Below are positions 1-64,000 of a DNA stretch of 64,000 nucleotides, in pieces. The notes under the pieces are model-generated. The model saw only the letters and a list, made by a program, of their open reading frames with translations. It had not been told where the DNA came from and did no database searches. The stretch covers positions 487,606 through 551,605 of the forward strand of contig CALSQF010000006.1 of NCBI GenBank assembly GCA_943788425.1, given 5' to 3'. Every line of letters begins with the position of its first letter. Within the stretch, counting starts at the first letter, position 1. The position numbers and the translations under genes are program-made. Origin of the DNA: an uncultured Planktomarina sp. (GTDB lineage Bacteria; Pseudomonadota; Alphaproteobacteria; Rhodobacterales; Rhodobacteraceae).

Positions 1-12
1 CCACAGGCGCTT

Positions 13-1275
13 TTAAAGCGCGCGCCAACCGATATCGCGGCGGCAAAACCCTTCGGGCCAGTCGATTTGATCGACCATGTCATAGGCCATGGTCCGTGCC
101 TCGCTCAGGCTTGCAGCGCGCGCCGTGACATTCAAAACCCGCCCGCCCTGTGCGGTGAGATTTGCGCCAATTTGCGCGGTTCCGGCATGAAAACAGGTGG
201 CCGAAGAGCTGTCTGGCAAGGCGTTCACCCCGGAAATCACTGTGCCCTTTTTATAAGCGCCGGGATAGCCCTTGGCGGCCATGACAACCGTCAAAGCATG
301 GTCTGCGGCCCAATTGACCTGAACCTCTGACAGCCGTTCTTCAGCACAGGCCAGCAGCAGATCCAACGCCTGTGCACCGAGCCGCATCATCAGCACTTGG
401 CATTCTGGATCGCCAAAGCGAGCATTATATTCCACCAAGCGGGCCTTGCCGTCTTTAATCATCAAACCGGCATAAAGCACCCCTTGGTAAGGCGTGCCCC
501 GCCGGGCCATTTCCGCCATCGTGGGTTTGATAATTTCGCGCATAGCCTGCTCTGCAATCTCATCTGTCAAAACCGGCGCGGGGCTATAGGCGCCCATGCC
601 GCCGGTGTTGGGGCCGGTGTCTCCCTCGCCCACGCGCTTGTGATCCTGTGCGGTGCCAATGGCCAAAACATCACGGCCATCACAGAGGATGAAATATGAG
701 GCCTCTTCGCCCTCCATAAACTCTTCAATCACCACTTCTGCGCCTGCACTGCCAAATTCGCCGCTGAACATATCATCCAAAGCCTCAAGAGCTTCTTGCT
801 CGCTCATGGCGACAATGACGCCTTTGCCCGCCGCCAGCCCATCGGCTTTGACCACAATCGGCGCGCCCATTTTGCGCACATAGTCCGCGGCGCTTGGCTG
901 GTCGGTAAAATGGCCATATCCGGCAGTGGGCGCACCTGCGGCATCGCAGATCGATTTGGTAAAGAATTTTGAGGCTTCCAGCTGCGCCGCCGCCTGACTG
1001 GGGCCAAAGCAGAGCACATCTGCGGCCCGCAAGACGTCGGCGACACCGGCAGCCAAAGGGGCTTCTGGACCAATGATCACAAAATCAATTGCCTGACTGC
1101 GGACAAAGGCGAGAACAGCGGCGCCGTCCAAAATATTCAGATCCACACAATCAGCAATTTTAGCGATGCCGGCATTGCCTGGGGCAACCATCAACCGATC
1201 GCATTTTGGGTTTTGCGCGACGGCCCAGGCCAATGAATGCTCGCGGCCTCCACTGCCTAAAATTAAGATATTCAT
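13..1275 (-). CDS. purD: Phosphoribosylamine--glycine ligase (GARS)
   Basis: Joins glycine to 5-phosphoribosylamine using ATP, the second step of de novo purine synthesis, in the cytoplasm. The 420-residue length is normal for the family. The N-terminus MNILILGSGGREHSLAW is the PurD hallmark. An ATP-grasp core follows, with GLAAGKGV near residue 147 and the GDPECQ segment near residue 290 that binds metal and ATP. The start ATG is at 1275. The gene diverges from xseA across only 70 bases, so both promoters must lie there. It is a complete reading frame ending 12 bases from the window edge. Confidence 0.97.
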   Translation of the reverse strand: MNILILGSGGREHSLAWAVAQNPKCDRLMVAPGNAGIAKIADCVDLNILDGAAVLAFVRSQAIDFVIIGPEAPLAAGVADVLRAADVLCFGPSQAAAQLEASKFFTKSICDAAGAPTAGYGHFTDQPSAADYVRKMGAPIVVKADGLAAGKGVIVAMSEQEALEALDDMFSGEFGSAGAEVVIEEFMEGEEASYFILCDGRDVLAIGTAQDHKRVGEGDTGPNTGGMGAYSPAPVLTDEIAEQAMREIIKPTMAEMARRGTPYQGVLYAGLMIKDGKARLVEYNARFGDPECQVLMMRLGAQALDLLLACAEERLSEVQVNWAADHALTVVMAAKGYPGAYKKGTVISGVNALPDSSSATCFHAGTAQIGANLTAQGGRVLNVTARAASLSEARTMAYDMVDQIDWPEGFCRRDIGWRAL

Positions 1276-1345
1276 GACACGCGCTCCCCTTGGCCTTTGC
1301 TTGCCCGCGTTCTAAGCTGCATCAACTCTGGTCACAAGGTGCACT

Positions 1346-2899
1346 ATGTCTGATCTTATTGACGATCCCCGTCTTGGCGAGAATGCCCCAGAATTTACGG
1401 TTTCAGAAATCTCTGGTGCCGTGAAACGTACTCTGGAGGCGGAATTTGGCCGCATAAGGGTGAAGGGCGAAGTGGGGCGTGTGGTTCAGGCCCGTTCGGG
1501 GCATATGTATTTCGATGTAAAAGATGAACGCAACGCCCTGGCCTGCACCACTTGGAAAGGTCAGGTGTCAAAACTCTCTGTCCTCCCCGAGGAGGGGATG
1601 GAGGTGGTTGTCAGTGGCAAAATGACCTCCTTCGGCGGGCAGTCCAAATACAACTTGAATGTCGATGATGTGGCTGTTGCCGGGGTGGGGGCATTGATGG
1701 CCATGTTGGAAAAGCGAAAGACCGCTTTGGCCGCCGAAGGGTTGTTTGATCCGGCACGCAAACAGGCTTTGCCCTTTTTGCCCGACGTGATTGGGGTCGT
1801 CACCTCTCCCACTGGCGCTGTGATTCGCGATATTTTGCACCGCCTGCGCGACCGTTTCCCGCGGAAAGTCTTGGTTTGGCCGGTTGCGGTGCAAGGGGCC
1901 AATTGCGCCGCCGAAGTGGCGCGCGCGATTGCTGGGTTCAATGCCATGACCCCGGGTGGGGCTCTGCCGAGGCCAGATTTGCTGATCGTGGCGCGCGGCG
2001 GGGGCTCCATTGAGGATCTTTGGGGGTTCAACGAAGAAATTGTTGCACGCGCCGCGGCGGCCTCTGAGATTCCCCTAATTTCCGCTGTGGGCCATGAGAC
2101 CGATACCACATTGATTGATTTCGTCTCTGACATGCGCGCGCCCACCCCCAGCGCCGCCGCTGAATTGGCGGTGCCGGTACGCTTGGACCTTTTGGCCGAA
2201 ACCCGTGCTAAGGGCGCCCGGGCGGCGCAGGGCTTGGCCAATATCATGGCGCGGCGCAAACAAAGATTGGCCGATGTATCCCGCGCTTTGCCGCGTCCAG
2301 ACAGCCTGACGCAGACGGCGCAGCAGCGTTTGGACCATTGGGAGGGGCGTTTGCCACTGGCGCTGCGCAGCTTGGTGCAAAAACAACAGCTGCGCCTGAC
2401 CGCTTCTGCGGGGCAGATTAAGCCCTCTGCATTAGGGCGGATATTGGTGCAGGAGGCGCGGCAATTGCAGGCCTTGGGGCAGCGCCTACCGGCAGGCTTG
2501 GACCGGGCCGCGCTCTCGGCCCGGCAGATGCTACGGGTCTGCGCATCGCGTCTGCGTCCGGCACCCCTGGCGGAGCGGGTTGCGCGGTTGCGCAAAGATC
2601 TCGATGATCTTGAAACGCGGTTGGAGCAAACGTTTGAACGGCAATTGCAAAGACGCCGCGAGCAGCTGGTGGCCTGTGATCGGTTGCGCGAAACACTGGG
2701 GTACCGCGAGACTCTGCGCCGCGGCTATGCGGTGGTGCGGTCTGGGCAGGCTTTGATCACCAATGTGGCGAAGGCTGAGGCAGCGAAATCTCTGGAGATC
2801 GAGTTTGCCGATGGACGCTTTGCGGTGGGGCAAAGCGCCGCCGCCCGTCCCGCAGGCCGCGCCAAGCCGACCCCACCTGAGCAGGGACAATTGTTCTGA
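1346..2899 (+). CDS. xseA: Exodeoxyribonuclease VII large subunit
   Basis: Large subunit of exonuclease VII, which degrades single-stranded DNA from both ends together with XseB (not in this window). The protein has 517 residues. An N-terminal OB-fold region (about 20-115) is followed by the catalytic segment with GVVTSPTGAVIRDI near residue 150, the run ARGGGSIEDLWGFNEE and then GHETDTTLIDF. The middle and C-terminal parts are arginine-, alanine- and leucine-rich and probably helical or coiled coil, as usual for XseA. The C-terminus has a short proline-rich tail. ATG 1346 is preceded by a weak AAGG. It is divergent from purD, a common pairing in Rhodobacteraceae. Confidence 0.96.
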   Translation: MSDLIDDPRLGENAPEFTVSEISGAVKRTLEAEFGRIRVKGEVGRVVQARSGHMYFDVKDERNALACTTWKGQVSKLSVLPEEGMEVVVSGKMTSFGGQSKYNLNVDDVAVAGVGALMAMLEKRKTALAAEGLFDPARKQALPFLPDVIGVVTSPTGAVIRDILHRLRDRFPRKVLVWPVAVQGANCAAEVARAIAGFNAMTPGGALPRPDLLIVARGGGSIEDLWGFNEEIVARAAAASEIPLISAVGHETDTTLIDFVSDMRAPTPSAAAELAVPVRLDLLAETRAKGARAAQGLANIMARRKQRLADVSRALPRPDSLTQTAQQRLDHWEGRLPLALRSLVQKQQLRLTASAGQIKPSALGRILVQEARQLQALGQRLPAGLDRAALSARQMLRVCASRLRPAPLAERVARLRKDLDDLETRLEQTFERQLQRRREQLVACDRLRETLGYRETLRRGYAVVRSGQALITNVAKAEAAKSLEIEFADGRFAVGQSAAARPAGRAKPTPPEQGQLF

Positions 2900-3023
2900 T
2901 TGTGGTCAGGTGATGTCTATTGAGGCATGAGAAAACGCATCTGTTGCAAGTGGTGTCGTATTTCGACCTATGTCAGGGCCGCGTTGCGGGTTAAATCAGC
3001 CACAATGAATTGAGGAACAGATC

Positions 3024-4709
3024 ATGTCTATCGAATCGTCAAAAGGTGTTTGGAAATCTGGACCGGGCAGAGGCCGGGTGCGACCAAAAGGGCGTCAGCT
3101 CGACGATTTGGCATGGTCACAGGTGCAAGACTTGCTCGGGCAACGGCCGCGTCGGCGCGATCTTCTGATCGAATTTTTACACCTTATTCAAGATGCTGAT
3201 GGCCATCTCTCGGCGGCGCATTTGCGCGCTTTGGCCGAAGAAATGCGTTTGAGCCAGGCTGAGGTTTATGAGGTTGCGACGTTCTATGCGCATTTTGATG
3301 TGGTCAAAGAGGGGGAAACCCCACCGCCGGCCTTGACCGTGCGGGTCTGCGATAGCTTGTCGTGCGAATTGGCCGGCGCGGCTCAATTGCAAGAGGCTTT
3401 GCAGCAGGGGTTAGATCCCAAATCTGTGCGGGTTGTCCGCGCGCCCTGCATGGGGCGCTGTGATACCGCCCCGGTGCTTGAGTTGGGCCACCATCACATT
3501 GATCATGCAACGCCCGAAAAGGTTTTGGCAGCAATTTCCGCCGGCCATACCCATGCTGAGATTCCCGATTATGAAGACCTCGCGACCTATCGTTCTGCCG
3601 GTGGCTATGCGCGGCTTGAAGAGCTGCGCGCCGGTGGTGATTGGCAAGAGGTCCAGGCGCAGATAAAGCAAAGCGGTCTGCGCGGCTTGGGTGGTGCGGG
3701 GTTTCCATCCGGCACAAAATGGGGCTTCGTGCGCAGCAATGCGGGGCCGCGCTATTTGGCGGTGAATGGAGACGAGGGCGAGCCTGGAACGTTCAAGGAT
3801 CGCTACTATCTCGAGCGCACACCGAATCTGTTTCTCGAAGGCATGTTGATTGCCGCTTGGGCAGTCGAGGCGGAAACCTGTTTTATCTACATGCGCGACG
3901 AATACCCGGCGGTTCTGCACATTCTGGCCCAAGAGATTGCTGCCTTGGAAGCGGCGGGGCTCGTGCCTGCGGGCTATATTGATCTGCGGCGCGGGGCTGG
4001 GGCCTATATCTGCGGTGAAGAAAGCGCGATGATCGAAAGCATTGAAGGCAAGCGCGGCTTGCCGCGCCATCGCCCTCCCTTTGTGGCGGCGGTGGGGATC
4101 CACAATCGCCCCACTTTGGTGCATAATGTTGAAACTTTGCTCTGGGTTGCGCGCGTGGTGCGCGAAGGGCCGGAGTGCCTGAACGCGGTGGAACACAAAG
4201 GCCGGACGGGTCTGCGCAGTTACTCGGTTTCTGGTCGCGTGAAAAACCCCGGTGTGCATCTGTTGCCTGCGGGATCCACGATTACCGATATCATTGCCGC
4301 CTGTGGCGGGATGTTGGAGGGCCATATCTTTTCAGCTTACCAACCTGGTGGCCCGTCTTCAGGGCTTCTGCCGGCATCCATCCATGACGTGCCCTTAGAT
4401 TTTGACACATTGCAGCCGCTTGGAACCTTCATTGGTTCGGCCGCTGTGGTGGTTCTGTCGGATCAGGACAGCCCTCGGGCTGCTGCCTTGAATATGTTGC
4501 GATTCTTTGAGGACGAAAGCTGTGGTCAGTGCACCCCTTGCAGGGTTGGCTGTGAAAAGGCGGTAAAATTGATGCAGGCAGAGACCTGGGATCAGCCGCT
4601 TTTAGAGGATTTGACCACGGCGATGGTGGAGGCTTCGATCTGCGGGCTTGGGCAAGCGGCGCCCAATCCGATCAAATCGGTCATCAAATATTTCCCAAGC
4701 GAAATTTAG
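3024..4709 (+). CDS. NuoE-NuoF fusion flavoprotein, formate dehydrogenase beta-like
   Basis: A 561-residue fusion. The first ~170 residues resemble NuoE: a helical segment and then a thioredoxin-like [2Fe-2S] domain with the cysteine pairs in VCDSLSC and APCMGRC. The remainder resembles NuoF: an NADH-binding loop (GLGGAGFPSGTKW), an FMN-binding loop (NGDEGEPGTFKDR) and a [4Fe-4S] ligand set (CGQCTPC plus a distant Cys in SICGLG). Such proteins pass electrons between NAD(H) and a partner, classically the molybdenum subunit of NAD-dependent formate dehydrogenase (FdsB type). No alpha subunit or molybdenum-cofactor gene lies nearby, so the partner is unknown. ATG 3024 has GAGG upstream. Family assignment is firm; the formate role is inferred. 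Confidence 0.85.
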   Translation: MSIESSKGVWKSGPGRGRVRPKGRQLDDLAWSQVQDLLGQRPRRRDLLIEFLHLIQDADGHLSAAHLRALAEEMRLSQAEVYEVATFYAHFDVVKEGETPPPALTVRVCDSLSCELAGAAQLQEALQQGLDPKSVRVVRAPCMGRCDTAPVLELGHHHIDHATPEKVLAAISAGHTHAEIPDYEDLATYRSAGGYARLEELRAGGDWQEVQAQIKQSGLRGLGGAGFPSGTKWGFVRSNAGPRYLAVNGDEGEPGTFKDRYYLERTPNLFLEGMLIAAWAVEAETCFIYMRDEYPAVLHILAQEIAALEAAGLVPAGYIDLRRGAGAYICGEESAMIESIEGKRGLPRHRPPFVAAVGIHNRPTLVHNVETLLWVARVVREGPECLNAVEHKGRTGLRSYSVSGRVKNPGVHLLPAGSTITDIIAACGGMLEGHIFSAYQPGGPSSGLLPASIHDVPLDFDTLQPLGTFIGSAAVVVLSDQDSPRAAALNMLRFFEDESCGQCTPCRVGCEKAVKLMQAETWDQPLLEDLTTAMVEASICGLGQAAPNPIKSVIKYFPSEI

Positions 4710-4805
4710 CGCGCGGCTGCCATTGGCATTGCCGGGGGCTAGGATTACATTCGCGTCACCGTTTGCGGCGACTTTGAAGCCCGCGGCGAACAATGGAGCG
4801 TGTTG

Positions 4806-5981
4806 ATGTCCTTTTTTGGTAAGTTGAAATCCAAACTTTTTAAATCCTCTGCCAAGCTTGAAGAGGGTCTGGAGGCGATCGTCCAAGAAGATATTGCGCC
4901 CGAGGAGGAGCCTTCAGATCTGGTCATCACGGATGTGGCCGCGCAGGTGGCGCAGCCCGAGGTTTTGCGCGCGCCCGACCCTGTAGGAGACAGCCCGCTA
5001 GAGCAAAAGCGCGCGCAGGTGGCGCCGCCAGAAGCAGAGGCAGAGCCAGGCGTCAGCGCGCCAAAGGTTGCGATTGACCCTTTGGAGGTGGACACAAAGC
5101 CGGTGGATCCCTTGCCCCAGAAAACTGGGGTTTTCGGGCGTGCGCCACGCCGCGTGCTGGATGATGATATGCTTGAACAGCTCGAAGAGCTGTTGATCTC
5201 CTCGGATATGGGGGTGGATACGGCTGTGCGTATCACTGCGAATTTGGCCGAAGGGCGTTTTGGTCGGAAACTCTCCACGGCGGAAATCAAATCAGCCTTG
5301 GCCGAAGAAATTGCCCGCGTGATGGAACCTGTGGCCCGGCCCTTGCCGATTTACAATAAGAAACCACAGGTGATTTTGGTGGTGGGTGTGAACGGTTCGG
5401 GGAAAACCACCACGATCGGCAAGCTCGCTAGCCAGTTTAAGAAGGCTGGGAAATCTGTTGTAATCGCGGCTGGCGATACGTTCCGCGCCGCCGCGGTGGG
5501 GCAATTGCAAGTTTGGGGGGAGCGGGCCGGGGTGCCGGTGATGACAGCAGCTGAGGGGTCCGATCCGGCAAGCCTGGCCTTTGACGCCATGACGCAGGCG
5601 GAAAAAGATGGCGCTGACCTCTTGATGATTGATACGGCGGGACGGTTGCAAAACCGGGCAGATTTGATGGAGGAATTGTCCAAAATCATTCGTGTTATCC
5701 GCAAGAAAGATCCTGATGCACCGCACAACACGGTCTTGGTCCTCGATGCGACAACCGGGCAAAATGCGGTCAACCAAGTGGACGTGTTTTGCAAAATGGC
5801 GGATGTTACTGGTCTGGTGATGACCAAATTGGATGGCACCGCCAAAGGCGGGGTGTTGGTCTCTCTCGCGGATAAATTTGCTTTGCCTATTCACGCCATT
5901 GGCGTGGGTGAACGGATAGACGATCTTGACGCTTTTGATCCAGAGGAATTTGCTGCGGCCTTGACTGGGGTCTCTGCGTGA
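4806..5981 (+). CDS. ftsY: Signal recognition particle receptor FtsY
   Basis: Membrane-associated SRP receptor GTPase that docks ribosome-SRP complexes at the Sec translocon. A variable acidic A region (about residues 1-120, rich in Glu, Ala and Pro) precedes the NG domain. G motifs are clear: GVNGSGKTTTIGKLA (P-loop), DTFRAAA, DTAGR and TKLDG, with a C-terminal GVGE-DDL end. I chose ATG 4806 (391 residues) because GGAG at 4795-4798 is 7 bases upstream. A GTG at 4800 would leave only 1 base to the ribosome binding site. Its stop overlaps the start of the following transporter gene, implying coupling. Confidence 0.97.
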   Translation: MSFFGKLKSKLFKSSAKLEEGLEAIVQEDIAPEEEPSDLVITDVAAQVAQPEVLRAPDPVGDSPLEQKRAQVAPPEAEAEPGVSAPKVAIDPLEVDTKPVDPLPQKTGVFGRAPRRVLDDDMLEQLEELLISSDMGVDTAVRITANLAEGRFGRKLSTAEIKSALAEEIARVMEPVARPLPIYNKKPQVILVVGVNGSGKTTTIGKLASQFKKAGKSVVIAAGDTFRAAAVGQLQVWGERAGVPVMTAAEGSDPASLAFDAMTQAEKDGADLLMIDTAGRLQNRADLMEELSKIIRVIRKKDPDAPHNTVLVLDATTGQNAVNQVDVFCKMADVTGLVMTKLDGTAKGGVLVSLADKFALPIHAIGVGERIDDLDAFDPEEFAAALTGVSA

Positions 5982-6880
5982 CCGAGTGGATCCTTGCGAT
6001 TGAAGGCAGTCACACGGGCCGATTGGTCGCTATGCTTTTGGCGCTCTTGGCCGCTGTGTTGCACGCGGTTTTTGCCGCGATGCAAAAGGGGAGAATTGAC
6101 CCCTGGGTGATGCGCGGGGCTATGGATGCCAGCTACGGTTTGATGGCCTTGCCTTTTGCTCTGTTCGTGGTGCCCTGGCCAGAGGCGCATTTATGGCCAA
6201 TTTTGGCAGGGGCATGGGCGATCCATACTGTTTATAAAATCTTGCAGGCCATGGCCTTCACCCGTGGCGCCTATACGGTTGTTTATCCCGTGGTGCGCGG
6301 GTCGGGGCCGTTTTTCACGGTGATTGGGGCATACTTATTGTTTGGCGAAGTGTTCACTGTTGGGCAATGGCTGGGGGTGGCTGTGCTTCTGTGCGGGATT
6401 TTTGGCCTGGCTGTGTATAATATGCGCACGGTGAAACTGGAGCGCGAGACATTGGGTCTGGCCTTGGTGCTGGCGCTCTTCACAGGATTTTTTGTGGCGT
6501 TTTATACGACCTATGACGCCTATGGCATCCGAGCTGCGGCGGATCCTTTTACTTTTCTGGCCTGGTTCTTTGTGATTGATTCTTGGAGCATGCCGATTGT
6601 GGCACTGGCCCATGCACGGCGCAAAGGCATTGCCTTGGTGCGGCAGGGCCTTATGTGGCGCGCGCCGATTGGGGGATTGGTGGCGATGGCCTCCTTTGGC
6701 GCGATCTTATTGGCCACGCGATTGGATAAGGTTGGAGAAGCGGCTGTGCTGCGCGAGACCTCGACTATTTTTGCCGCTCTCATTGGCTGGTTGTTTTTGA
6801 AAGAGACCGTCGGGCCGCGCCGTTTGGCTTTAATGGCTTTGATTGCGCTGGGGGCTGTGATAGTTGAATTTGCGGGATAA
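5978..6880 (+). CDS. DMT-superfamily (EamA-type) transporter
   Basis: Integral membrane protein of 300 residues, mostly hydrophobic, with about ten predicted membrane segments in two EamA-like halves. The second half carries the usual FGAILLATRLDKVGEAAVLRET-type segment followed by LIGWLFLKE. The GTG start overlaps the ftsY stop codon by four bases (GTGA), so translation is probably coupled. The substrate is unknown: DMT proteins export or import varied metabolites. The order ftsY, DMT gene, yciB is one I associate with Rhodobacteraceae, and the gene is often annotated there only as a DMT transporter. Confidence 0.88.
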   Translation: MTEWILAIEGSHTGRLVAMLLALLAAVLHAVFAAMQKGRIDPWVMRGAMDASYGLMALPFALFVVPWPEAHLWPILAGAWAIHTVYKILQAMAFTRGAYTVVYPVVRGSGPFFTVIGAYLLFGEVFTVGQWLGVAVLLCGIFGLAVYNMRTVKLERETLGLALVLALFTGFFVAFYTTYDAYGIRAAADPFTFLAWFFVIDSWSMPIVALAHARRKGIALVRQGLMWRAPIGGLVAMASFGAILLATRLDKVGEAAVLRETSTIFAALIGWLFLKETVGPRRLALMALIALGAVIVEFAG

Positions 6881-6895
6881 AAGGAAGGCCTAATT

Positions 6896-7495
6896 ATGTC
6901 TGACGAAAATTTACCAAAATGGGTGAAGCCGCTTTTAGAGTTTGGGCCAGTACTGGCCTTTTTTGTCGCCTATCTGAAGATGAAGGGCACGAGCTATACC
7001 CTCGGCGGGTCTGATTATGATGGGTTCATCTTGGTTACGGCGCTGTTTGTCCCGTTGCTTCTGCTGTGCACGGCGATTTTGTGGAAGCTGACGGGGAAAA
7101 TCTCTCCTATGCAGATCATGACGGCGCTTTTGGTGACCGTCTTTGGCGGGTTAACGGTTTGGCTGAATGACCCGCAATTTATAAAAATGAAACCGACGCT
7201 GATCTATCTTATTTTTGCAGGGCTTTTGGGGTTTGGATTGCTGCGCGGGCAGTCTTATCTCCGGTTGGTGATGCAGGACGCGTTGCCGATGCAGGCTGAG
7301 GGCTGGATGATTTTGACACGCCGGTTCACGGCGGTGTTTTTTGGATTGGCTCTGCTCAATGAGGTGATTTGGAGGTTCTTTTCGACGGAGACTTGGGTGT
7401 ATTTTAAAACCTTTGGCCTAACGGCGGTGTTATTTGGCTTTTTTATGAGTCAAGCGGCGCTATTGGCAAAATATGCGCTGGAAAAAGATGACTGA
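6896..7495 (+). CDS. yciB: Inner membrane protein YciB / septation protein A
   Basis: A 199-residue polytopic inner-membrane protein with about five to six hydrophobic segments. The start (KWVKPLLEFGPVLAFFV) and the central TLIYLIFAGLLGFG and later VMQDALPMQAEGW segments match YciB/IspZ, a family linked to normal septation and envelope synthesis. AGGAAGG upstream of ATG 6896 is a good ribosome binding site. The gene lies 15 bases after the DMT transporter and is probably in the same transcript as ftsY. It is the last gene before a convergent dead gene. Confidence 0.92.
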   Translation: MSDENLPKWVKPLLEFGPVLAFFVAYLKMKGTSYTLGGSDYDGFILVTALFVPLLLLCTAILWKLTGKISPMQIMTALLVTVFGGLTVWLNDPQFIKMKPTLIYLIFAGLLGFGLLRGQSYLRLVMQDALPMQAEGWMILTRRFTAVFFGLALLNEVIWRFFSTETWVYFKTFGLTAVLFGFFMSQAALLAKYALEKDD

Positions 7496-7544
7496 CCGGG
7501 CGTGACCGCGCGGTGCGGCTGCGCCGCATGACCTTTTTCCTCTC

Positions 7545-7561
7545 GCCTGCCTCCGGCAGGC
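7545..7561. repeat. Perfect 7-bp hairpin between convergent genes
   Basis: GCCTGCC and GGCAGGC flank a three-base loop. It sits between yciB and the convergent GST pseudogene. Neither strand has a T run directly after it, so it is not a canonical intrinsic terminator, though it could stop or protect transcript ends. Confidence 0.45.
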
Positions 7562-7583
7562 TCAAGGCGCTGGGCCAGAGTGG

Positions 7584-8273
7584 CTATGTCGCTTTGAAGA
7601 GGTGATTAAAGCTGTCTTTGTCACTGGATTGCGGGGTTGCGCGCAGATCTAAATGTATCCCATGGCCCGCGGAAACGCCGCGGCGCGCGGCGCAGGCTTG
7701 CAGCCAGCGGGCCATATGCGGTTTATCCTCGAGTGTCTGTTTTGGCCCTCCCATAGGGACGCCCGGGGCCAGATCGCCATGTCGGCGATAGAAAAAAGCA
7801 CCTGCCACATAGTCGTTCTGCTCCAGCTGGGTGTTGAGCACCCGATACAGCTGGGCGGTTTCTTGGGTGTATCAGTCTTGGGGGTAGGTCAAATCCTCAC
7901 CCATAAGCGGGGCGTATTTGTTGAAGTGGTTATTTTGCCCTGCCATGGGGCCAAGCCCACCCATTTGCCACATTGGCCATTGATCGACGGCCAGCTGGTC
8001 GCGATAGGTTGTGCCATAGAATGTCCCTGTCTTGCGCGCCAGATATTGCAAGATGGCGCCGCTTTCAAAGAGGGCGAGCGGCGCGCCGTCGGGGCCGTCA
8101 TGATCGACAATAGCAGACATGCGGTTGTTGGGCTAAATTTTCAAGAAATTGGGATTGAATTGCTCACCTTTGCCGATGTTCACCAGCTGCGCGGTGTAGG
8201 GAAGGTTCATTTCCTCAAGCGCAATTGCGATTTTCCATCCATTCGGTGTGGGCCAGTAGTAAAAATCGATCAT
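7584..8273 (-). pseudogene. Glutathione S-transferase (YfcG/Ure2-like), inactivated
   Basis: On the minus strand the GST N-terminus begins at ATG 8273 (MIDFYYWPTPNGWKIAIALE). It runs through EQFNPNFLKI to an in-frame TAG near 8133, continues in frame with PNNRMSAIVDHDGP to LTYPQD and a second in-frame stop, TGA near 7870. After DYVAGAFF the reading moves by one base (IADMAIW and ASLWEGQ lie in another frame). It then returns to the first frame for KQTLEDKPHMARWLQA and the C-terminus. Two nonsense codons plus a compensating pair of frameshifts show an old, decaying gene, not a single sequencing error. The intact family uses glutathione for thiol-disulfide chemistry. Confidence 0.88.
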
Positions 8274-8385
8274 CGCACCTGTCCTATTGCCGCTTTGGGC
8301 CAGTATTCGGGCTATCGCTTTGAGCGCAAGGGGCAAATGGGCGATTTTGACTGTTGACCCTCTTGGGCTGGGTCATTATTCGTGA

Positions 8386-8440
8386 CGCGTGGCGATTTGT
8401 TACCGGATTGCGGGCCACGTTAAATAAGCTGCTAAAAGGG
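8386..8440 (+). promoter_or_regulatory. SAM-II (SAM-alpha) riboswitch aptamer
   Basis: Stem P1 is CGTGGC (8388-8393) with GCCACG (8414-8419). The loop holds GATTTG and ACCGGATTGC. The 3' pseudoknot strand carries GTTAAATAAGCTGCTAAAAGGG in pieces matching the family's conserved GUxAAAxAA and GCUAAAAxGG. I recalled the class consensus from known SAM-II RNAs; no covariance search was run. This class senses S-adenosylmethionine and lies upstream of methionine-synthesis genes in alphaproteobacteria, as here with metZ. A terminator hairpin follows 20 bases later. Confidence 0.88.
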
Positions 8441-8459
8441 TTTGGGATATGACAGAGAC

Positions 8460-8485
8460 CCCGCCTTTCACCGGTGGGTTTTTTT
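8460..8485 (+). terminator. Intrinsic terminator in the metZ leader
   Basis: CCCGCC (8460-8465) pairs with GGTGGG (8473-8478, one G-T pair), followed by seven T. It lies between the SAM-II aptamer and the metZ ribosome binding site, so it probably acts as the riboswitch expression platform, stopping transcription when S-adenosylmethionine is plentiful. Confidence 0.78.
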
Positions 8486-8505
8486 GTGCCTTTAAGGAGG
8501 GTCAA

Positions 8506-9690
8506 ATGACACGCGATAAACGTACACTCGCGGTGCATGCCGGCACCCGGCGCTCGCAGTTTTCTGAAATGTCTGAAGCAATTTATATGACACAGGGCTT
8601 TGCCTATGCCTCTGCCGAGGCGGCGGAGGCGCGGTTTGAGCAGGCCGGGACGGATGAATTTATTTATGCCAGATATGGCAATCCCACTGTGCGGATGTTT
8701 GAGGAGCGGATCGCCGCTTTGGAGGGTACCGAAGATGGGTTTGCCACGGCCAGTGGTATGGCGGCGGTGCATGGGGCTTTGGTCGCAATGACGAAAGCCT
8801 GTGATCATGTGGTGGCGGCGCGGGCGCTGTTTGGCTCTTGTCTTTACGTTTTAGAAGATGTTTTGGCGCGCTTTGGCGTACGGGTAACTTTGGTGGATGG
8901 TTTGGATATGCAAGCTTGGGCTGAGGCGATTACCCCGCAGACAAGGCTGGTATTCTTTGAGAGTATTTCCAACCCGACCCTGGAGGTGATTGATATCGCG
9001 CAGGTCTCTGCGCTCGCCCATGCGGTGGGCGCTTATGTGGTGGTGGACAATGTGTTTTCAACACCCGTTTACTCAAAGGCAATCGAATTGGGCGTTGATG
9101 TGGTGATCTATTCTGCCACCAAACACATCGACGGGCAGGGACGTGGCTTGGGCGGGGTGGTTCTGGGAACGAAAGATGTCATTCGTGGCATCATAGAGCC
9201 ATTTATGAAGCATACGGGCGGCGCGATGAGCCCCTTTAACGCTTGGATGATGGTGAAAAGTTTGGAAACTCTGGAACTGCGTGTGCGTGCACAGGTTGAG
9301 ACGGCCAATGTATTGGCAGAGTCTTTGCTGTACCGGAAAGATCTCGCGCGCGTGATTTATCCTGGCTTGAAAACCCATCCGCAGTTTGCTCTGACGCAGG
9401 CGCAAATGGGCGCGGGCGGGACAGTGATGGCTTTGGATGTTGGCAGCAAGGAACGCGCGTTTCGGTTTATGAATGCTTTGGAGATCATTCTTATTTCCAA
9501 CAACCTAGGGGATTCGAAGTCAATTATCACCCATCCCGCGACCACAACACATCAGCGCTTGCCGCAGGCGCAAAAAGACCTGCTGGGCATCACGCCGGGA
9601 TTGTTGCGGTTTTCGGTGGGGCTTGAGAGTGCTCGAGATCTTGAGGCTGACCTAATGGCGGCGCTGGATGCGGCGGGTACAGCGGTATAA
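8506..9690 (+). CDS. metZ: O-succinylhomoserine sulfhydrylase
   Basis: PLP enzyme that makes homocysteine directly from O-succinylhomoserine and sulfide in methionine synthesis. It is a 394-residue Cys/Met-metabolism PLP enzyme. The N-terminus has LAVHAGTRRSQFSEMSEAIY. A central YARYGNPTV segment and the PLP-lysine motif YSATKHIDGQGR are clear. The C-terminus has SLGD-like NLGDSKSIITHPATTTH and LLRFSVGLE. I start at ATG 8506 because AAGGAGGG lies directly upstream; the in-frame ATG at 8449 would place coding sequence over the terminator. Regulation by the upstream SAM-II riboswitch is strongly implied. MetZ is the alphaproteobacterial counterpart of the MetB-MetC route. Confidence 0.94.
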   Translation: MTRDKRTLAVHAGTRRSQFSEMSEAIYMTQGFAYASAEAAEARFEQAGTDEFIYARYGNPTVRMFEERIAALEGTEDGFATASGMAAVHGALVAMTKACDHVVAARALFGSCLYVLEDVLARFGVRVTLVDGLDMQAWAEAITPQTRLVFFESISNPTLEVIDIAQVSALAHAVGAYVVVDNVFSTPVYSKAIELGVDVVIYSATKHIDGQGRGLGGVVLGTKDVIRGIIEPFMKHTGGAMSPFNAWMMVKSLETLELRVRAQVETANVLAESLLYRKDLARVIYPGLKTHPQFALTQAQMGAGGTVMALDVGSKERAFRFMNALEIILISNNLGDSKSIITHPATTTHQRLPQAQKDLLGITPGLLRFSVGLESARDLEADLMAALDAAGTAV

Positions 9691-9813
9691 TCGGTTAAAG
9701 GCGCTTGAAATTCTTCTATGCAAACTAACTCGAGTAGAAAAAAGTTGAAATCCTGCCCGACGATCCCCAAAATAACTGGGATTAGGCCCGCACCTTTGAA
9801 AGGGGAAATTGCC

Positions 9814-10815
9814 GTGAATATTCACCTTCCATCCATGGATGACGCCGCATCGAATGTGGGCTGTTCAGATGAAACGCAAGACCTGAGCCGTGATTATGCG
9901 CAGGATTTTGTGGCGGATGCCGACTACATCCGCACCCTGCCTGATCTACAAAACGGCCCGACCTCGTTGATCCGCGGTGCGCAAAAATTCATCCAACATG
10001 TGGGGATTTCCAATTTCCGTTTACCGATCCGGTTTCAAACGCGGGACTCTGATCCTTTGGTATTGGAGGCCTCAGTCACTGGTTCGGTTTCTTTGGATGC
10101 AGAGAAAAAGGGTATTAATATGTCGCGCATTATGCGCACATTTTATCGCCAGGCGGAGGAGACCTTTAGCTTCGATGTGATGGCGCGCACGCTGGATGAT
10201 TACAAAACTGACTTAGAGAGTTTTGATGCACGGCTGCAAATGCGCCTGTCTTTTCCGATGCAGGTGCAAAGCCTGCGCAGCGGGTTGAGTGGCTTTCAAT
10301 ATTACAACATTGCTTTGGAAGTTGTGGAGCGCGCGGGGGCGCGTCACAAGATTGTGCATCTCGATTATGTCTATTCGTCTACCTGCCCGTGTTCGTTGGA
10401 GTTGTCCGAGCACGCGCGCCGTGAGCGTGGGCAGTTGGCCACGCCGCATTCGCAGCGGTCTGTGGCGCGGATCTCGGTTGTCTTGGCAGAGGGGCAGCCG
10501 CGCCTTTGGTTTGAAGATTTGGTCGAACTTTGCCGCAAAGCGGTGGCAACCGAGACACAGGTTATGGTCAAACGTGAAGATGAGCAAGCCTTTGCGGAGT
10601 TAAACGCGGCCAATCCGATTTTTGTCGAAGATGCCGCTCGGTTGTTCTGTGAGCAATTGCAAAGTGACCCGCGCATTGGAGATTTCCGCGTGATCGCCAG
10701 CCATCAAGAAAGTCTTCACAGCCATGATGCTATTTCTGTTCTGACCGAGGGTGCAACTTTTGCGCAAACCAGTATGGATCCAAGCACATTTGCAAACCTC
10801 TTTCACGTTGGCTGA
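9814..10815 (+). CDS. folE2: GTP cyclohydrolase FolE2 (type IB)
   Basis: Opens the GTP ring to dihydroneopterin triphosphate, the first step of folate and queuosine-precursor synthesis. FolE2 is the metal-flexible form, often used when zinc is scarce. The protein has 333 residues from GTG 9814, which follows AAAGGGGA. Motifs include GAQKFIQHVGISNFRLP near the N-terminus, the STCPCSLELSEH segment with the metal Cys, and the C-terminal HSHDA. A longer start at ATG 9718 is possible but adds an unconserved-looking lysine-rich leader. I saw no clear Zur box upstream. The gene stands 27 bases before trkH's upstream region. Confidence 0.9.
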   Translation: MNIHLPSMDDAASNVGCSDETQDLSRDYAQDFVADADYIRTLPDLQNGPTSLIRGAQKFIQHVGISNFRLPIRFQTRDSDPLVLEASVTGSVSLDAEKKGINMSRIMRTFYRQAEETFSFDVMARTLDDYKTDLESFDARLQMRLSFPMQVQSLRSGLSGFQYYNIALEVVERAGARHKIVHLDYVYSSTCPCSLELSEHARRERGQLATPHSQRSVARISVVLAEGQPRLWFEDLVELCRKAVATETQVMVKREDEQAFAELNAANPIFVEDAARLFCEQLQSDPRIGDFRVIASHQESLHSHDAISVLTEGATFAQTSMDPSTFANLFHVG

Positions 10816-10855
10816 TTGCTTGACTTGCGGGGCATTCATTGCCATCGCTTAACGC

Positions 10856-12304
10856 ATGTTTGATGTACGCCCCGTCTTCAATGTGATCGGTTTGCTGGTG
10901 AGTTGCTTGGGGCTCACTATGATGTTTCCCATGGCCTTGGATATGTCTCGAGGTAATGGGCATGCGGGCGTTTTTTTGGAATCTGCTCTGATCACCTGTT
11001 TGACTGGCAGTGTGATGTATTTGGCGACGCGACGAGAGGCGGCGCGGGGCCTCACCCTACAACAGACGTTTTTGCTGACCTCAGGGGTTTGGCTGGCCCT
11101 GCCGATTTTTGGTGCCTTGCCGTTTGCCTTGGGCGCAACGGACTCGAGTTTTACCGATGCGTTTTTTGAAGCCATGTCCGGGCTGACCACCACAGGTGCG
11201 ACGGTGATTTCAGGTTTGGATTACCTGCCCGATGGCCTTTTGCTCTGGCGCTCGATCCTGCAATGGTTGGGCGGGATTGGGATTATTGTTGTGGCTATGG
11301 TGTTTTTGCCGGAGCTGCGCGTGGGCGGGATGCAAATCTTTAAATCAGAGGGCTTTGACACCTTCGGTAAAATTTTGCCCCGCGCAACGGAAATCGCCGC
11401 GCAAGTTGCTTGGCTCTATGTCGGGCTCACGGGGGCCTGTGCGGTGATCTACATCGCAACGGGTATGCGCAGTTTTGATGCGGTGCTGCATGCGATGACC
11501 ACCATCGCGACGGGGGGATTTTCGACCTATGACAGCTCTTTTGTGAAATTTGGTGCCTCAACGGAATATGCCGCTGTGGTGTTCATGTGTTTGGCGGCCC
11601 TGCCTTTCGTGCGCTATGTGCAGCTGATCAACGGGGCGCCTGGCTCGTTGTTTCACGATTCTCAAGTGCGCGTATTTTTCATCGTGCTTTTGGTGACTGT
11701 TGGGTTTTTAACTCTGGTGTTGTGGCAGGGGTATCAATTTTCGGGTGAATTGGGCTTTCGAAAAGCGCTCTTTAATGTGGTGTCGATCACCACCGGGACG
11801 GGATACGCCAGCGCCGATTACAGCAGCTGGGGCCCGGTGGCCCTGGTGGTGTTTTTCTATGCCGGGCTTGTGGGGGGGTGCGCCGGGTCAACGTCTTGCT
11901 CGGTCAAAGTGTTTCGCTATCAACTATTGGTCTCAGCCATTCACATGCAGCTGCGCAAAATTCACAGTCCCAACGGCATCTTCAACCTGCGGTATCAGGG
12001 CCGAATTGTGGGTATGGACGTCATCAATTCGGTGATTTCTTTCTTTGTGATATTCTTCGTCTCGCTTGGGGTCTCGGCGATGGCCTTGGCGCTCACTGGG
12101 CTTGATTTGTTGACAGCCTTCTCTGGCGCGGCGGCGGCTCTGGCCAATATTGGGCCGGGTTTGGGAGAGGTGATTGGCCCGTCGGGCAATTACAGCACAT
12201 TAAGCGATGGCGCAAAATGGATTTTGGCCTTCACAATGTTGCTTGGACGGTTGGAGCTTCTGGCGGTCTATACATTATTCACACTTAGGTTCTGGAGGAA
12301 TTGA
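10856..12304 (+). CDS. trkH: Trk potassium uptake protein TrkH
   Basis: Membrane subunit of the Trk K+ uptake system, which works with the NAD-binding TrkA regulator (not in this window). The 482 residues are strongly hydrophobic. Four P-loop repeats supply the K+ filter: TTTGATVISG near residue 105, TIATGGFSTYDSS, TTGTGYASADYSSW and NIGPGLGEVIG. ATG 10856 lacks a strong ribosome binding site. The gene is followed so closely by the ThDP-enzyme gene (shared TGATG) that the two are probably cotranscribed, although their functions do not obviously connect. Confidence 0.94.
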   Translation: MFDVRPVFNVIGLLVSCLGLTMMFPMALDMSRGNGHAGVFLESALITCLTGSVMYLATRREAARGLTLQQTFLLTSGVWLALPIFGALPFALGATDSSFTDAFFEAMSGLTTTGATVISGLDYLPDGLLLWRSILQWLGGIGIIVVAMVFLPELRVGGMQIFKSEGFDTFGKILPRATEIAAQVAWLYVGLTGACAVIYIATGMRSFDAVLHAMTTIATGGFSTYDSSFVKFGASTEYAAVVFMCLAALPFVRYVQLINGAPGSLFHDSQVRVFFIVLLVTVGFLTLVLWQGYQFSGELGFRKALFNVVSITTGTGYASADYSSWGPVALVVFFYAGLVGGCAGSTSCSVKVFRYQLLVSAIHMQLRKIHSPNGIFNLRYQGRIVGMDVINSVISFFVIFFVSLGVSAMALALTGLDLLTAFSGAAAALANIGPGLGEVIGPSGNYSTLSDGAKWILAFTMLLGRLELLAVYTLFTLRFWRN

Positions 12305-13890
12305 TGTCGGACACCAAACCCCTAGGGGCACAGATTTCACATATGCTAAAAGATCGCGGCGTGGATGTCATTTTTGGAATTCCTGGTGTACATAATCAGG
12401 AAATGTACCGCGGTATTGAAGAGGCCGGTATTCGCCACATCCTGGCGCGCCATGAGCAGGGCGCGGGTTTTATGGCTGATGGCTACGCGCGGGCCACTGG
12501 CAAGCCGGGTGTGGCTTATGTCATTACCGGACCGGGTCTGTGCAATATTATGACACCGATGGCTCAAGCCTTTTCGGATTCCGTGTCGATGTTGGTGTTG
12601 TCGAGCTGTTTGGATGAAACCGCGGCCCGGCGCGGGCAGTTGCATCAAATGTTGGATCAAGAGGCTGCCGCTGGGAGCGTTTGTGATTGGTCTTATCAGG
12701 CCAATACAGCCGAGGCGGCCTATAATTTGATTGACCGCGCCATACTTGAGTTTCAAACTCACCGCCCCCGCAGCAAGCATATCCAAGTGCCCATCGCTCA
12801 GTTGGAAGGGCTGGCGGACCCTGCGCCGCGCCGGCCGGTGGGGCTTGCTGAAGCAGTTGGAGCGTATTCTGCGGATCTGCGCCCACTCGCCGAGGAGCTT
12901 TCTAAGGCTTCTAAGCCGTTATTTGTCATTGGCGGCGGGGCGGCGGAAGCTGGCGCCGATATCGCTTCGGTTCTTGAGGCTTGCGGGGCGGCCTGTTTTG
13001 AGACCTATGCAGGGCGCGGGATTGTCCCCTGGGATTATCCTTTCAATTTTGGGGCGGCTTTGGCACGCCCCAGTTCGGCGCAAATTGTGGCACAGGCAGA
13101 TTGCGTCGTCGCAATTGGGACTGAATTGGCGGAGGTGGATTTATGGCGTGCGCATCTGGGGCATCTCTGCCCTCTGTACCGGATTGATATTGACCCCGAG
13201 TGTCTGGCGGATACGCAGCGCGCGGAGTTGGCGATCCTCGCGCGGGCTGAAGAGGCGATGGCCAGCCTCAGGTCTTTGATGGCGGATTCCCGTTCGCAGT
13301 GGCAGGCCGGATCGGTGGCGGATCAACGCGAACTTTGGCGGGGCGAAATTGCAGCGGAGCGCCCTGGGATAATTGCGATCGCTGAGGCTTTGCATGCGGT
13401 TATTCCCGATGATGCGATGATTTACTCAGATATGACGCAATTTGCCTATGTGGCCAATGAAATTTGGCCGATGACCCGCGCGAAACATTGGCACCATCCC
13501 TCGGGTTTTGGTACGCTGGGTTATGCGCTGCCGGCCGCTATTGGTGGTGCAGTGGCGCGGCCCGGCAAACCGACGCTGGCGATTGCGGGGGATTATGGGT
13601 TTCAGTATTCTGTGCAAGAGCTGGGCACAGCCGTTGAGCTTGGCCAACCGCTACCGATTATCCTCTGGGACAATGGCAGGTTGAAGGAAATTGAGGACAG
13701 TATGCGCAGCGCACAGATTGCACCCAATGCGGTCATTGCGAAAAATCCAAATTTTCTGGAACTGGCGAGGGCCTATGGGGCAGATGCGTCTGCGCCAGAG
13801 ACATTGGTGCAGATGCAAGAGGCGGTGACAGCGGCTTTCGACTCGGATCGCCCCAAATTGATTTACCTGTCGCCAAATATCTTGTCGTGA
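12304..13890 (+). CDS. ThDP-dependent enzyme, acetolactate synthase/AruI-like
   Basis: A 528-residue thiamine-diphosphate enzyme of the acetolactate synthase superfamily. The N-terminal pyrimidine domain has FGIPGVHNQEMYRG and RHEQGAGFMADGYARATG, holding the activating Glu. The central domain has GGGAAEAGADI. The C-terminal ThDP domain has AGDYGFQYSVQELGTAV and LWDNG, the Mg/ThDP motif. IPGVH and the following text recall 5-guanidino-2-oxopentanoate decarboxylase (AruI), but the substrate is not settled by sequence and no transaminase is adjacent. ATG 12304 is chosen because GGAGG at 12294-12298 gives 5-base spacing and ATG shares its A with the trkH stop (TGATG). Confidence 0.85.
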   Translation: MSDTKPLGAQISHMLKDRGVDVIFGIPGVHNQEMYRGIEEAGIRHILARHEQGAGFMADGYARATGKPGVAYVITGPGLCNIMTPMAQAFSDSVSMLVLSSCLDETAARRGQLHQMLDQEAAAGSVCDWSYQANTAEAAYNLIDRAILEFQTHRPRSKHIQVPIAQLEGLADPAPRRPVGLAEAVGAYSADLRPLAEELSKASKPLFVIGGGAAEAGADIASVLEACGAACFETYAGRGIVPWDYPFNFGAALARPSSAQIVAQADCVVAIGTELAEVDLWRAHLGHLCPLYRIDIDPECLADTQRAELAILARAEEAMASLRSLMADSRSQWQAGSVADQRELWRGEIAAERPGIIAIAEALHAVIPDDAMIYSDMTQFAYVANEIWPMTRAKHWHHPSGFGTLGYALPAAIGGAVARPGKPTLAIAGDYGFQYSVQELGTAVELGQPLPIILWDNGRLKEIEDSMRSAQIAPNAVIAKNPNFLELARAYGADASAPETLVQMQEAVTAAFDSDRPKLIYLSPNILS

Positions 13891-14513
13891 CATCAGCAAA
13901 AAGCGCCTTACGGGTCGACTTCGTGACTGGAGCTGTGGCGCATCGGTTGCGCTTTGGTGGTGGGCGCGGCCAGGATTTGGCCAAGGCGATGGGTATGCGC
14001 GCTGGTAAAACGCCAAGAATTGTCGACGCTACAGCAGGCCTTGGTCGCGATTCCTTTCTCTTGGCTTCACTTGGTGCCGAGGTGACTATGATTGAGCGCT
14101 CTGACGTCATGCATGGTTTACTGCAAGACGGCATGGCGCGCGCGCGGCAGGAGGGGGGTATATTTGGCACGATTCTTTCGCGGATGACTGTCTTGCATGG
14201 GGATGCGAAAGCGCTTTTGCCAAAATTGAACGCTGAGGCGATATTGATTGATCCCATGCACCCGCCGCGTAAGAATTCCGCCTTGGTCAAACGCGAGCTG
14301 CGCCAGGTGAGGGAGATTGTCGGCACTGATGAGGATGCAGTGGCGCTGATGCAGGTGGCACTTCGCCATGCGCGCCAGCGGGTGGTCCTGAAATGGCCGG
14401 CCAAAGCCGCACCAATGCCTGGTATCAAACCTCACTCGTATCAGATTTTGGGAAAATCCACGCGCTATGACGTGTTCATGTGTCATGCAGGCTGCGAAGG
14501 CAATGCTGTTTGA
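13887..14513 (+). CDS. rsmJ: 16S rRNA (guanine-1516-N2)-methyltransferase RsmJ
   Basis: S-adenosylmethionine-dependent methyltransferase that modifies G1516 of 16S rRNA. The 208-residue protein opens with VDFVTGAVAHRLRFGGGRGQ, typical of RsmJ. It then has the SAM site DATAGLGRDSFLLASLGAEVTMIERS and the catalytic DPMHPPR (usually DPMFPPR). It ends with VVLKWPAKAAP and a YDVF segment. The GTG start overlaps the ThDP-enzyme stop (GTGA). No independent ribosome binding site is obvious, so it is probably translated by coupling. Confidence 0.92.
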   Translation: MTSAKSALRVDFVTGAVAHRLRFGGGRGQDLAKAMGMRAGKTPRIVDATAGLGRDSFLLASLGAEVTMIERSDVMHGLLQDGMARARQEGGIFGTILSRMTVLHGDAKALLPKLNAEAILIDPMHPPRKNSALVKRELRQVREIVGTDEDAVALMQVALRHARQRVVLKWPAKAAPMPGIKPHSYQILGKSTRYDVFMCHAGCEGNAV

Positions 14514-14592
14514 CCTGGCTTTAAGAATATGGCTTTCTGTAGATAAATAATCATTTAGTGAGTAGGTTGGTCATACGATATCTGTCGTAGCT

Positions 14593-15004
14593 TTGAAATT
14601 CTTTCACTTTTTAGGGCTATTTTTGGCTGGTGGCTTGGGCGTTGCCAATAATCTTTTGATGAAAGAGCACCAACTAGCAAAAGAACTGCCGTCTGCCGCG
14701 ACGCAAAAAAACAATGGCGAAATTGGCGCGGATCGGCTTGGTGGCGATTGTCTTGCTGTGGGTAACGGGGTTTGGATTGGCATATCGTGTCTATGGGGGC
14801 ATGAACCTTGGGCTGGCTTTCAACATTAAACTTCTAGGGGCGACTGGTTTGCTCGGGGTGGTGATCTTTATAAATACCTATCCGCAGGCGATGGCAAAAA
14901 AAGGGCAGGCCCTGAACCCTAAGCTGATGAAGATCCTGCCTATGGTGGCGCGCAGTGCTTTGGTTTTGGTGCTGGTGGGAATCGCCGTGACCACAACATC
15001 CTAG
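14593..15004 (+). pseudogene. Small membrane protein, frameshifted at an A7 run
   Basis: The N-terminal half reads LKFFHFLGLFLAGGLGVANN from TTG 14593 to SAATQK. The C-terminal half reads TMAKLARIGLVAIVLLWVTG onward to 15004, but in the +1 frame. The break falls in ACGCAAAAAAAC (about 14701-14712). With six A instead of seven the two halves join as TQKTMAKL in a single ~137-residue protein with four predicted membrane segments. The gene may be a pseudogene, use transcriptional slippage at A7, or reflect a homopolymer error. The family is not recognised with certainty; it resembles small integral membrane proteins of Rhodobacteraceae. Confidence 0.75.
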
Positions 15005-15654
15005 CTGGACGGCCAGGCCCGGGACGAAAAAGGCGCGGCGCAGGCGCATAGATTCGCGGCTGTTTCTTTGATTGGTGCTTCAAATAATAGCCCCCGGCAG
15101 CCAAAGATTGCTTTGAGTTGTTCGGTGTGATTGATTGTTTCTCTGGCTCTTCGTTTTGGGTTCAAATATTGCGTAGCTCCTCCAGAATTCGCCGAAATTG
15201 TGGGAAATGAAAAAAATGAAAGAAAGATGAAAATAGCTCTTGCGACTCTCAGCAGGGAACCTTAAACCCACGTCTACCGGCGGCGCTGAGCGACACCGGT
15301 GCGAACGACGGGTCATTAGGACTACGGTTCGGAGAAGTACAACCGATACGAGTTTTTCATTTTGCGCATAAGTAATTGCGTAATTTGATTATTTTTGTGT
15401 CACGTTATTTGAAATATTGGTATCTGAAGAGATATGTGGGCGGTTTGGTTCATTCGATGAACAAACAACTGCATATCGACTTACTAGGGCTACTTCTTAT
15501 GAGGATGTCCGATGATGTAAGGTCAGCTTCACTGTTTGTTAGGTTTTTGTTTCTTTTGAAACTGAAGCACAATGGACAGAAATGATGTCCCGCCTGAACA
15601 GCGGGACGATGTGCAGAGGTTCGAACGTCAAGGATATACAGGTAACTGTATTTC
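15005..15654 (+). promoter_or_regulatory. rRNA operon upstream and leader region
   Basis: No convincing gene is present; the short open frames here lack ribosome binding sites and family resemblance. The region must hold the rRNA promoter(s) and leader. TTGAAA near 15409 with ATATGT 17 bases later is a weak candidate. A perfect hairpin GTCCCGC/GCGGGAC (15587-15607) and a GTAA-tetraloop hairpin ATACAG/CTGTAT (15636-15651) lie just before the 16S gene and probably belong to the precursor. Confidence 0.5.
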
Positions 15655-17126
<1,472 letters not shown>

Positions 17127-17366
17127 GATCTTAGCAGCAAGACTTTTGTCTTACTCGTAGATCACTTAGCATGATATGTCCTTTGCATATCAAAACATCA
17201 GTTCATCTTTTGATGGACTTGGGCCGAGCCGTCCTCATATCTCTTCAGAAATTGCAAGCCTTCGGCTTGTATCAGCCGCCTGATTGGACCACCACCGGCC
17301 CTTTCGGCAGACTTGTTTTGCAAGTCACCTGTCGGGCGTTGTCGATCTTGTTATGCAAGATCCACT

Positions 17367-17443
<77 letters not shown>

Positions 17444-17461
17444 TATATTACACCCTTAAAG

Positions 17462-17537
17462 GGGGCGTTAGCTCAGCTGGGAGAGCACCTGCTTTGCAAG
17501 CAGGGGGTCATCGGTTCGATCCCGATACGCTCCACCA
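17462..17537 (+). tRNA. alaT: tRNA-Ala (TGC)
   Basis: A 76-nt cloverleaf starting GGGGCGT and ending ACGCTCC-A-CCA, with anticodon loop TTTGCAA (TGC) and T loop GTTCGATCC. It lies 18 bases after tRNA-Ile, in the typical 16S-23S spacer order. Confidence 0.98.
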
Positions 17538-17971
17538 AGGATTTAAGTTTGAAAGTTAAGCAACTTTTGTTGTTTTGCTGTCCAACTTGGACATTGATCG
17601 GTCTTCGGGCTGACTTGACATCGTAAAGAGAGATACAAACATCAGAATTACTGGTGCACCAAGTAGGGTGTATCGTGATGTTGTTTGGCATCGTGTAAGA
17701 GGGGTAGGATTTATCTTATTCTTTTGTCACGCTGTCTTTTATAGCAACAGTTCACAAAGTAATTTTGTTCCAAGTTAAGTACAATTATACCTGAGTAATT
17801 CCGCAAGGTTTTACTCATCGTCGCTGCTCTATCCGGGCAGTGGCGGCACGAATGTTGCCCCCTCTTTGAACCAGCGGGGGCCCATGGGAATAATTTTGTA
17901 TGACTTTTGGTTCAGAATTTAGTCATCTTCGGATGATGTTGGCAGGACATGCAAAAGGCCTGTCTTCTTCT
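17538..17971 (+). other. tRNA-Ala to 23S spacer
   Basis: This 434-base stretch of the rRNA transcript has no gene that I can support. It would be removed by processing. The last bases before 23S form the 5' arm of a perfect 14-bp stem with the 3' flank (17972-17985 with 20913-20926). Confidence 0.8.
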
Positions 17972-18109
17972 GGATCAAATCAAGCGCGAAAAGGGCGTTT
18001 GGTGAATGCCTTGGCAGTAAGAGGCGATGAAGGACGTGATACTCTGCGATAAGTTATGGGGAGCTGAGAATAAGCTTTGATCCATAAATTTCCGAATGGG
18101 GCAACCCAC

Positions 18110-18242
18110 TTGATTGTTTCTAGTTATCGCGTAGCGATAACCACCCCGTGCTGGACCTTGTCCGGTAAATTTTGATCCTTTGGGATTAAGACACGAGTTG
18201 GTTATTATATGTTGCGCGCTTATCTAGATGCAAAACCAAGTA
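18110..18242 (+). other. Helix-9 intervening sequence of 23S rRNA
   Basis: About 133 nt replace the ~20-nt tip of helix 9 found in E. coli. It contains a perfect hairpin GTTATCGC/GCGATAAC (18123-18141), and its ends pair again as ACTTG/CAAGT. In alphaproteobacteria such insertions are cut out by RNase III, leaving a 5.8S-like 5' fragment. Cleavage here is inferred. Confidence 0.82.
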
Positions 18243-19275
18243 TTTATAACTTGAATACATAGGGTTATAAAAGCAAACCCGGGGAACTGAAACATCTAAG
18301 TACCCGGAGGAAAGGACATCAATTAGATACTCCCCTAGTAGCGGCGAGCGAACGGGGACCAGCCGAGCCATGAGTGTGACTAGAATGTGTTGGAAAGCAC
18401 AACCAAAGTGGGTGACAGTCCCGTATAGGAAGCATGATTGGACGTATTAAGTAGGGCGGGACACGTGAAATCCTGTTCGAAGATCGGAGGACCACCTCCG
18501 AAGGCTAAGTACTCCTTACTGACCGATAGTGAACCAGTACCGTGAGGGAAAGGTGAAAAGCACCCCGACGAGGGGAGTGAAACAGTTTCTGAAACCGGAC
18601 GCCTACAATCAGTTGGAGGGCCCTTGCGGCCTGACAGCGTACCTTTTGTATAATGGGTCATCGACTTAGTGTATCTAGCAAGCTTAAGCCGTTAGGTGTA
18701 GGCGCAGCGAAAGCGAGTCTTAATAGGGCGATTGAGTTAGATGCATTAGACCCGAAACCGAGTGATCTAGGCATGACCAGGTTGAAGGTTGGGTAACACC
18801 AACTGGAGGACCGAACCCACATCTGTTGAAAAAGATCGGGATGAGTTGTGCCTAGGGGTGAAAGGCCAATCAAACTCGGAGATAGCTGGTTCTCCGCGAA
18901 ATCTATTTAGGTAGAGCGTCATCCGAATACCCCGGGGGGTAGAGCACTGGATGGGTAATGGGGCCCCACAGGCTTACTGATCCTAACCAAACTCCGAATA
19001 CCCGGGAGTACTAGATGGCAGACACACTGCGGGTGCTAACGCCCGTAGTGAAAAGGGAAACAACCCTGACCGACAGTTAAGGCCCCTAATTCATGGCTAA
19101 GTGGGAAAGCAGGTGGGACGACCAAAACAACCAGGAAGTTGGCTTAGAAGCAGCCATCTTTTAAAGATAGCGTAACAGCTCACTGGTCTAATCAAGTTGT
19201 CCTGCGGCGAAGATGTAACGGGGCTCAAGCCATGAGCCGAAACTTCGGATGCATTTAATGCATGGTAGCGGAGCG

Positions 19276-19378
19276 TAGTGTGACATAGTTCCATGCGTCC
19301 TTCGTTTTATAGCGGACTGCGCGGGCTCTCGAGCCTTTGTGGTTGCGCGTAAAATACTGGACGCAAGGAGCTTTCTGT
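19276..19378 (+). other. Helix 45-46 intervening sequence of 23S rRNA
   Basis: About 100 extra nt interrupt the region between GGTAGCGGAGCG and GTGAAGCCGGCCTGTGAGG. A 12-position stem with one mismatch closes it (TTCCATGCGTCC at 19289-19300 with GGACGCAAGGAG at 19359-19370). A smaller GGCT/AGCC hairpin lies inside. Rhodobacter capsulatus is known to carry an RNase III-removed insertion at this site. Confidence 0.8.
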
Positions 19379-19933
19379 GAAGCCGGCCTGTGAGGGATCC
19401 GGTGGAGAGATCACTAGTGAGAATGATGACATGAGTAACGACAAAGGGGGTGAGAGACCCCCTCGCCGAAAATCCAAGGGTTCCTGCTTAAAGCTAATCT
19501 GAGCAGGGTAAGCCGGCCCCTAAGCCGAGGGCGAAAGCCGTAGGCGATGGGAACCAGGTTAATATTCCTGGGCCAGGAGGAAGTGACGGATCACGAAGAT
19601 TGTTGGATCAGGCGTAGTTGCCCCAGCAGTTCAGTGGTTCCTGGAAATAGCCCTCCATCAGACCGTACCCTAAACCGACACAGGTGGATAGGTAGAGTAT
19701 ACCAAGGCGCTTGAGAGAACTATGTTGAAGGAACTCGGCAAAATACCTCCGTAAGTTCGCGAGAAGGAGGCCCGGTTTCTAGGCAACTGGAAGCTGGGGG
19801 CACAAACCAGGGGGTGGCGACTGTTTACTAAAAACACAGGGCTCTGCGAAGTCGCAAGACGACGTATAGGGTCTGACGCCTGCCCGGTGCCTGAAGGTTA
19901 AAAGGAGGGGTGAGAGCTCCGAATTGAAGCCCA

Positions 19934-20016
<83 letters not shown>

Positions 20017-20274
20017 CGACTTCCCCGCTGTCTCCAACATAGACTCAGTGAAATTGAATTGCCTGTCAAGATGCAGGCTTCCCGCGGTTAGACGGAAAGA
20101 CCCCGTGCACCTTTACTACAACTTTACACTGATAACAGGCACAACATGTGCAGAATAGGTGGTAGGCTTTGAAGCAGAAACGCCAGTTTTTGTGGAGCCT
20201 CCTTTGAGATACCACCCTTGTTTTGCTTGTTATCTAACTGCGGTCCGTTATCCGGATCCAGGACCCTGTATGGT

Positions 20275-20306
<32 letters not shown>

Positions 20307-20444
20307 GCGTAACGGAGGCGCGCGAAGGTTGGCTCAGAGCGGTCGGAAATCGCTCGTTGAGTGCAATGGCAGAAGCCAGCCTGACTGCAAGACTGACAAG
20401 TCGAGCAGAGTCGAAAGACGGCCATAGTGATCCGGTGGTCCCGA

Positions 20445-20498
<54 letters not shown>

Positions 20499-20771
20499 GG
20501 TGCCCAAGAGTCCATATCGACGGCACCGTTTGGCACCTCGATGTCGGCTCATCTCATCCTGGGGCTGGAGCAGGTCCCAAGGGTACGGCTGTTCGCCGTT
20601 TAAAGAGGTACGTGAGCTGGGTTTAGAACGTCGTGAGACAGTTCGGTCCCTATCTGCCGTGGGTGTAGGATACTTGAGAGGAGTTGCCCCTAGTACGAGA
20701 GGACCGGGGTGAACGATCCACTGGTGGACCAGTTGTCGACTACGGCAGTGCTGGGTAGCTATGATCGGACA

Positions 20772-20805
<34 letters not shown>

Positions 20806-21043
20806 CCCTCAAAACAAGGTATCCCTGAGGACCGAGGTAGACCACCTCGTCGATAGGCCAGAGGTGTAAGCGTGGTAACACGTTCAGCTGACTGGTACTA
20901 ATGGTCCGATAGGCTTGATTTGATCCAGTAGAAGGCAGACACGCCAATACTGATCCAAAAGCCATACACAATTGCCGCATAAAATACTTAACTTGGAACA
21001 CAAAGTTTGATTGCTAATAACAATCAGAATTTGTCTATCTTGG

Positions 21044-21158
<115 letters not shown>

Positions 21159-21305
21159 CTAGATAGATAAATAAATCTCTCAATGCGATAATATAAATAT
21201 AAACAACAAAACTTGGACTTGCGCTAATTGCGCCAGAAATTGCAATTCCTTTACATTTGTAATGGTATGGGTAATGCAGACCCAATGTTAAATGCTGCAA
21301 TTGAA

Positions 21306-22178
21306 ATGCAAAATAAATTTATTAAAATAATTATACACGCTGGAGCGCATAAGACCGCTAGTACTCATCTACAAAATAGGTTGCTCGAGAATGAAAACCT
21401 GTTTGTGAAAAGCGGCTGCTCCTATTTGGGGCCTGAGAAAATTCGGGATGCGTTTGGCACATTGTGGCGCGCATTAGGCAGGTCCGACACGCCGGATGAG
21501 CAGAAACGTAAACTTGCTGCCTTGGCGGCTGGCCAACCGCGATTTTTGATCTCGGAAGAAAATATCATTGGCGGGTTTAAGGATTTGATGAACGGCCCCA
21601 ATCGGGCAATCCTATGCCCGAAAGCTATTGAGCGATTTGCTCGACTGGCGCAGCTCGTCGCGCCCAATCTGTTGCAAATCGCCATGGCCGTGCGGTAACC
21701 TTCCAGCTATTATGTGTCTGTCTACAATCAATTGCTGCTTTCAGGACGCTTCTAAACTTGGGAGCGGTTTTCAAAAGGCTTAGATCCGACGGCTGTAAAA
21801 TGGTCTGATATTTTGTGCCCCATCGCTGCGATTCCTGGCGTGGCTGAGGTTTCGATATGGCGATATGAGGACTATCACAGGCTGTTACTGCAAATTTTGG
21901 ACACGCTATTGGGCCAGCCGCGTCCGGACATTCCATCGCATATGGGAAAACGGATGCACGAAGGGCTTTCAGAGCGCGCAGTGCAGGCCTGTTGCACCTG
22001 GCATGCGGCAGGCTATGGCGGGCGCCTTGGTGCGGTGGCGCGGGAAGATTTCGCCGTTTCTGACTCCTACCCGAAGTTTTTGCCCTGGCCGGAGGAACTT
22101 GTGCGCGAAAGCCAGGCTGCCTATGGGCAGGATATTCAGGCACTTGGCCGAGCCGGCAAAATCTCAGTTCTCGAATGA
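21306..22178 (+). pseudogene. Sulfotransferase-like gene with two nonsense codons
   Basis: One continuous frame reads IIIHAGAHKTASTHLQNRL at the start. This resembles the 5'-phosphosulfate loop of PAPS-dependent sulfotransferases (GxHKTxST). It runs to MAVR and stops at TAA 21696-21698. It continues in the same frame as SYYVSVYNQLLLSGRF, stops again at TAA about 21753, and continues as TWERFSKGLDPTAVKW and VSIWRYEDYHRLL to TGA 22176-22178. Two stops in one otherwise intact frame mean inactivation. A weak upstream start at 21228 is possible. An intact homologue would decorate polysaccharide or lipid with sulfate. The gene lies between the rRNA operon and secE. Confidence 0.83.
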
Positions 22179-22179
22179 T

Positions 22180-22201
22180 GTGTTTCAAAGGGTTGAAACA
22201 C
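22180..22201 (+). terminator. Perfect 9-bp hairpin before secE
   Basis: GTGTTTCAA and TTGAAACAC flank the loop AGGG, directly after the stop of the dead sulfotransferase. There is no following T run, so a Rho-independent role is doubtful. It could be a processing or mRNA-end-protecting element. Confidence 0.45.
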
Positions 22202-22251
22202 CGGTCAAGTCAGCGTATCTGCGCATAATCACAAATGTTCTGAGGATCATC

Positions 22252-22446
22252 ATGGCGCGCACGAACCCATTTCAATTTATCCAGCAGACACGGGCGGAGA
22301 TCACAAAGGTTGTATGGCCGACCCGCCGCGAGGTGTTGATCACCACTGCGATGGTCTTGCTTCTGGCGATTATTGCGGCGATTTTCTTTTCTGGCGTGGA
22401 TTTTGTTATCCGCTTGGGGCTGCGCTCTGTCTTAGGAATGTTCTAA
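22252..22446 (+). CDS. secE: Protein translocase subunit SecE
   Basis: Small SecYEG core subunit that clamps SecY in the inner membrane. The protein has 64 residues with the short single-span architecture of alphaproteobacterial SecE. The conserved QQTRAEITKVVWPTRREVL amphipathic segment is followed by one hydrophobic span (TTAMVLLLAIIAAIFF) and a periplasmic-side tail. TGAGGATC precedes ATG 22252. It heads the classic secE-nusG-rplK-rplA run. The upstream tRNA-Trp often seen in other bacteria is absent. Confidence 0.96.
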   Translation: MARTNPFQFIQQTRAEITKVVWPTRREVLITTAMVLLLAIIAAIFFSGVDFVIRLGLRSVLGMF

Positions 22447-22611
22447 ACAACTCCGATGCCGGCTCTTGAAAATAGGGGCCATGGAGGGTACTGGGCTTAC
22501 GAACAACTCGCGGCGTGCGGCGATTCGGCCTCACGCCCGTTTTCATTTAGCGCCGAATGCGTTGAAGTTTGAATTTTCGGGCCAGGCCCGATCAAGGTGA
22601 AGGGCCATACA

Positions 22612-23145
22612 ATGGCAAAAAGATGGTACTCCGTAAGTGTTCTGTCGAACTACGAAAAGAAGATCGCAGAAACCATTCGCCAGTCGGCTACCGATTCCAA
22701 TATGGAAGAGCAAATCGAAGAGGTTTTGGTCCCTACGGAAGAGATAATCGAGGTGCGCCGTGGTAAGAAAGTAACGACAGAACGTCGCTTTATGCCGGGT
22801 TATGTTTTGGTGCGGATGGAGCTGTCTGACGAGGCATATCATTTGATCACTTCTATTAATCGCGTCACCGGATTTTTGGGTCCACAGGGCAGGCCAATGC
22901 CCATGCGTGATGCGGAGGTCAACCAAATATTGAACCGGGTTCAGGAGGGTGAAGATACCCCGCGTACATTGATTCACTTTGACATTGGTGAGCAGGTTAA
23001 AATCAACGGTGGTCATTTTGAAGGCTTTGATGGCAACGTGGAAGAAGTCGATGATGAGAACCAACGCTTGAAAGTGACCGTGTCTATTTTTGGCCGCGCC
23101 ACCCCCGTAGAATTGGAATTCACTCAGGTCTCAAAACAGGTTTGA
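22612..23145 (+). CDS. nusG: Transcription termination/antitermination factor NusG
   Basis: RNA polymerase-binding elongation factor that also links transcription to ribosomes or Rho. The protein has 177 residues, normal size. The NGN domain has KRWYSVSVLSNYEKKIAE and FMPGYVLVRMELSDEAY. A KOW motif (GEQVKINGGHFEGFDGNVEEV) is near residue 128. I chose ATG 22612 over an in-frame GTG at 22597: GAAGG at 22599-22603 gives good spacing, and the protein then starts at the family-typical MAKRWYSV. The 165-base gap from secE holds an ATTCGGC/GCCGAAT inverted repeat. Confidence 0.97.
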   Translation: MAKRWYSVSVLSNYEKKIAETIRQSATDSNMEEQIEEVLVPTEEIIEVRRGKKVTTERRFMPGYVLVRMELSDEAYHLITSINRVTGFLGPQGRPMPMRDAEVNQILNRVQEGEDTPRTLIHFDIGEQVKINGGHFEGFDGNVEEVDDENQRLKVTVSIFGRATPVELEFTQVSKQV

Positions 23146-23195
23146 GCGATCTGCGCCCTTGGCGCAATCTGCCCGTTGGGGCATGTGGGAGGTTT

Positions 23196-23252
23196 CTGTC
23201 ACGCGTGACAGGCCGGACCACATCAACATAGCCCAATGATCGCGATCATGGG
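23196..23252 (+). promoter_or_regulatory. Two palindromic hairpins in the rplK leader
   Basis: CTGTCACGCGTGACAG (23196-23211) is a perfect 16-base palindrome. A second near-palindrome, CCC-A-ATGATCGCGATCAT-GGG, spans 23232-23252 with one bulged base. Both lie between nusG and rplK in the leader where L1 binds the rplK-rplA mRNA in E. coli. Whether L1 binds here is not shown. Confidence 0.55.
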
Positions 23253-23275
23253 TGTTTGAAAAAGGAGCAGCCGAT

Positions 23276-23725
23276 ATGGCTAAAAAAATCGCTGGTACGA
23301 TGAAACTGCAGATCCCTGCAGGTGCGGCCAACCCCTCCCCGCCAGTGGGCCCGGCATTGGGTCAACGCGGGATCAACATAATGGAATTCTGTAAAGCGTT
23401 TAACGCGAAAACAGCAGATATGGAGCAAGGTGCACCTTGCCCGACTGTGATTACATATTATCAGGACAAATCGTTCTCGATGGATGTTAAGACCCCACCA
23501 GCTTCTTACTACCTTAAGAAAGCCGCGGGCTTGAAACCTGTTGGCAAACGCAACCGCCCACGCGGTGCGGAAAATCCAGGTCGTGAAACTGTGGCAACTG
23601 TTACAGTCGCTCAGGTGAAAGAAATCGCCGAAGCGAAAATGAAAGATCTGAATGCCAACGATATCGAAGGCGCAATGCAAATCATCCTGGGCTCAGCTCG
23701 GTCTATGGGCATAGAGGTGAAGTAA
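23276..23725 (+). CDS. rplK: 50S ribosomal protein L11
   Basis: L11 binds the GTPase-associated region of 23S rRNA and the stringent factor RelA senses through it. The 149-residue protein has [29 protein letters not shown], the family signature. It also has [20 protein letters not shown] and a C-terminal [26 protein letters not shown] 23276 follows AAAGGAGC. An upstream in-frame start at 23252 adds no conserved residues and would remove the second leader hairpin from the untranslated region. It lies one base before rplA. Confidence 0.98.
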
Positions 23726-23726
23726 G

Positions 23727-24425
23727 ATGGCAAAATACGGAAAACGCACCACCGCCGCACGCGCTGCATTCGCTGGTAAATCTATGGTCACAGTTGAAGA
23801 GGCTGTGGTGTTGATCAAAAGCGTCGCGACTGCGAAATTTGATGAATCACTTGAGATTGCGATGAACCTTGGTGTTGACCCGCGTCACGCCGATCAAATG
23901 GTTCGCGGTACAGTGAACCTGCCCAACGGCACAGGTAAATCCGTTCGGGTTGCTGTGTTCGCCCGTGGCCCGAAAGCAGAAGAAGCTTTGGCCGCCGGTG
24001 CGGATGTTGTTGGCGCGGAAGATCTGATGGAAATCGTGCAAGGCGGCAAGATCGACTTTGACCGCTGCATTGCGACACCGGATATGATGCCCGTTGTCGG
24101 TCGTTTGGGCAAAGTGCTGGGCCCACGCAACCTGATGCCAAACCCGAAAATCGGGACGGTGACGATGGATGTCAAAGAAGCGGTGGAAGCGGCCAAAGGC
24201 GGTCAGGTTCAATTCAAAGTCGAAAAAGCTGGCGTTATTCACGCCGGCATTGGCAAAGTGTCCTTTGATGATGCGAAATTGGCTGAGAACGTGCGCTCAT
24301 TTGTGGATGCAGTGTCCAAGGCGAAACCGTCAGGTTCGAAAGGCTCTTACATGAAGAAAATCATTTTGAGCTCAACAATGGGCCCAAGCGTAACTTTGAA
24401 CGTTGACAACGCCACCGGCCAATAA
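23727..24425 (+). CDS. rplA: 50S ribosomal protein L1
   Basis: L1 builds the mobile L1 stalk that guides tRNA exit. It also represses its own operon in many bacteria by binding the leader mRNA. The protein has 232 residues. Motifs include [58 protein letters not shown] and the C-terminal [23 protein letters not shown] in the end of rplK serves as ribosome binding site, and the genes are one base apart, so they are translated together. A strong terminator follows 28 bases later. Confidence 0.98.
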
Positions 24426-24453
24426 GCTGCGCTTGTCATAGCATGTATAGAAG

Positions 24454-24480
24454 TGGCGGGCTCTTGGGCCCGCCATTTTT
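24454..24480 (+). terminator. Intrinsic terminator after rplA
   Basis: TGGCGGGC and GCCCGCCA make an 8-bp GC-rich stem with a six-base loop, followed by five T. It separates the secE-nusG-rplK-rplA transcript from rplJ. Confidence 0.88.
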
Positions 24481-24597
24481 CGTTTGTGGCGGCTCCAGGG
24501 CGCGTGGATTTTAGTCTTTGCCAAAAACCATTTGAGCCCTTGCCCAATCCTTGCGAATCCCCTAAACGAAGCCTCGACACCCCTGGCACATTGTGAC

Positions 24598-24788
24598 CGG
24601 GGTGTCATTCTGTCCGAGATGGTGGGTGTCGCGAGGCTTAATTTCCTGCCTGAGATGGAGATTAGGACGAATTTCCGGAAGGCTTCCTTTGGGTGATTTT
24701 GGCTTTGGTCTCATATCATGGACTCTAACGTGGCAGGAAACTGCCACAGAAATGAGCCGAGGGGACCTTAAAAGCCCCTCATAATTTG
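24598..24788 (+). promoter_or_regulatory. L10-leader RNA upstream of rplJ
   Basis: The untranslated stretch has the sequence TGTCCGAGATGGTGGGTGTC and TTCCTGCCTGAGATGGAG typical of alphaproteobacterial L10 leaders, which bind the L10-(L7/L12)4 complex. A GAAA-tetraloop hairpin GTGGCAG/CTGCCAC (24730-24747) and a second stem GAGGGG/CCCCTC (24759-24780) lie near its 3' end, and the second is just before the rplJ ribosome binding site. Autorepression by L10 is inferred from the family. Nothing else was seen in 24481-24597. Confidence 0.7.
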
Positions 24789-24798
24789 GAGTGAAACT

Positions 24799-25311
24799 GT
24801 GGATAGAGCACTGAAAGGGAAGTTGGTCGAAGAACTCGGTCAAATCTTTGAAAGCTCTGGCGTCGTGGTGGTTAGCCGCTACGAGGGTATGACAGTTGCT
24901 GAAATGCAGGACCTGCGCGCGCAAATGCGTGAAGTTGGTGGGTCTGTGCGTGTTGCCAAAAACAGGCTCGCCAAAATCGCCCTTGATGGGAAGCCTTGCG
25001 CAAGCATCGCAGACCTTCTGACGGGTATGACCGTTCTCGCTTATTCCGAAGACCCTGTGGCGGCTGCCAAAGTGGTTGAGGCGTACTCAAAAGGCAATCC
25101 AAAACTGGATATCCTCGGTGGTGCGATGGGCGATAACGCATTGGACGTCGCCGGTGTCAAAGCTGTTGCCGCAATGCCAAGTCGCGAGGAGCTTATTGCT
25201 TCTATCGTGGGTTGCATTGGTGCACCTGCCAGCAACATCGCCGGGGCCATTGGCGCACCTGCAAGCAATATCGCAAACATTCTCTCGACGATCGAAGAGA
25301 AAGCTGCTTAA
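24799..25311 (+). CDS. rplJ: 50S ribosomal protein L10
   Basis: L10 anchors the L7/L12 stalk to the ribosome. The 170-residue protein has [20 protein letters not shown] and [26 protein letters not shown] run [10 protein letters not shown] follows. Its last ~30 residues form the alanine-rich helix repeats ([19 protein letters not shown]) that bind L12 dimers. The start is GTG 24799 with GGAG at 24788-24791. It is followed by rplL and forms the usual stalk operon. Confidence 0.97.
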
Positions 25312-25380
25312 GCAACCAAAACATCCTCGTGGGTTTAAACCCTTCGTTGGAACACACTTATTAATTGGAAAGAGTCTAAA

Positions 25381-25758
25381 ATGGCTGATCTGAAAAAACT
25401 TGCAGAAGACATCGTAGGTCTGACACTGCTTGAAGCACAAGAACTGAAAACTATTTTGAAAGATGAATATGGCATTGAGCCTGCTGCTGGCGGCGCTGTC
25501 ATGATGGCTGGTCCTGCCGATAGTGGTGGTGGTGCAGCTGAAGAGCAAACAGAATTTAACGTAATTCTTGTTGCTGCGGGCGGATCTAAAATCAACGTCA
25601 TCAAAGAAGTCCGCGCCATCACTGGCCTGGGTCTGAAAGAAGCTAAAGAATTGGTCGATGCTGGCGGCAAAGCTGTCAAAGAAGGCGTCGACAAAGCGGA
25701 AGCTGACGACATCAAAGCCAAGCTCGAAGCTGCTGGTGCTGAAGTCGAAGTAAAGTAA
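25381..25758 (+). CDS. rplL: 50S ribosomal protein L7/L12
   Basis: L7/L12 is the multi-copy stalk protein that recruits translation factors. The 125-residue acidic protein has an N-terminal dimerisation helix ([21 protein letters not shown]) and an alanine/glycine hinge ([18 protein letters not shown]). The C-terminal factor-binding domain has [25 protein letters not shown] 25381 follows a weak GGAAAG. The 69-base gap from rplJ has no terminator. Downstream, a partial terminator adjusts readthrough into rpoB. Confidence 0.98.
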
Positions 25759-25779
25759 TTTCAGACCTGTTCTGAAATT

Positions 25780-25810
25780 GGCTGGGGGCAGTTTTCTGCC
25801 CTCAGCCTTT
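25780..25810 (+). terminator. Attenuator hairpin between rplL and rpoB
   Basis: GGCTGGGGGCAG pairs with CTGCCCTCAGCC around a TTTT loop (12 bp with one G-T), followed by only three T. The short T run suits partial termination, as in the classical rplL-rpoB attenuator of E. coli. The 270-base gap also holds the hairpin CGCATCGCCG/CGGCAATGCG (25973-26000, one mismatch) before rpoB. Confidence 0.75.
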
Positions 25811-26028
25811 GCCGTCTTAAAGTAACTGGCGTAAGCCGGTGCGATGAAACGGCACATCTCTCCTGATAGGCGCCCAAATTGGGGCGTCTTTCAGGGTAGG
25901 TTCATAGGTCGGGCGAGTGTCTTTGGGACGACACTCAAGAATAGGCCGAACCACAACCCGTTCTCAGATGTGCGCATCGCCGGTCCCCGACGGCAATGCG
26001 ACAGTCGAGATGAAAGGTTACGTAACGC

Positions 26029-30162
<4,134 letters not shown>

Positions 30163-30221
30163 ACTGCGTGTCAGCGCATTTTACGCCCACCGTCCCTCCC
30201 TCTGATTAAAAGGAATTTAAG

Positions 30222-33200
30222 ATGAACCAGGAACTATCAACCAACCCGTTTAACCCGATTGCGCCGCCCAAAGCCTTTGATGAAATCAAAGTCTCCTTGG
30301 CCAGTCCGGAACGAATCTTGTCATGGTCTTTTGGCGAAATTAAGAAGCCAGAAACCATCAACTACCGCACGTTCAAGCCCGAGCGGGATGGCCTGTTCTG
30401 CGCGCGTATCTTTGGCCCTATCAAAGATTACGAATGTCTTTGTGGCAAATATAAGCGCATGAAATATCGCGGCGTTGTCTGCGAGAAATGTGGCGTCGAA
30501 GTGACCTTGCAGAAAGTCCGCCGTGAGCGGATGGGCCATATCGAGCTGGCCAGCCCTGTTGCGCATATTTGGTTCTTGAAATCTCTGCCGTCACGCATCG
30601 GTTTGATGCTGGATATGACATTGCGCGATCTTGAGCGGATCTTGTATTTCGAAAACTATGTGGTCATTGAACCGGGGCTCACGGACCTCACTTATGGCCA
30701 GTTGATGAACGAAGAAGAGTTCCTCGACGCGCAGGATATCTATGGCATGGATGCCTTCACTGCCAGTATTGGTGCGGAAGCCATTCGTGAAATGTTGTCC
30801 TTGATTGATCTGGAAGCAGAGGCCGAGCAACTGCGATTTGATCTTTCGGAAGCCACTGGCGAATTGAAGCCAAAGAAAATCATCAAGCGTCTGAAAATCG
30901 TTGAGAGCTTCATTGAATCTGGCAACCGGCCAGAGTGGATGATCTTGACTGTGATTCCAGTGATCCCACCAGAATTGCGCCCCTTGGTGCCTTTGGATGG
31001 AGGCCGTTTTGCAACGTCGGATTTGAACGATCTCTATCGTCGTGTCATCAACCGGAACAACCGTCTAAAGCGCCTCATCGAACTGCGCGCTCCTGATATC
31101 ATTGTGCGCAACGAAAAGCGCATGCTGCAAGAATCTGTGGATGCCTTGTTCGACAATGGCCGTCGCGGCCGGGTGATCACCGGACAAAACAAACGCCCGT
31201 TGAAATCCTTGTCTGACATGCTCAAAGGCAAACAGGGTCGTTTCCGTCAAAACCTTTTGGGTAAACGCGTTGACTTCTCCGGTCGTTCGGTAATTGTGAC
31301 CGGTCCTGAGCTCAAGCTGCACCAATGTGGCTTGCCGAAAAAGATGGCGTTAGAGCTCTTTAAGCCTTTCATTTACAGTCGCTTGGAGGCCAAGGGCCTG
31401 TCTTCCACTGTAAAGCAAGCTAAGAAATTGGTTGAAAAAGAGCGGCCGGAAGTATGGGATATCCTCGATGAGGTGATCCGTGAACATCCCGTCATGCTCA
31501 ACCGTGCGCCAACACTGCACCGTTTGGGCATCCAAGCTTTTGAGCCGGTTTTGATCGAAGGTAAGGCTATTCAGCTTCACCCGCTGGTCTGTTCTGCGTT
31601 TAACGCTGACTTTGATGGCGACCAAATGGCGGTTCACGTTCCATTGAGTTTGGAAGCGCAGTTGGAAGCGCGGGTTTTGATGATGTCCACCAACAACGTC
31701 TTATCCCCAGCCAACGGCGCACCGATCATCGTACCATCACAGGATATGATCTTAGGCCTTTATTATACCTCTCTCATGCGCGAAGGCATGAAGGGCGAAG
31801 GCATGATTTTTGGCTCCGTAGATGAAGTTCAGCACGCGCTTGATGCGGGTGTTGTGCATCTTCATGCGAAAATTCAAGCCCGAATTCCGCAGATTGATGA
31901 TGAAGGAAATGAGGTTTTGGTGCGGTTCGAAACCACACCGGGCCGCGTACGTTTGGGCGCTTTGCTCCCGCAGAATGTTAAGGCGCCTTTCAGTTTGGTG
32001 AACCGCCTCTTGAAAAAAGGCGAAGTTCAACAGGTCATCGACACGGTCTATCGCTACTGTGGTCAGAAGGAATCTGTGATTTTTTGTGATCATGTGATGA
32101 CTTTGGGTTTCCGTGAAGCCTTCCGTGCCGGTATTTCATTCGGCAAAGATGATATGCTGATCCCAGATACAAAATGGACCATCGTTGATGGTGTGCGCGC
32201 TCAAGTGAAAGAGTTCGAACAGCAATATATGGATGGTTTGATCACCCAGGGTGAGAAATACAACAAGGTGATTGATGCCTGGTCAAATTGTAATGACCAA
32301 GTGACTGATTCCATGATGGATGCGATTGCCTCGGTGAAATATGATGAGAACGGCGCTGAAATGGAACCGAATTCGGTTTACATGATGGCCCATTCCAAAG
32401 CGCGTGGCTCGGTCACTCAGATGAAACAGTTGGGCGGCATGCGTGGTCTCATGGCCAAACCAAACGGCGATATCATCGAGACACCTATTATTTCGAACTT
32501 TAAAGAAGGTCTGACCGTTCTTGAGTATTTCAATTCAACCCACGGTGCGCGGAAGGGTCTGTCAGATACGGCTCTGAAAACGGCCAATTCTGGTTACCTT
32601 ACACGTCGTCTTGTGGATGTTGCGCAGGACTGCATCGTGCGCCAGCACGACTGCGGCACTGATCGTTCCATCACAGCTCGCGCCGCGATCAATGATGGCG
32701 AAGTTATCTCCTCTTTGTCAGAGCGAATTCTGGGCCGCGTTGCGGCTGAAGATGTGGTCAAACCCGGCACTGATGAGGTCTTATGTGCCAAAGGCGAGAT
32801 CATCGACGAGCGCAAAGCGGACTTTATCGAAGAGAATGGTGTGATTTTCATGTTGATCCGGTCTCCTTTGACCTGTGAAACGGAAGATGGCATCTGTGCG
32901 GCCTGCTATGGTCGTGATTTGGCCCGCGGTACATTGGTGAACCAAGGTGAAGCGGTTGGCATCATCGCGGCGCAATCAATTGGCGAACCGGGTACACAGC
33001 TCACCATGCGGACATTCCACATTGGTGGTGTTGCCCAAGGTGGTGGCCAGCAATCGAGCCAAGAAAGTAGCCAATCTGGTAAAGTGCATTTCGAGAATGC
33101 AGTCTTGCTGGAAAACTCAAACGGCGAGCAGCTCTCCATGACTCGGAACATGGTCGCCAGTATTCTTGACGTGGGTGGCGCAGTGATTGCCAGCTACACG

Positions 33201-34472
33201 GTGGCCTATGGCTCGAAAATGTTGGTTAAAGATGGCCAAACAATTGAGCGTGGCGACAAGCTGTTTGAATGGGATCCGTTCACATTGCCGATCATTGCTG
33301 AGAAATCAGGTGTGGTGAAATATGTAGATCTGGTATCTGGCATCGCAGTTCGCGACGAAACCGATGACGCCACAGGCATGACCCAAAAAATCGTGACCGA
33401 TTGGCGCGCAGCCTTGAAAGGCAGCGAATTGGCGCCCAAAATCATCGTCACCGATAAAAAGGGTGAAATGCTGATCCGTGAAGATGGCAATCCAATTGCC
33501 TATGCCATGTCCGTGGATGCGATTCTATCTGTTGAAGATGGTCAGGAAATCAAAGCGGGCGATATTCTTGCGCGCATCCCGCGCGAGGGTGGCCGTTCCA
33601 AAGACATCACCGGTGGTCTGCCACGGGTTGCGGAATTGTTTGAGGCACGTCGCCCCAAAGATCACGCGATCATTGCAGAAATTGATGGCTATGTGCGCTT
33701 TGGCAAAGACTATAAAAACAAGCGTCGCATTGCGATTGAACCGGCTGACGAGACTTTGGCACAAGTCGAGTACATGGTGCCAAAAGGCAAGCACATCCCC
33801 GTCCAAGAAGGTGATTTCATCAAGAAGGGTGATTACATCATGGATGGTAACCCTGCGCCGCATGATATTCTTGCGGTAATGGGTGTTGAAGCCTTGGCCG
33901 ATTATATGATCGACGAGGTTCAGGACGTATATCGCCTGCAAGGGGTGAAGATCAACGATAAGCACATTGAAGTGATCGTGCGGCAAATGTTGCAAAAATG
34001 GGAAATCACCGACAGCGGAGAGACAACCTTGCTCAAGGGCGAGCATGTCGACAAAGCTGAATTTGATGCGGCCAATGAAAAAGCCCTTTCAAAAGGCACC
34101 CGCCCTGCGCAGGGTGAGCCGATTTTGCTGGGGATTACCAAAGCCTCTTTGCAAACACGCTCTTTCATCTCTGCGGCTTCATTCCAAGAAACCACGCGGG
34201 TTCTGACAGAGGCTTCCGTGCAAGGCAAACGTGACAAGCTTATTGGTCTTAAAGAGAATGTCATCGTTGGGCGCTTGATCCCAGCGGGCACCGGTGGTGC
34301 GACGCAGAAAATGCGTCGTGTGGCTACGGATCGCGACAATGTTGTGATCGAAGCGCGGCGTGCGGAAGCGGAAGAGGCTATTGCCTTAGCCGCACCGGCC
34401 GCCGTTGCCGATACGCCTGATGAAATGTTTGAAAGCCTATCGGTCGATACGGTTGAGAATAACGACGAGTAA
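30222..34472 (+). CDS. rpoC: DNA-directed RNA polymerase subunit beta'
   Basis: Largest RNA polymerase subunit. The 1416-residue protein has an N-terminal zinc site ([19 protein letters not shown] pattern, four Cys), the coiled-coil clamp helices and the catalytic metal motif [12 protein letters not shown]. The second zinc region includes [13 protein letters not shown]. Bridge helix and trigger loop are represented by [25 protein letters not shown]. The C-terminus ends with an acidic tail. AAAAGGAATTTAAG precedes ATG 30222. A strong terminator follows at 34494. Unlike many bacteria, the rpsL-rpsG-fusA genes do not follow. Confidence 0.99.
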
Positions 34473-34493
34473 GATAGTTACACTTTGTGATTT

Positions 34494-34525
34494 AGGGCCG
34501 TTCTTCTGAGCGGCCCTTTTCTTTT
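34494..34525 (+). terminator. Intrinsic terminator after rpoC
   Basis: AGGGCCG pairs with CGGCCCT around a ten-base loop and is followed by TTTTCTTTT. This closes the rplJ-rplL-rpoB-rpoC transcript. Confidence 0.92.
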
Positions 34526-34599
34526 GCAGTTGCACTTTTTGTCGAAATAAAGCCCGGTAGGTCTAAGGCGACATCCATTTTCAAAGCGAAGGCAGATTG

Positions 34600-35475
34600 A
34601 TGACCGACAATATCCGTGGAGCGCTCTTTATGGTTTGTTCTATGATTTGTTTTGCTGTGAATGACGCGGTGATCAAATCTTTGGGCGGGGTGCTGCCAAT
34701 ATTCCAAACGCTTGCGGTGCGCGGCGGGATGGTGGTGGTCCTTCTGGCACTTTTGGTGATGCGCTCCGGTTGGCGGGTGCAGGATCTTCGGCGCCGCGAT
34801 CAGATGATCCTATTGCTGCGCGTCTTGGCCGAAATTGGCGCCGCATTTTTTATTGTTACTGCTCTGTTCAATATGGAATTGGCAAATATGACGGCCATCT
34901 TGCAGATCTTGCCGCTCACCATCCCGTTGGCTGCTTTCACGTTCCTCGGTGAACCTATGGGTTGGCGCCGATTGGTGGCGATTTTCATCGGCTTTGTTGG
35001 GATGTTGCTCATTGTGAAACCTGGAAGTGATGGATTCAATATTTACTCATTATTTTGTTTGGCGGCTGTGATCTGTGTCACCATCCGTGATCTGACGGCC
35101 CGCAGTTTAGGGGCCAAGCTTTCCTCACAGGAAATGTCGCTCTTTGCCGCCGTTGGTGTGTTCTGTGCGGCGGCTGTAGCAGCGAGGTTTGAGCCCTGGG
35201 TGGCGATTTCTCTGACATCTTGGGCGGCCCTATGCGGCTCTTCATTTGCAATCTTTTTGGGATATCTGGTCAGTGTTTACGCCATTCGCACAGGGGATGT
35301 CAGCTTCACCGCACAGTTTCGCTATATTGGCCTCATTGCGGCATTAATATTGGGCTACGTATTTTTTGGTGAATTGCCAGATCCTTTGGCTTTAATGGGG
35401 GCTGCGATTATTGTTGGTACGGGCGCTTTTACACTCTATCGCCAGCGAATAGGTCGGAAGGCGGAACCTGCTTAA
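34600..35475 (+). CDS. DMT-superfamily (EamA-type) transporter
   Basis: A 291-residue membrane protein with about ten hydrophobic segments in two EamA halves. The first includes GALFMVCSMICFAVNDAVIKSLGG and FFIVTALFNMELANMTAILQ. The second includes YAIRTGDVSFTAQFRYIGLI. The chain ends with a short basic tail (RQRIGRKAEPA). I start at ATG 34600 with GAAGG upstream, not the TTG three bases earlier. It follows the rpoC terminator and stands alone. Substrate unknown. It is not a close copy of the DMT gene downstream of ftsY. Confidence 0.87.
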   Translation: MTDNIRGALFMVCSMICFAVNDAVIKSLGGVLPIFQTLAVRGGMVVVLLALLVMRSGWRVQDLRRRDQMILLLRVLAEIGAAFFIVTALFNMELANMTAILQILPLTIPLAAFTFLGEPMGWRRLVAIFIGFVGMLLIVKPGSDGFNIYSLFCLAAVICVTIRDLTARSLGAKLSSQEMSLFAAVGVFCAAAVAARFEPWVAISLTSWAALCGSSFAIFLGYLVSVYAIRTGDVSFTAQFRYIGLIAALILGYVFFGELPDPLALMGAAIIVGTGAFTLYRQRIGRKAEPA

Positions 35476-35570
35476 CACAGGCCATACTCTGTTGGCTGTG
35501 CCAAAGTGTGGATATTCTGCACTTCCGGACTTGACGTTGAAATTGCGCTGGCATACCTCTCTGACACGGT

Positions 35571-35644
35571 GCGGGTATGGTGAAATGGTATCATAAGAGC
35601 CTTCCAAGCTTAAGGTGCGGGTTCGATTCCCGCTACCCGCTCCA
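35571..35644 (+). tRNA. tRNA-Gly (TCC)
   Basis: A 74-nt cloverleaf beginning GCGGGTA and ending TACCCGC-T-CCA. The anticodon loop CTTCCAA gives TCC. The T loop is GTTCGATTC. It stands alone, and a short T run follows at about 35654. Confidence 0.97.
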
Positions 35645-35712
35645 AAATCACACATTTTTTCCGTCATGAATACAAACATATAGTGGGTTCCATGTTCTTT
35701 CGTGGTATGGAT

Positions 35713-36006
35713 CTAAGGTTTGGACTCAAGGGTCACATCAAAATCGCATAGAAATTCAACAGCACTGGCTGGCGTTTGTGGCCCCAGTCTCAACTGTGCA
35801 TGAAAGGTGAGGTCAAGCCTGACCTTTTCTTGTGGTGTCAAAGACAGCGGTGCCACCGCCTGCGGATCCGCGGCATCAGCTGCGAACTCTAGGCCTGCGC
35901 CATTGACCGCCTGATATTCTGCGATGGGGCACAGCGGGCTAGGCTTAACGCGCAGATGCACCTGCGCGTTTTGGTGGCGCTGGCCTGCACCAAGGGTACA
36001 AGCCAA
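35713..36006 (-). pseudogene. Fimbrial-locus fragment of unknown identity
   Basis: A 97-codon stretch from a TTG at 36006, with an in-frame TAG immediately upstream and no ribosome binding site. The text (ACTLGAGQRHQNAQVHLRV, then LTPQEKVRLDLTFHAQLRLG) suggests the tail of a secreted beta-rich protein. It could be a pilin or tip-like subunit of the neighbouring Csu-type locus. I do not recognise it and cannot exclude a short real gene. Its position, 56 bases after the broken chaperone where an usher gene should follow, supports decay of the operon. Confidence 0.4.
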
Positions 36007-36062
36007 ACCCTACAAGAGATAGAGATTAAGCACACATATGTTTAAATGCCGCCCACGTTACC

Positions 36063-36784
36063 CTATTCATGATTGGCCAGCTGATAGATTTGGTTCAACC
36101 CAGTCAGTTTGTAGACCGCCTTGCCTGGCGGCATACCTTCCGGCAGTTTTACTTGCCATTCCCGCCAGGATCCCACTAAAGTATGTGCTATGCTGTTGTT
36201 GGCATATACGGGCGTGTTGTCCTGGTTGGAATTCGGATGCAATCCGACGCTTACCATGGTCACCCGCTGGTTGCCTGAGTTGGTGGCCCGCAGGGTGGCG
36301 GTGTCGCCTTGGCTCGTGATGGTCCAGCTCAATTTCGGCCCACCGGGGCTTTGCGGGGCGACATAAACCGGCAGGACATGGCGCAGAATCACATCAAGTG
36401 TTGATGTGCCCTCCTCGGCTTTCTTCACCTCTGAGGGAACTTCTGCGACGATAAGACGGAAGGTTTGTTCTGATGGGGTGCCACGCTTTCCGCGAAAGCC
36501 CAGACGTACTTTCTTGGATTTTCCGGGATGGAGTTTGAAGCTTGGTGGGCTGACGATGAATAATCTTTTGTCTTATATTCATAGGTTCCATTGACCATGG
36601 CCCATTTCAACACTTCGATGTTATAAAGTGTGGGTTGAGTTCGCAGTTTTGTGATTTCCACAACTCCGCGGCCAGAGGCTTCCACGTCGACAATAACGGG
36701 GACAATTGTAGAATTGGCCTGAAGCCTGGTTGCCAGAAAAACAATGGTGAAAGCGGTGTAAAGTATGCGCAAAATGCCAGTCAT
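36063..36784 (-). pseudogene. PapD-like fimbrial chaperone, frameshifted
   Basis: From ATG 36784 (with AGGAGA upstream) a signal peptide (MTGILRILYTAFTIVFLATR) leads to the chaperone N-domain: STIVPVIVDVEASGRGVVEI and NIEVLKWAMVNGTYEY. Near 36568, in the run ACAAAAGATTATTC, the frame shifts by one base. The continuation (LFIVSPPSFKLHPGKSKKVRL, RGTPSEQTFRLIVAEVPSEV, LPVYVAPQ, RATNSGNQRV) lies in the other frame to 36063. Together they give a ~240-residue Csu/Fim-type chaperone, which carries pilin subunits through the periplasm. One indel separates the halves. Confidence 0.85.
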
Positions 36785-37008
36785 AGGAAGTCTCCTGAAA
36801 GTGTGACCCTATTGGGTTCGATAAATGGTAGGTATCGCTATACTTAGGGAGTGTTAAATCATTGCTTAAAACGCAGGTAAATTATTGAAATTATACATGA
36901 AAAACAAAATTAAAAGAGGGGCTATCGACCAGTATCGGTGGAATGAAGTGAGCCCTGTGAACGGAATCTTCAGGGCCCAATTCAAGGGATTTCATCTAAT
37001 CGTTTGTA

Positions 37009-37510
37009 TTAGTATGTGACGGTAATGCCCAGTGTATCGGAGTAAGTGCCAACGACCCCTACACTGTTTTCGTCTGCCAAAACGCGGCCATAGAGCGAAT
37101 AATTCACGGTCTCGCTGCTTTCAGCGATAGCGTTGCTGACCAAGGCGTCATTTGCTGGAATGTAGCTATCGACTGCCCGAGATTCATCAAAGGCGATGAT
37201 ATACTCCAGATAGTTTTTGCTCTCGGCTTCAGCCAAACGCCGGTTGGTATCAACCAAAGAGCTGCCGCCCATCAATGGTGATTTTATAGGTTGTGCCGGT
37301 TGTGCAGGCGGCGCCGATGCTGCCTTGTGCATCTGTTGCTGAACCTGGTGTAATGGAGCCAAAATTCAGAGCAACAGCAGAAACGGTGCAAGAACTATGA
37401 ACGTTAACAGAGACATTCATTATTCCAGTTGCACTGCCAGCCTGAGCGACCTGAGCCGATGCCAATGTTGCCAAGAGAAATGGTGCGGCGAGTTTCATTG
37501 CATATGTCAT
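37009..37510 (-). pseudogene. Csu-type (SCPU-domain) pilin, frameshifted
   Basis: A signal peptide (MKLAAPFLLATLASAQVAQA) leads to SATGIMNVSVNVHSSCTVSAV, a spore-coat-U/CsuA-like domain with its first Cys. The frame runs to TYKITIDG and then breaks at GATGGGCGGCAG. One extra G explains the shift, because GATGGCGGCAGC would read DGGSSLVDTN. The remainder (SKNYLEYIIAFDESRAVDSY, SETVNYSLYGRVLADENSVG, SDTLGITVTY) ends the protein in the other frame. The intact product would be an extracellular fimbrial subunit. Chaperone, pilin and a fragment are all broken and no usher is present. The gap 36785-37008 shows nothing further. Confidence 0.85.
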
Positions 37511-37722
37511 TGTGGTGTACTTAATTAATGTTTGCTTTAATTGAAGTCTTGGGAAGAAGTTGCGAGACTTCGCTGCACAAGTAAGCTCACAAATACGAAC
37601 AAATGGTAAATCCGCCCGCTGTATTTCTCAACTGGACAACTGGCTAAAATTGTCCTTCAAAAGTATGAAAATTGTGCTTTTTTTGATATTAATTTACAAT
37701 TTAGAGATCGTTTATACTTTGA

Positions 37723-37749
37723 TTTAAACCTGTTAATGATTGGTTTAAA
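37723..37749. promoter_or_regulatory. Inverted repeat TTTAAACC-N11-GGTTTAAA
   Basis: Two 8-base arms with an 11-base spacer lie between the dead pilin gene and the ABC exporter. TTTATACTTTGA and TTTAAACTTTGA also form an imperfect direct repeat here. This may be an operator for either neighbour. The remaining intergenic stretch, 37511-37946, has no gene that I can support. Confidence 0.4.
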
Positions 37750-37946
37750 CTTTGACGCGTTTCTATCGCGCGGAAGCAGGTTTTTGGGGTGATGGATCCT
37801 AAAAAATTGTGGTCGCCGGCCGGTTGGTGAGACTCTTGGCCTGTTGGTCGCCGCGGCATATGCGATACTCCAATTTTATTGAACGCGCCCTCTTGTTGGT
37901 TGCACTGCACCCGGTTACATCGTCTGCACGAACTCAAGGGGCGGGT

Positions 37947-39737
37947 ATGGCACAGACACCAAATTCAGCGGCAGAGGTGAGCGACGAGCGCGCAGCCTCA
38001 AAACAAGTTGGCGTATTAAAAGCTCTGCTCCCTTATTTTTCCCCTTACAAAGTTTGGGTCGTATTGGCATTGGCGGCCCTCACCATAACGGCCAGCGTCT
38101 CGTTGATCCTGCCGGTTGCGGCCCGCAGGGTGATTGACGGATTTTCCGCTGGGGATGTATCTTTGCTCAATCAATATTTTTTGGGCGCGATTGCGGTGGC
38201 TGCGGTCTTCGCTCTGGGCACGGGCCTACGCTATTATGTGGTCACACGTCTTGGCGAGCGCGTGGTTGCTGATTTGCGCAAGGCCATCTTTGTCCGCATG
38301 ATTGGCATGTCGCCGGCGTATTTCGAGAAATTGATGACGGGTGAAGTTCTCAGCCGCATCACAACCGACACGACATTGATCTTATCGGTCATTGGGTCTT
38401 CTGCCAGCTGGATGCTGCGGAATATGCTGATGATGTCTGGTGGGTTGATCATGATGCTCTGGACCTCGCCAAAGCTGACCGGTTTGGTTCTTTTGATCGT
38501 GCCTTTAATCTTGGGTCCAATATTGGCATTGGGACGTAAATTGCGCGGCTTGTCGCGACAAAACCAAGACTGGATCGCGGCCTCTTCCGGGAAGGCGTCG
38601 GAATCGCTTTTGTCGGCGCAAACCGTACAAGCCTTTACCCATGAGGCGCGCAGTTCAGCAGAGTTTTCAGATGTCACCGAAAAAGCCTATGGCAGCGCCC
38701 GTGCAAGGATCAAAGTGCGTGCGCTGATTACGATGATCATCATCTTTGTGGCATTTAGCGGTGTGATGGGGGTGTTGTGGATTGGTGCCATTGATGTGCG
38801 CAGCGGCGCCACAACTGCGGGACAATTGGTGCAATTTGTCATCTACGCCGCAATTGTTGCCAGCTCTACCGCGGCTTTGTCAGAGCTTTGGTCCGAGCTG
38901 CAGCGGGCGGCTGGTGCAACTGAACGCTTGGTTGAGTTACTGAAGGCTGAGGATTCGATTGCCGATCCAATAGAGCCGACACCCGCGAAAACTGGGGCTA
39001 TCGTCTTTGAAGATGTTCAGTTTGCTTTTCCAAGCCGACCAGATTCGCCGGCGCTGAATGTGGTGAATTTCACCATCAATCCCGGTGAGACGGTGGCTTT
39101 GGTCGGACCTTCTGGGGCTGGCAAGTCTACGATTATTCAACTGGTGCAGCGATTTTTTGACCCGCAGGCCGGCCGCATTACCCTGGGTGGTGTGCCTTTA
39201 TCTGAGATGCGGCGCAGTGACTTTCGCCAATTCATGGCGCTTGTTCCGCAAGATCCGGTTATTTTTGCCAGTTCTGCCTATGATAATATTTTATTTGGTC
39301 GCCCGAGTGCCAGCCGCGATGAGGTGATTGCGGCAGCTCAGGCGGCGGCGGCACATGATTTTATCAGCGCTCTGCCGGATGGCTATGACAGCTATGTCGG
39401 CGAGCGTGGTGTGATGCTGTCGGGCGGGCAAAAGCAACGGATTGCGATTGCCCGTGCAATCTTGCGCGATGCCCCGGTGCTGCTGTTGGATGAGGCGACC
39501 TCAGCCCTGGATGGTGAGAGCGAAGCGCTCGTACAAAAAGCATTTGAAGAGCTGTCAAAAGATCGCACCACCTTGGTGGTGGCGCATCGCTTGGCGACGG
39601 TTAAAAACGCAGATCGTATTTTGGTGATGGATCAGGGCCAAATTGTGGCGCAGGGCACGCATGCCAGTTTGGTCGCAGAAGGCGGGCTCTATGCGCGCTT
39701 GGCCAAACTCCAGTTTTCTGAAACCGAAGGCGTATAG
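37947..39737 (+). CDS. ABC exporter, fused permease and ATPase (MsbA-like)
   Basis: A 596-residue half-transporter, to work as a homodimer. Residues about 30-320 form a six-span ABCB-type membrane domain, with the coupling-helix text TGEVLSRITTDTTLI. Residues about 350-590 are the ATPase: Walker A GPSGAGKST, Q-loop VPQDP, signature LSGGQKQR, Walker B VLLLDEATSALD and switch His in VVAHRL. I start at ATG 37947, next to GGGGCGGG, because the longer start at 37809 adds an unconserved basic stretch. The substrate is unknown; the family exports lipids, drugs or peptides. Confidence 0.88.
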   Translation: MAQTPNSAAEVSDERAASKQVGVLKALLPYFSPYKVWVVLALAALTITASVSLILPVAARRVIDGFSAGDVSLLNQYFLGAIAVAAVFALGTGLRYYVVTRLGERVVADLRKAIFVRMIGMSPAYFEKLMTGEVLSRITTDTTLILSVIGSSASWMLRNMLMMSGGLIMMLWTSPKLTGLVLLIVPLILGPILALGRKLRGLSRQNQDWIAASSGKASESLLSAQTVQAFTHEARSSAEFSDVTEKAYGSARARIKVRALITMIIIFVAFSGVMGVLWIGAIDVRSGATTAGQLVQFVIYAAIVASSTAALSELWSELQRAAGATERLVELLKAEDSIADPIEPTPAKTGAIVFEDVQFAFPSRPDSPALNVVNFTINPGETVALVGPSGAGKSTIIQLVQRFFDPQAGRITLGGVPLSEMRRSDFRQFMALVPQDPVIFASSAYDNILFGRPSASRDEVIAAAQAAAAHDFISALPDGYDSYVGERGVMLSGGQKQRIAIARAILRDAPVLLLDEATSALDGESEALVQKAFEELSKDRTTLVVAHRLATVKNADRILVMDQGQIVAQGTHASLVAEGGLYARLAKLQFSETEGV

Positions 39738-39843
39738 CAGTTATCTGTGGTGATCTGCGCAAATTCCTTGCGCAATTTATGAATATTTCGCATCTTGTCT
39801 CATAGAAACGCGGATTGGCGCGTGTGAGTTTTGGGAGATGCTT

Positions 39844-41721
39844 ATGGGATTTGCAACTAAAGCTGATCGGGACGCAGTTGAAAACGAAATGCCCTGGGCA
39901 GAGCGTGATGTTCCTAAAACGATGTATGAGTTCATCGACCGGGTGGCTGAGCGTCATGGTGCGCGCCCTGGCGTTAGTTTTCAGATCACCTCTGGTCCGA
40001 CGGACAAGGCCGAAACCCTGAGTTGGCAAGAGTTCCGTGATAAGTCAGTTCAGGCCGCCAATCTATTCCGCCGCTTGGGTGTTGGGGAAAATGATGTCGT
40101 GGCTTATCTTTTGCCGATTTGCAGCGAGGCGGCTTTGACCCTCGTGGGGGGAAGCATTGCGGGGATTGCCAATCCAATTAACCCTTTGCTGGAACCTGAC
40201 CAAATTGCCGCGATCCTGCGCGAGACGAATGCGAAAGTCTTGGTCACCCTGCGCGGTTTCCCAAAAACGGACTTGCCACAGCTGGCAGCCGATGCGGTGG
40301 CTCAGGCACCGAATGTGCAGACTGTGTTGGAAGTGGATCTCAACCGCTACCTGACACCGCCAAAATCTTGGATCGTGCCGCTTATTCGTCCGAAAGTCAC
40401 CGTCAGCCACGCCGCGCAGGTTATGGATTTCAATGCTGAGCTGGCCAAGCAAAATCGGATACTTGATTTTCAAGATGCAACGGAAGACCGCGTTGCGGCC
40501 TATTTCCATACCGGCGGAACAACGGGCATGCCGAAAGTTGCGCAGCATAAATATTCTGGCATTGTTTATAACGGCTGGCTTGGGGATCGGATGTTATTTG
40601 AGGCCCAAGATACAATCATTTGCCCTTTGCCACTGTTTCACGTTTTTGCCTGTCATGTCATCTTGATGGCTATGATCAGCTCCGGCGCCCATGTGGTCTT
40701 TCCCACCCCACAAGGCTATCGGGGCGAGGGGGTGTTTGATAATTTTTGGAAACTCATAGAGCGGTGGAATGTGACGTTTATGATCACCGTCCCGACCGCG
40801 CTTTCAGCTCTGATGCAGCGGCCTGTGAATGCTGATATCTCATCGCTTCGAACGGCGTTTTCTGGCTCCTCGCCTTTGCCCGTTGAATTGTTCAAGCGCT
40901 TTGAAGCCGCAACAGGGGTTGAGGTTGTCGAGGGATATGGTTTGACCGAGGCGACGTGTTTGGTCTCTTGCAACCCCGATAAAGGTCTTAAAAAAGTGGG
41001 ATCCGTTGGTCTGCCCTTGCCCCATACGACTGTTAAAATTCTGCGGGACGGGCCAGAGGGGCTTGTGGAGTGCGATGTCGATGAGATTGGAGAAATCTGT
41101 ATTGATAATCCCGGAGTATTTGCCGGCCACACCTATACCGAGGCGGCCAAGAATGACAGTCTGTATCATGACGAGCGCTATTTGCGCACGGGGGATCTGG
41201 GACGGATGGATGCGGATGGCTATCTGTGGATCACTGGCCGCGCCAAAGATCTGATTATTCGCGGCGGGCACAATATTGACCCGGCTCTTATTGAGGAAGC
41301 TCTCGCGGGCCACGAGGCTGTTGGATTCGTCGGCGCGATTGGCCAGCCCGATGCGCATTCAGGGGAAATTCCCTGTGCCTATGTGGAGCTGGTCGCCGGC
41401 GTCGAGGTCAGCCCAGAGGAGCTCGTGACTTTTGCCAATGAACGTGTGGCAGAGCGGGCTGCACAACCAAAATATATCGAGATTTTGCCTGAATTGCCCA
41501 AAACCGCCGTTGGAAAGGTTTTCAAACCTGCGCTGCGCAAATCTGCGATCATTCGCATTTATAATGCGGCACTGGCGGAGGCGGGTGTGCTGGCAGAGGT
41601 GCACGCGGTGATTGAGGACAAGCAACGGGGGCTGGTGGCGCAAGTACATGGCACCGCGGAAGATGAGGCTGTGAACCAGGTGCTGGGTGCCTTTACCTGG
41701 TCTTGGGAGCGCGCATCTTAA
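39844..41721 (+). CDS. Acyl-CoA synthetase (AMP-forming)
   Basis: A 625-residue adenylate-forming ligase of the ANL family. The P-loop HTGGTTGMPKVAQH is near residue 220, the acyl-adenylate motif YGLTEATC near 365, the ATP-ribose motif TGDLGRMDADGYLWITGR near 455, and the catalytic-lysine region PKTAVGKVFKPALR near 555. It activates a carboxylic acid, probably a fatty acid, with CoA. I chose ATG 39844 since GGGAG at 39833-39837 is 6 bases away, whereas ATG 39838 abuts it. The next gene downstream is a fatty acid desaturase, which fits lipid metabolism but does not prove a shared pathway. Confidence 0.86.
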   Translation: MGFATKADRDAVENEMPWAERDVPKTMYEFIDRVAERHGARPGVSFQITSGPTDKAETLSWQEFRDKSVQAANLFRRLGVGENDVVAYLLPICSEAALTLVGGSIAGIANPINPLLEPDQIAAILRETNAKVLVTLRGFPKTDLPQLAADAVAQAPNVQTVLEVDLNRYLTPPKSWIVPLIRPKVTVSHAAQVMDFNAELAKQNRILDFQDATEDRVAAYFHTGGTTGMPKVAQHKYSGIVYNGWLGDRMLFEAQDTIICPLPLFHVFACHVILMAMISSGAHVVFPTPQGYRGEGVFDNFWKLIERWNVTFMITVPTALSALMQRPVNADISSLRTAFSGSSPLPVELFKRFEAATGVEVVEGYGLTEATCLVSCNPDKGLKKVGSVGLPLPHTTVKILRDGPEGLVECDVDEIGEICIDNPGVFAGHTYTEAAKNDSLYHDERYLRTGDLGRMDADGYLWITGRAKDLIIRGGHNIDPALIEEALAGHEAVGFVGAIGQPDAHSGEIPCAYVELVAGVEVSPEELVTFANERVAERAAQPKYIEILPELPKTAVGKVFKPALRKSAIIRIYNAALAEAGVLAEVHAVIEDKQRGLVAQVHGTAEDEAVNQVLGAFTWSWERAS

Positions 41722-41814
41722 GGACGAGACGGGGCAGAGCGGCGTTGCAGCAAGGGGCTGGACAGGCTTCAGAGCGCTGACTAGGCTGCCTTGGAACTGA
41801 TGGATGAGGTTAAT

Positions 41815-42795
41815 ATGGACGCGTCATTTTCACGCCGAAAGCTGGTCACGCCTGCCGAACTTAAGGCGCTCAATACACGCTCGAACCTTTGGGGGGCCGT
41901 ACAAATGGCCAGTCATTTGGGCGCAATTGTCTTGGCCGGTTACCTGCACAGTTTGGCTCTGGGAACGGCCTGGGTCTGGCTGACCGGATGTGTCTTGGGT
42001 GTTTTGCTCAATTTTCTCTATGCTGCGCAGCATGAGCTGAGCCACGCCACCGTTTTTGCCACCCGGGGGTTAAATGTGCTCTTTGGCCGGTTGATTGGCT
42101 TTGTGATGATCTTTCCACGAGATTACGATCAAGTTATGCATTTCGCACATCATACTCATACGCAAGATTGGGAAAAAGATGGCGAGTTGGTCCGCGCGCC
42201 CTATACGCTTACGACCTATTTATTGTGGCTGTCAGGGGTCACTTATTGGCGCAATCGCATCTTTGGGGTGATCCGCCGGGCGCGGGGGGTCATTATAGAG
42301 CCATTTATCCGCACCGAGGAAGAGGCCAAGATCATTTTTGAGAGCCGGGTTCATCTGGCGCTCTATGCAGCGATCTTTCTGGTCTCAATTGCTATGAATT
42401 CATGGGCGGCGCTGAGTTTTTGGCTATTGCCGATGCTGTTGACGAAACCTGTACACCAGTTGCAAAATACCATTGAGCATTTGGGTCTCAGCCATGAGAA
42501 TGATATCTTAAAAAACACACGGTCAACGCGGACCAATGCGCTGATGCGCTGGCTGTGCTGGCAGATGCCCTATCATACGGCGCATCATGTGTTTCCCTCA
42601 GTGCCGTTTTGGAAGTTGCGGCAGCTGAATGCGAAGATTGAAGCGCAGGCAGGGCCTGTGCATCGGATGGGCTGGATCGAATTTCAGATCGAAGTCATTA
42701 AGCGGTTTGCGCAAAAAGATGAAAGCCAATGGCCCATGGATGAAGTTTGGATTGTTCCCCGGTCAGCGGGACGCCCGTTGCGGGTTGAGGCTTAA
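41815..42795 (+). CDS. Membrane fatty acid desaturase
   Basis: A 326-residue member of the membrane desaturase/hydroxylase family. The three histidine boxes that bind the di-iron site are HELSH, HFAHHTH and HTAHH. Four or more hydrophobic spans lie between and around them. The family inserts double bonds into acyl lipids using oxygen and an electron donor. The exact position cannot be read from the sequence. I start at ATG 41815 preceded by GAGG; earlier in-frame starts at 41791 and 41800 are possible. The 3' end overlaps the convergent ada gene by 33 bases. Confidence 0.88.
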   Translation: MDASFSRRKLVTPAELKALNTRSNLWGAVQMASHLGAIVLAGYLHSLALGTAWVWLTGCVLGVLLNFLYAAQHELSHATVFATRGLNVLFGRLIGFVMIFPRDYDQVMHFAHHTHTQDWEKDGELVRAPYTLTTYLLWLSGVTYWRNRIFGVIRRARGVIIEPFIRTEEEAKIIFESRVHLALYAAIFLVSIAMNSWAALSFWLLPMLLTKPVHQLQNTIEHLGLSHENDILKNTRSTRTNALMRWLCWQMPYHTAHHVFPSVPFWKLRQLNAKIEAQAGPVHRMGWIEFQIEVIKRFAQKDESQWPMDEVWIVPRSAGRPLRVEA

Positions 42796-43851
42796 GTCGG
42801 CATCCGCATAGGCGCGCTCCAGCTCTATTAATTTTTGCTTGCGCCACAGCCCGCCGGCATAGCCTGTCAAAGTGCCATCAGCGCCAATGACGCGGTGGCA
42901 GGGCAATACAATGGCGATTTGATTGGCCCCATTGGCGCGCGCGACAGCACGCATGGCAGTGGGGCGGGCGATAGCCTGCGCCAATTGCGCATAGGATCGG
43001 GTGTGACCGGCCGGGATCTCTTGCAAAGCGCGCCAGACAGTCTTGGAAAAATCGGTGCCATGTAGGGCCAAAGGCAGATCGAATTTCGGTCGCCGCCCCT
43101 CGAAAAATTCGGTCAATTGCTCTTGCAGCTGATCGGTTAAGGCAAAGCGACCAAAACCCAATTGCCCCTTGGAAAATTGAAAGAGGCGCTGCACCTCACG
43201 GGCCAGACCTTTCCGCTCGGGAAACTCCAGCAAATGCACATGGGTGGCGTCACAGATGGTCACCATTGCGCCAATGGGGGTATCGAACCAACTGGCCCGC
43301 AATTGGGCATTTTCGGAAAACTCTCCTGGGGCGCGTCCCAAAAATTTTGCGAAAGCGGCGCGAAATGCGCTGGGCGAGTCAAATCCTGCGCTCAGTTGGG
43401 CCTCGATGACCCTATCGCCCTTGGCCAGAACCTCGGCGGAATGGCGCAATCGGCGGTGGCGGGCCATTTCCAGAAACGTCATGCCAAAATGTCGTTTGAA
43501 GGCGCGCCTTACGGTTGACGGGTCAAACCCCATCTCGGCGACGCCAGTCTCGCTCCAGTGGCGCATCGGGTCTGCATCAAAGGCTTTTAGCATCTGATCT
43601 ACAAGCGGATCCAGCCGTGCCACAGGCGCCAGCGGGTTGCAGCGTTTGCAGGGGCGAAATCCCGCAGCGATACAATCGCCGGGGTTGTCAAAAAACGTGC
43701 AGTTTTCCGGTTTGGGATTGGGGGCCGGGCAGTTGAGACGGCAAAAGATGCCCGTTGAGGTTACGCCGACATAGGCACGCCCCTCATAGGCATCACTCCG
43801 GGCGACAAGTGCATCATAGAGCACATCTGGATCAGGCAACGAAAACATCAT
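42763..43851 (-). CDS. ada: Ada: methyl-phosphotriester sensor and O6-methylguanine-DNA methyltransferase
   Basis: A 362-residue DNA-alkylation repair protein and transcription activator. The N-domain binds zinc through four Cys (TGIFCRLNCPAPNP and GFRPCKRCNP), and one of these takes a methyl group from phosphotriesters. A middle AraC-type helix-turn-helix (STVRRAFKRHFGMTFLEMARH, then AGFDSPSAFRAAFAKFLG) follows. The C-domain has LPCHRVIG, whose Cys takes the methyl from O6-methylguanine. Its 3' end overlaps the end of the desaturase gene, so the transcripts are antisense over 33 bases. The divergent TIM-barrel gene starts 152 bases away. Confidence 0.95.
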   Translation of the reverse strand: MMFSLPDPDVLYDALVARSDAYEGRAYVGVTSTGIFCRLNCPAPNPKPENCTFFDNPGDCIAAGFRPCKRCNPLAPVARLDPLVDQMLKAFDADPMRHWSETGVAEMGFDPSTVRRAFKRHFGMTFLEMARHRRLRHSAEVLAKGDRVIEAQLSAGFDSPSAFRAAFAKFLGRAPGEFSENAQLRASWFDTPIGAMVTICDATHVHLLEFPERKGLAREVQRLFQFSKGQLGFGRFALTDQLQEQLTEFFEGRRPKFDLPLALHGTDFSKTVWRALQEIPAGHTRSYAQLAQAIARPTAMRAVARANGANQIAIVLPCHRVIGADGTLTGYAGGLWRKQKLIELERAYADADLSLNPQRASR

Positions 43852-44003
43852 TTCAGCATCCTAGCGCGATTCTCTTTGCCGTTGCGCCGTTTTTCGGGCG
43901 TGACTGTGAGTTTTTTGGCATCAATGTGTCAGTTTGGGCCGGACCGCCGCAGGCCGCGTGAAAATGACTTGCCTCATAGAAGAACTCATTGCAGGCTTGC
44001 CAG

Positions 44004-44846
44004 ATGACACAGACGCTTAAGACCTTCACCAGCCTTTGGGCCATGCAGCCGCACGATCAAACAGGGATAAAACTGCCCTACGCGCAGCTGTGCGAAATGG
44101 TAGCGCGGGCAGGTTATGATGGGATGGCAATTGACCTAGGTGCTGGTGATGTGGCGCAAGCCCATGAGGTGCGCCCGCATATGGAGCGTCATGGTCTCAC
44201 ACCTTTGATTGTTGCATTTCCCAAGACCGTTGAAAGCCTGCGCGAGACGCTGGTCATGGCGAAGGATTTCGGCAGCCCTTTTGTGGATGTGATTGGTCAG
44301 GTGACGCCACTGAGTGTTGATGGGATGATTCCCGTGATCCGGCAATGGATGGATATGGCCGATGAGATTGGCGTTCCGGTGCAATTTGAGACTCATCGCA
44401 ATTGCATCACGAATGATCTATATTCCACGCTTTGCCTGCTTGATGCGATCCCTGAGATGCGCATATGCGCTGACTTGAGTCATTATGTGGTCGACCGCGA
44501 ATTTTGGTTTCCCCTGTCGGAGCGTGACATGGGGTTGATTAGCCGAATTTTGCAGCGCTCGGATAGTTTTCAAGGCCGGGTGGCCAGTCGGCAGCAGATT
44601 CAATTGCAATTGGACTTTCCGCAGCATCAAAAATGGGTTGAGCTCTTTAAAGGGTGGTGGCGCGAAGGGCTGCAAGATTGGCGCCGGCGCTCCGAGGGGG
44701 AGTGTATCTTCCTATGCGAGCTTGGGCCGCCGGAATATGCGATGACCGATGCCCAGGGGCGCGAGATGTCCAATCGCTGGGAAGAGGCTTTGCAGATTAA
44801 AGCTTGGGTCGCAGAGATTTGGCAAGAGCTTGGCGGCGATCGTTAA
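44004..44846 (+). CDS. Sugar-phosphate isomerase/epimerase-like TIM-barrel protein
   Basis: A 280-residue protein of the AP-endonuclease-2/xylose-isomerase-like superfamily. Acidic and His residues probably ligate a divalent metal in the segments AGYDGMAIDLG, VQFETHRNCITND, ICADLSHYVV and IFLCELGPPEYA. The substrate is unknown: family members are isomerases, epimerases or dehydratases of sugars and polyols. ATG 44004 is preferred over TTG 43989, with AGG upstream. It converges on the ureohydrolase gene, whose stop is only 8 bases from its own. No pathway partner was recognised. Confidence 0.8.
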   Translation: MTQTLKTFTSLWAMQPHDQTGIKLPYAQLCEMVARAGYDGMAIDLGAGDVAQAHEVRPHMERHGLTPLIVAFPKTVESLRETLVMAKDFGSPFVDVIGQVTPLSVDGMIPVIRQWMDMADEIGVPVQFETHRNCITNDLYSTLCLLDAIPEMRICADLSHYVVDREFWFPLSERDMGLISRILQRSDSFQGRVASRQQIQLQLDFPQHQKWVELFKGWWREGLQDWRRRSEGECIFLCELGPPEYAMTDAQGREMSNRWEEALQIKAWVAEIWQELGGDR

Positions 44847-44853
44847 GAGCCGC

Positions 44854-45807
44854 TCATCGCCTTTGGTGAAAAATAAAGCCGATGAAGTTTAAGAGCAATT
44901 GCGCCGCAAGAATTTGCGTGCTGTCCGTTGGGTCATAGGCAGGTGCCACTTCAACCAGATCAATCCCGGCGACTTGTCCGCGCTGGGCCAGGCCCTGCAA
45001 GATTTCCAAGACGTCGTAATACAGAAAACCGCCATGGCTTGGCGTGCCGGTGCCCGGAGCGATGGAGGGGCAGAAAGCGTCGATATCTATAGTGACATAG
45101 TAGCGCGCTCCGGCGGGGATTCGCTCCAGCACAGCCTCTAGCCCTAATGTGCGGACTTGTCGTACTGAGAGGATATCAGATCCGCGGGCTCGGGCGTCAT
45201 CATAGCCTTCTTTCGCAGTGGAGCTGACGTTGCGAATGCCCAGTTGCGTCATGCCGCTGACCCATGGTTTTTCAATGGCTCGGCGCATGGGATTGCCATG
45301 GCCCGCAGTGACCCCATGACGGCTGTCCACAAAATCTAAATGAGCGTCAATCTGTATCACATGTACCGGTTCTTGCTCGGAAAAGGCGTTGATGCAGGGG
45401 ATATTGATGGAATGATCGCCGCCCACCACAACTGGCAGCGCGCCTGCGGCCAAAATCTTACGCACGCCAAATTCAATGTTGGCATGGCTTTCGTCGGTTT
45501 TCGTATGGATGATATCGGCATCACCCAAATCAACGATCCGCACATCGCTTGCCAGATATGTGGCGTCATCTTCGTGGTCATAGGCACCGGCATGTCCGAA
45601 AGAAAACAGAGTTGAGGCTTCGCGGACCGCACGCGGGCCAAAGCGCGCACCAGGTCGCCATTGGGTGCCAAAATCAAAGGGAGCACCCAGAATCGCCACA
45701 TCAGCGTCGATCGCGTCCCAATCCGCCACATAGGGGCGTTTGCCAAAAGTGGAAATCCCAACAAAAGGCAAGTTCAGCCGCCCTGCTTCATAACCGTGAT
45801 CTGACAT
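44854..45807 (-). CDS. Ureohydrolase, agmatinase/guanidinobutyrase family
   Basis: A 317-residue arginase-fold enzyme that cleaves a guanidino compound to urea and an amine, using two Mn ions. Metal motifs are GGDHS, DAHLDF and DIDAFCP, with the usual GTGTPSHGG flanking text. The N-terminal PFDFGTQWRPGARFGPRAVRE is typical of agmatinases. The exact substrate (agmatine, guanidinobutyrate, guanidine or other) cannot be fixed by sequence. A GGAG ribosome binding site is upstream of ATG 45807. A folded element lies about 170 bases upstream, and its role is unknown. Confidence 0.88.
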   Translation of the reverse strand: MSDHGYEAGRLNLPFVGISTFGKRPYVADWDAIDADVAILGAPFDFGTQWRPGARFGPRAVREASTLFSFGHAGAYDHEDDATYLASDVRIVDLGDADIIHTKTDESHANIEFGVRKILAAGALPVVVGGDHSINIPCINAFSEQEPVHVIQIDAHLDFVDSRHGVTAGHGNPMRRAIEKPWVSGMTQLGIRNVSSTAKEGYDDARARGSDILSVRQVRTLGLEAVLERIPAGARYYVTIDIDAFCPSIAPGTGTPSHGGFLYYDVLEILQGLAQRGQVAGIDLVEVAPAYDPTDSTQILAAQLLLNFIGFIFHQRR

Positions 45808-45976
45808 AAAGGCTCCGTTTTGCTTTTACCGAATCAATGTTGTGCGATTGGGCTGAAAATGTCGATAAAAAATTAGAGCATTCAGAGCGAGCGCGCCTGC
45901 GGCGGGCGTAGGTGAGGGTGAGGGTGGCCGCAGACGCGTTCTATCCCAGTTTGTGGAGGGTTTGGCAGGCAGAGCG

Positions 45977-46050
45977 CACCTCATCCACCCCGGTGTGGGA
46001 ACTGTATGTTCTTGTCCCCTTCCAAAGGGGCCGCAGCAGGTGATGAGGTG
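45977..46050. other. Folded non-coding element, 12-bp stem with bulge
   Basis: CACCTCATC-C-ACC (45977-45989) pairs with GGT-GATGAGGTG (46039-46050). The inner part carries CCCCTT/AAGGGG (46016-46030). The outer flank has CTGCGG/CCGCAG in 45895-45932. It could be a small RNA or leader on either strand. The surrounding 45808-46453 has no gene that I can support. A weak hairpin AGGGC/GCCCT lies at 46090-46102. Confidence 0.5.
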
Positions 46051-46333
46051 AAGATCAGCTAGGACATGTGTCAGCTAGACTGGTGCCATAGGGCTTGGCC
46101 CTGTTTAATTCGTCTTACCTACCTTTGCCTCATTGCGTGCTACACTCCCACCGCTAAAGGAAGCATCCGAGCATGGAAATTGCGCGATAGTATACAAATT
46201 TATTCGAATGCGCTCAAAAATACCTGTTTAGATTGCATTGGCGGGTAATTTATTCACCTTTCTTTCATATTTCATTTCGCGAGACTGCGGGTGGACTGCG
46301 CTGCCGCTGCTTTGGGGCTGATCCAACCGAGTA

Positions 46334-46357
46334 TTTGGCCGTACAATTTGGGCCAAA
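46334..46357. promoter_or_regulatory. Inverted repeat TTTGGCC-N10-GGCCAAA
   Basis: Perfect 7-base arms lie about 100 bases upstream of the HTH-protein gene. This is a plausible operator, perhaps for autoregulation. No binding data exist here. Confidence 0.4.
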
Positions 46358-46453
46358 ACGCTCAAAACCATTGCAATGCCGTGGGAGTTGGAAAATATAA
46401 ATCCTGCATCTTATGCATGTATTTGATCATGATTTTCTATTTAGGCGCATTTT

Positions 46454-47242
46454 ATGACTGAATTTGGCAAGAATCTGCGGTGGCTCTGCTGTCTGAGGAA
46501 ATCTGTGTCCTTTGTTGCGCGCGAATTGGGAATCAACCGTCAGCAATTTGGTCGCTATGTTAACAACAAGTCCTATCCTAATACCCATCATTTGATCGCC
46601 ATTTTTGATTATTTCAATGTGCAAGCGGCGGATTTTGAAATGCCGCATAGCCAATTTTCTCAGAAATACCGCAATGTGGCGTTGCTCAAACACCGTCCTC
46701 CACAGCGGACATTGGAGTTTTCGCGGGATGCTTTTTTCCGCCAGCCACCGCGCGCTTTGGAAAGGTTTCGTGGAGATTACTTGATATATTTCAACACGAA
46801 GACTTGGCCAAATCACTATATGATTGCATTTTGTTGCGTGGTTTCGCGTGAAAATGCAACCTTTTTACGCCACATTATTCGTGGTCGCGAACCGCTTTTG
46901 GGCAATCGAATACTGTTCAAAGGTGGAGGGCAAGCGGCGAAGTTTGAACATAATGTATTTATTCAGTCTTATTCAAAACCTCTGGCCGTGCCGTTGGTCT
47001 CGGAGATTATTTCGGTTCGTGACTGGAAGCATACAGAGCTGCTCTCCAGCCGCATGATGTCGACTCATATTGATACAAATGAAATCCTATATAAAGCGCG
47101 CCTCTGGCGCCGTCTTGGAATTGGTACGGATCTGAGAGACGGGCTGAAAGCCAGCGGCTTGGTTCGAAAGAATTCACCGCGCGTCTCCACTGTGATTCGC
47201 GATATACTCGATGGGCCAGAATTTCAGGTCCACACGGTTTGA
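46454..47242 (+). CDS. Helix-turn-helix protein of unknown role
   Basis: A 262-residue protein. Residues about 1-65 look like an XRE/Cro-type helix-turn-helix (FGKNLRWLCCLRKSVSFVARELGINRQQFGRYVNNKSYPNTHHL). The rest has no family that I can name: a basic middle stretch (KHRPPQRTLEF) and then mixed alpha-beta text such as YLIYFNTKTWPNHYMIAFC. Such fused HTH plus unknown-domain proteins are frequent in Rhodobacteraceae, so it is probably a DNA-binding regulator. No ligand pocket or partner is evident. A perfect TTTGGCC inverted repeat lies upstream. ATG 46454 lacks a strong ribosome binding site. Confidence 0.7.
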   Translation: MTEFGKNLRWLCCLRKSVSFVARELGINRQQFGRYVNNKSYPNTHHLIAIFDYFNVQAADFEMPHSQFSQKYRNVALLKHRPPQRTLEFSRDAFFRQPPRALERFRGDYLIYFNTKTWPNHYMIAFCCVVSRENATFLRHIIRGREPLLGNRILFKGGGQAAKFEHNVFIQSYSKPLAVPLVSEIISVRDWKHTELLSSRMMSTHIDTNEILYKARLWRRLGIGTDLRDGLKASGLVRKNSPRVSTVIRDILDGPEFQVHTV

Positions 47243-47368
47243 GTATGAGATTGCGATATGATCGAAAGGCCCTGTGCGGCTCGTTGCGGAAAATTGGATT
47301 GAGAGGCAAAAATCTGCGATTTACCCCTTGTGATTTGCGTGGTGAGGGTCTAGCTAGCAGAAACTTGG

Positions 47369-47445
<77 letters not shown>

Positions 47446-47453
47446 ACAAAAAT

Positions 47454-47482
47454 AACGCTGGCTCAATGAGTTGGCGTTTTTT
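47454..47482 (+). terminator. Intrinsic terminator after tRNA-fMet
   Basis: AACGC and GCGTT arms around a 15-base loop are followed by a T run reaching 47482. The stem is only five bp, so it is a modest terminator. Confidence 0.6.
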
Positions 47483-47814
47483 GCGTTTTAGGACCTATTT
47501 GCATCACAGAATAATTGCCGCGTCCATTGCCGCTTTTAACATTCCCTGACGTCAGTCGAATTTCTGATCGAGGGAACAGCAAACTATAAAGCTTAATCTG
47601 CTGTGAATACTCCCGCACCAATCATAGCGAGAGCCTGTTTCCTGAGCTAAGCATTCCCAAGAGGTGTCGGCCATCTTGTTTCGGGGGTTACTGCGCCCAA
47701 TCCAAACAGATGAAACGTGCCAGGCTCACACCAGCCCCCCCAATCATAGGGCCTCGCGTCTCGGACCACGGGCCTTTAGTATTAGCCGTGTAGTTTCATT
47801 CGGAGGTAATTTTG

Positions 47815-47955
47815 TTCGGCAACTGCATTTCTATTCACGCACCAATTTCAAGCTGAACCGCGCCGCTGCTCTCGCTGAGTGGCGCCAATTATTGAGCGCA
47901 TAAATTCAGGCTGCGCCAGTAATCCGATGCGAGTTCTCATTCGTCTGACAACACC
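47815..47955 (+). mobile_element. Right-end remnant of the IS6-type element
   Basis: About 140 bases match the end of the transposase gene of the intact copy (FYSRTNFKLNRAAALAEWRQLLSA) plus the right terminal repeat TGACAACACC (47946-47955). Upstream similarity fades quickly. It ends 7 bases before the P450 stop codon, marking the left border of the island. No transposase activity is possible. Confidence 0.85.
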
Positions 47956-47962
47956 TTTCATT

Positions 47963-49138
47963 CTAATTTAACAGCACTGGTAGGTTGAGTGGCCCGCGAA
48001 AACCAAAACCGCGCCAGTTAACGGCGCTTGGTTTGGACAAGGACATATTTGGAAAGCGATCGAACAATATGGGCAACATGACCTGCGCTACCGCGCGGCG
48101 TGCAATGTGAGTTCCTTGGCAAAAATGTGGACCATTGCCAAAAGATTGATGTGGGTTCGTATTGCGATAAACGAAAAAGGACTCACCATCGTCAAACAGA
48201 TCCTCATCACGGTTGGCACTGGCCTGAATGGTCATGACCACATCTCCTTTTGGGATGAAACATCCCCTTATTTCGGTATCCTCAACGGCCAACCGCGATG
48301 AGGCAGAAATTGGCGCAACCCATCTAATGCCTTCTTCGAAAGCTTTGTCCCAATCCGCGTTGCGCTTCACCTCTCCCAATTGTTCTGGATTGGAGAGCAG
48401 TCCAAATAAAACGGTATTCAGGGCATCTCGGGGCTCGTTAATTCCGCCGCCAATAGCGATTTTCATATTGGCGTAAATTTGTGTTTTCTCAATTGGATCA
48501 TCTGCGTTGAGCATAACCGACAATGCGGAGTTGTTGGGTTTGGCGCGATGCCGGTCTCGAAGGCTGTCGAAAAGCCGATGCATTTCCTCATTGGCGCGAT
48601 CGGCTCGCTGGAACGGTTCATCCTTCCAGCCGAAATTTCCTGCACCATCAATCAAGGCCTGTGACCAGCGCTGCATTTGATCGTCTGTGGCCGCGTCGAT
48701 CCCAAGCACAATAGCAAGACCGCGGGCGGCGTAGGGGCCGGAGAGCGCAGAAAACAAATCAACCACCTCGCCGCGTGGCAGGCGGGCCACATATTCTTTG
48801 GCAATTTTTTCATATTCCGGAACCCATTCATCACGAATTACCTTGGGTGCGAAAGATGGTGCCATAGCCATACGTTCACGCAGGTGCTCTTGGCCATCTT
48901 TACGCATCAAGGTATGGGCCCAAAAGGCTCGCCTCATTGGTGTATTCGGATCGTTTGAGCTGAAAATTTCTGGGTTGTCTTTCACATATCTGGTGTCTAC
49001 GGCTTTTGTTATAAACGTGCGTCCGGCGTTTTTGACCTGCACAACGGGCGCCTCGCGCCGCAGACGCTTGTATATTGGAAATGGGTTATCATCCAATTGA
49101 GCCAAAGTAATTTCGGTATCTTCGGGCGCTTGTTTCAT
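47963..49138 (-). CDS. Cytochrome P450, possibly an aromatic O-demethylase type
   Basis: A 391-residue soluble P450. The heme motif SFGNGPHFCQGTHIARR holds the Cys ligand. ExxR is EGIR. The I-helix region reads GGGINEPRDALN, lacking the usual acid-Thr pair. The overall text (ITLAQLDDNPFPIYKRLRREAP at the start, GFRGPLNLPV at the end, and the INEP I-helix) reminds me of the guaiacol O-demethylase GcoA (CYP255). That resemblance is from memory. No GcoB-like reductase or ferredoxin is in the window, so its electron donor is unknown. The gene is the last on the minus-strand island. Confidence 0.82.
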   Translation of the reverse strand: MKQAPEDTEITLAQLDDNPFPIYKRLRREAPVVQVKNAGRTFITKAVDTRYVKDNPEIFSSNDPNTPMRRAFWAHTLMRKDGQEHLRERMAMAPSFAPKVIRDEWVPEYEKIAKEYVARLPRGEVVDLFSALSGPYAARGLAIVLGIDAATDDQMQRWSQALIDGAGNFGWKDEPFQRADRANEEMHRLFDSLRDRHRAKPNNSALSVMLNADDPIEKTQIYANMKIAIGGGINEPRDALNTVLFGLLSNPEQLGEVKRNADWDKAFEEGIRWVAPISASSRLAVEDTEIRGCFIPKGDVVMTIQASANRDEDLFDDGESFFVYRNTNPHQSFGNGPHFCQGTHIARRAVAQVMLPILFDRFPNMSLSKPSAVNWRGFGFRGPLNLPVLLN

Positions 49139-49283
49139 GGTGCTTTTTATCCATTCTCTCCGAGTAATCGCATGGCATTTTCCTTGAGTATGAGAGGGCG
49201 CAACGCCTATTTGAAGGGCGCCTCCGCGAAATCTTTGAGCCAGCGGTCAGGGGTAATGTTGGCTCTGAGCCATAGAAACTCCA

Positions 49284-49410
49284 CCTTCACTCACGTCTCA
49301 ATTTCAACCTGAACCGCAACGCTGCTCTCGCTGAGTGGCGTCAATTATTGAGCGCATAGATTCAGGGTGCATCAGCCATCCGATGTGAATTCGCATTCGT
49401 CTGATGCACC
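49284..49410 (+). mobile_element. Second right-end remnant of the IS6-type element
   Basis: About 127 bases resemble the transposase end (NFNLNRNAALAEWRQLLSA) and the right terminal repeat, now TGATGCACC. It lies between the P450 and flotillin genes and probably marks a past insertion. It shares the same inner break point as the other remnants, near CTCACG. Confidence 0.82.
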
Positions 49411-49483
49411 TTCAATAGCCGACAATGTTGAGGCCGACTTTTCTTACAGAGCGTCGAAACGGATCGAAAAAACCACAACCACG

Positions 49484-51010
49484 TCAGTCTGGCTTTTTCT
49501 TACCAAGTGTCTCGTCAAACGAGACGCCCATTTGATCGCCAATCTTTTGCAGCAGAGGATATTGTACCGCCATATCCATGATGGAGTCCATCGCGGTTGT
49601 CACCGGTGATTTTGGCCCAGTTTCGCCACCGCTGCCGCCTGACCCACCAAGCCCTGTCACATGATTGACGTTTATCGAATTGATCTTTTCTGCCGGCTTG
49701 ACCATTTCACTGATGATTTTCGGCATCGCTTCAAGGCGCGCTTTCTCAAGCTCCATTGCGACCAGAGTATCAGAGCGTGAGTTCTCAGCCTCAATATGTG
49801 CGCGGTTTGCATCTGCTTGAGCCAGCTTAACTACTTTTTCAGCTTCTGCTTCTTCGCGTCGTGCAGCGGCCTTGTCTTTGGCTGTCGCTTTATCACTGTC
49901 TGCCATGATTGCCGCGCGCGCAGCGGCAGTATTTGCGTCTGATTTAACAGAGATATCGGCAAGTTTCGCGCGACGTTCCGCTTCGGCCATGGCCCGCACA
50001 GTCGCGAGTGCCTCGGACGCTTTTACAGCTTCTGCACGGGCTGTGTCCGCCTCTGCTTGCGCGCGACTTTCTTCCTGAGACTTCGCGGAAATTGCAATCT
50101 CGCGATCTTGCTCGGCAATAGAGAGCGCTTGCTCCCGCTCTACTTCAGCCGCTTGGATTGAGCGTTCCATGTCAATCTTGGCTTCTGTCGCCGAGCGCTC
50201 GCTCTCGGCTTTACGTTTCGCAACTTCTGCGATCTGAGCGGCGGCGAGTGTTTCGATCTCTTGTTGCTGCGCGATCTCTGCACGGCGTTCTTCTAGATCA
50301 ATCTCAAGACGTTGACGCGAGGCTTGCATAGACGCGCGACGCACCGACACCTCGCTGTCTGCATCAATCTCTGCACGCTCCTTTTTGGATTTTGCAATGA
50401 CCTCTGCCAGTTTGCGCATTCCTACCGCGTTAAATGCATTGTTCTCGTCCAAAGATGAAAATGGTGTTTGATCGAGACCGGTCAAGGACACGCTATCGAG
50501 TTGCAGTCCGTAGCGCGCAAGCGTGTCTTTCAACCCTTCACGCACTTCACCAACAAACTGCGCGCGGTTCTCATGAAGCTCATCCATCGACATACGTGCC
50601 GCAACACAGCGCAAAGCATCGACCAGCATACCGTCGATCAAATTGCGCAGCTCATCTCGTTGAAACGTGCGCTTGCCAAGGGTTTGCGCCGCACGTGTGA
50701 TTGAATCCTCGTCAGGGATGACAGAGACGTAGAATTCCGCGCCAACATCGACACGTAAGCGATCTTGCGTGATCAAGGATGAATCTCCGCGTCGATCCAC
50801 ATCGAGGCGCAGAGTTTGCATATTCACGCGACTGATTTCGTGGAAATAGGGGATCGCAAGCACGCCGCCATCGATCACGACGCGACGCCCCCCTACGCCA
50901 GTCCGCAAAAGCGACACTTCGTTGTTGCCCCGCTCATACCACCAAGCAGCAAGTGCGATGATGATTGCCAAAAGAATGACTATGAGAATGATCCAGCCAA
51001 TGAGCCCCAT
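49484..51010 (-). CDS. Flotillin-like SPFH protein
   Basis: A 508-residue protein with one N-terminal membrane span (WIILIVILLAIIIALAAWW). An SPFH/band-7 domain (about 40-220, with RVNMQTLRLDVDRRGDSSLI and IDGMLVDALRCVAARMS) follows, then a long Ala/Glu/Lys-rich coiled coil with EA-type repeats (about 225-450). A glycine-rich hinge (GLGGSGGSGG) and short tail end it. Flotillins scaffold membrane microdomains. A strong GGGAGGGG site lies upstream of ATG 51010, only 12 bases from the SDR gene. Its placement between catabolic genes is unusual and its role there is unknown. Confidence 0.86.
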   Translation of the reverse strand: MGLIGWIILIVILLAIIIALAAWWYERGNNEVSLLRTGVGGRRVVIDGGVLAIPYFHEISRVNMQTLRLDVDRRGDSSLITQDRLRVDVGAEFYVSVIPDEDSITRAAQTLGKRTFQRDELRNLIDGMLVDALRCVAARMSMDELHENRAQFVGEVREGLKDTLARYGLQLDSVSLTGLDQTPFSSLDENNAFNAVGMRKLAEVIAKSKKERAEIDADSEVSVRRASMQASRQRLEIDLEERRAEIAQQQEIETLAAAQIAEVAKRKAESERSATEAKIDMERSIQAAEVEREQALSIAEQDREIAISAKSQEESRAQAEADTARAEAVKASEALATVRAMAEAERRAKLADISVKSDANTAAARAAIMADSDKATAKDKAAARREEAEAEKVVKLAQADANRAHIEAENSRSDTLVAMELEKARLEAMPKIISEMVKPAEKINSINVNHVTGLGGSGGSGGETGPKSPVTTAMDSIMDMAVQYPLLQKIGDQMGVSFDETLGKKKPD

Positions 51011-51022
51011 CTTTTCCCCTCC

Positions 51023-51811
51023 CTATAAACCGTGCGCGCGGCAGGTCAGATTTGACGCCATGCCACCGTCGGCCTGAATGTTGAAACCTCTGATCCACTG
51101 TGTCATGTCTGATACAAGGAACATAATCACAGGGGCAATATCTTCGGGTGTGCCGGGCCGATCCATCGTGTCACGGTCCTCTGTCGCACGCGCGCCGAGC
51201 GTTTGGATAAAGTCGGCTAGGATTGGCGTATCCACTGGCCCCGGGCTGACCGCGTTCATGCGAATGCCGCGATCGCGCCACGTCCAGCGGTTCTGCATGG
51301 TCCATGTGATCAGCAGCTCTTTGGAAAAGAAGTAGCTGCGACCGCCCTCAGATGACACTTTCCAGCGTTCGATAAACTCATCAAGATTGTGGTAATCCAG
51401 ATGCTCCGCCGCTTTGATCGCATCAACCGCATTCGGCCAGCCATGCCCTGCAAGCGAGGCGACATTCACGATGCTCGCTGCATCGGTTAGTTTCGGAATG
51501 AGTCCATGGGTGAGACGCTTCAGCCCCAGCCAGTTCACCAACAACAATCGATTGGCAGGCTGCGTTGGCGGAAGCCCCGCATTGTTTACCAACCCATCAA
51601 TGTCTTCTGGCAGCACATCAATCAGGGCATCAATGGTGCGCGGATCTGAGAGGTCCGCACGGTAGAACTCATCAACGTGATCGAAGCCCTTATTGATATC
51701 GACGCCCAAAACTTCGGCCCCTTGTTCGGACAGCAGGCGGGCCGTCTCAAGACCGATCCCTGAGGAACTGCCCGTCACCAAAATGCGTTTGCCTTTTACT
51801 ATATCTTTCAT
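51023..51811 (-). CDS. Short-chain dehydrogenase, CalA (coniferyl alcohol dehydrogenase)-like
   Basis: A 262-residue classical SDR. The NAD-binding motif is GSSSGIG, the catalytic Ser lies in VNVASLAGHG, and the Tyr-Lys pair is YFFSK. The text VTGSSSGIGLETARLLSEQGAEVLGVD, DIDGLVNNAG and RMNAVSPGPVDTPIL recalls coniferyl-alcohol dehydrogenase (CalA) and similar enzymes, which oxidise an alcohol to an aldehyde. Substrate is inferred. ATG 51811 lies just after the ALDH stop. TTG 51817 would overlap that stop, and no good ribosome binding site exists, so coupled translation is probable. Confidence 0.85.
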   Translation of the reverse strand: MKDIVKGKRILVTGSSSGIGLETARLLSEQGAEVLGVDINKGFDHVDEFYRADLSDPRTIDALIDVLPEDIDGLVNNAGLPPTQPANRLLLVNWLGLKRLTHGLIPKLTDAASIVNVASLAGHGWPNAVDAIKAAEHLDYHNLDEFIERWKVSSEGGRSYFFSKELLITWTMQNRWTWRDRGIRMNAVSPGPVDTPILADFIQTLGARATEDRDTMDRPGTPEDIAPVIMFLVSDMTQWIRGFNIQADGGMASNLTCRAHGL

Positions 51812-51813
51812 GT

Positions 51814-53280
51814 TCAAAACACCGGAGGATATTGTTTTTGGCCACGATCCAGCGTGATCCAGCGCGTTTCAGAGAAGCTTTCTTGCGACCATCGACCGCC
51901 ATAGCGTCCCAAGCCGCTGGCTTTGGTGCCGCCAAACGGTGCGTGGGCTTCGTCGTTGATAGGTGAGCAGTTGATATGGCACATGCCCGTTTCCAAATGC
52001 TGCGCGATGTCCATGGCGCGGTACTCATCGCGACTGATAATGCCCGCTGACAGACCATATTCCGTGTCGTTATTCATCGCGATCGCTTCGGCGTCGGTCT
52101 TGAACGTGGTGACCACAGCGACAGGGCCAAAGGTCTCATCGCGCCAAATGTCCATGTCGGAGGTGACATCGATAACAATCGTAGGCTCCACAAACTGTCC
52201 ATTGACCCCACCGCCAAGCACGATTTTGGCACCCTTCGCGACGGCATCATCAAGCTGGTGCTTCACGCGCTCCACTTGACGTTCGTTAATCAATGGGCCG
52301 ATCACATTGGCTTTGTCAGCGGTATTGCCCGTTTTCAGTTTAGACGCGCGCGCAACGAAGCCTTTCATAAACTCTTCATAGACCTTTTCTTGCACCAACA
52401 CCTTTTCAACGCTCATGCAGATTTGGCCCTGATGCATGAACGCGCCAAAGCTTGCAGAGGATGTCGCGCGCTCCATGTCTGCGTCTTCAAGGACGATAAG
52501 ACTGTCTTTGCCGCCAAGCTCGATACACGCCTTTTTTAGATGCGCCCCACATTTTGCAGCGATGCGCCGACCCACCGCAGCAGAACCAGTGAAGGCCACT
52601 CCTTTGACCTTAGGGTTATCGACCATCTCATCTCCGACCTCGGCCACATTATCACGCGAACAGGTGATGACGTTGAAAACACCGGGCGGCACGCCGGCTT
52701 CCTCCATGACTTCCGCAAAGAACAAACCGCCCAGGTAAGGCGTATCCTCAGAGGGTTTCAGCACAATCGTGTTACCCATCGCCATCGGCACTGAAAAGGG
52801 GCGCGTCGCCAAAATGCCCGGCATGTTCCAAGGCGTGATGATCGCGATCACGCCCATGGGCGTGCGCACGGCGTTGGAGACCTTGCCATATAGCGAGGGG
52901 AGTACTTCACCAATCGGCGTATAGCACGCGGCGGCGGCAGCTTTGAACATTTCTGGCATGACCTTGGTCTCATAGACCCCTTTGCCATACCATCCGCCAC
53001 CTTCGAACTGGGCAGCAGGGATATAATCACCCGCGCGGCGTTCGATGATCTCTGCGGCTTTAAGCATCAGATCAGCGCGCTCTTGAAACTTCAGCGCAGC
53101 CCAGGCTGGAAAGGCCGCTTGTGCCGCATCAATCGCGCGTTTTGTGTCGGCCCCCGTGGCGTCAGGAATGCGCGCCCAAAGCGCGCCGTCATTTGGGTTA
53201 ATGTCATCAAACTGGCGCGGCGTTTGATGCCACTGACCATCGATATAAATCCCTTTAATCGCGGGGGCGGAGGCGGTCAT
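51814..53280 (-). CDS. NAD(P)+-dependent aldehyde dehydrogenase
   Basis: A 488-residue ALDH. It has the Asn loop ITPWNMPG, the NAD motif FTGSAAVGRRI, the general-base motif ELGGK and the catalytic Cys in GQICMS. The C-terminal EAHAPFGGTKASGLGRYGG is present. It oxidises an aldehyde to a carboxylic acid and may act after the neighbouring alcohol dehydrogenase. The substrate class (aromatic versus aliphatic) cannot be fixed. I start at ATG 53280: the longer start at 53361 would overlap livF, and a GTG at 53289 is the alternative. It sits 10 bases after livF and immediately before the SDR gene, so all three are in one transcript. Confidence 0.9.
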   Translation of the reverse strand: MTASAPAIKGIYIDGQWHQTPRQFDDINPNDGALWARIPDATGADTKRAIDAAQAAFPAWAALKFQERADLMLKAAEIIERRAGDYIPAAQFEGGGWYGKGVYETKVMPEMFKAAAAACYTPIGEVLPSLYGKVSNAVRTPMGVIAIITPWNMPGILATRPFSVPMAMGNTIVLKPSEDTPYLGGLFFAEVMEEAGVPPGVFNVITCSRDNVAEVGDEMVDNPKVKGVAFTGSAAVGRRIAAKCGAHLKKACIELGGKDSLIVLEDADMERATSSASFGAFMHQGQICMSVEKVLVQEKVYEEFMKGFVARASKLKTGNTADKANVIGPLINERQVERVKHQLDDAVAKGAKIVLGGGVNGQFVEPTIVIDVTSDMDIWRDETFGPVAVVTTFKTDAEAIAMNNDTEYGLSAGIISRDEYRAMDIAQHLETGMCHINCSPINDEAHAPFGGTKASGLGRYGGRWSQESFSETRWITLDRGQKQYPPVF

Positions 53281-53290
53281 GTCTAACACA

Positions 53291-54418
53291 TCAATCCCTT
53301 TCGAACTGGCCCGATGGGCGGCGGCGGTAAACCTCGACGCGTGGGCGTTTGTAGACTTCAATGACGGGAGGCGGCGCTGAGGGTTGCTCTGTCACGGCCT
53401 TGGATGGAATGGATGCACGCGGCTCGCGCGGTGCCCGGCGACGGGCGTTCATTGCGGCTTGTTCGATGTCTTTCAATACCACTTCGATCGTGGAACTCGC
53501 CAGTTGACGTGCGGCTGCCATTGTCTCTGGCGCAGAACCTCGCGGTGCTTCTGCAGAGGTCTTTGTCGCCACCGCGACCAGATCATCAATGGAACCGCCA
53601 ATTTGTTGATCCGCACTGCGGCGTGGCGTGGGATTACCAGTCGGCTTGGTTGATTTTGTGACTTCAACAAGAGGAGTGGAGCGCGTCGATGGACTTGCCG
53701 AAGTCTTGCTGCCCACACCGAGATAAGCCCGCTGCACCGCGGGGTCATTGGCCAAGCGCGCAGCCGTATCTTCATGGGTGACTCGGGTGTTTTCCAAAAG
53801 GTATCCACGATCCGCAATTGCGAGACTTTGCTTTGCATTCTGCTCAACCAACAGCACTCCGATGCCAAGGTCTTTCACACGGGTCAGGTTCTGAAACAGC
53901 TCTTTGCACAGTAGCGGCGACAGACCCAAGGAGGGTTCATCCAACATCAAAATCTCAGGCGCAGACATGATCGCGCGGCCAATCGCAACCATTTGCTGTT
54001 CGCCCCCCGACATTGTGCGCGCGATCTGGCCTTGCCGTTCGCGCAGCTTAGGGAATTGCATCAAAACGCGCTCAAGATTTTCGCGTTCCGTTTCGCGTGC
54101 ACCGGCAGAATATGCGCCCAGCAGCAGGTTCTCTTTCACTGTGAGATCACCAAAGATCCCACGACCTTCCGGTACAAGCGCCACGCCTTTTTCGACGATT
54201 GCGTCAGAAGACAGGCCTGTCAGGCTCTCTCCGTTCAACGTCACGTCACCTGAAACCTTGCCCTCACAAATCCCCGAAATCGCGCGTAACAGCGTCGATT
54301 TGCCAGCGCCATTTGCCCCAAGGATAACGACAACTTCGCCCGTGTTCACCTTGATCGATATATCATTCAGCGATGGATGCTGGCCATAGGCCGCAGAGAG
54401 GTTGGTGACTTCAAGCAT
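53291..54418 (-). CDS. livF: LivF-like ABC ATPase with long C-terminal extension
   Basis: A 375-residue ATPase of the branched-chain amino acid/aromatic importer family. Residues about 1-235 form the normal LivF domain: Walker A GANGAGKST, signature MSGGEQQ, Walker B LMLDEPSLGLS and the switch His-free LLVEQNA. The last ~140 residues are an unusual low-complexity tail rich in Ser, Thr, Pro and Arg, ending VEVYRRRPSGQFERD. Normal LivF proteins stop at about 235. ATG 54418 overlaps the livG end; ATG 54424 is possible. The tail's base composition looks like that of the neighbours. Confidence 0.88.
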   Translation of the reverse strand: MLEVTNLSAAYGQHPSLNDISIKVNTGEVVVILGANGAGKSTLLRAISGICEGKVSGDVTLNGESLTGLSSDAIVEKGVALVPEGRGIFGDLTVKENLLLGAYSAGARETERENLERVLMQFPKLRERQGQIARTMSGGEQQMVAIGRAIMSAPEILMLDEPSLGLSPLLCKELFQNLTRVKDLGIGVLLVEQNAKQSLAIADRGYLLENTRVTHEDTAARLANDPAVQRAYLGVGSKTSASPSTRSTPLVEVTKSTKPTGNPTPRRSADQQIGGSIDDLVAVATKTSAEAPRGSAPETMAAARQLASSTIEVVLKDIEQAAMNARRRAPREPRASIPSKAVTEQPSAPPPVIEVYKRPRVEVYRRRPSGQFERD

Positions 54419-55148
54419 CGTCATCCCCCAGATAAGCGCGGATCACGTCTTGGTCAGAGAGCACATCATCGGTTGTGCCGTCGGCGATTTTAGCACCTGA
54501 TGACATGACCACACAGCGATCACACAGCGAGCGGATCGCGTCCATCACATGTTCGACCATCACGATAGTGCGGCCCTCATTGCGCAGGTTGTGGATCAGC
54601 TCAATTCCTGTCTCAAGCTCGGTTGGGTTCAACCCCGCGAGCCATTCATCCAGCAACAAAACCTTGGGTTCGCCAGCTAATGTGCGCGCCAGCTCGACGC
54701 GTTTTTGATCGATGTAGGTGAGCGAGGACACAGGCGCGTGGCTCATCGCGTCCATGCCGACACGCTCCAAAACGCTATGCGCGAAATCTTCGGCTTCCCG
54801 ACCCCAACGGCGTTTGTGGCCGTAAACTGCACCTGCCATAACATTTTCTAAAACGGAAAGACCTGGCAACAAACGCACCAATTGAAACGTGCGCCCCACT
54901 CCTTCGCGGGCGATAATTTGCGGAGCCGCGTCAGAGATCAAACGCCCACGTAGCGAAATCCGACCATCCGTAGGGGCAAAGACCCCTGAGATCATATTGA
55001 TCATCGTCGTCTTGCCAGAGCCGTTAGGCCCAATGATGCCAACCATCTCATGTTCGGCCACATCGAACGACATGTTCGAAACGGCCACCAATCCACCAAA
55101 GCGTTTAGTGATATTTTTGACTGAAAGGACTGCGCCGGCCTGCTTCAT
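54411..55148 (-). CDS. livG: LivG-like ABC ATPase
   Basis: A 245-residue ATPase partner of LivF. Walker A is GPNGSGKTT, Walker B is VLLLDEWLAGLNP and the switch His lies in MVEHVM. The signature region reads SLTYIDQKRVELA where the usual text is LSYGQQRR, so the conserved Gly-Gln is replaced by Ile-Asp. The Walker B Pro is Trp. ATP hydrolysis may then depend mainly on the site that uses LivF's intact signature. It follows livM with a shared A (TAATG) and overlaps livF, so the genes are coupled. Confidence 0.9.
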   Translation of the reverse strand: MKQAGAVLSVKNITKRFGGLVAVSNMSFDVAEHEMVGIIGPNGSGKTTMINMISGVFAPTDGRISLRGRLISDAAPQIIAREGVGRTFQLVRLLPGLSVLENVMAGAVYGHKRRWGREAEDFAHSVLERVGMDAMSHAPVSSLTYIDQKRVELARTLAGEPKVLLLDEWLAGLNPTELETGIELIHNLRNEGRTIVMVEHVMDAIRSLCDRCVVMSSGAKIADGTTDDVLSDQDVIRAYLGDDDA

Positions 55149-56077
55149 TAACGCCCCCTTGCGCGCGCGCGTAGTTGTTCGATCCGTCCGACAAAACCGT
55201 GCGGCAGGAAGTAGACGATCACCAAGAAAGCAACGCCAAGAACCAAGATTGACTGATTAGGGAAGTTTGAATCGACCCAGTTCCAGATCAACAAAAACGG
55301 GATCACGCCAACCACTGGCCCCCAAAGCCGTCCTGAGCCGCCCAAAAGCGCCATGATGACGACGAAGAAACTCAGCTGCGGGGAGAAGACTTGATTGGGT
55401 TCGATGTAGCTCCAACGCGGGGCGATAATAGCTCCGACGATAGCACCGAAAACGCCAGTGGTGGTGAACAGGATTACCTTGGCCATGGCGGTGTTGATGC
55501 CAACATGACGCGCGACGGTTTCATCGCCGCCAATAATACGCAGCGCAAAGCCAAGACGCGAACGGCTGATTATCCATCCCAGCAGGTAGACGCAACCCGC
55601 GGTCACAAGCAGCATCCAATAAAGATGCGCATCGGTGAATTCCGTCAGAACATAAAGGCCGCGCGAGCCGAGGAAATTGTTCTGCACCCAGCTCACCAGA
55701 TTGCGGATCATTTCTGCTAGACCCAGCGTGAAGATAACGAAATAGACCCCTGACAAACGCAGCGTCGCAAGTCCGATCAGCGCGGCAAGCACACCGCCGA
55801 TGACCGCAGAAAGCGCCAGCATCGACCAGAAACTCGCGTCATAATCGCTCATCCCAGAGCCAACGACAAAGCCACCAACCCCGAAGAACGCAGCAGAGGC
55901 GAGCGATATATAATGCGTCGGGCCAGAGAATAGCATCCACGATGTAGCAAGCGCCGTGTACATCATCACATCCACGCCAATCCCAAGCCAATAGCCATTG
56001 GACATCATCGGCCAGAACGCAGCGAGCGCGACAAGCACACCTGCCCAGATAAGCTCTTGCACGGTTGCAGGATTCAT
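55148..56077 (-). CDS. livM: LivM-like ABC permease
   Basis: A 309-residue polytopic permease with about eight to ten membrane spans, paired with LivH. The EAA-like ATPase contact region is RSRLGFALRIIGGDETVARHVGIN. Conserved text FGVGGF and RLSGVYFVIFTLGLAEMIR is typical. It ends in a basic tail (EQLRARARGR). The start overlaps the livH end by four bases (ATGA). The family imports branched-chain amino acids, amides or aromatic acids; the substrate here is inferred from context only. Confidence 0.92.
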   Translation of the reverse strand: MNPATVQELIWAGVLVALAAFWPMMSNGYWLGIGVDVMMYTALATSWMLFSGPTHYISLASAAFFGVGGFVVGSGMSDYDASFWSMLALSAVIGGVLAALIGLATLRLSGVYFVIFTLGLAEMIRNLVSWVQNNFLGSRGLYVLTEFTDAHLYWMLLVTAGCVYLLGWIISRSRLGFALRIIGGDETVARHVGINTAMAKVILFTTTGVFGAIVGAIIAPRWSYIEPNQVFSPQLSFFVVIMALLGGSGRLWGPVVGVIPFLLIWNWVDSNFPNQSILVLGVAFLVIVYFLPHGFVGRIEQLRARARGR

Positions 56078-56940
56078 ACTGCACGTCTCCCGAACAGGCC
56101 TTGGGGGCGGAACAACAGGATGATAACGAAGATGAAATAGGCGGCAGCAAGTGTCAGGCCTGGATCAACCAAAGTGGCGACACCTGTCTCCACAAGGCCA
56201 AGGATGATCGCCGCAACAATCGCGCCGCGAATTTCGCCCACGCCGCCCATGATGACGATGATCAGGGCTTTGAGCGTAAAGACTACACCGATTGAGGCGT
56301 CTAGCGTGATGAAGGTCGAAATCAACGCGCCGCCTACGGCGGTGATGGTGCCGCCCAATGCGAAAGTCAAAGCCGAAACGCGTGGCACGTTGATGCCCAC
56401 AAGACCAGAGGCTTCTGTAGACACAGACACCGCGCGCACTGCAACGCCGGGGCGTGAGTAATGCAGCCAAATATAGAGCGCGGCGGCGATCAGTACCGCG
56501 AGCAAGAAAGCGACGAGGCGGTTCAGCGATGTGGTGGATCCCAAAATGGAGATCGGCTCGCTTAGGTATTTATAAAAGAAGAAGCCGCCCTCAATCGACA
56601 CCATGATGCCGATAAAAATGAACGACATGCCAAAGGTGGCGAGGATACTATCAACCTCAAGCGCGCCTTGCGATTTGGAGCGGCGCACAAGAGGCGTCAG
56701 CAGGAAACGATAGATCAACCAGTTGCCGATAAAAGCGACGGGGATCACAAGAATAACCGTGAGGATCGGACTGATTTGCGCCGTTGTATAAAGCCAAAAC
56801 GCAGCCAAAGCCCCCAAGACCAACACCTCGCCATTGGCGAGGTTCATGATCCGTGCAACGCCGTATTGCAAGTTCAGACCCATCGCGACAAGCGCATAGG
56901 TGCCTGACAAAAGCAGGCCGGAAACGAGTATGTCGAGCAT
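56074..56940 (-). CDS. livH: LivH-like ABC permease
   Basis: A 288-residue permease with about eight membrane spans. Family text includes ILVSGLLLSGTYALVAMGLNLQYGV at the start, RIMNLANGEVLVLGA, and the ATPase contact region RPGVAVRAVSVSTEASGLVGINVPRV. A typical alphaproteobacterial GGVGEIRGAIVAAIILGLVE follows. It lies 53 bases after the substrate-binding protein gene and precedes livM with a four-base overlap. Together the five genes make one complete importer. Confidence 0.92.
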   Translation of the reverse strand: MLDILVSGLLLSGTYALVAMGLNLQYGVARIMNLANGEVLVLGALAAFWLYTTAQISPILTVILVIPVAFIGNWLIYRFLLTPLVRRSKSQGALEVDSILATFGMSFIFIGIMVSIEGGFFFYKYLSEPISILGSTTSLNRLVAFLLAVLIAAALYIWLHYSRPGVAVRAVSVSTEASGLVGINVPRVSALTFALGGTITAVGGALISTFITLDASIGVVFTLKALIIVIMGGVGEIRGAIVAAIILGLVETGVATLVDPGLTLAAAYFIFVIILLFRPQGLFGRRAV

Positions 56941-56993
56941 TAGATCTCCCGAGAGTGGTCGGGCGGGAAAGTCCCCGCCCGTGCCAGTTCTTT

Positions 56994-58187
56994 TTAATCA
57001 GACCAACCGGTTTTTGCGCGCACAGGTACCGCGCCGATCACGTTAGATCCCTTCACACCGCGAAAGACGCCATCTTGCCACTGGCCCACGGACCAGAAGG
57101 TATTGGAGAAGTTGTTGGTAAAGCTCAGCTCGCCCATCACCGTTTCAAACGAGTTGTCCTTGATATACTGAGTGACAACTTCACGATCGAGCGTGGCTGC
57201 GCCAACAATCGCTTGTTCTAGGATCTGCAAAGACGCGTATGTGTTGGCGGATGCCCAATAGTCCGCGACTTTGCCCGTGATATCCATATGTGCTTTGCGG
57301 TAGGCCGCGATCGCTGGATTATCCACATTGGTACCGCCAGCACCCAAGACGTTGTTAATCTTGTTGCCATAAGCGCCTTTGAACGCTGGGAAGCTCGTCG
57401 CAACTGCAGAGTAATAAAGTTTTACGTCGAGGTCTTCGATAATCGCCTGCTCGGCAAGTCCGAAGCTGTCTGGTGGGTAGGACCAAGCAACGAACGCCTT
57501 CGCGCCACTCTCTTTGGCACCCTTCATTACAGGGCTCAAATCTGGTGTGCCCAGAGGGTAAGACTTGTCATAGACAATGTCGAAACCAGCTTCGCCGAAT
57601 AGCTCGCGTGCGCGATCAGCAAGCTCAATACCGAAGGCGTCAGCCACATTGACCATCGCGATTTCGTTACCGATTTCACCAGCGTCACGTTGCTCGATCA
57701 GGATCTCTTTTACACCGTCCACGAAGGCCGTCGTGGTCCCAAGCGTGAAGAACAGGTTTGGATAGCGCGTTGTCAGCTCTTCCATCTTGTCAGTGATCGC
57801 AGAGACCGCAATCATCGGATAGCCGAACTTGCCATAGATCGGCGCGGTCGCGATGTTAAAACCAGTACCATATGGGGCAACCACGAAATCAACTTTGTCC
57901 TGCGTCGCAAGACGCTGCGCCAGTTTGATGTGCTCGCCAGGATTGGTTTTGTCGTCATACTCGATCAATTCGAGCATCTTCATTTCGCCGCCAACGTCCA
58001 GACCGCCGCGTGCATTCACTTCTTCCACCCAAAGGCGCACGTTGGGCCACTGTGTTACGACAGCGCCACCCGCAAGCGGGCCAGTCTTAGGTGCAATCGC
58101 ACCGATCTTGATCATATCCTGAGCAAACAAGGACGTGCCGGCGACAGCTAACGCTGCTGCAAGGCCAAAAAGGCTTCTTCTATACAT
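56994..58187 (-). CDS. Liv-type periplasmic substrate-binding protein
   Basis: A 397-residue secreted protein. MYRRSLFGLAAALAVAGTSLFA is a signal peptide. The mature chain is a two-lobed family-6 receptor (MIKIGAIAPKTGPLAGG, WVEEVNARGGLDVGG, IELIEYDDKTNPGEHIKLAQRL, GTGFNIATAPIYGKFGYP). ATG 58187 is preferred because GGGAG is directly upstream; a longer start at 58223 would place basic residues before the signal. It delivers the substrate to LivHM. Binding specificity cannot be read by eye. The 106-base gap upstream may hold a promoter. Confidence 0.9.
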   Translation of the reverse strand: MYRRSLFGLAAALAVAGTSLFAQDMIKIGAIAPKTGPLAGGAVVTQWPNVRLWVEEVNARGGLDVGGEMKMLELIEYDDKTNPGEHIKLAQRLATQDKVDFVVAPYGTGFNIATAPIYGKFGYPMIAVSAITDKMEELTTRYPNLFFTLGTTTAFVDGVKEILIEQRDAGEIGNEIAMVNVADAFGIELADRARELFGEAGFDIVYDKSYPLGTPDLSPVMKGAKESGAKAFVAWSYPPDSFGLAEQAIIEDLDVKLYYSAVATSFPAFKGAYGNKINNVLGAGGTNVDNPAIAAYRKAHMDITGKVADYWASANTYASLQILEQAIVGAATLDREVVTQYIKDNSFETVMGELSFTNNFSNTFWSVGQWQDGVFRGVKGSNVIGAVPVRAKTGWSD

Positions 58188-58329
58188 AGATTTCTCCCTG
58201 AATCGTTGTGTCAGATGGCCCATTACGATGCCGACTCGTTTGCGGTCGGAGAGCCTTATCTATAAATAGTGCATTGAACCTGTACGTTAAATCAATGCAT
58301 TTGTTAATTGATTTTCGAGTACGCGGATT

Positions 58330-59217
58330 TTACTCTGCTGGTTCTGCCATCTTTGGCGCGACGATAGACTCCTCGTAGGTCAGCTCACCAAGCCCATCTT
58401 CAAAGATGTTACGTTCGGCAATCCATTCCCGCGATTTATCAAAGATTTCACGCGAATAAGGTTCAAACACAATGCGCTCACCAGGTCCGAACAGACGCGT
58501 ATCCATCTGATCTTTGAAGCGCTCTGGGAATTCGTTGCGATAGTAATGCGTGTAAAGCTCTTGGCGCAAATCGATGTCCTTTTGCGCCATACGCAGCGCG
58601 CTGAAATACTTTTCAACATCTTCAAGTTCTGCATCTTCTGAGACCATTGCCGCCATCATGAACGAGGTATCGAGCACTTTGCGATATCCCAATTGCTCCA
58701 TGAAATAGTAAGGCCCGCTGAACAAGCTGACCGCAGGCACAACTCCATCGATCAGGTTCTCCATCCGCTTGAAAAGGAGGCCATCAGCAAAGCTGAGATT
58801 GATCTCGTTATGCGACAAGAACGGCTCAAGGGCTTGGATAGTCGAATAGTGACTGCCCGATTGGAAACCTACTGAAATTGGCACATTTGCGAGATCTTCA
58901 GGCGTTTCGATATCACTGTCATTTGGAACGAAGATCCCACAGGGCGAGACAGAATATGCGTTCGCATATAGCTTGCCATGACCCGACGCAGCCGCGACGT
59001 TGACTGTCCAATGGCACGCTGAACTGACGTCACAAGTACGCCCTTTTTCAAAGGTCTGATACGCTCCAACGCGATCCCCGAGATCGTGGCGATCACCTGT
59101 GGCAGACAGCAATTGATCTTCTAACTCATATGCGAGACCGACCTCAACAAAATAGCCTTTCTCGACAGCAATCCACTCATGCAAGCGCATGTGCGGCGCG
59201 ATAATAAACTTGCTCAT
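58330..59217 (-). CDS. NMT1/THI5-like protein without signal peptide
   Basis: A 295-residue protein of the periplasmic-binding fold. FIIAPHMRLHEWIAVEKGYFVEVGL opens it like NMT1-type receptors. CHWTVNVAAASGHGKL and CGIFVPNDSDIETPEDLANVPISVG follow, then the second lobe. ATG 59217 follows AGAGGG. Upstream in-frame codons from 59331 read as leader, but no Sec signal is seen from either start. It may be a cytoplasmic binder or enzyme of this fold (some decarboxylases share it). It heads the island's minus-strand genes. Confidence 0.75.
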   Translation of the reverse strand: MSKFIIAPHMRLHEWIAVEKGYFVEVGLAYELEDQLLSATGDRHDLGDRVGAYQTFEKGRTCDVSSACHWTVNVAAASGHGKLYANAYSVSPCGIFVPNDSDIETPEDLANVPISVGFQSGSHYSTIQALEPFLSHNEINLSFADGLLFKRMENLIDGVVPAVSLFSGPYYFMEQLGYRKVLDTSFMMAAMVSEDAELEDVEKYFSALRMAQKDIDLRQELYTHYYRNEFPERFKDQMDTRLFGPGERIVFEPYSREIFDKSREWIAERNIFEDGLGELTYEESIVAPKMAEPAE

Positions 59218-59338
59218 AACATCCCTCTCTAGAGTAGCTTTTACGTCATGTTGGCAGTTTTGAGGGAAATAGACCAGCCCTACAACTTTGATATATGTTT
59301 TAAACAAATTCAATAAGCTGGAGGGAAACAAATATGAC

Positions 59339-59503
59339 GGTACTGTCAGATTAAACTCGGTTGAAGTGGGCAGGCGGTTTCGTAGCCTCGCCGTATAACA
59401 AAGCGCTCTCCATTCAGGTCCTTTAAAACGAGCCCTGAGATCATCCGCCTGGCTGTGATGCTGTACGTTCGTTTTCCGCTCTCACTCCGTAATGTTTAAG
59501 ATC
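59339..59503 (+). mobile_element. Left-end remnant of the IS6-type element
   Basis: GGTACTGTCA (59339-59348) and the following ~155 bases match the left end of the intact copy, including the start of the transposase gene to CTCACTCCGTAATG. The match breaks at about 59503, where IS3 sequence begins. This marks the right border of the catabolic island. Confidence 0.88.
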
Positions 59504-59647
59504 TTCTACAGCTTACGAGAAGCACAGATAATCATCGAAGAATGGAGGAAACACTACAACACAAAGAGACCACACAGTGCGTTGGGCTATCGCCCGCCAG
59601 CTCCTGAAACCATCATACCACTGGATCAGAGGCCAATCATGCACTAA
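59504..59647 (+). mobile_element. IS3-family transposase (OrfB) 3' fragment
   Basis: The frame reads SLREAQIIIEEWRKHYNTKRPH then SALGYRPPAPETIIPL to TAA at 59645-59647. This is the classic IS3-family OrfB C-terminus (integrase core tail). It is joined directly to the IS6-type left-end remnant, so one element inserted into, or recombined with, the other. The following 58 bases may be IS3 right-end sequence. Confidence 0.88.
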
Positions 59648-59705
59648 CAATTAACCTGGCCCAGTCAGATGAGGCTGCTCAATGTTGACTAGGGGTGGGG
59701 CATAG

Positions 59706-59841
59706 GTGCTCCACCTTTATTCACGCACTAATTTCAAGCTGAACCGCGCCGCAGCTCTTACTGAGTGGCGCCAATTATTGAGCGCATAGATTCAGGCTGC
59801 GCCAGTAATCCGCTGCGAGTTCTCATTCGTCTGACAGCTGC
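59706..59841 (+). mobile_element. Third right-end remnant of the IS6-type element
   Basis: About 136 bases match the transposase end (NFKLNRAAALTEWRQLLSA) and right terminal repeat (TGACAGC, 59832-59838). It starts at nearly the same inner break (CTCCACC-TTATTCACG) as the other two remnants. Confidence 0.86.
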
Positions 59842-60116
59842 ACTTCTAAAGCTGCTATCATCGTCATCCGGGTCGGGCAAGATAACCGGATTGACAGGTT
59901 GCTCGACTGCAACCAAATCCCTGTTAATCTTTGTTGCAGAGTTTCAAAGCGCTAACTCATGATCATACATCGGCTCATAGGTTTCAGGTGTGTGGAAGCC
60001 CACCAGACGAGACTGCCGCACTGCAACGTCAAAGGTGATGGCTGAGAATTTTGTCACATAAACAGAGAGTTTAAAAAAGGATTCCCGTCTTGATTTTTGG
60101 TTAAGACAGGGACAAC
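59842..60116. other. Gene debris between IS remnants
   Basis: On the minus strand a 37-codon stretch (GTG 60057 to TGA 59944) reads TKFSAITFDVAVRQSRLVGF and then PETYEPMYDHE. In the same frame beyond the stop comes VAVEQPVNPVILPDPDDD, which faintly recalls PIN-domain toxin text. No complete gene is present. I treat it as a cut remnant of unknown origin. Confidence 0.35.
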
Positions 60117-60933
60117 GGTACTGTCAAATTAAACTTGGTTGAAGCGAGCAGGGTGTATTTGTAGCATCCGCAAATGACAAAACACTCCCCATTTAGGTAC
60201 TTTAAAACGAGCCCAGAGATCATCCGCTTGGCTGTGATGCTGTACGTTCGGTTTCCGCTCTCACTCCGTAATGTGGAAGATCTTCTGCACGAACGAGGCA
60301 TTGAGATCAGCCACGAAACAGTTCGGTTTTGGTGGAACAGATTTGGTCCGATGTTTGCTGCTGAGATACGAAGAAACCGGGTCAGTCGGATGCGATCTTA
60401 TTCGAACTGGCAATGGCACCTGGACGAGGTCTTCGTAAAGATCAATGGAGAGACGCATTACCTCTGGCGAGCCGTTGATCACGAAGGTGAGGTGCTTGAA
60501 AGTTATGTTACCAAGCGCCGAGACCGCAAGGCAGCATTGAAATTCCTCAGAAAAGCAATGAAGCGCTACGGCGGACCAGAAGTAGTTGTGACGGACAAAC
60601 TACGTTCCTATGGCGCTGCAATGAAAGTTGTTGGCAACGCGGATCGGCAGGAAACGGGCCGCTGGTGTAACAATAGGGCTGAGAATTCCCACTTGCCGTT
60701 TCGACGACGAGAACGCGCTATGCTCCGCTTCCGACAGATGCGATGTCTGCAAAAGTTCGCTGCAGTCCACTCTTCAGTCCACAACCATTTCAATCAGGAA
60801 CGCCACTTCTACTCACGAGACAATTTCAAGCTCAATCGAACTGCCGCTCTTACTGAGTGGCGCCAACTATTGAGCGCATAGATTCAGGCTGCGCCAGCAA
60901 TCTGATGCGAGTTCTCATTTGTCTGACAGCACC
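60117..60933 (+). mobile_element. Complete IS6-type insertion sequence
   Basis: About 817 bp bounded by terminal inverted repeats GGTACTGTCA (60117-60126) and TGACAGCACC (60924-60933), the latter read GGTGCTGTCA on the other strand. It contains one intact transposase gene. Size matches IS6-type elements. Flanking bases (GGGACAAC and CTCCCCTA) show no 8-bp target duplication, so the ends have probably recombined since insertion. Confidence 0.9.
60174..60881 (+). CDS. IS6-family DDE transposase
   Basis: A 235-residue intact transposase. An N-terminal HTH region (FKTSPEIIRLAVMLYVRFPLSLRNVEDLL) is followed by the DDE core. WHLDEVFVKINGE gives the first Asp, VVTDKLRSY the second and NNRAENSH the Glu. 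A basic FRRRERAMLRFR segment follows. IS6 elements move by cointegrate formation and can fuse and carry neighbouring DNA, which makes the remnant pattern at the island's edges meaningful. No frameshift is seen. Confidence 0.95.
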   Translation: MTKHSPFRYFKTSPEIIRLAVMLYVRFPLSLRNVEDLLHERGIEISHETVRFWWNRFGPMFAAEIRRNRVSRMRSYSNWQWHLDEVFVKINGETHYLWRAVDHEGEVLESYVTKRRDRKAALKFLRKAMKRYGGPEVVVTDKLRSYGAAMKVVGNADRQETGRWCNNRAENSHLPFRRRERAMLRFRQMRCLQKFAAVHSSVHNHFNQERHFYSRDNFKLNRTAALTEWRQLLSA

Positions 60934-60952
60934 CTCCCCTAGGGCCGCACAA

Positions 60953-61831
60953 TCAATCACCGATTGGTTTAGGTCCGGGGTCTTTGGTCAATGGCAACAG
61001 CGATGTTCGGATGCGCCGCAGGTTCTCTTTGACTCGTTCTGGCCGCTTTCTCGCAGCACCGGCGGCCAGGACATCGACAATCGCAATGTAGACAAGACGC
61101 GAGGCTGAGGGTTTGTAAATGTCTTGATCTTCAGGAATATCGATTTGGATTGAAATGTCCGTTAGCAGTGCAAGGTCTGAGCCGGTTTTGGTTAAGCTGA
61201 TCGTAGTTGCGCCATATTGTTTGGCGATTGCAATGCTATCCAAAAGTTCAGCAGGTTGACCACTTGATGAAATTGCGACCAGCACATCACCTTCGATCAG
61301 GGTCGAGGATAGCATGCGCTGGAGATAACCGTCGGCATGCGCCTCTGCGGGAATACCAAGCCGAAAAAACCTGTTGGCCCCCTCACGAGCAACATTGGCA
61401 GAGCCCCCGCCAACACCAAGAAAGGCTATGCGGCGGGCATCGGCAAGTTTGTCTGTTGCTTGTTCAATCGCCTCACTATCCAGTTGCCCACGAACCAGCG
61501 TCAGAGTGTCGACCAATGTACTGAACACCTGTGTTACCAATTGCCCGGTTTCAGATTGATCTCCGCTTGCCCCCCCAAGGTATTGCAAACTGACCGCCAC
61601 GTTTTGCGCAAGTCTGATTTGAAAGTCGCGGAACCCTTCGCAGCCGATTGTTGTACAGAATCGATTCACTGTCGCGACAGAAACCTCGGTTGCCGCTGCA
61701 ATCTCGTGCTGCGAAAGAAAAGAGATTCCCTCAAGGTTTGCCAGCACAAAATCAGCAACCAGTTGCTCGCGCTTGGGGAAAGCTCCGTTCAGAGTGCGCA
61801 CATGCGAGATGAGATCGATAACTTCGAGCAT
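60953..61831 (-). CDS. MurR/RpiR-family transcriptional regulator
   Basis: A 292-residue regulator. Residues about 1-80 are an RpiR-type HTH (FVLANLEGISFLSQHEIAAATEVSVATVNRFCTTIGCEGFRDFQ). Residues about 125-260 are a SIS domain that binds phosphosugars or similar (GVGGGSANVAREGANRFFRLG, ISSSGQPAELLDSIAIAK). It lies immediately beside ridA on the minus strand, and both diverge from a family-5 substrate-binding gene. The two TGTAA-N5-TTACA repeats between are probable operators for this protein. A 16-base gap separates it from ridA. Confidence 0.9.
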   Translation of the reverse strand: MLEVIDLISHVRTLNGAFPKREQLVADFVLANLEGISFLSQHEIAAATEVSVATVNRFCTTIGCEGFRDFQIRLAQNVAVSLQYLGGASGDQSETGQLVTQVFSTLVDTLTLVRGQLDSEAIEQATDKLADARRIAFLGVGGGSANVAREGANRFFRLGIPAEAHADGYLQRMLSSTLIEGDVLVAISSSGQPAELLDSIAIAKQYGATTISLTKTGSDLALLTDISIQIDIPEDQDIYKPSASRLVYIAIVDVLAAGAARKRPERVKENLRRIRTSLLPLTKDPGPKPIGD

Positions 61832-61847
61832 TGTCTTGGTGTGCCTC

Positions 61848-62246
61848 TCATACGGGCTTATATGCCACTACATCCATTTCAACCTTGGCGTCTACCATTA
61901 GCGCACTTTGCACTGTGGCCCGCGCGGGTGGATGTGCGGCGAAATATTTAGCAAAGACCGAATTGAAACTGGTGAAATCCCGTGGATCGTCCAGCCAAAC
62001 GCCGACTTGTACCACATGCGCCAAGCTGCAATCTGCAAGTTTTAGAACGGCGATGATATTGGCTATAACAGCTTCTGACTGTGCGATGATCCCCCCTGTG
62101 ACAACTTCGCCGTCAACTGTCGGGACTTGCCCGGATACATAGATAAAATCCCCCGCACGCACGGCTTTAGAAAAGGGGCGCGGCGTGCCGCCAGCAGCAG
62201 CGTCTGCGCCGTCAAAGCGGATGATTTTTTGTGGAGTAGTTTGCAT
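61848..62246 (-). CDS. RidA-family protein
   Basis: A 132-residue YjgF/RidA protein. RidA hydrolyses reactive enamine/imine intermediates from PLP enzymes to keto acids and ammonia. Conserved text is VSGQVPTVDG and HPPARATVQ, the latter with the active-site Arg. Some members of the family act in catabolic operons with other chemistry. It pairs with RpiR and diverges from a peptide-type ABC gene, so it may belong to amino-compound catabolism. Confidence 0.88.
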   Translation of the reverse strand: MQTTPQKIIRFDGADAAAGGTPRPFSKAVRAGDFIYVSGQVPTVDGEVVTGGIIAQSEAVIANIIAVLKLADCSLAHVVQVGVWLDDPRDFTSFNSVFAKYFAAHPPARATVQSALMVDAKVEMDVVAYKPV

Positions 62247-62259
62247 ATTGGTAACCTTT

Positions 62260-62276
62260 ATGTAAGTTATTTACAT
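62260..62276. promoter_or_regulatory. Operator-like repeat 1, ATGTAA-N5-TTACAT
   Basis: Perfect 6-base arms around GTTAT, 14 bases upstream of the ridA start. With a matching site at 62333-62347 it suggests two dimers of one regulator, most likely the adjacent RpiR protein. Inference from position and symmetry. Confidence 0.65.
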
Positions 62277-62332
62277 TTTATACTCGGTTTAGCTGACTTT
62301 TCCAAATAATATTTGACTATTATTGGCTAAAT

Positions 62333-62347
62333 TGTAAGATATTTACA
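62333..62347. promoter_or_regulatory. Operator-like repeat 2, TGTAA-N5-TTACA
   Basis: The same five-base arms as site 1 around GATAT. The centres of the two sites are 72 bases apart, about seven helical turns, which would place them on the same DNA face and allow looping between them. The site is 45 bases from the binding-protein start. Confidence 0.65.
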
Positions 62348-62391
62348 TATAAATAAAATTAACTTGAAACATCATAACGAAGGAGATTGAG

Positions 62392-63933
62392 ATGAAACTG
62401 AAAATTTGGATGAAATCTGCGCTGGCAGTGGGGGCTTTGATGACCCTGACAAGCGGGGCATATGCCGATGGCATGTTGCGCTATGCTACCGTGGGCGAAC
62501 CTCCCAGCCTTGATCAACAGGTTGTTACCTCTGATCTGGCAACCACCATTGCGCATCATATGTTTGAAGGTTTGTACACCTTTAATGCGTCCAATGCGCC
62601 AGTACCGCTGCTAGCATCTGGCGAAACTGTGTCCGCAGATGGCAAAACAATTGTAATTGCGCTGCGCGAGGGTGTTAAGTTTCATAATGGTCAGGCTATG
62701 ACATCTGCCGACGTCCTGGCATCACTTCAGCGTTGGGGCGAATTTGGCTCACGTGGCAGCCTGATTTTTGATCACGTCGACAGTGTTGAGGCGAGTGGAG
62801 ATTATGAGATCACCATAAATCTTAAAGAGCCCTTCGGCCCTTGGAAAAATCTAATGGCCTTTATAAACGGTGGTCCCGCGATCTATCCAGCTAGCGTTAT
62901 GGAAGGCGCTACAAAGGAACCAATCTCTCCTGATCAGTACATTGGGACAGGTCCATACAAGTTCAACGAATGGGAGGCCAATCGCTATGTAGAGTTGGTG
63001 CGCTTTGACGGTTACATTTCGCCCGAGGGAGCGGCCGACGGATACGGCGGTGAACGAGCGACTAATTTTGATACACTCCGTTTTATCCCAGTGTCTGATG
63101 TGGGTACTCGGGTCGCCGGGGTTCGCGCTGGAGACTACGACTACGCAGAAAGTATTCCGGGTGATTTGTTTGCAGATTTGGATGCAGATTCGGGCGTGAA
63201 AACTATGCTTAACGGTGGGCCAATTTTTGGTTTGGTCTTTCTAAACTCCAGTGATGGTCCATTGAAAGAAAACTTTGCGCTGCGTCGTGCCATTCAGACG
63301 GCCATCGACAAAACACCCGCCTTGCAAGTTTCTATTGGGCCCGAAGGACTGTGGCGCGCCAATGGCTCTTTTGCTCCAGAAGGCAGTGTTTGGGCTACTA
63401 AAGCAGGCACCGAAAACTACAGCCGTGGAGACGCAGAAGCAGCAAAAGCTATGGCAGCAGAGGCAGGCTACGACGGTCAGCCAATCAAGTTCATGGTCTC
63501 GACTAACTATCCATTCCATTATGACAGTGCGATCGTTTATACCAAGCAACTGGCGCAGGCGGGGTTCAATATTGACCTTCAGGTCTATGACTGGGCAACA
63601 TTGATTGAAAAGCGTGCGCAGCCTGATCAGTGGGATTTGTTCTTTACACACCATGGTTTTGTACCGGATCCAATCTTGATCTCTGTGATGAACGACAATT
63701 ACCCCGGTTGGTGGGCAACTCCCGAAAAGAAAGCTTTGAAAGATCGTTTCACAGCGTCCTCAGACCCGAGTGAGCGTCAAGAAATTTGGGCGGAGCTTCA
63801 GGCCTTGATCTACGAACAGGTGCCAACAATGAAGACCGGCGACGTTTATACCTACAACATTGCCTCTCCAAAGCTGAAAGGGCTTGGCAAACAGACTTTG
63901 ATTTGGCCAAGCTTTTGGAACGTTTCCAAGTAA
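62392..63933 (+). CDS. Family-5 (DppA/OppA-type) extracellular substrate-binding protein
   Basis: A 513-residue secreted receptor of peptide/nickel/opine-type ABC importers. A signal peptide (MKSALAVGALMTLTSGAYA) leads to MLRYATVGEPPSLDQQVVTSD. The body has FEGLYTFNASNAPVPLLASG, LREGVKFHNGQAMTSADVLASL and YIGTGPYKFNEWE, all family-typical. GAAGGAGATTGAG gives a good ribosome binding site. Permease and ATPase genes are expected just beyond the window. Adjacent RpiR and RidA suggest an amino-sugar or amino-acid-derived substrate, inferred. Confidence 0.93.
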   Translation: MKLKIWMKSALAVGALMTLTSGAYADGMLRYATVGEPPSLDQQVVTSDLATTIAHHMFEGLYTFNASNAPVPLLASGETVSADGKTIVIALREGVKFHNGQAMTSADVLASLQRWGEFGSRGSLIFDHVDSVEASGDYEITINLKEPFGPWKNLMAFINGGPAIYPASVMEGATKEPISPDQYIGTGPYKFNEWEANRYVELVRFDGYISPEGAADGYGGERATNFDTLRFIPVSDVGTRVAGVRAGDYDYAESIPGDLFADLDADSGVKTMLNGGPIFGLVFLNSSDGPLKENFALRRAIQTAIDKTPALQVSIGPEGLWRANGSFAPEGSVWATKAGTENYSRGDAEAAKAMAAEAGYDGQPIKFMVSTNYPFHYDSAIVYTKQLAQAGFNIDLQVYDWATLIEKRAQPDQWDLFFTHHGFVPDPILISVMNDNYPGWWATPEKKALKDRFTASSDPSERQEIWAELQALIYEQVPTMKTGDVYTYNIASPKLKGLGKQTLIWPSFWNVSK

Positions 63934-63943
63934 GGTTCTTCCC

Positions 63944-63973
63944 AGCCCCCTGCTAAACTTGAAGCGGGGGGCT
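63944..63973 (+). terminator. GC-rich hairpin after the binding-protein gene
   Basis: AGCCCCC pairs with GGGGGCT around a 16-base loop, followed by AATTT, not a full T run. In such operons a hairpin here often leaves the binding protein more abundant than the permeases. It may be a partial terminator or mRNA stabiliser. Confidence 0.6.
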
Positions 63974-64000
63974 AATTTACCCATTCCAGTCAACTGAGGT

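What the first reader, a model, noticed from the sequence alone, without database searches (positions are those of the whole stretch)
47815..60933. IS-bordered aromatic-type catabolic island with importer, SDR, ALDH and P450
Seen: genes run on one strand from 59217 to 47963 (NMT1-like protein, five Liv-type importer genes, ALDH, SDR, flotillin, P450). Both edges carry remnants of one IS6-type element, and a further remnant interrupts the run. Known: SDR, ALDH and P450 families oxidise alcohols, aldehydes and aryl ethers. Inferred: the unit imports and oxidises a small lignin-type aromatic compound, because the SDR recalls CalA and the P450 recalls GcoA. The combination with a flotillin and a signal-less NMT1 protein is not one I recognise.
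Basis: partly seen in the sequence, partly recalled or inferred. Interest (0 to 1): 0.78.

Follow-up and report, generated by a model that had tools for sequence, protein, structure and literature searches.

The report
Mobile aromatic-uptake operon with captured P450
A marine bacterium carries a piece of mobile DNA in which an import-and-oxidise operon, probably for plant-type aromatic compounds and paired with a membrane-scaffold protein (flotillin), has been joined by an insertion sequence to a P450 gene taken from another aromatic pathway.

Summary
In detail: ten genes on one strand, cut up by IS6-family remnants. The "one unit" reading holds only in part; the island is a chimera. Part 1 is an operon (SBP-LivH-M-G-F-ALDH-SDR-flotillin) present with flotillin in 14 of 17 other family genomes that carry the SDR. 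The NMT1-like gene is linked to it in two further genomes of the genus. Part 2 is the P450: in 56 stretches around P450 relatives no operon gene occurs at 35% identity or more. Beside the P450, cut by an IS end, lies a scrap of the amidohydrolase gene that precedes the P450 in 12 of 14 loci compared. The island is 99.5% identical over 11.5 kb to one in IMCC1909, at another locus, while rpoB/rpoC is 93% identical: recent transfer. Aromatic function is likely; the substrate is unknown. New: LivF ends in a ~130-residue tail whose terminal motif occurs in exactly the 15 of 295 family genomes where the flotillin operon was found, suggesting that importer and flotillin are coupled.

The parts
47809..47955 (+). 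IS6-family right-end remnant R1, left border of the island
   Evidence: 85% over 130 bp to the complete copy
47963..49138 (-). cytochrome P450, 391 aa, I-helix GGGINEPRDA, haem motif FGNGPHFCQG
49147..49257 (-). pseudogene scrap: last ~37 codons of the amidohydrolase that precedes the P450 in other roseobacters, with an in-frame stop
   Evidence: tblastx 73-79% over 33-37 residues to 12 of 14 P450 loci compared
49265..49413 (+). IS6-family right-end remnant R2, joint between the P450 piece and the operon
   Evidence: also present in IMCC1909
49484..51010 (-). flotillin (Band_7 + Flot)
51023..51817 (-). SDR of the coniferyl-alcohol dehydrogenase family, TGSSSGIG and SYFFSK motifs
51814..53361 (-). 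aldehyde dehydrogenase, aromatic-aldehyde type by nearest solved relatives; true start probably near 53280
53291..54424 (-). LivF ATPase with ~130-aa C-terminal extension
53294..53407 (-). LivF tail motif ...PPVIEVYKRPRVEVYRRRPSGQFERD, signature of the flotillin operon
54411..55148 (-). LivG ATPase
55148..56077 (-). LivM permease
56074..56940 (-). LivH permease
56994..58223 (-). substrate-binding protein (Peripla_BP_6); start probably the ATG near 58187
58330..59217 (-). NMT1-like protein without an evident signal peptide (by eye)
59337..59841 (+). internally deleted IS6-family copy (left end 59337-59510, right end 59695-59841), right border of the island
60115..60933 (+). complete IS6-family element, transposase 60174-60881

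Best explanation
The island is a recently transferred, IS6-bordered chimera in a Planktomarina-type roseobacter. Its core is a roseobacter operon that imports a small compound through a Liv-type ABC transporter and oxidises it twice in the cytosol: a primary alcohol to the aldehyde (SDR), then to the acid (ALDH). The importer's ATPase carries a dedicated C-terminal tail, and this operon type brings its own flotillin; I infer that the tail docks the importer on a flotillin patch together with the two dehydrogenases, so that a membrane-permeant, toxic aldehyde is made and consumed at the entry point. The most likely substrate class is an aryl or arylpropanoid alcohol/aldehyde. A P450 from an aromatic-acid cluster was later cut out by IS6 and fused behind the flotillin; it would hydroxylate or O-demethylate the resulting aromatic acid on the way to protocatechuate, which this genome can probably cleave with LigAB. 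Shown: gene content, chimera, IS joints, transfer, tail/flotillin correlation, presence of ring-cleavage gene families. Inferred: substrate class, order of steps, docking, P450 reaction.
For: Operon with flotillin in 14 of 17 other SDR-bearing genomes among 295 of the family (three of the 14 cut by stretch or contig ends), and in three stretches from two other families of the class. P450 free of the operon in all 56 stretches; amidohydrolase scrap plus IS end at the joint. 99.5% over 11,458 bp to IMCC1909 at another locus against 93% for rpoB/rpoC. SDR family cut-off passed; ALDH nearest to aromatic aldehyde dehydrogenases. P450 neighbours: CoA synthetase of the PRK12582 type (671 bits, below its 777 cut-off), enoyl-CoA hydratase, PobA, PcaHG, or PIG-L/RraA/PrpF/amidohydrolase with LigB nearby. 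Own genome: LigA, LigB, GFO/IDH/MocA, amidohydrolase, PrpF, RraA, PIG-L together. Tail motif in 15 of 295 genomes, exactly the operon-bearing ones.
Against: The substrate-binding protein's model matches aromatic-acid and amino-acid binders about equally well, so the import substrate is open. 10 of 14 operon genomes have no LigB relative at 74% or more; the same-genus genome G045 gave no LigB candidate at all, although its operon lies beside PrpF-RraA-PIG-L. PcaHG was not searched across genomes, and the own genome (93% complete) has no PF00775 match. The P450 has no reductase on the island. The tail could serve the ALDH or SDR rather than the flotillin, since these usually travel together. Co-occurrence tests ignore phylogeny.
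Confidence: 0.65

Rival explanations
1. One functional pathway: importer, SDR, ALDH and P450 act in sequence on one lignin-type monomer, and IS6 merely gathered genes that already worked together when unlinked.
For: P450 and operon co-occur in 6 of 14 operon genomes (1.8 expected, p 0.004), and the close P450s in 5 (0.5 expected, p 4e-5). G201 holds NMT1-like gene, operon and P450 on three contigs. In G261 a diverged SDR and a diverged P450 lie 4.8 kb apart with a Tn3-type transposase and a resolvase gene between them.
Against: 8 of 14 operon genomes lack the P450, and 31 of 37 other P450 genomes lack the operon. Neither part needs the other, and the tests ignore phylogeny.
Confidence: 0.3
2. 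The operon handles a non-aromatic alcohol or aldehyde (steroid, terpenoid or amino-acid derived); only the P450 is aromatic.
For: The SDR's best solved relative is a 3-alpha-hydroxysteroid dehydrogenase (73 bits). The SBP matches amino-acid binders. G045 carries the operon without a LigB candidate.
Against: SDR over the coniferyl-alcohol dehydrogenase cut-off; ALDH nearest to aromatic aldehyde dehydrogenases. A related SDR (53-54%) in G261 lies on the same stretch as an aromatic-ring hydroxylase gene and a DmpG-type aldolase gene, and one (52%) on a Rhizobium plasmid between genes annotated 4-hydroxyacetophenone monooxygenase and salicylaldehyde dehydrogenase.
Confidence: 0.25
3. The island is decaying baggage: IS-shuffled genes without a joint role.
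For: Remnant IS ends at both borders and at the inner joint, a pseudogene scrap, and the AraC/second-ALDH head of several other operons missing.
Against: All ten ORFs are open, with catalytic motifs kept in SDR, ALDH and P450; a 99.5% identical island sits at another locus of another species.
Confidence: 0.1

Closest known systems
CalA-type coniferyl-alcohol dehydrogenase (NCBIfam NF009092)
   Same: SDR passes the family cut-off; NAD-binding and YxxxK motifs
   Different: subfamily-level model; no activity known; here inside a Liv/flotillin operon
GcoA/AgcA/SyoA (CYP255A) aryl O-demethylases
   Same: P450 is a relative; an E-P in the I-helix in place of the usual acid-alcohol pair (pair recalled, alignment); aromatic gene neighbourhoods
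   Different: 31% identity to a GcoA-type chain (6yct), closer to PDB 6g71 at 38%; no GcoB-type partner on the island
Aromatic-acid Liv-type importers (Rhodopseudomonas palustris binding proteins, PDB 4evs, 4ey3, 4f06)
   Same: same ABC type; SBP fold match
   Different: fold does not separate aromatic from amino-acid binders; LivF tail and flotillin are not, to my knowledge, part of those systems
IS26/IS6 pseudo-compound transposons (recalled)
   Same: directly oriented IS6-family ends around a passenger segment
   Different: passenger is catabolic; most copies are remnants; target duplications not shown
Bacterial flotillin (FloT/YuaG)
   Same: Band_7 and Flot domains over Pfam cut-offs
   Different: 65 bits against a 700-bit FloT equivalog cut-off; dedicated to one catabolic operon type

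Membership tests
NF009092 coniferyl-alcohol dehydrogenase family | score above curated cut-off | tested here: met
   281 vs 242 bits
NF009092 coniferyl-alcohol dehydrogenase family | oxidises coniferyl alcohol | not testable with these tools
   needs enzyme assay
CYP255A (GcoA) O-demethylase | family-level identity (about 40%, threshold recalled) | tested here: not met
   30.6% over 395 columns to the GcoA-type chain 6yct
CYP255A (GcoA) O-demethylase | partner reductase gene next to the P450 | tested here: not met
   none among the island's genes
Aromatic aldehyde dehydrogenase | catalytic Cys and Glu motifs | tested here: met
   GQICMS and ELGGK
Aromatic aldehyde dehydrogenase | closest characterised relatives aromatic | tested here: inconclusive
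   top solved relatives include salicylaldehyde/vanillin/benzaldehyde enzymes; no NCBIfam cut-off reached
Flotillin | Band_7 and Flot domains | tested here: met
Liv-type (HAAT) importer | SBP, two permeases, two ATPases in one operon | tested here: met
   no equivalog cut-off reached, so substrate open
IS6 family element | DDE_Tnp_IS240 transposase and short inverted ends | tested here: met
   for the complete copy
IS6 family element | 8-bp target duplication (recalled) | not tested
   borders are remnants
NMT1/THI5-like family | Pfam gathering score | tested here: not met
   no match for the window protein; best 0.019 for a relative
Protocatechuate 4,5-cleavage pathway in the same genome | LigA, LigB and lower-pathway families in one cluster | tested here: met
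   G000 contig 3; family level only, pathway roles recalled

The most novel reading that the evidence does not exclude
A flotillin-scaffolded uptake-and-oxidation assembly: the Liv ATPase has evolved a disordered tail ending in a conserved motif (IEVYRRPRVEVYRRR) that docks the importer onto an operon-encoded flotillin with the SDR and ALDH, so that reactive aldehydes are handed on at the membrane. This would be a dedicated catabolic role for a bacterial flotillin, with a short tail as its address tag.
Probability: 0.3. Interest if true: 0.8.

Novelty: new variant of a known kind. Interest (0 to 1): 0.52.

Why it matters
What bacterial flotillins do is still poorly understood (recalled). A flotillin locked into one catabolic operon type, whose importer ATPase carries a matching tail, gives a compact system in which scaffold, client and function can be tested. 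The chimera also shows, with a pseudogene scrap at the joint, how IS6 elements assemble new catabolic islands in marine bacteria. The literature searches made here (open-licence PubMed Central only) listed no paper on such an operon: all matching papers were seen as search listings (9 of 9; 4 of 4; 2 of 2), but only 10 of 200 and 8 of 39. Novelty is thus not proved.

Tried and rejected
Structure of the NMT1-like protein: AlphaFold2 with four sequences gave mean pLDDT 39, not used. The idea that it is a cytosolic PBP-fold enzyme such as a decarboxylase (recalled parallel) stayed untested. SBP model (pLDDT 71) and fold search: aromatic and amino-acid binders interleave, rejected as evidence for substrate. 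Plasmid search for the SDR: 3416 records, best 57%; only two hits opened, one without annotation. Plasmid search for the NMT1-like protein: 12 records, 25-33% identity. Naming 6g71 and looking for its paper: nothing found. The SyoA paper was not held. Empty-site comparison: the right flank (60934-62400) matched only the own genome and fragments of one other of 20 genus genomes, so no empty site could be shown; the left flank was not searched. A first, longest-ORF gene calling mis-chose antisense frames and was replaced. A paper on aromatic aldehyde dehydrogenases (PMC5353671, passages seen) was not used; the listings gave nothing on this locus.

Counts to read with care: the 56 P450 stretches include at least two loci twice (L017 = L135 and L032 = L140, by equal contig length and position), and many end at contig ends. 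One search used 24 of the 51 loci, plus L097. One search aligned 14 of 17 flotillin-operon stretches of the family plus the window; for the three left out (L085, L092, L095) the tail rests. The PRK12582 match is below its curated cut-off.
Full report
Observation. Domain and family scans agree with the names, except that the NMT1-like protein has no match at the usual cut-offs. IS6-family pieces lie at 47809-47955, 49265-49413, 59337-59841 (internally deleted) and 60115-60933 (complete), all in one orientation.

Where it is. The genome is a 2.54-Mb draft in 19 contigs. A same-genus complete genome, G045, has one contig of 3,288,122 bases, which by recall fits Planktomarina temperata RCA23. I infer that the host is a Planktomarina-type roseobacter.

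Two parts. I searched one draw of 295 family genomes with single proteins. The SDR is in 18 at E 1e-60 or better. Of the 17 other than our own, 14 have it in one operon with flotillin and ALDH and, as far as the stretches reach, LivF, LivG, LivM, LivH and SBP; three of these (L084, L092, L095) are cut by stretch or contig ends. The remaining three genomes (52-56% SDR identity) have no flotillin gene in the stretch. Several operons have in addition a second ALDH and a divergent AraC-type regulator at the SBP end (Pfam for one of them), which our island lacks. The P450 is in 38 of 295 at E 1e-120 or better. In 50 loci fetched by P450 (IMCC1909 aside) and six more from operon-bearing genomes, no operon gene was found at 35% identity or more within the stretches. 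The exception worth telling is G261, where a P450 of 56% identity lies 4.8 kb from an SDR of 53-54% identity, with a resolvase and a Tn3-type transposase gene between them: a second, independent joining of such genes by a mobile element.

The joint. Between P450 and flotillin lies the IS end at 49265-49413, and between that end and the P450 start lies a stretch of 33-37 residues 73-79% identical to the C-terminus of the amidohydrolase that directly precedes the P450 in 12 of 14 loci compared, Tritonibacter, Yoonia and Loktanella among them, here with a stop in frame (amidohydrolase by Pfam in L018 and L010). The two without it, L023 and L055, have a different protein end there. So the P450 came from such a cluster, was cut by the IS, and was joined to the operon. 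These clusters hold a PRK12582-type CoA synthetase, enoyl-CoA hydratase, acyl-CoA dehydrogenase and TRAP importer, and in some loci PobA and PcaHG (families tested in L018, the others by similarity to it). Of the 56 stretches, 20 have the amidohydrolase, 15 the CoA synthetase, 6 PobA and 4 PcaH; the more distant P450s (about 61-66%) mostly have a LysR regulator and a DctP gene instead. In HTCC2083 (L023) and one Planktotalea MAG (L055) the P450 follows PIG-L, RraA and PrpF; in L023 these are followed by another amidohydrolase next to the P450, with LigB and GFO/IDH/MocA genes nearby. Tritonibacter horizontis O3.65, which has the first type of cluster (L010), is reported to grow on 4-hydroxybenzoate, protocatechuate, ferulic acid and vanillin (PMC5064897, passages seen).

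Transfer. Window 47958-59415 matches IMCC1909 at 99.5% over 11,458 bp, inner IS end included, while both borders lead into different DNA; the right flank has no match anywhere in that genome. Over 5,972 bp of rpoB/rpoC (identified by Pfam) the two genomes are 93% identical. The whole chimera therefore moved recently. In 20 genomes of the genus the SDR is in six, own included.

NMT1-like gene. It is in 3 of 295 family genomes, own included, so it is no core member. But in G298 and G300, same genus, it lies directly behind flotillin, the other end from ours. G045 has the operon without it; G312's contig ends too early to tell. Three aligned relatives are 76, 88 and 81% identical to ours, and none of the four starts with an evident signal peptide (by eye).

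Aromatic or not. For: SDR family cut-off, ALDH relatives, P450 neighbourhoods, and the own genome's cluster of LigA, LigB, a GFO/IDH/MocA dehydrogenase, an amidohydrolase, PrpF, RraA and PIG-L, the families of the protocatechuate 4,5-cleavage route (pathway roles recalled). Against or neutral: SBP fold search undecided; LigB relatives at 74% or more in only 4 of 14 operon genomes (0.95 expected, p 0.01) and no LigB candidate in G045; no intradiol dioxygenase family in the own genome. Co-occurrence of operon and P450 is above chance: 6 of 14 against 1.8, p 0.004; for P450s of 68% identity or more, 5 against 0.5, p 4e-5. These tests treat genomes as independent, and the 68% cut was chosen after seeing the table.

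P450 chemistry. The sequence is 38% identical to PDB 6g71 and 31% to the GcoA-type chain 6yct. Its I-helix reads GGGINEPRDA in ours and in 50 of 51 loci; the fragment L059 does not cover it. 6yct and PDB 8u09 have QEPGH there. By recall, the usual acid-alcohol pair is missing in both groups, and one CYP255A member, SyoA, is described as a peroxygenase (title of its paper in the reference list seen; paper itself not held). A ferredoxin/reductase pair of the one type tested stands beside the P450 in 2 of 56 stretches and in L097; other reductase types were not sought. Electron supply by peroxide or by a shared reductase remains open.

The LivF tail. LivF is 377 aa instead of about 240. In 15 aligned sequences the extension has a variable linker and a terminal motif close to PPVIEVYRRPRVEVYRRRPSGxFER. 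Searching the last 38 residues in the 295 genomes gave 15 genomes, one match each, and they are exactly the 15 (own included) with the flotillin-type operon. In three flotillin-operon stretches from two other families the tail is present with a diverged motif (such as IEVWKKEPDVKIYRR). Of five related loci with Liv genes and without a visible flotillin, all have a LivF of 231-239 aa counted from the first matched residue; L187 is cut at the contig end, so four are clear, and of these only L188 is a close relative (LivF 58%). The tail thus goes with flotillin; whether it binds it is not shown.

Verdict. The flotillin, and in this genus the NMT1-like gene, belong with the operon; the P450 is a capture. 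The surprise is the strict pairing of a LivF tail with an operon-borne flotillin.

Noticed in passing
window 60940-64000; G000 contig 13:~3950-7110 and contig 4:~420700-424000: The segment right of the complete IS6 copy (RpiR-type regulator, L-PSP/RidA family protein, SBP_bac_5 protein; Pfam) occurs three times in the genome, about 98-100% identical over some 3 kb (7.1 kb between the contig 13 and contig 4 copies), each next to an IS6 end: IS6-linked segment duplication.
   Followed up: partly
L134 (G000 contig 3:4000-23900): The LigA/LigB ring-cleavage cluster of this genome lies near a phage-type integrase gene, and its LigB is 91-92% identical to that of two other genera while G045 of the same genus has no candidate: probably acquired as well.
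   Followed up: partly
window 47369-47445: A tRNA-Met gene lies 364 bp from the left IS remnant, a possible integration hot spot.
   Followed up: no
L025 (Chromatiales bacterium ex Bugula neritina AB1): The P450 (69%) and relatives of many genes of the roseobacter aromatic-acid cluster (38-92%) occur in a record named as a gammaproteobacterial symbiont: transfer across classes or binning error.
   Followed up: no
L086 (G045): The flotillin operon lies beside PrpF, RraA and PIG-L genes although no LigB candidate was found in that genome.
   Followed up: partly
L097 (G261 contig 29:85000-104900): A diverged SDR and a diverged P450 with its ferredoxin/reductase pair lie on either side of a Tn3-type transposon, near aromatic-ring hydroxylase and DmpG-type aldolase genes.
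   Followed up: partly
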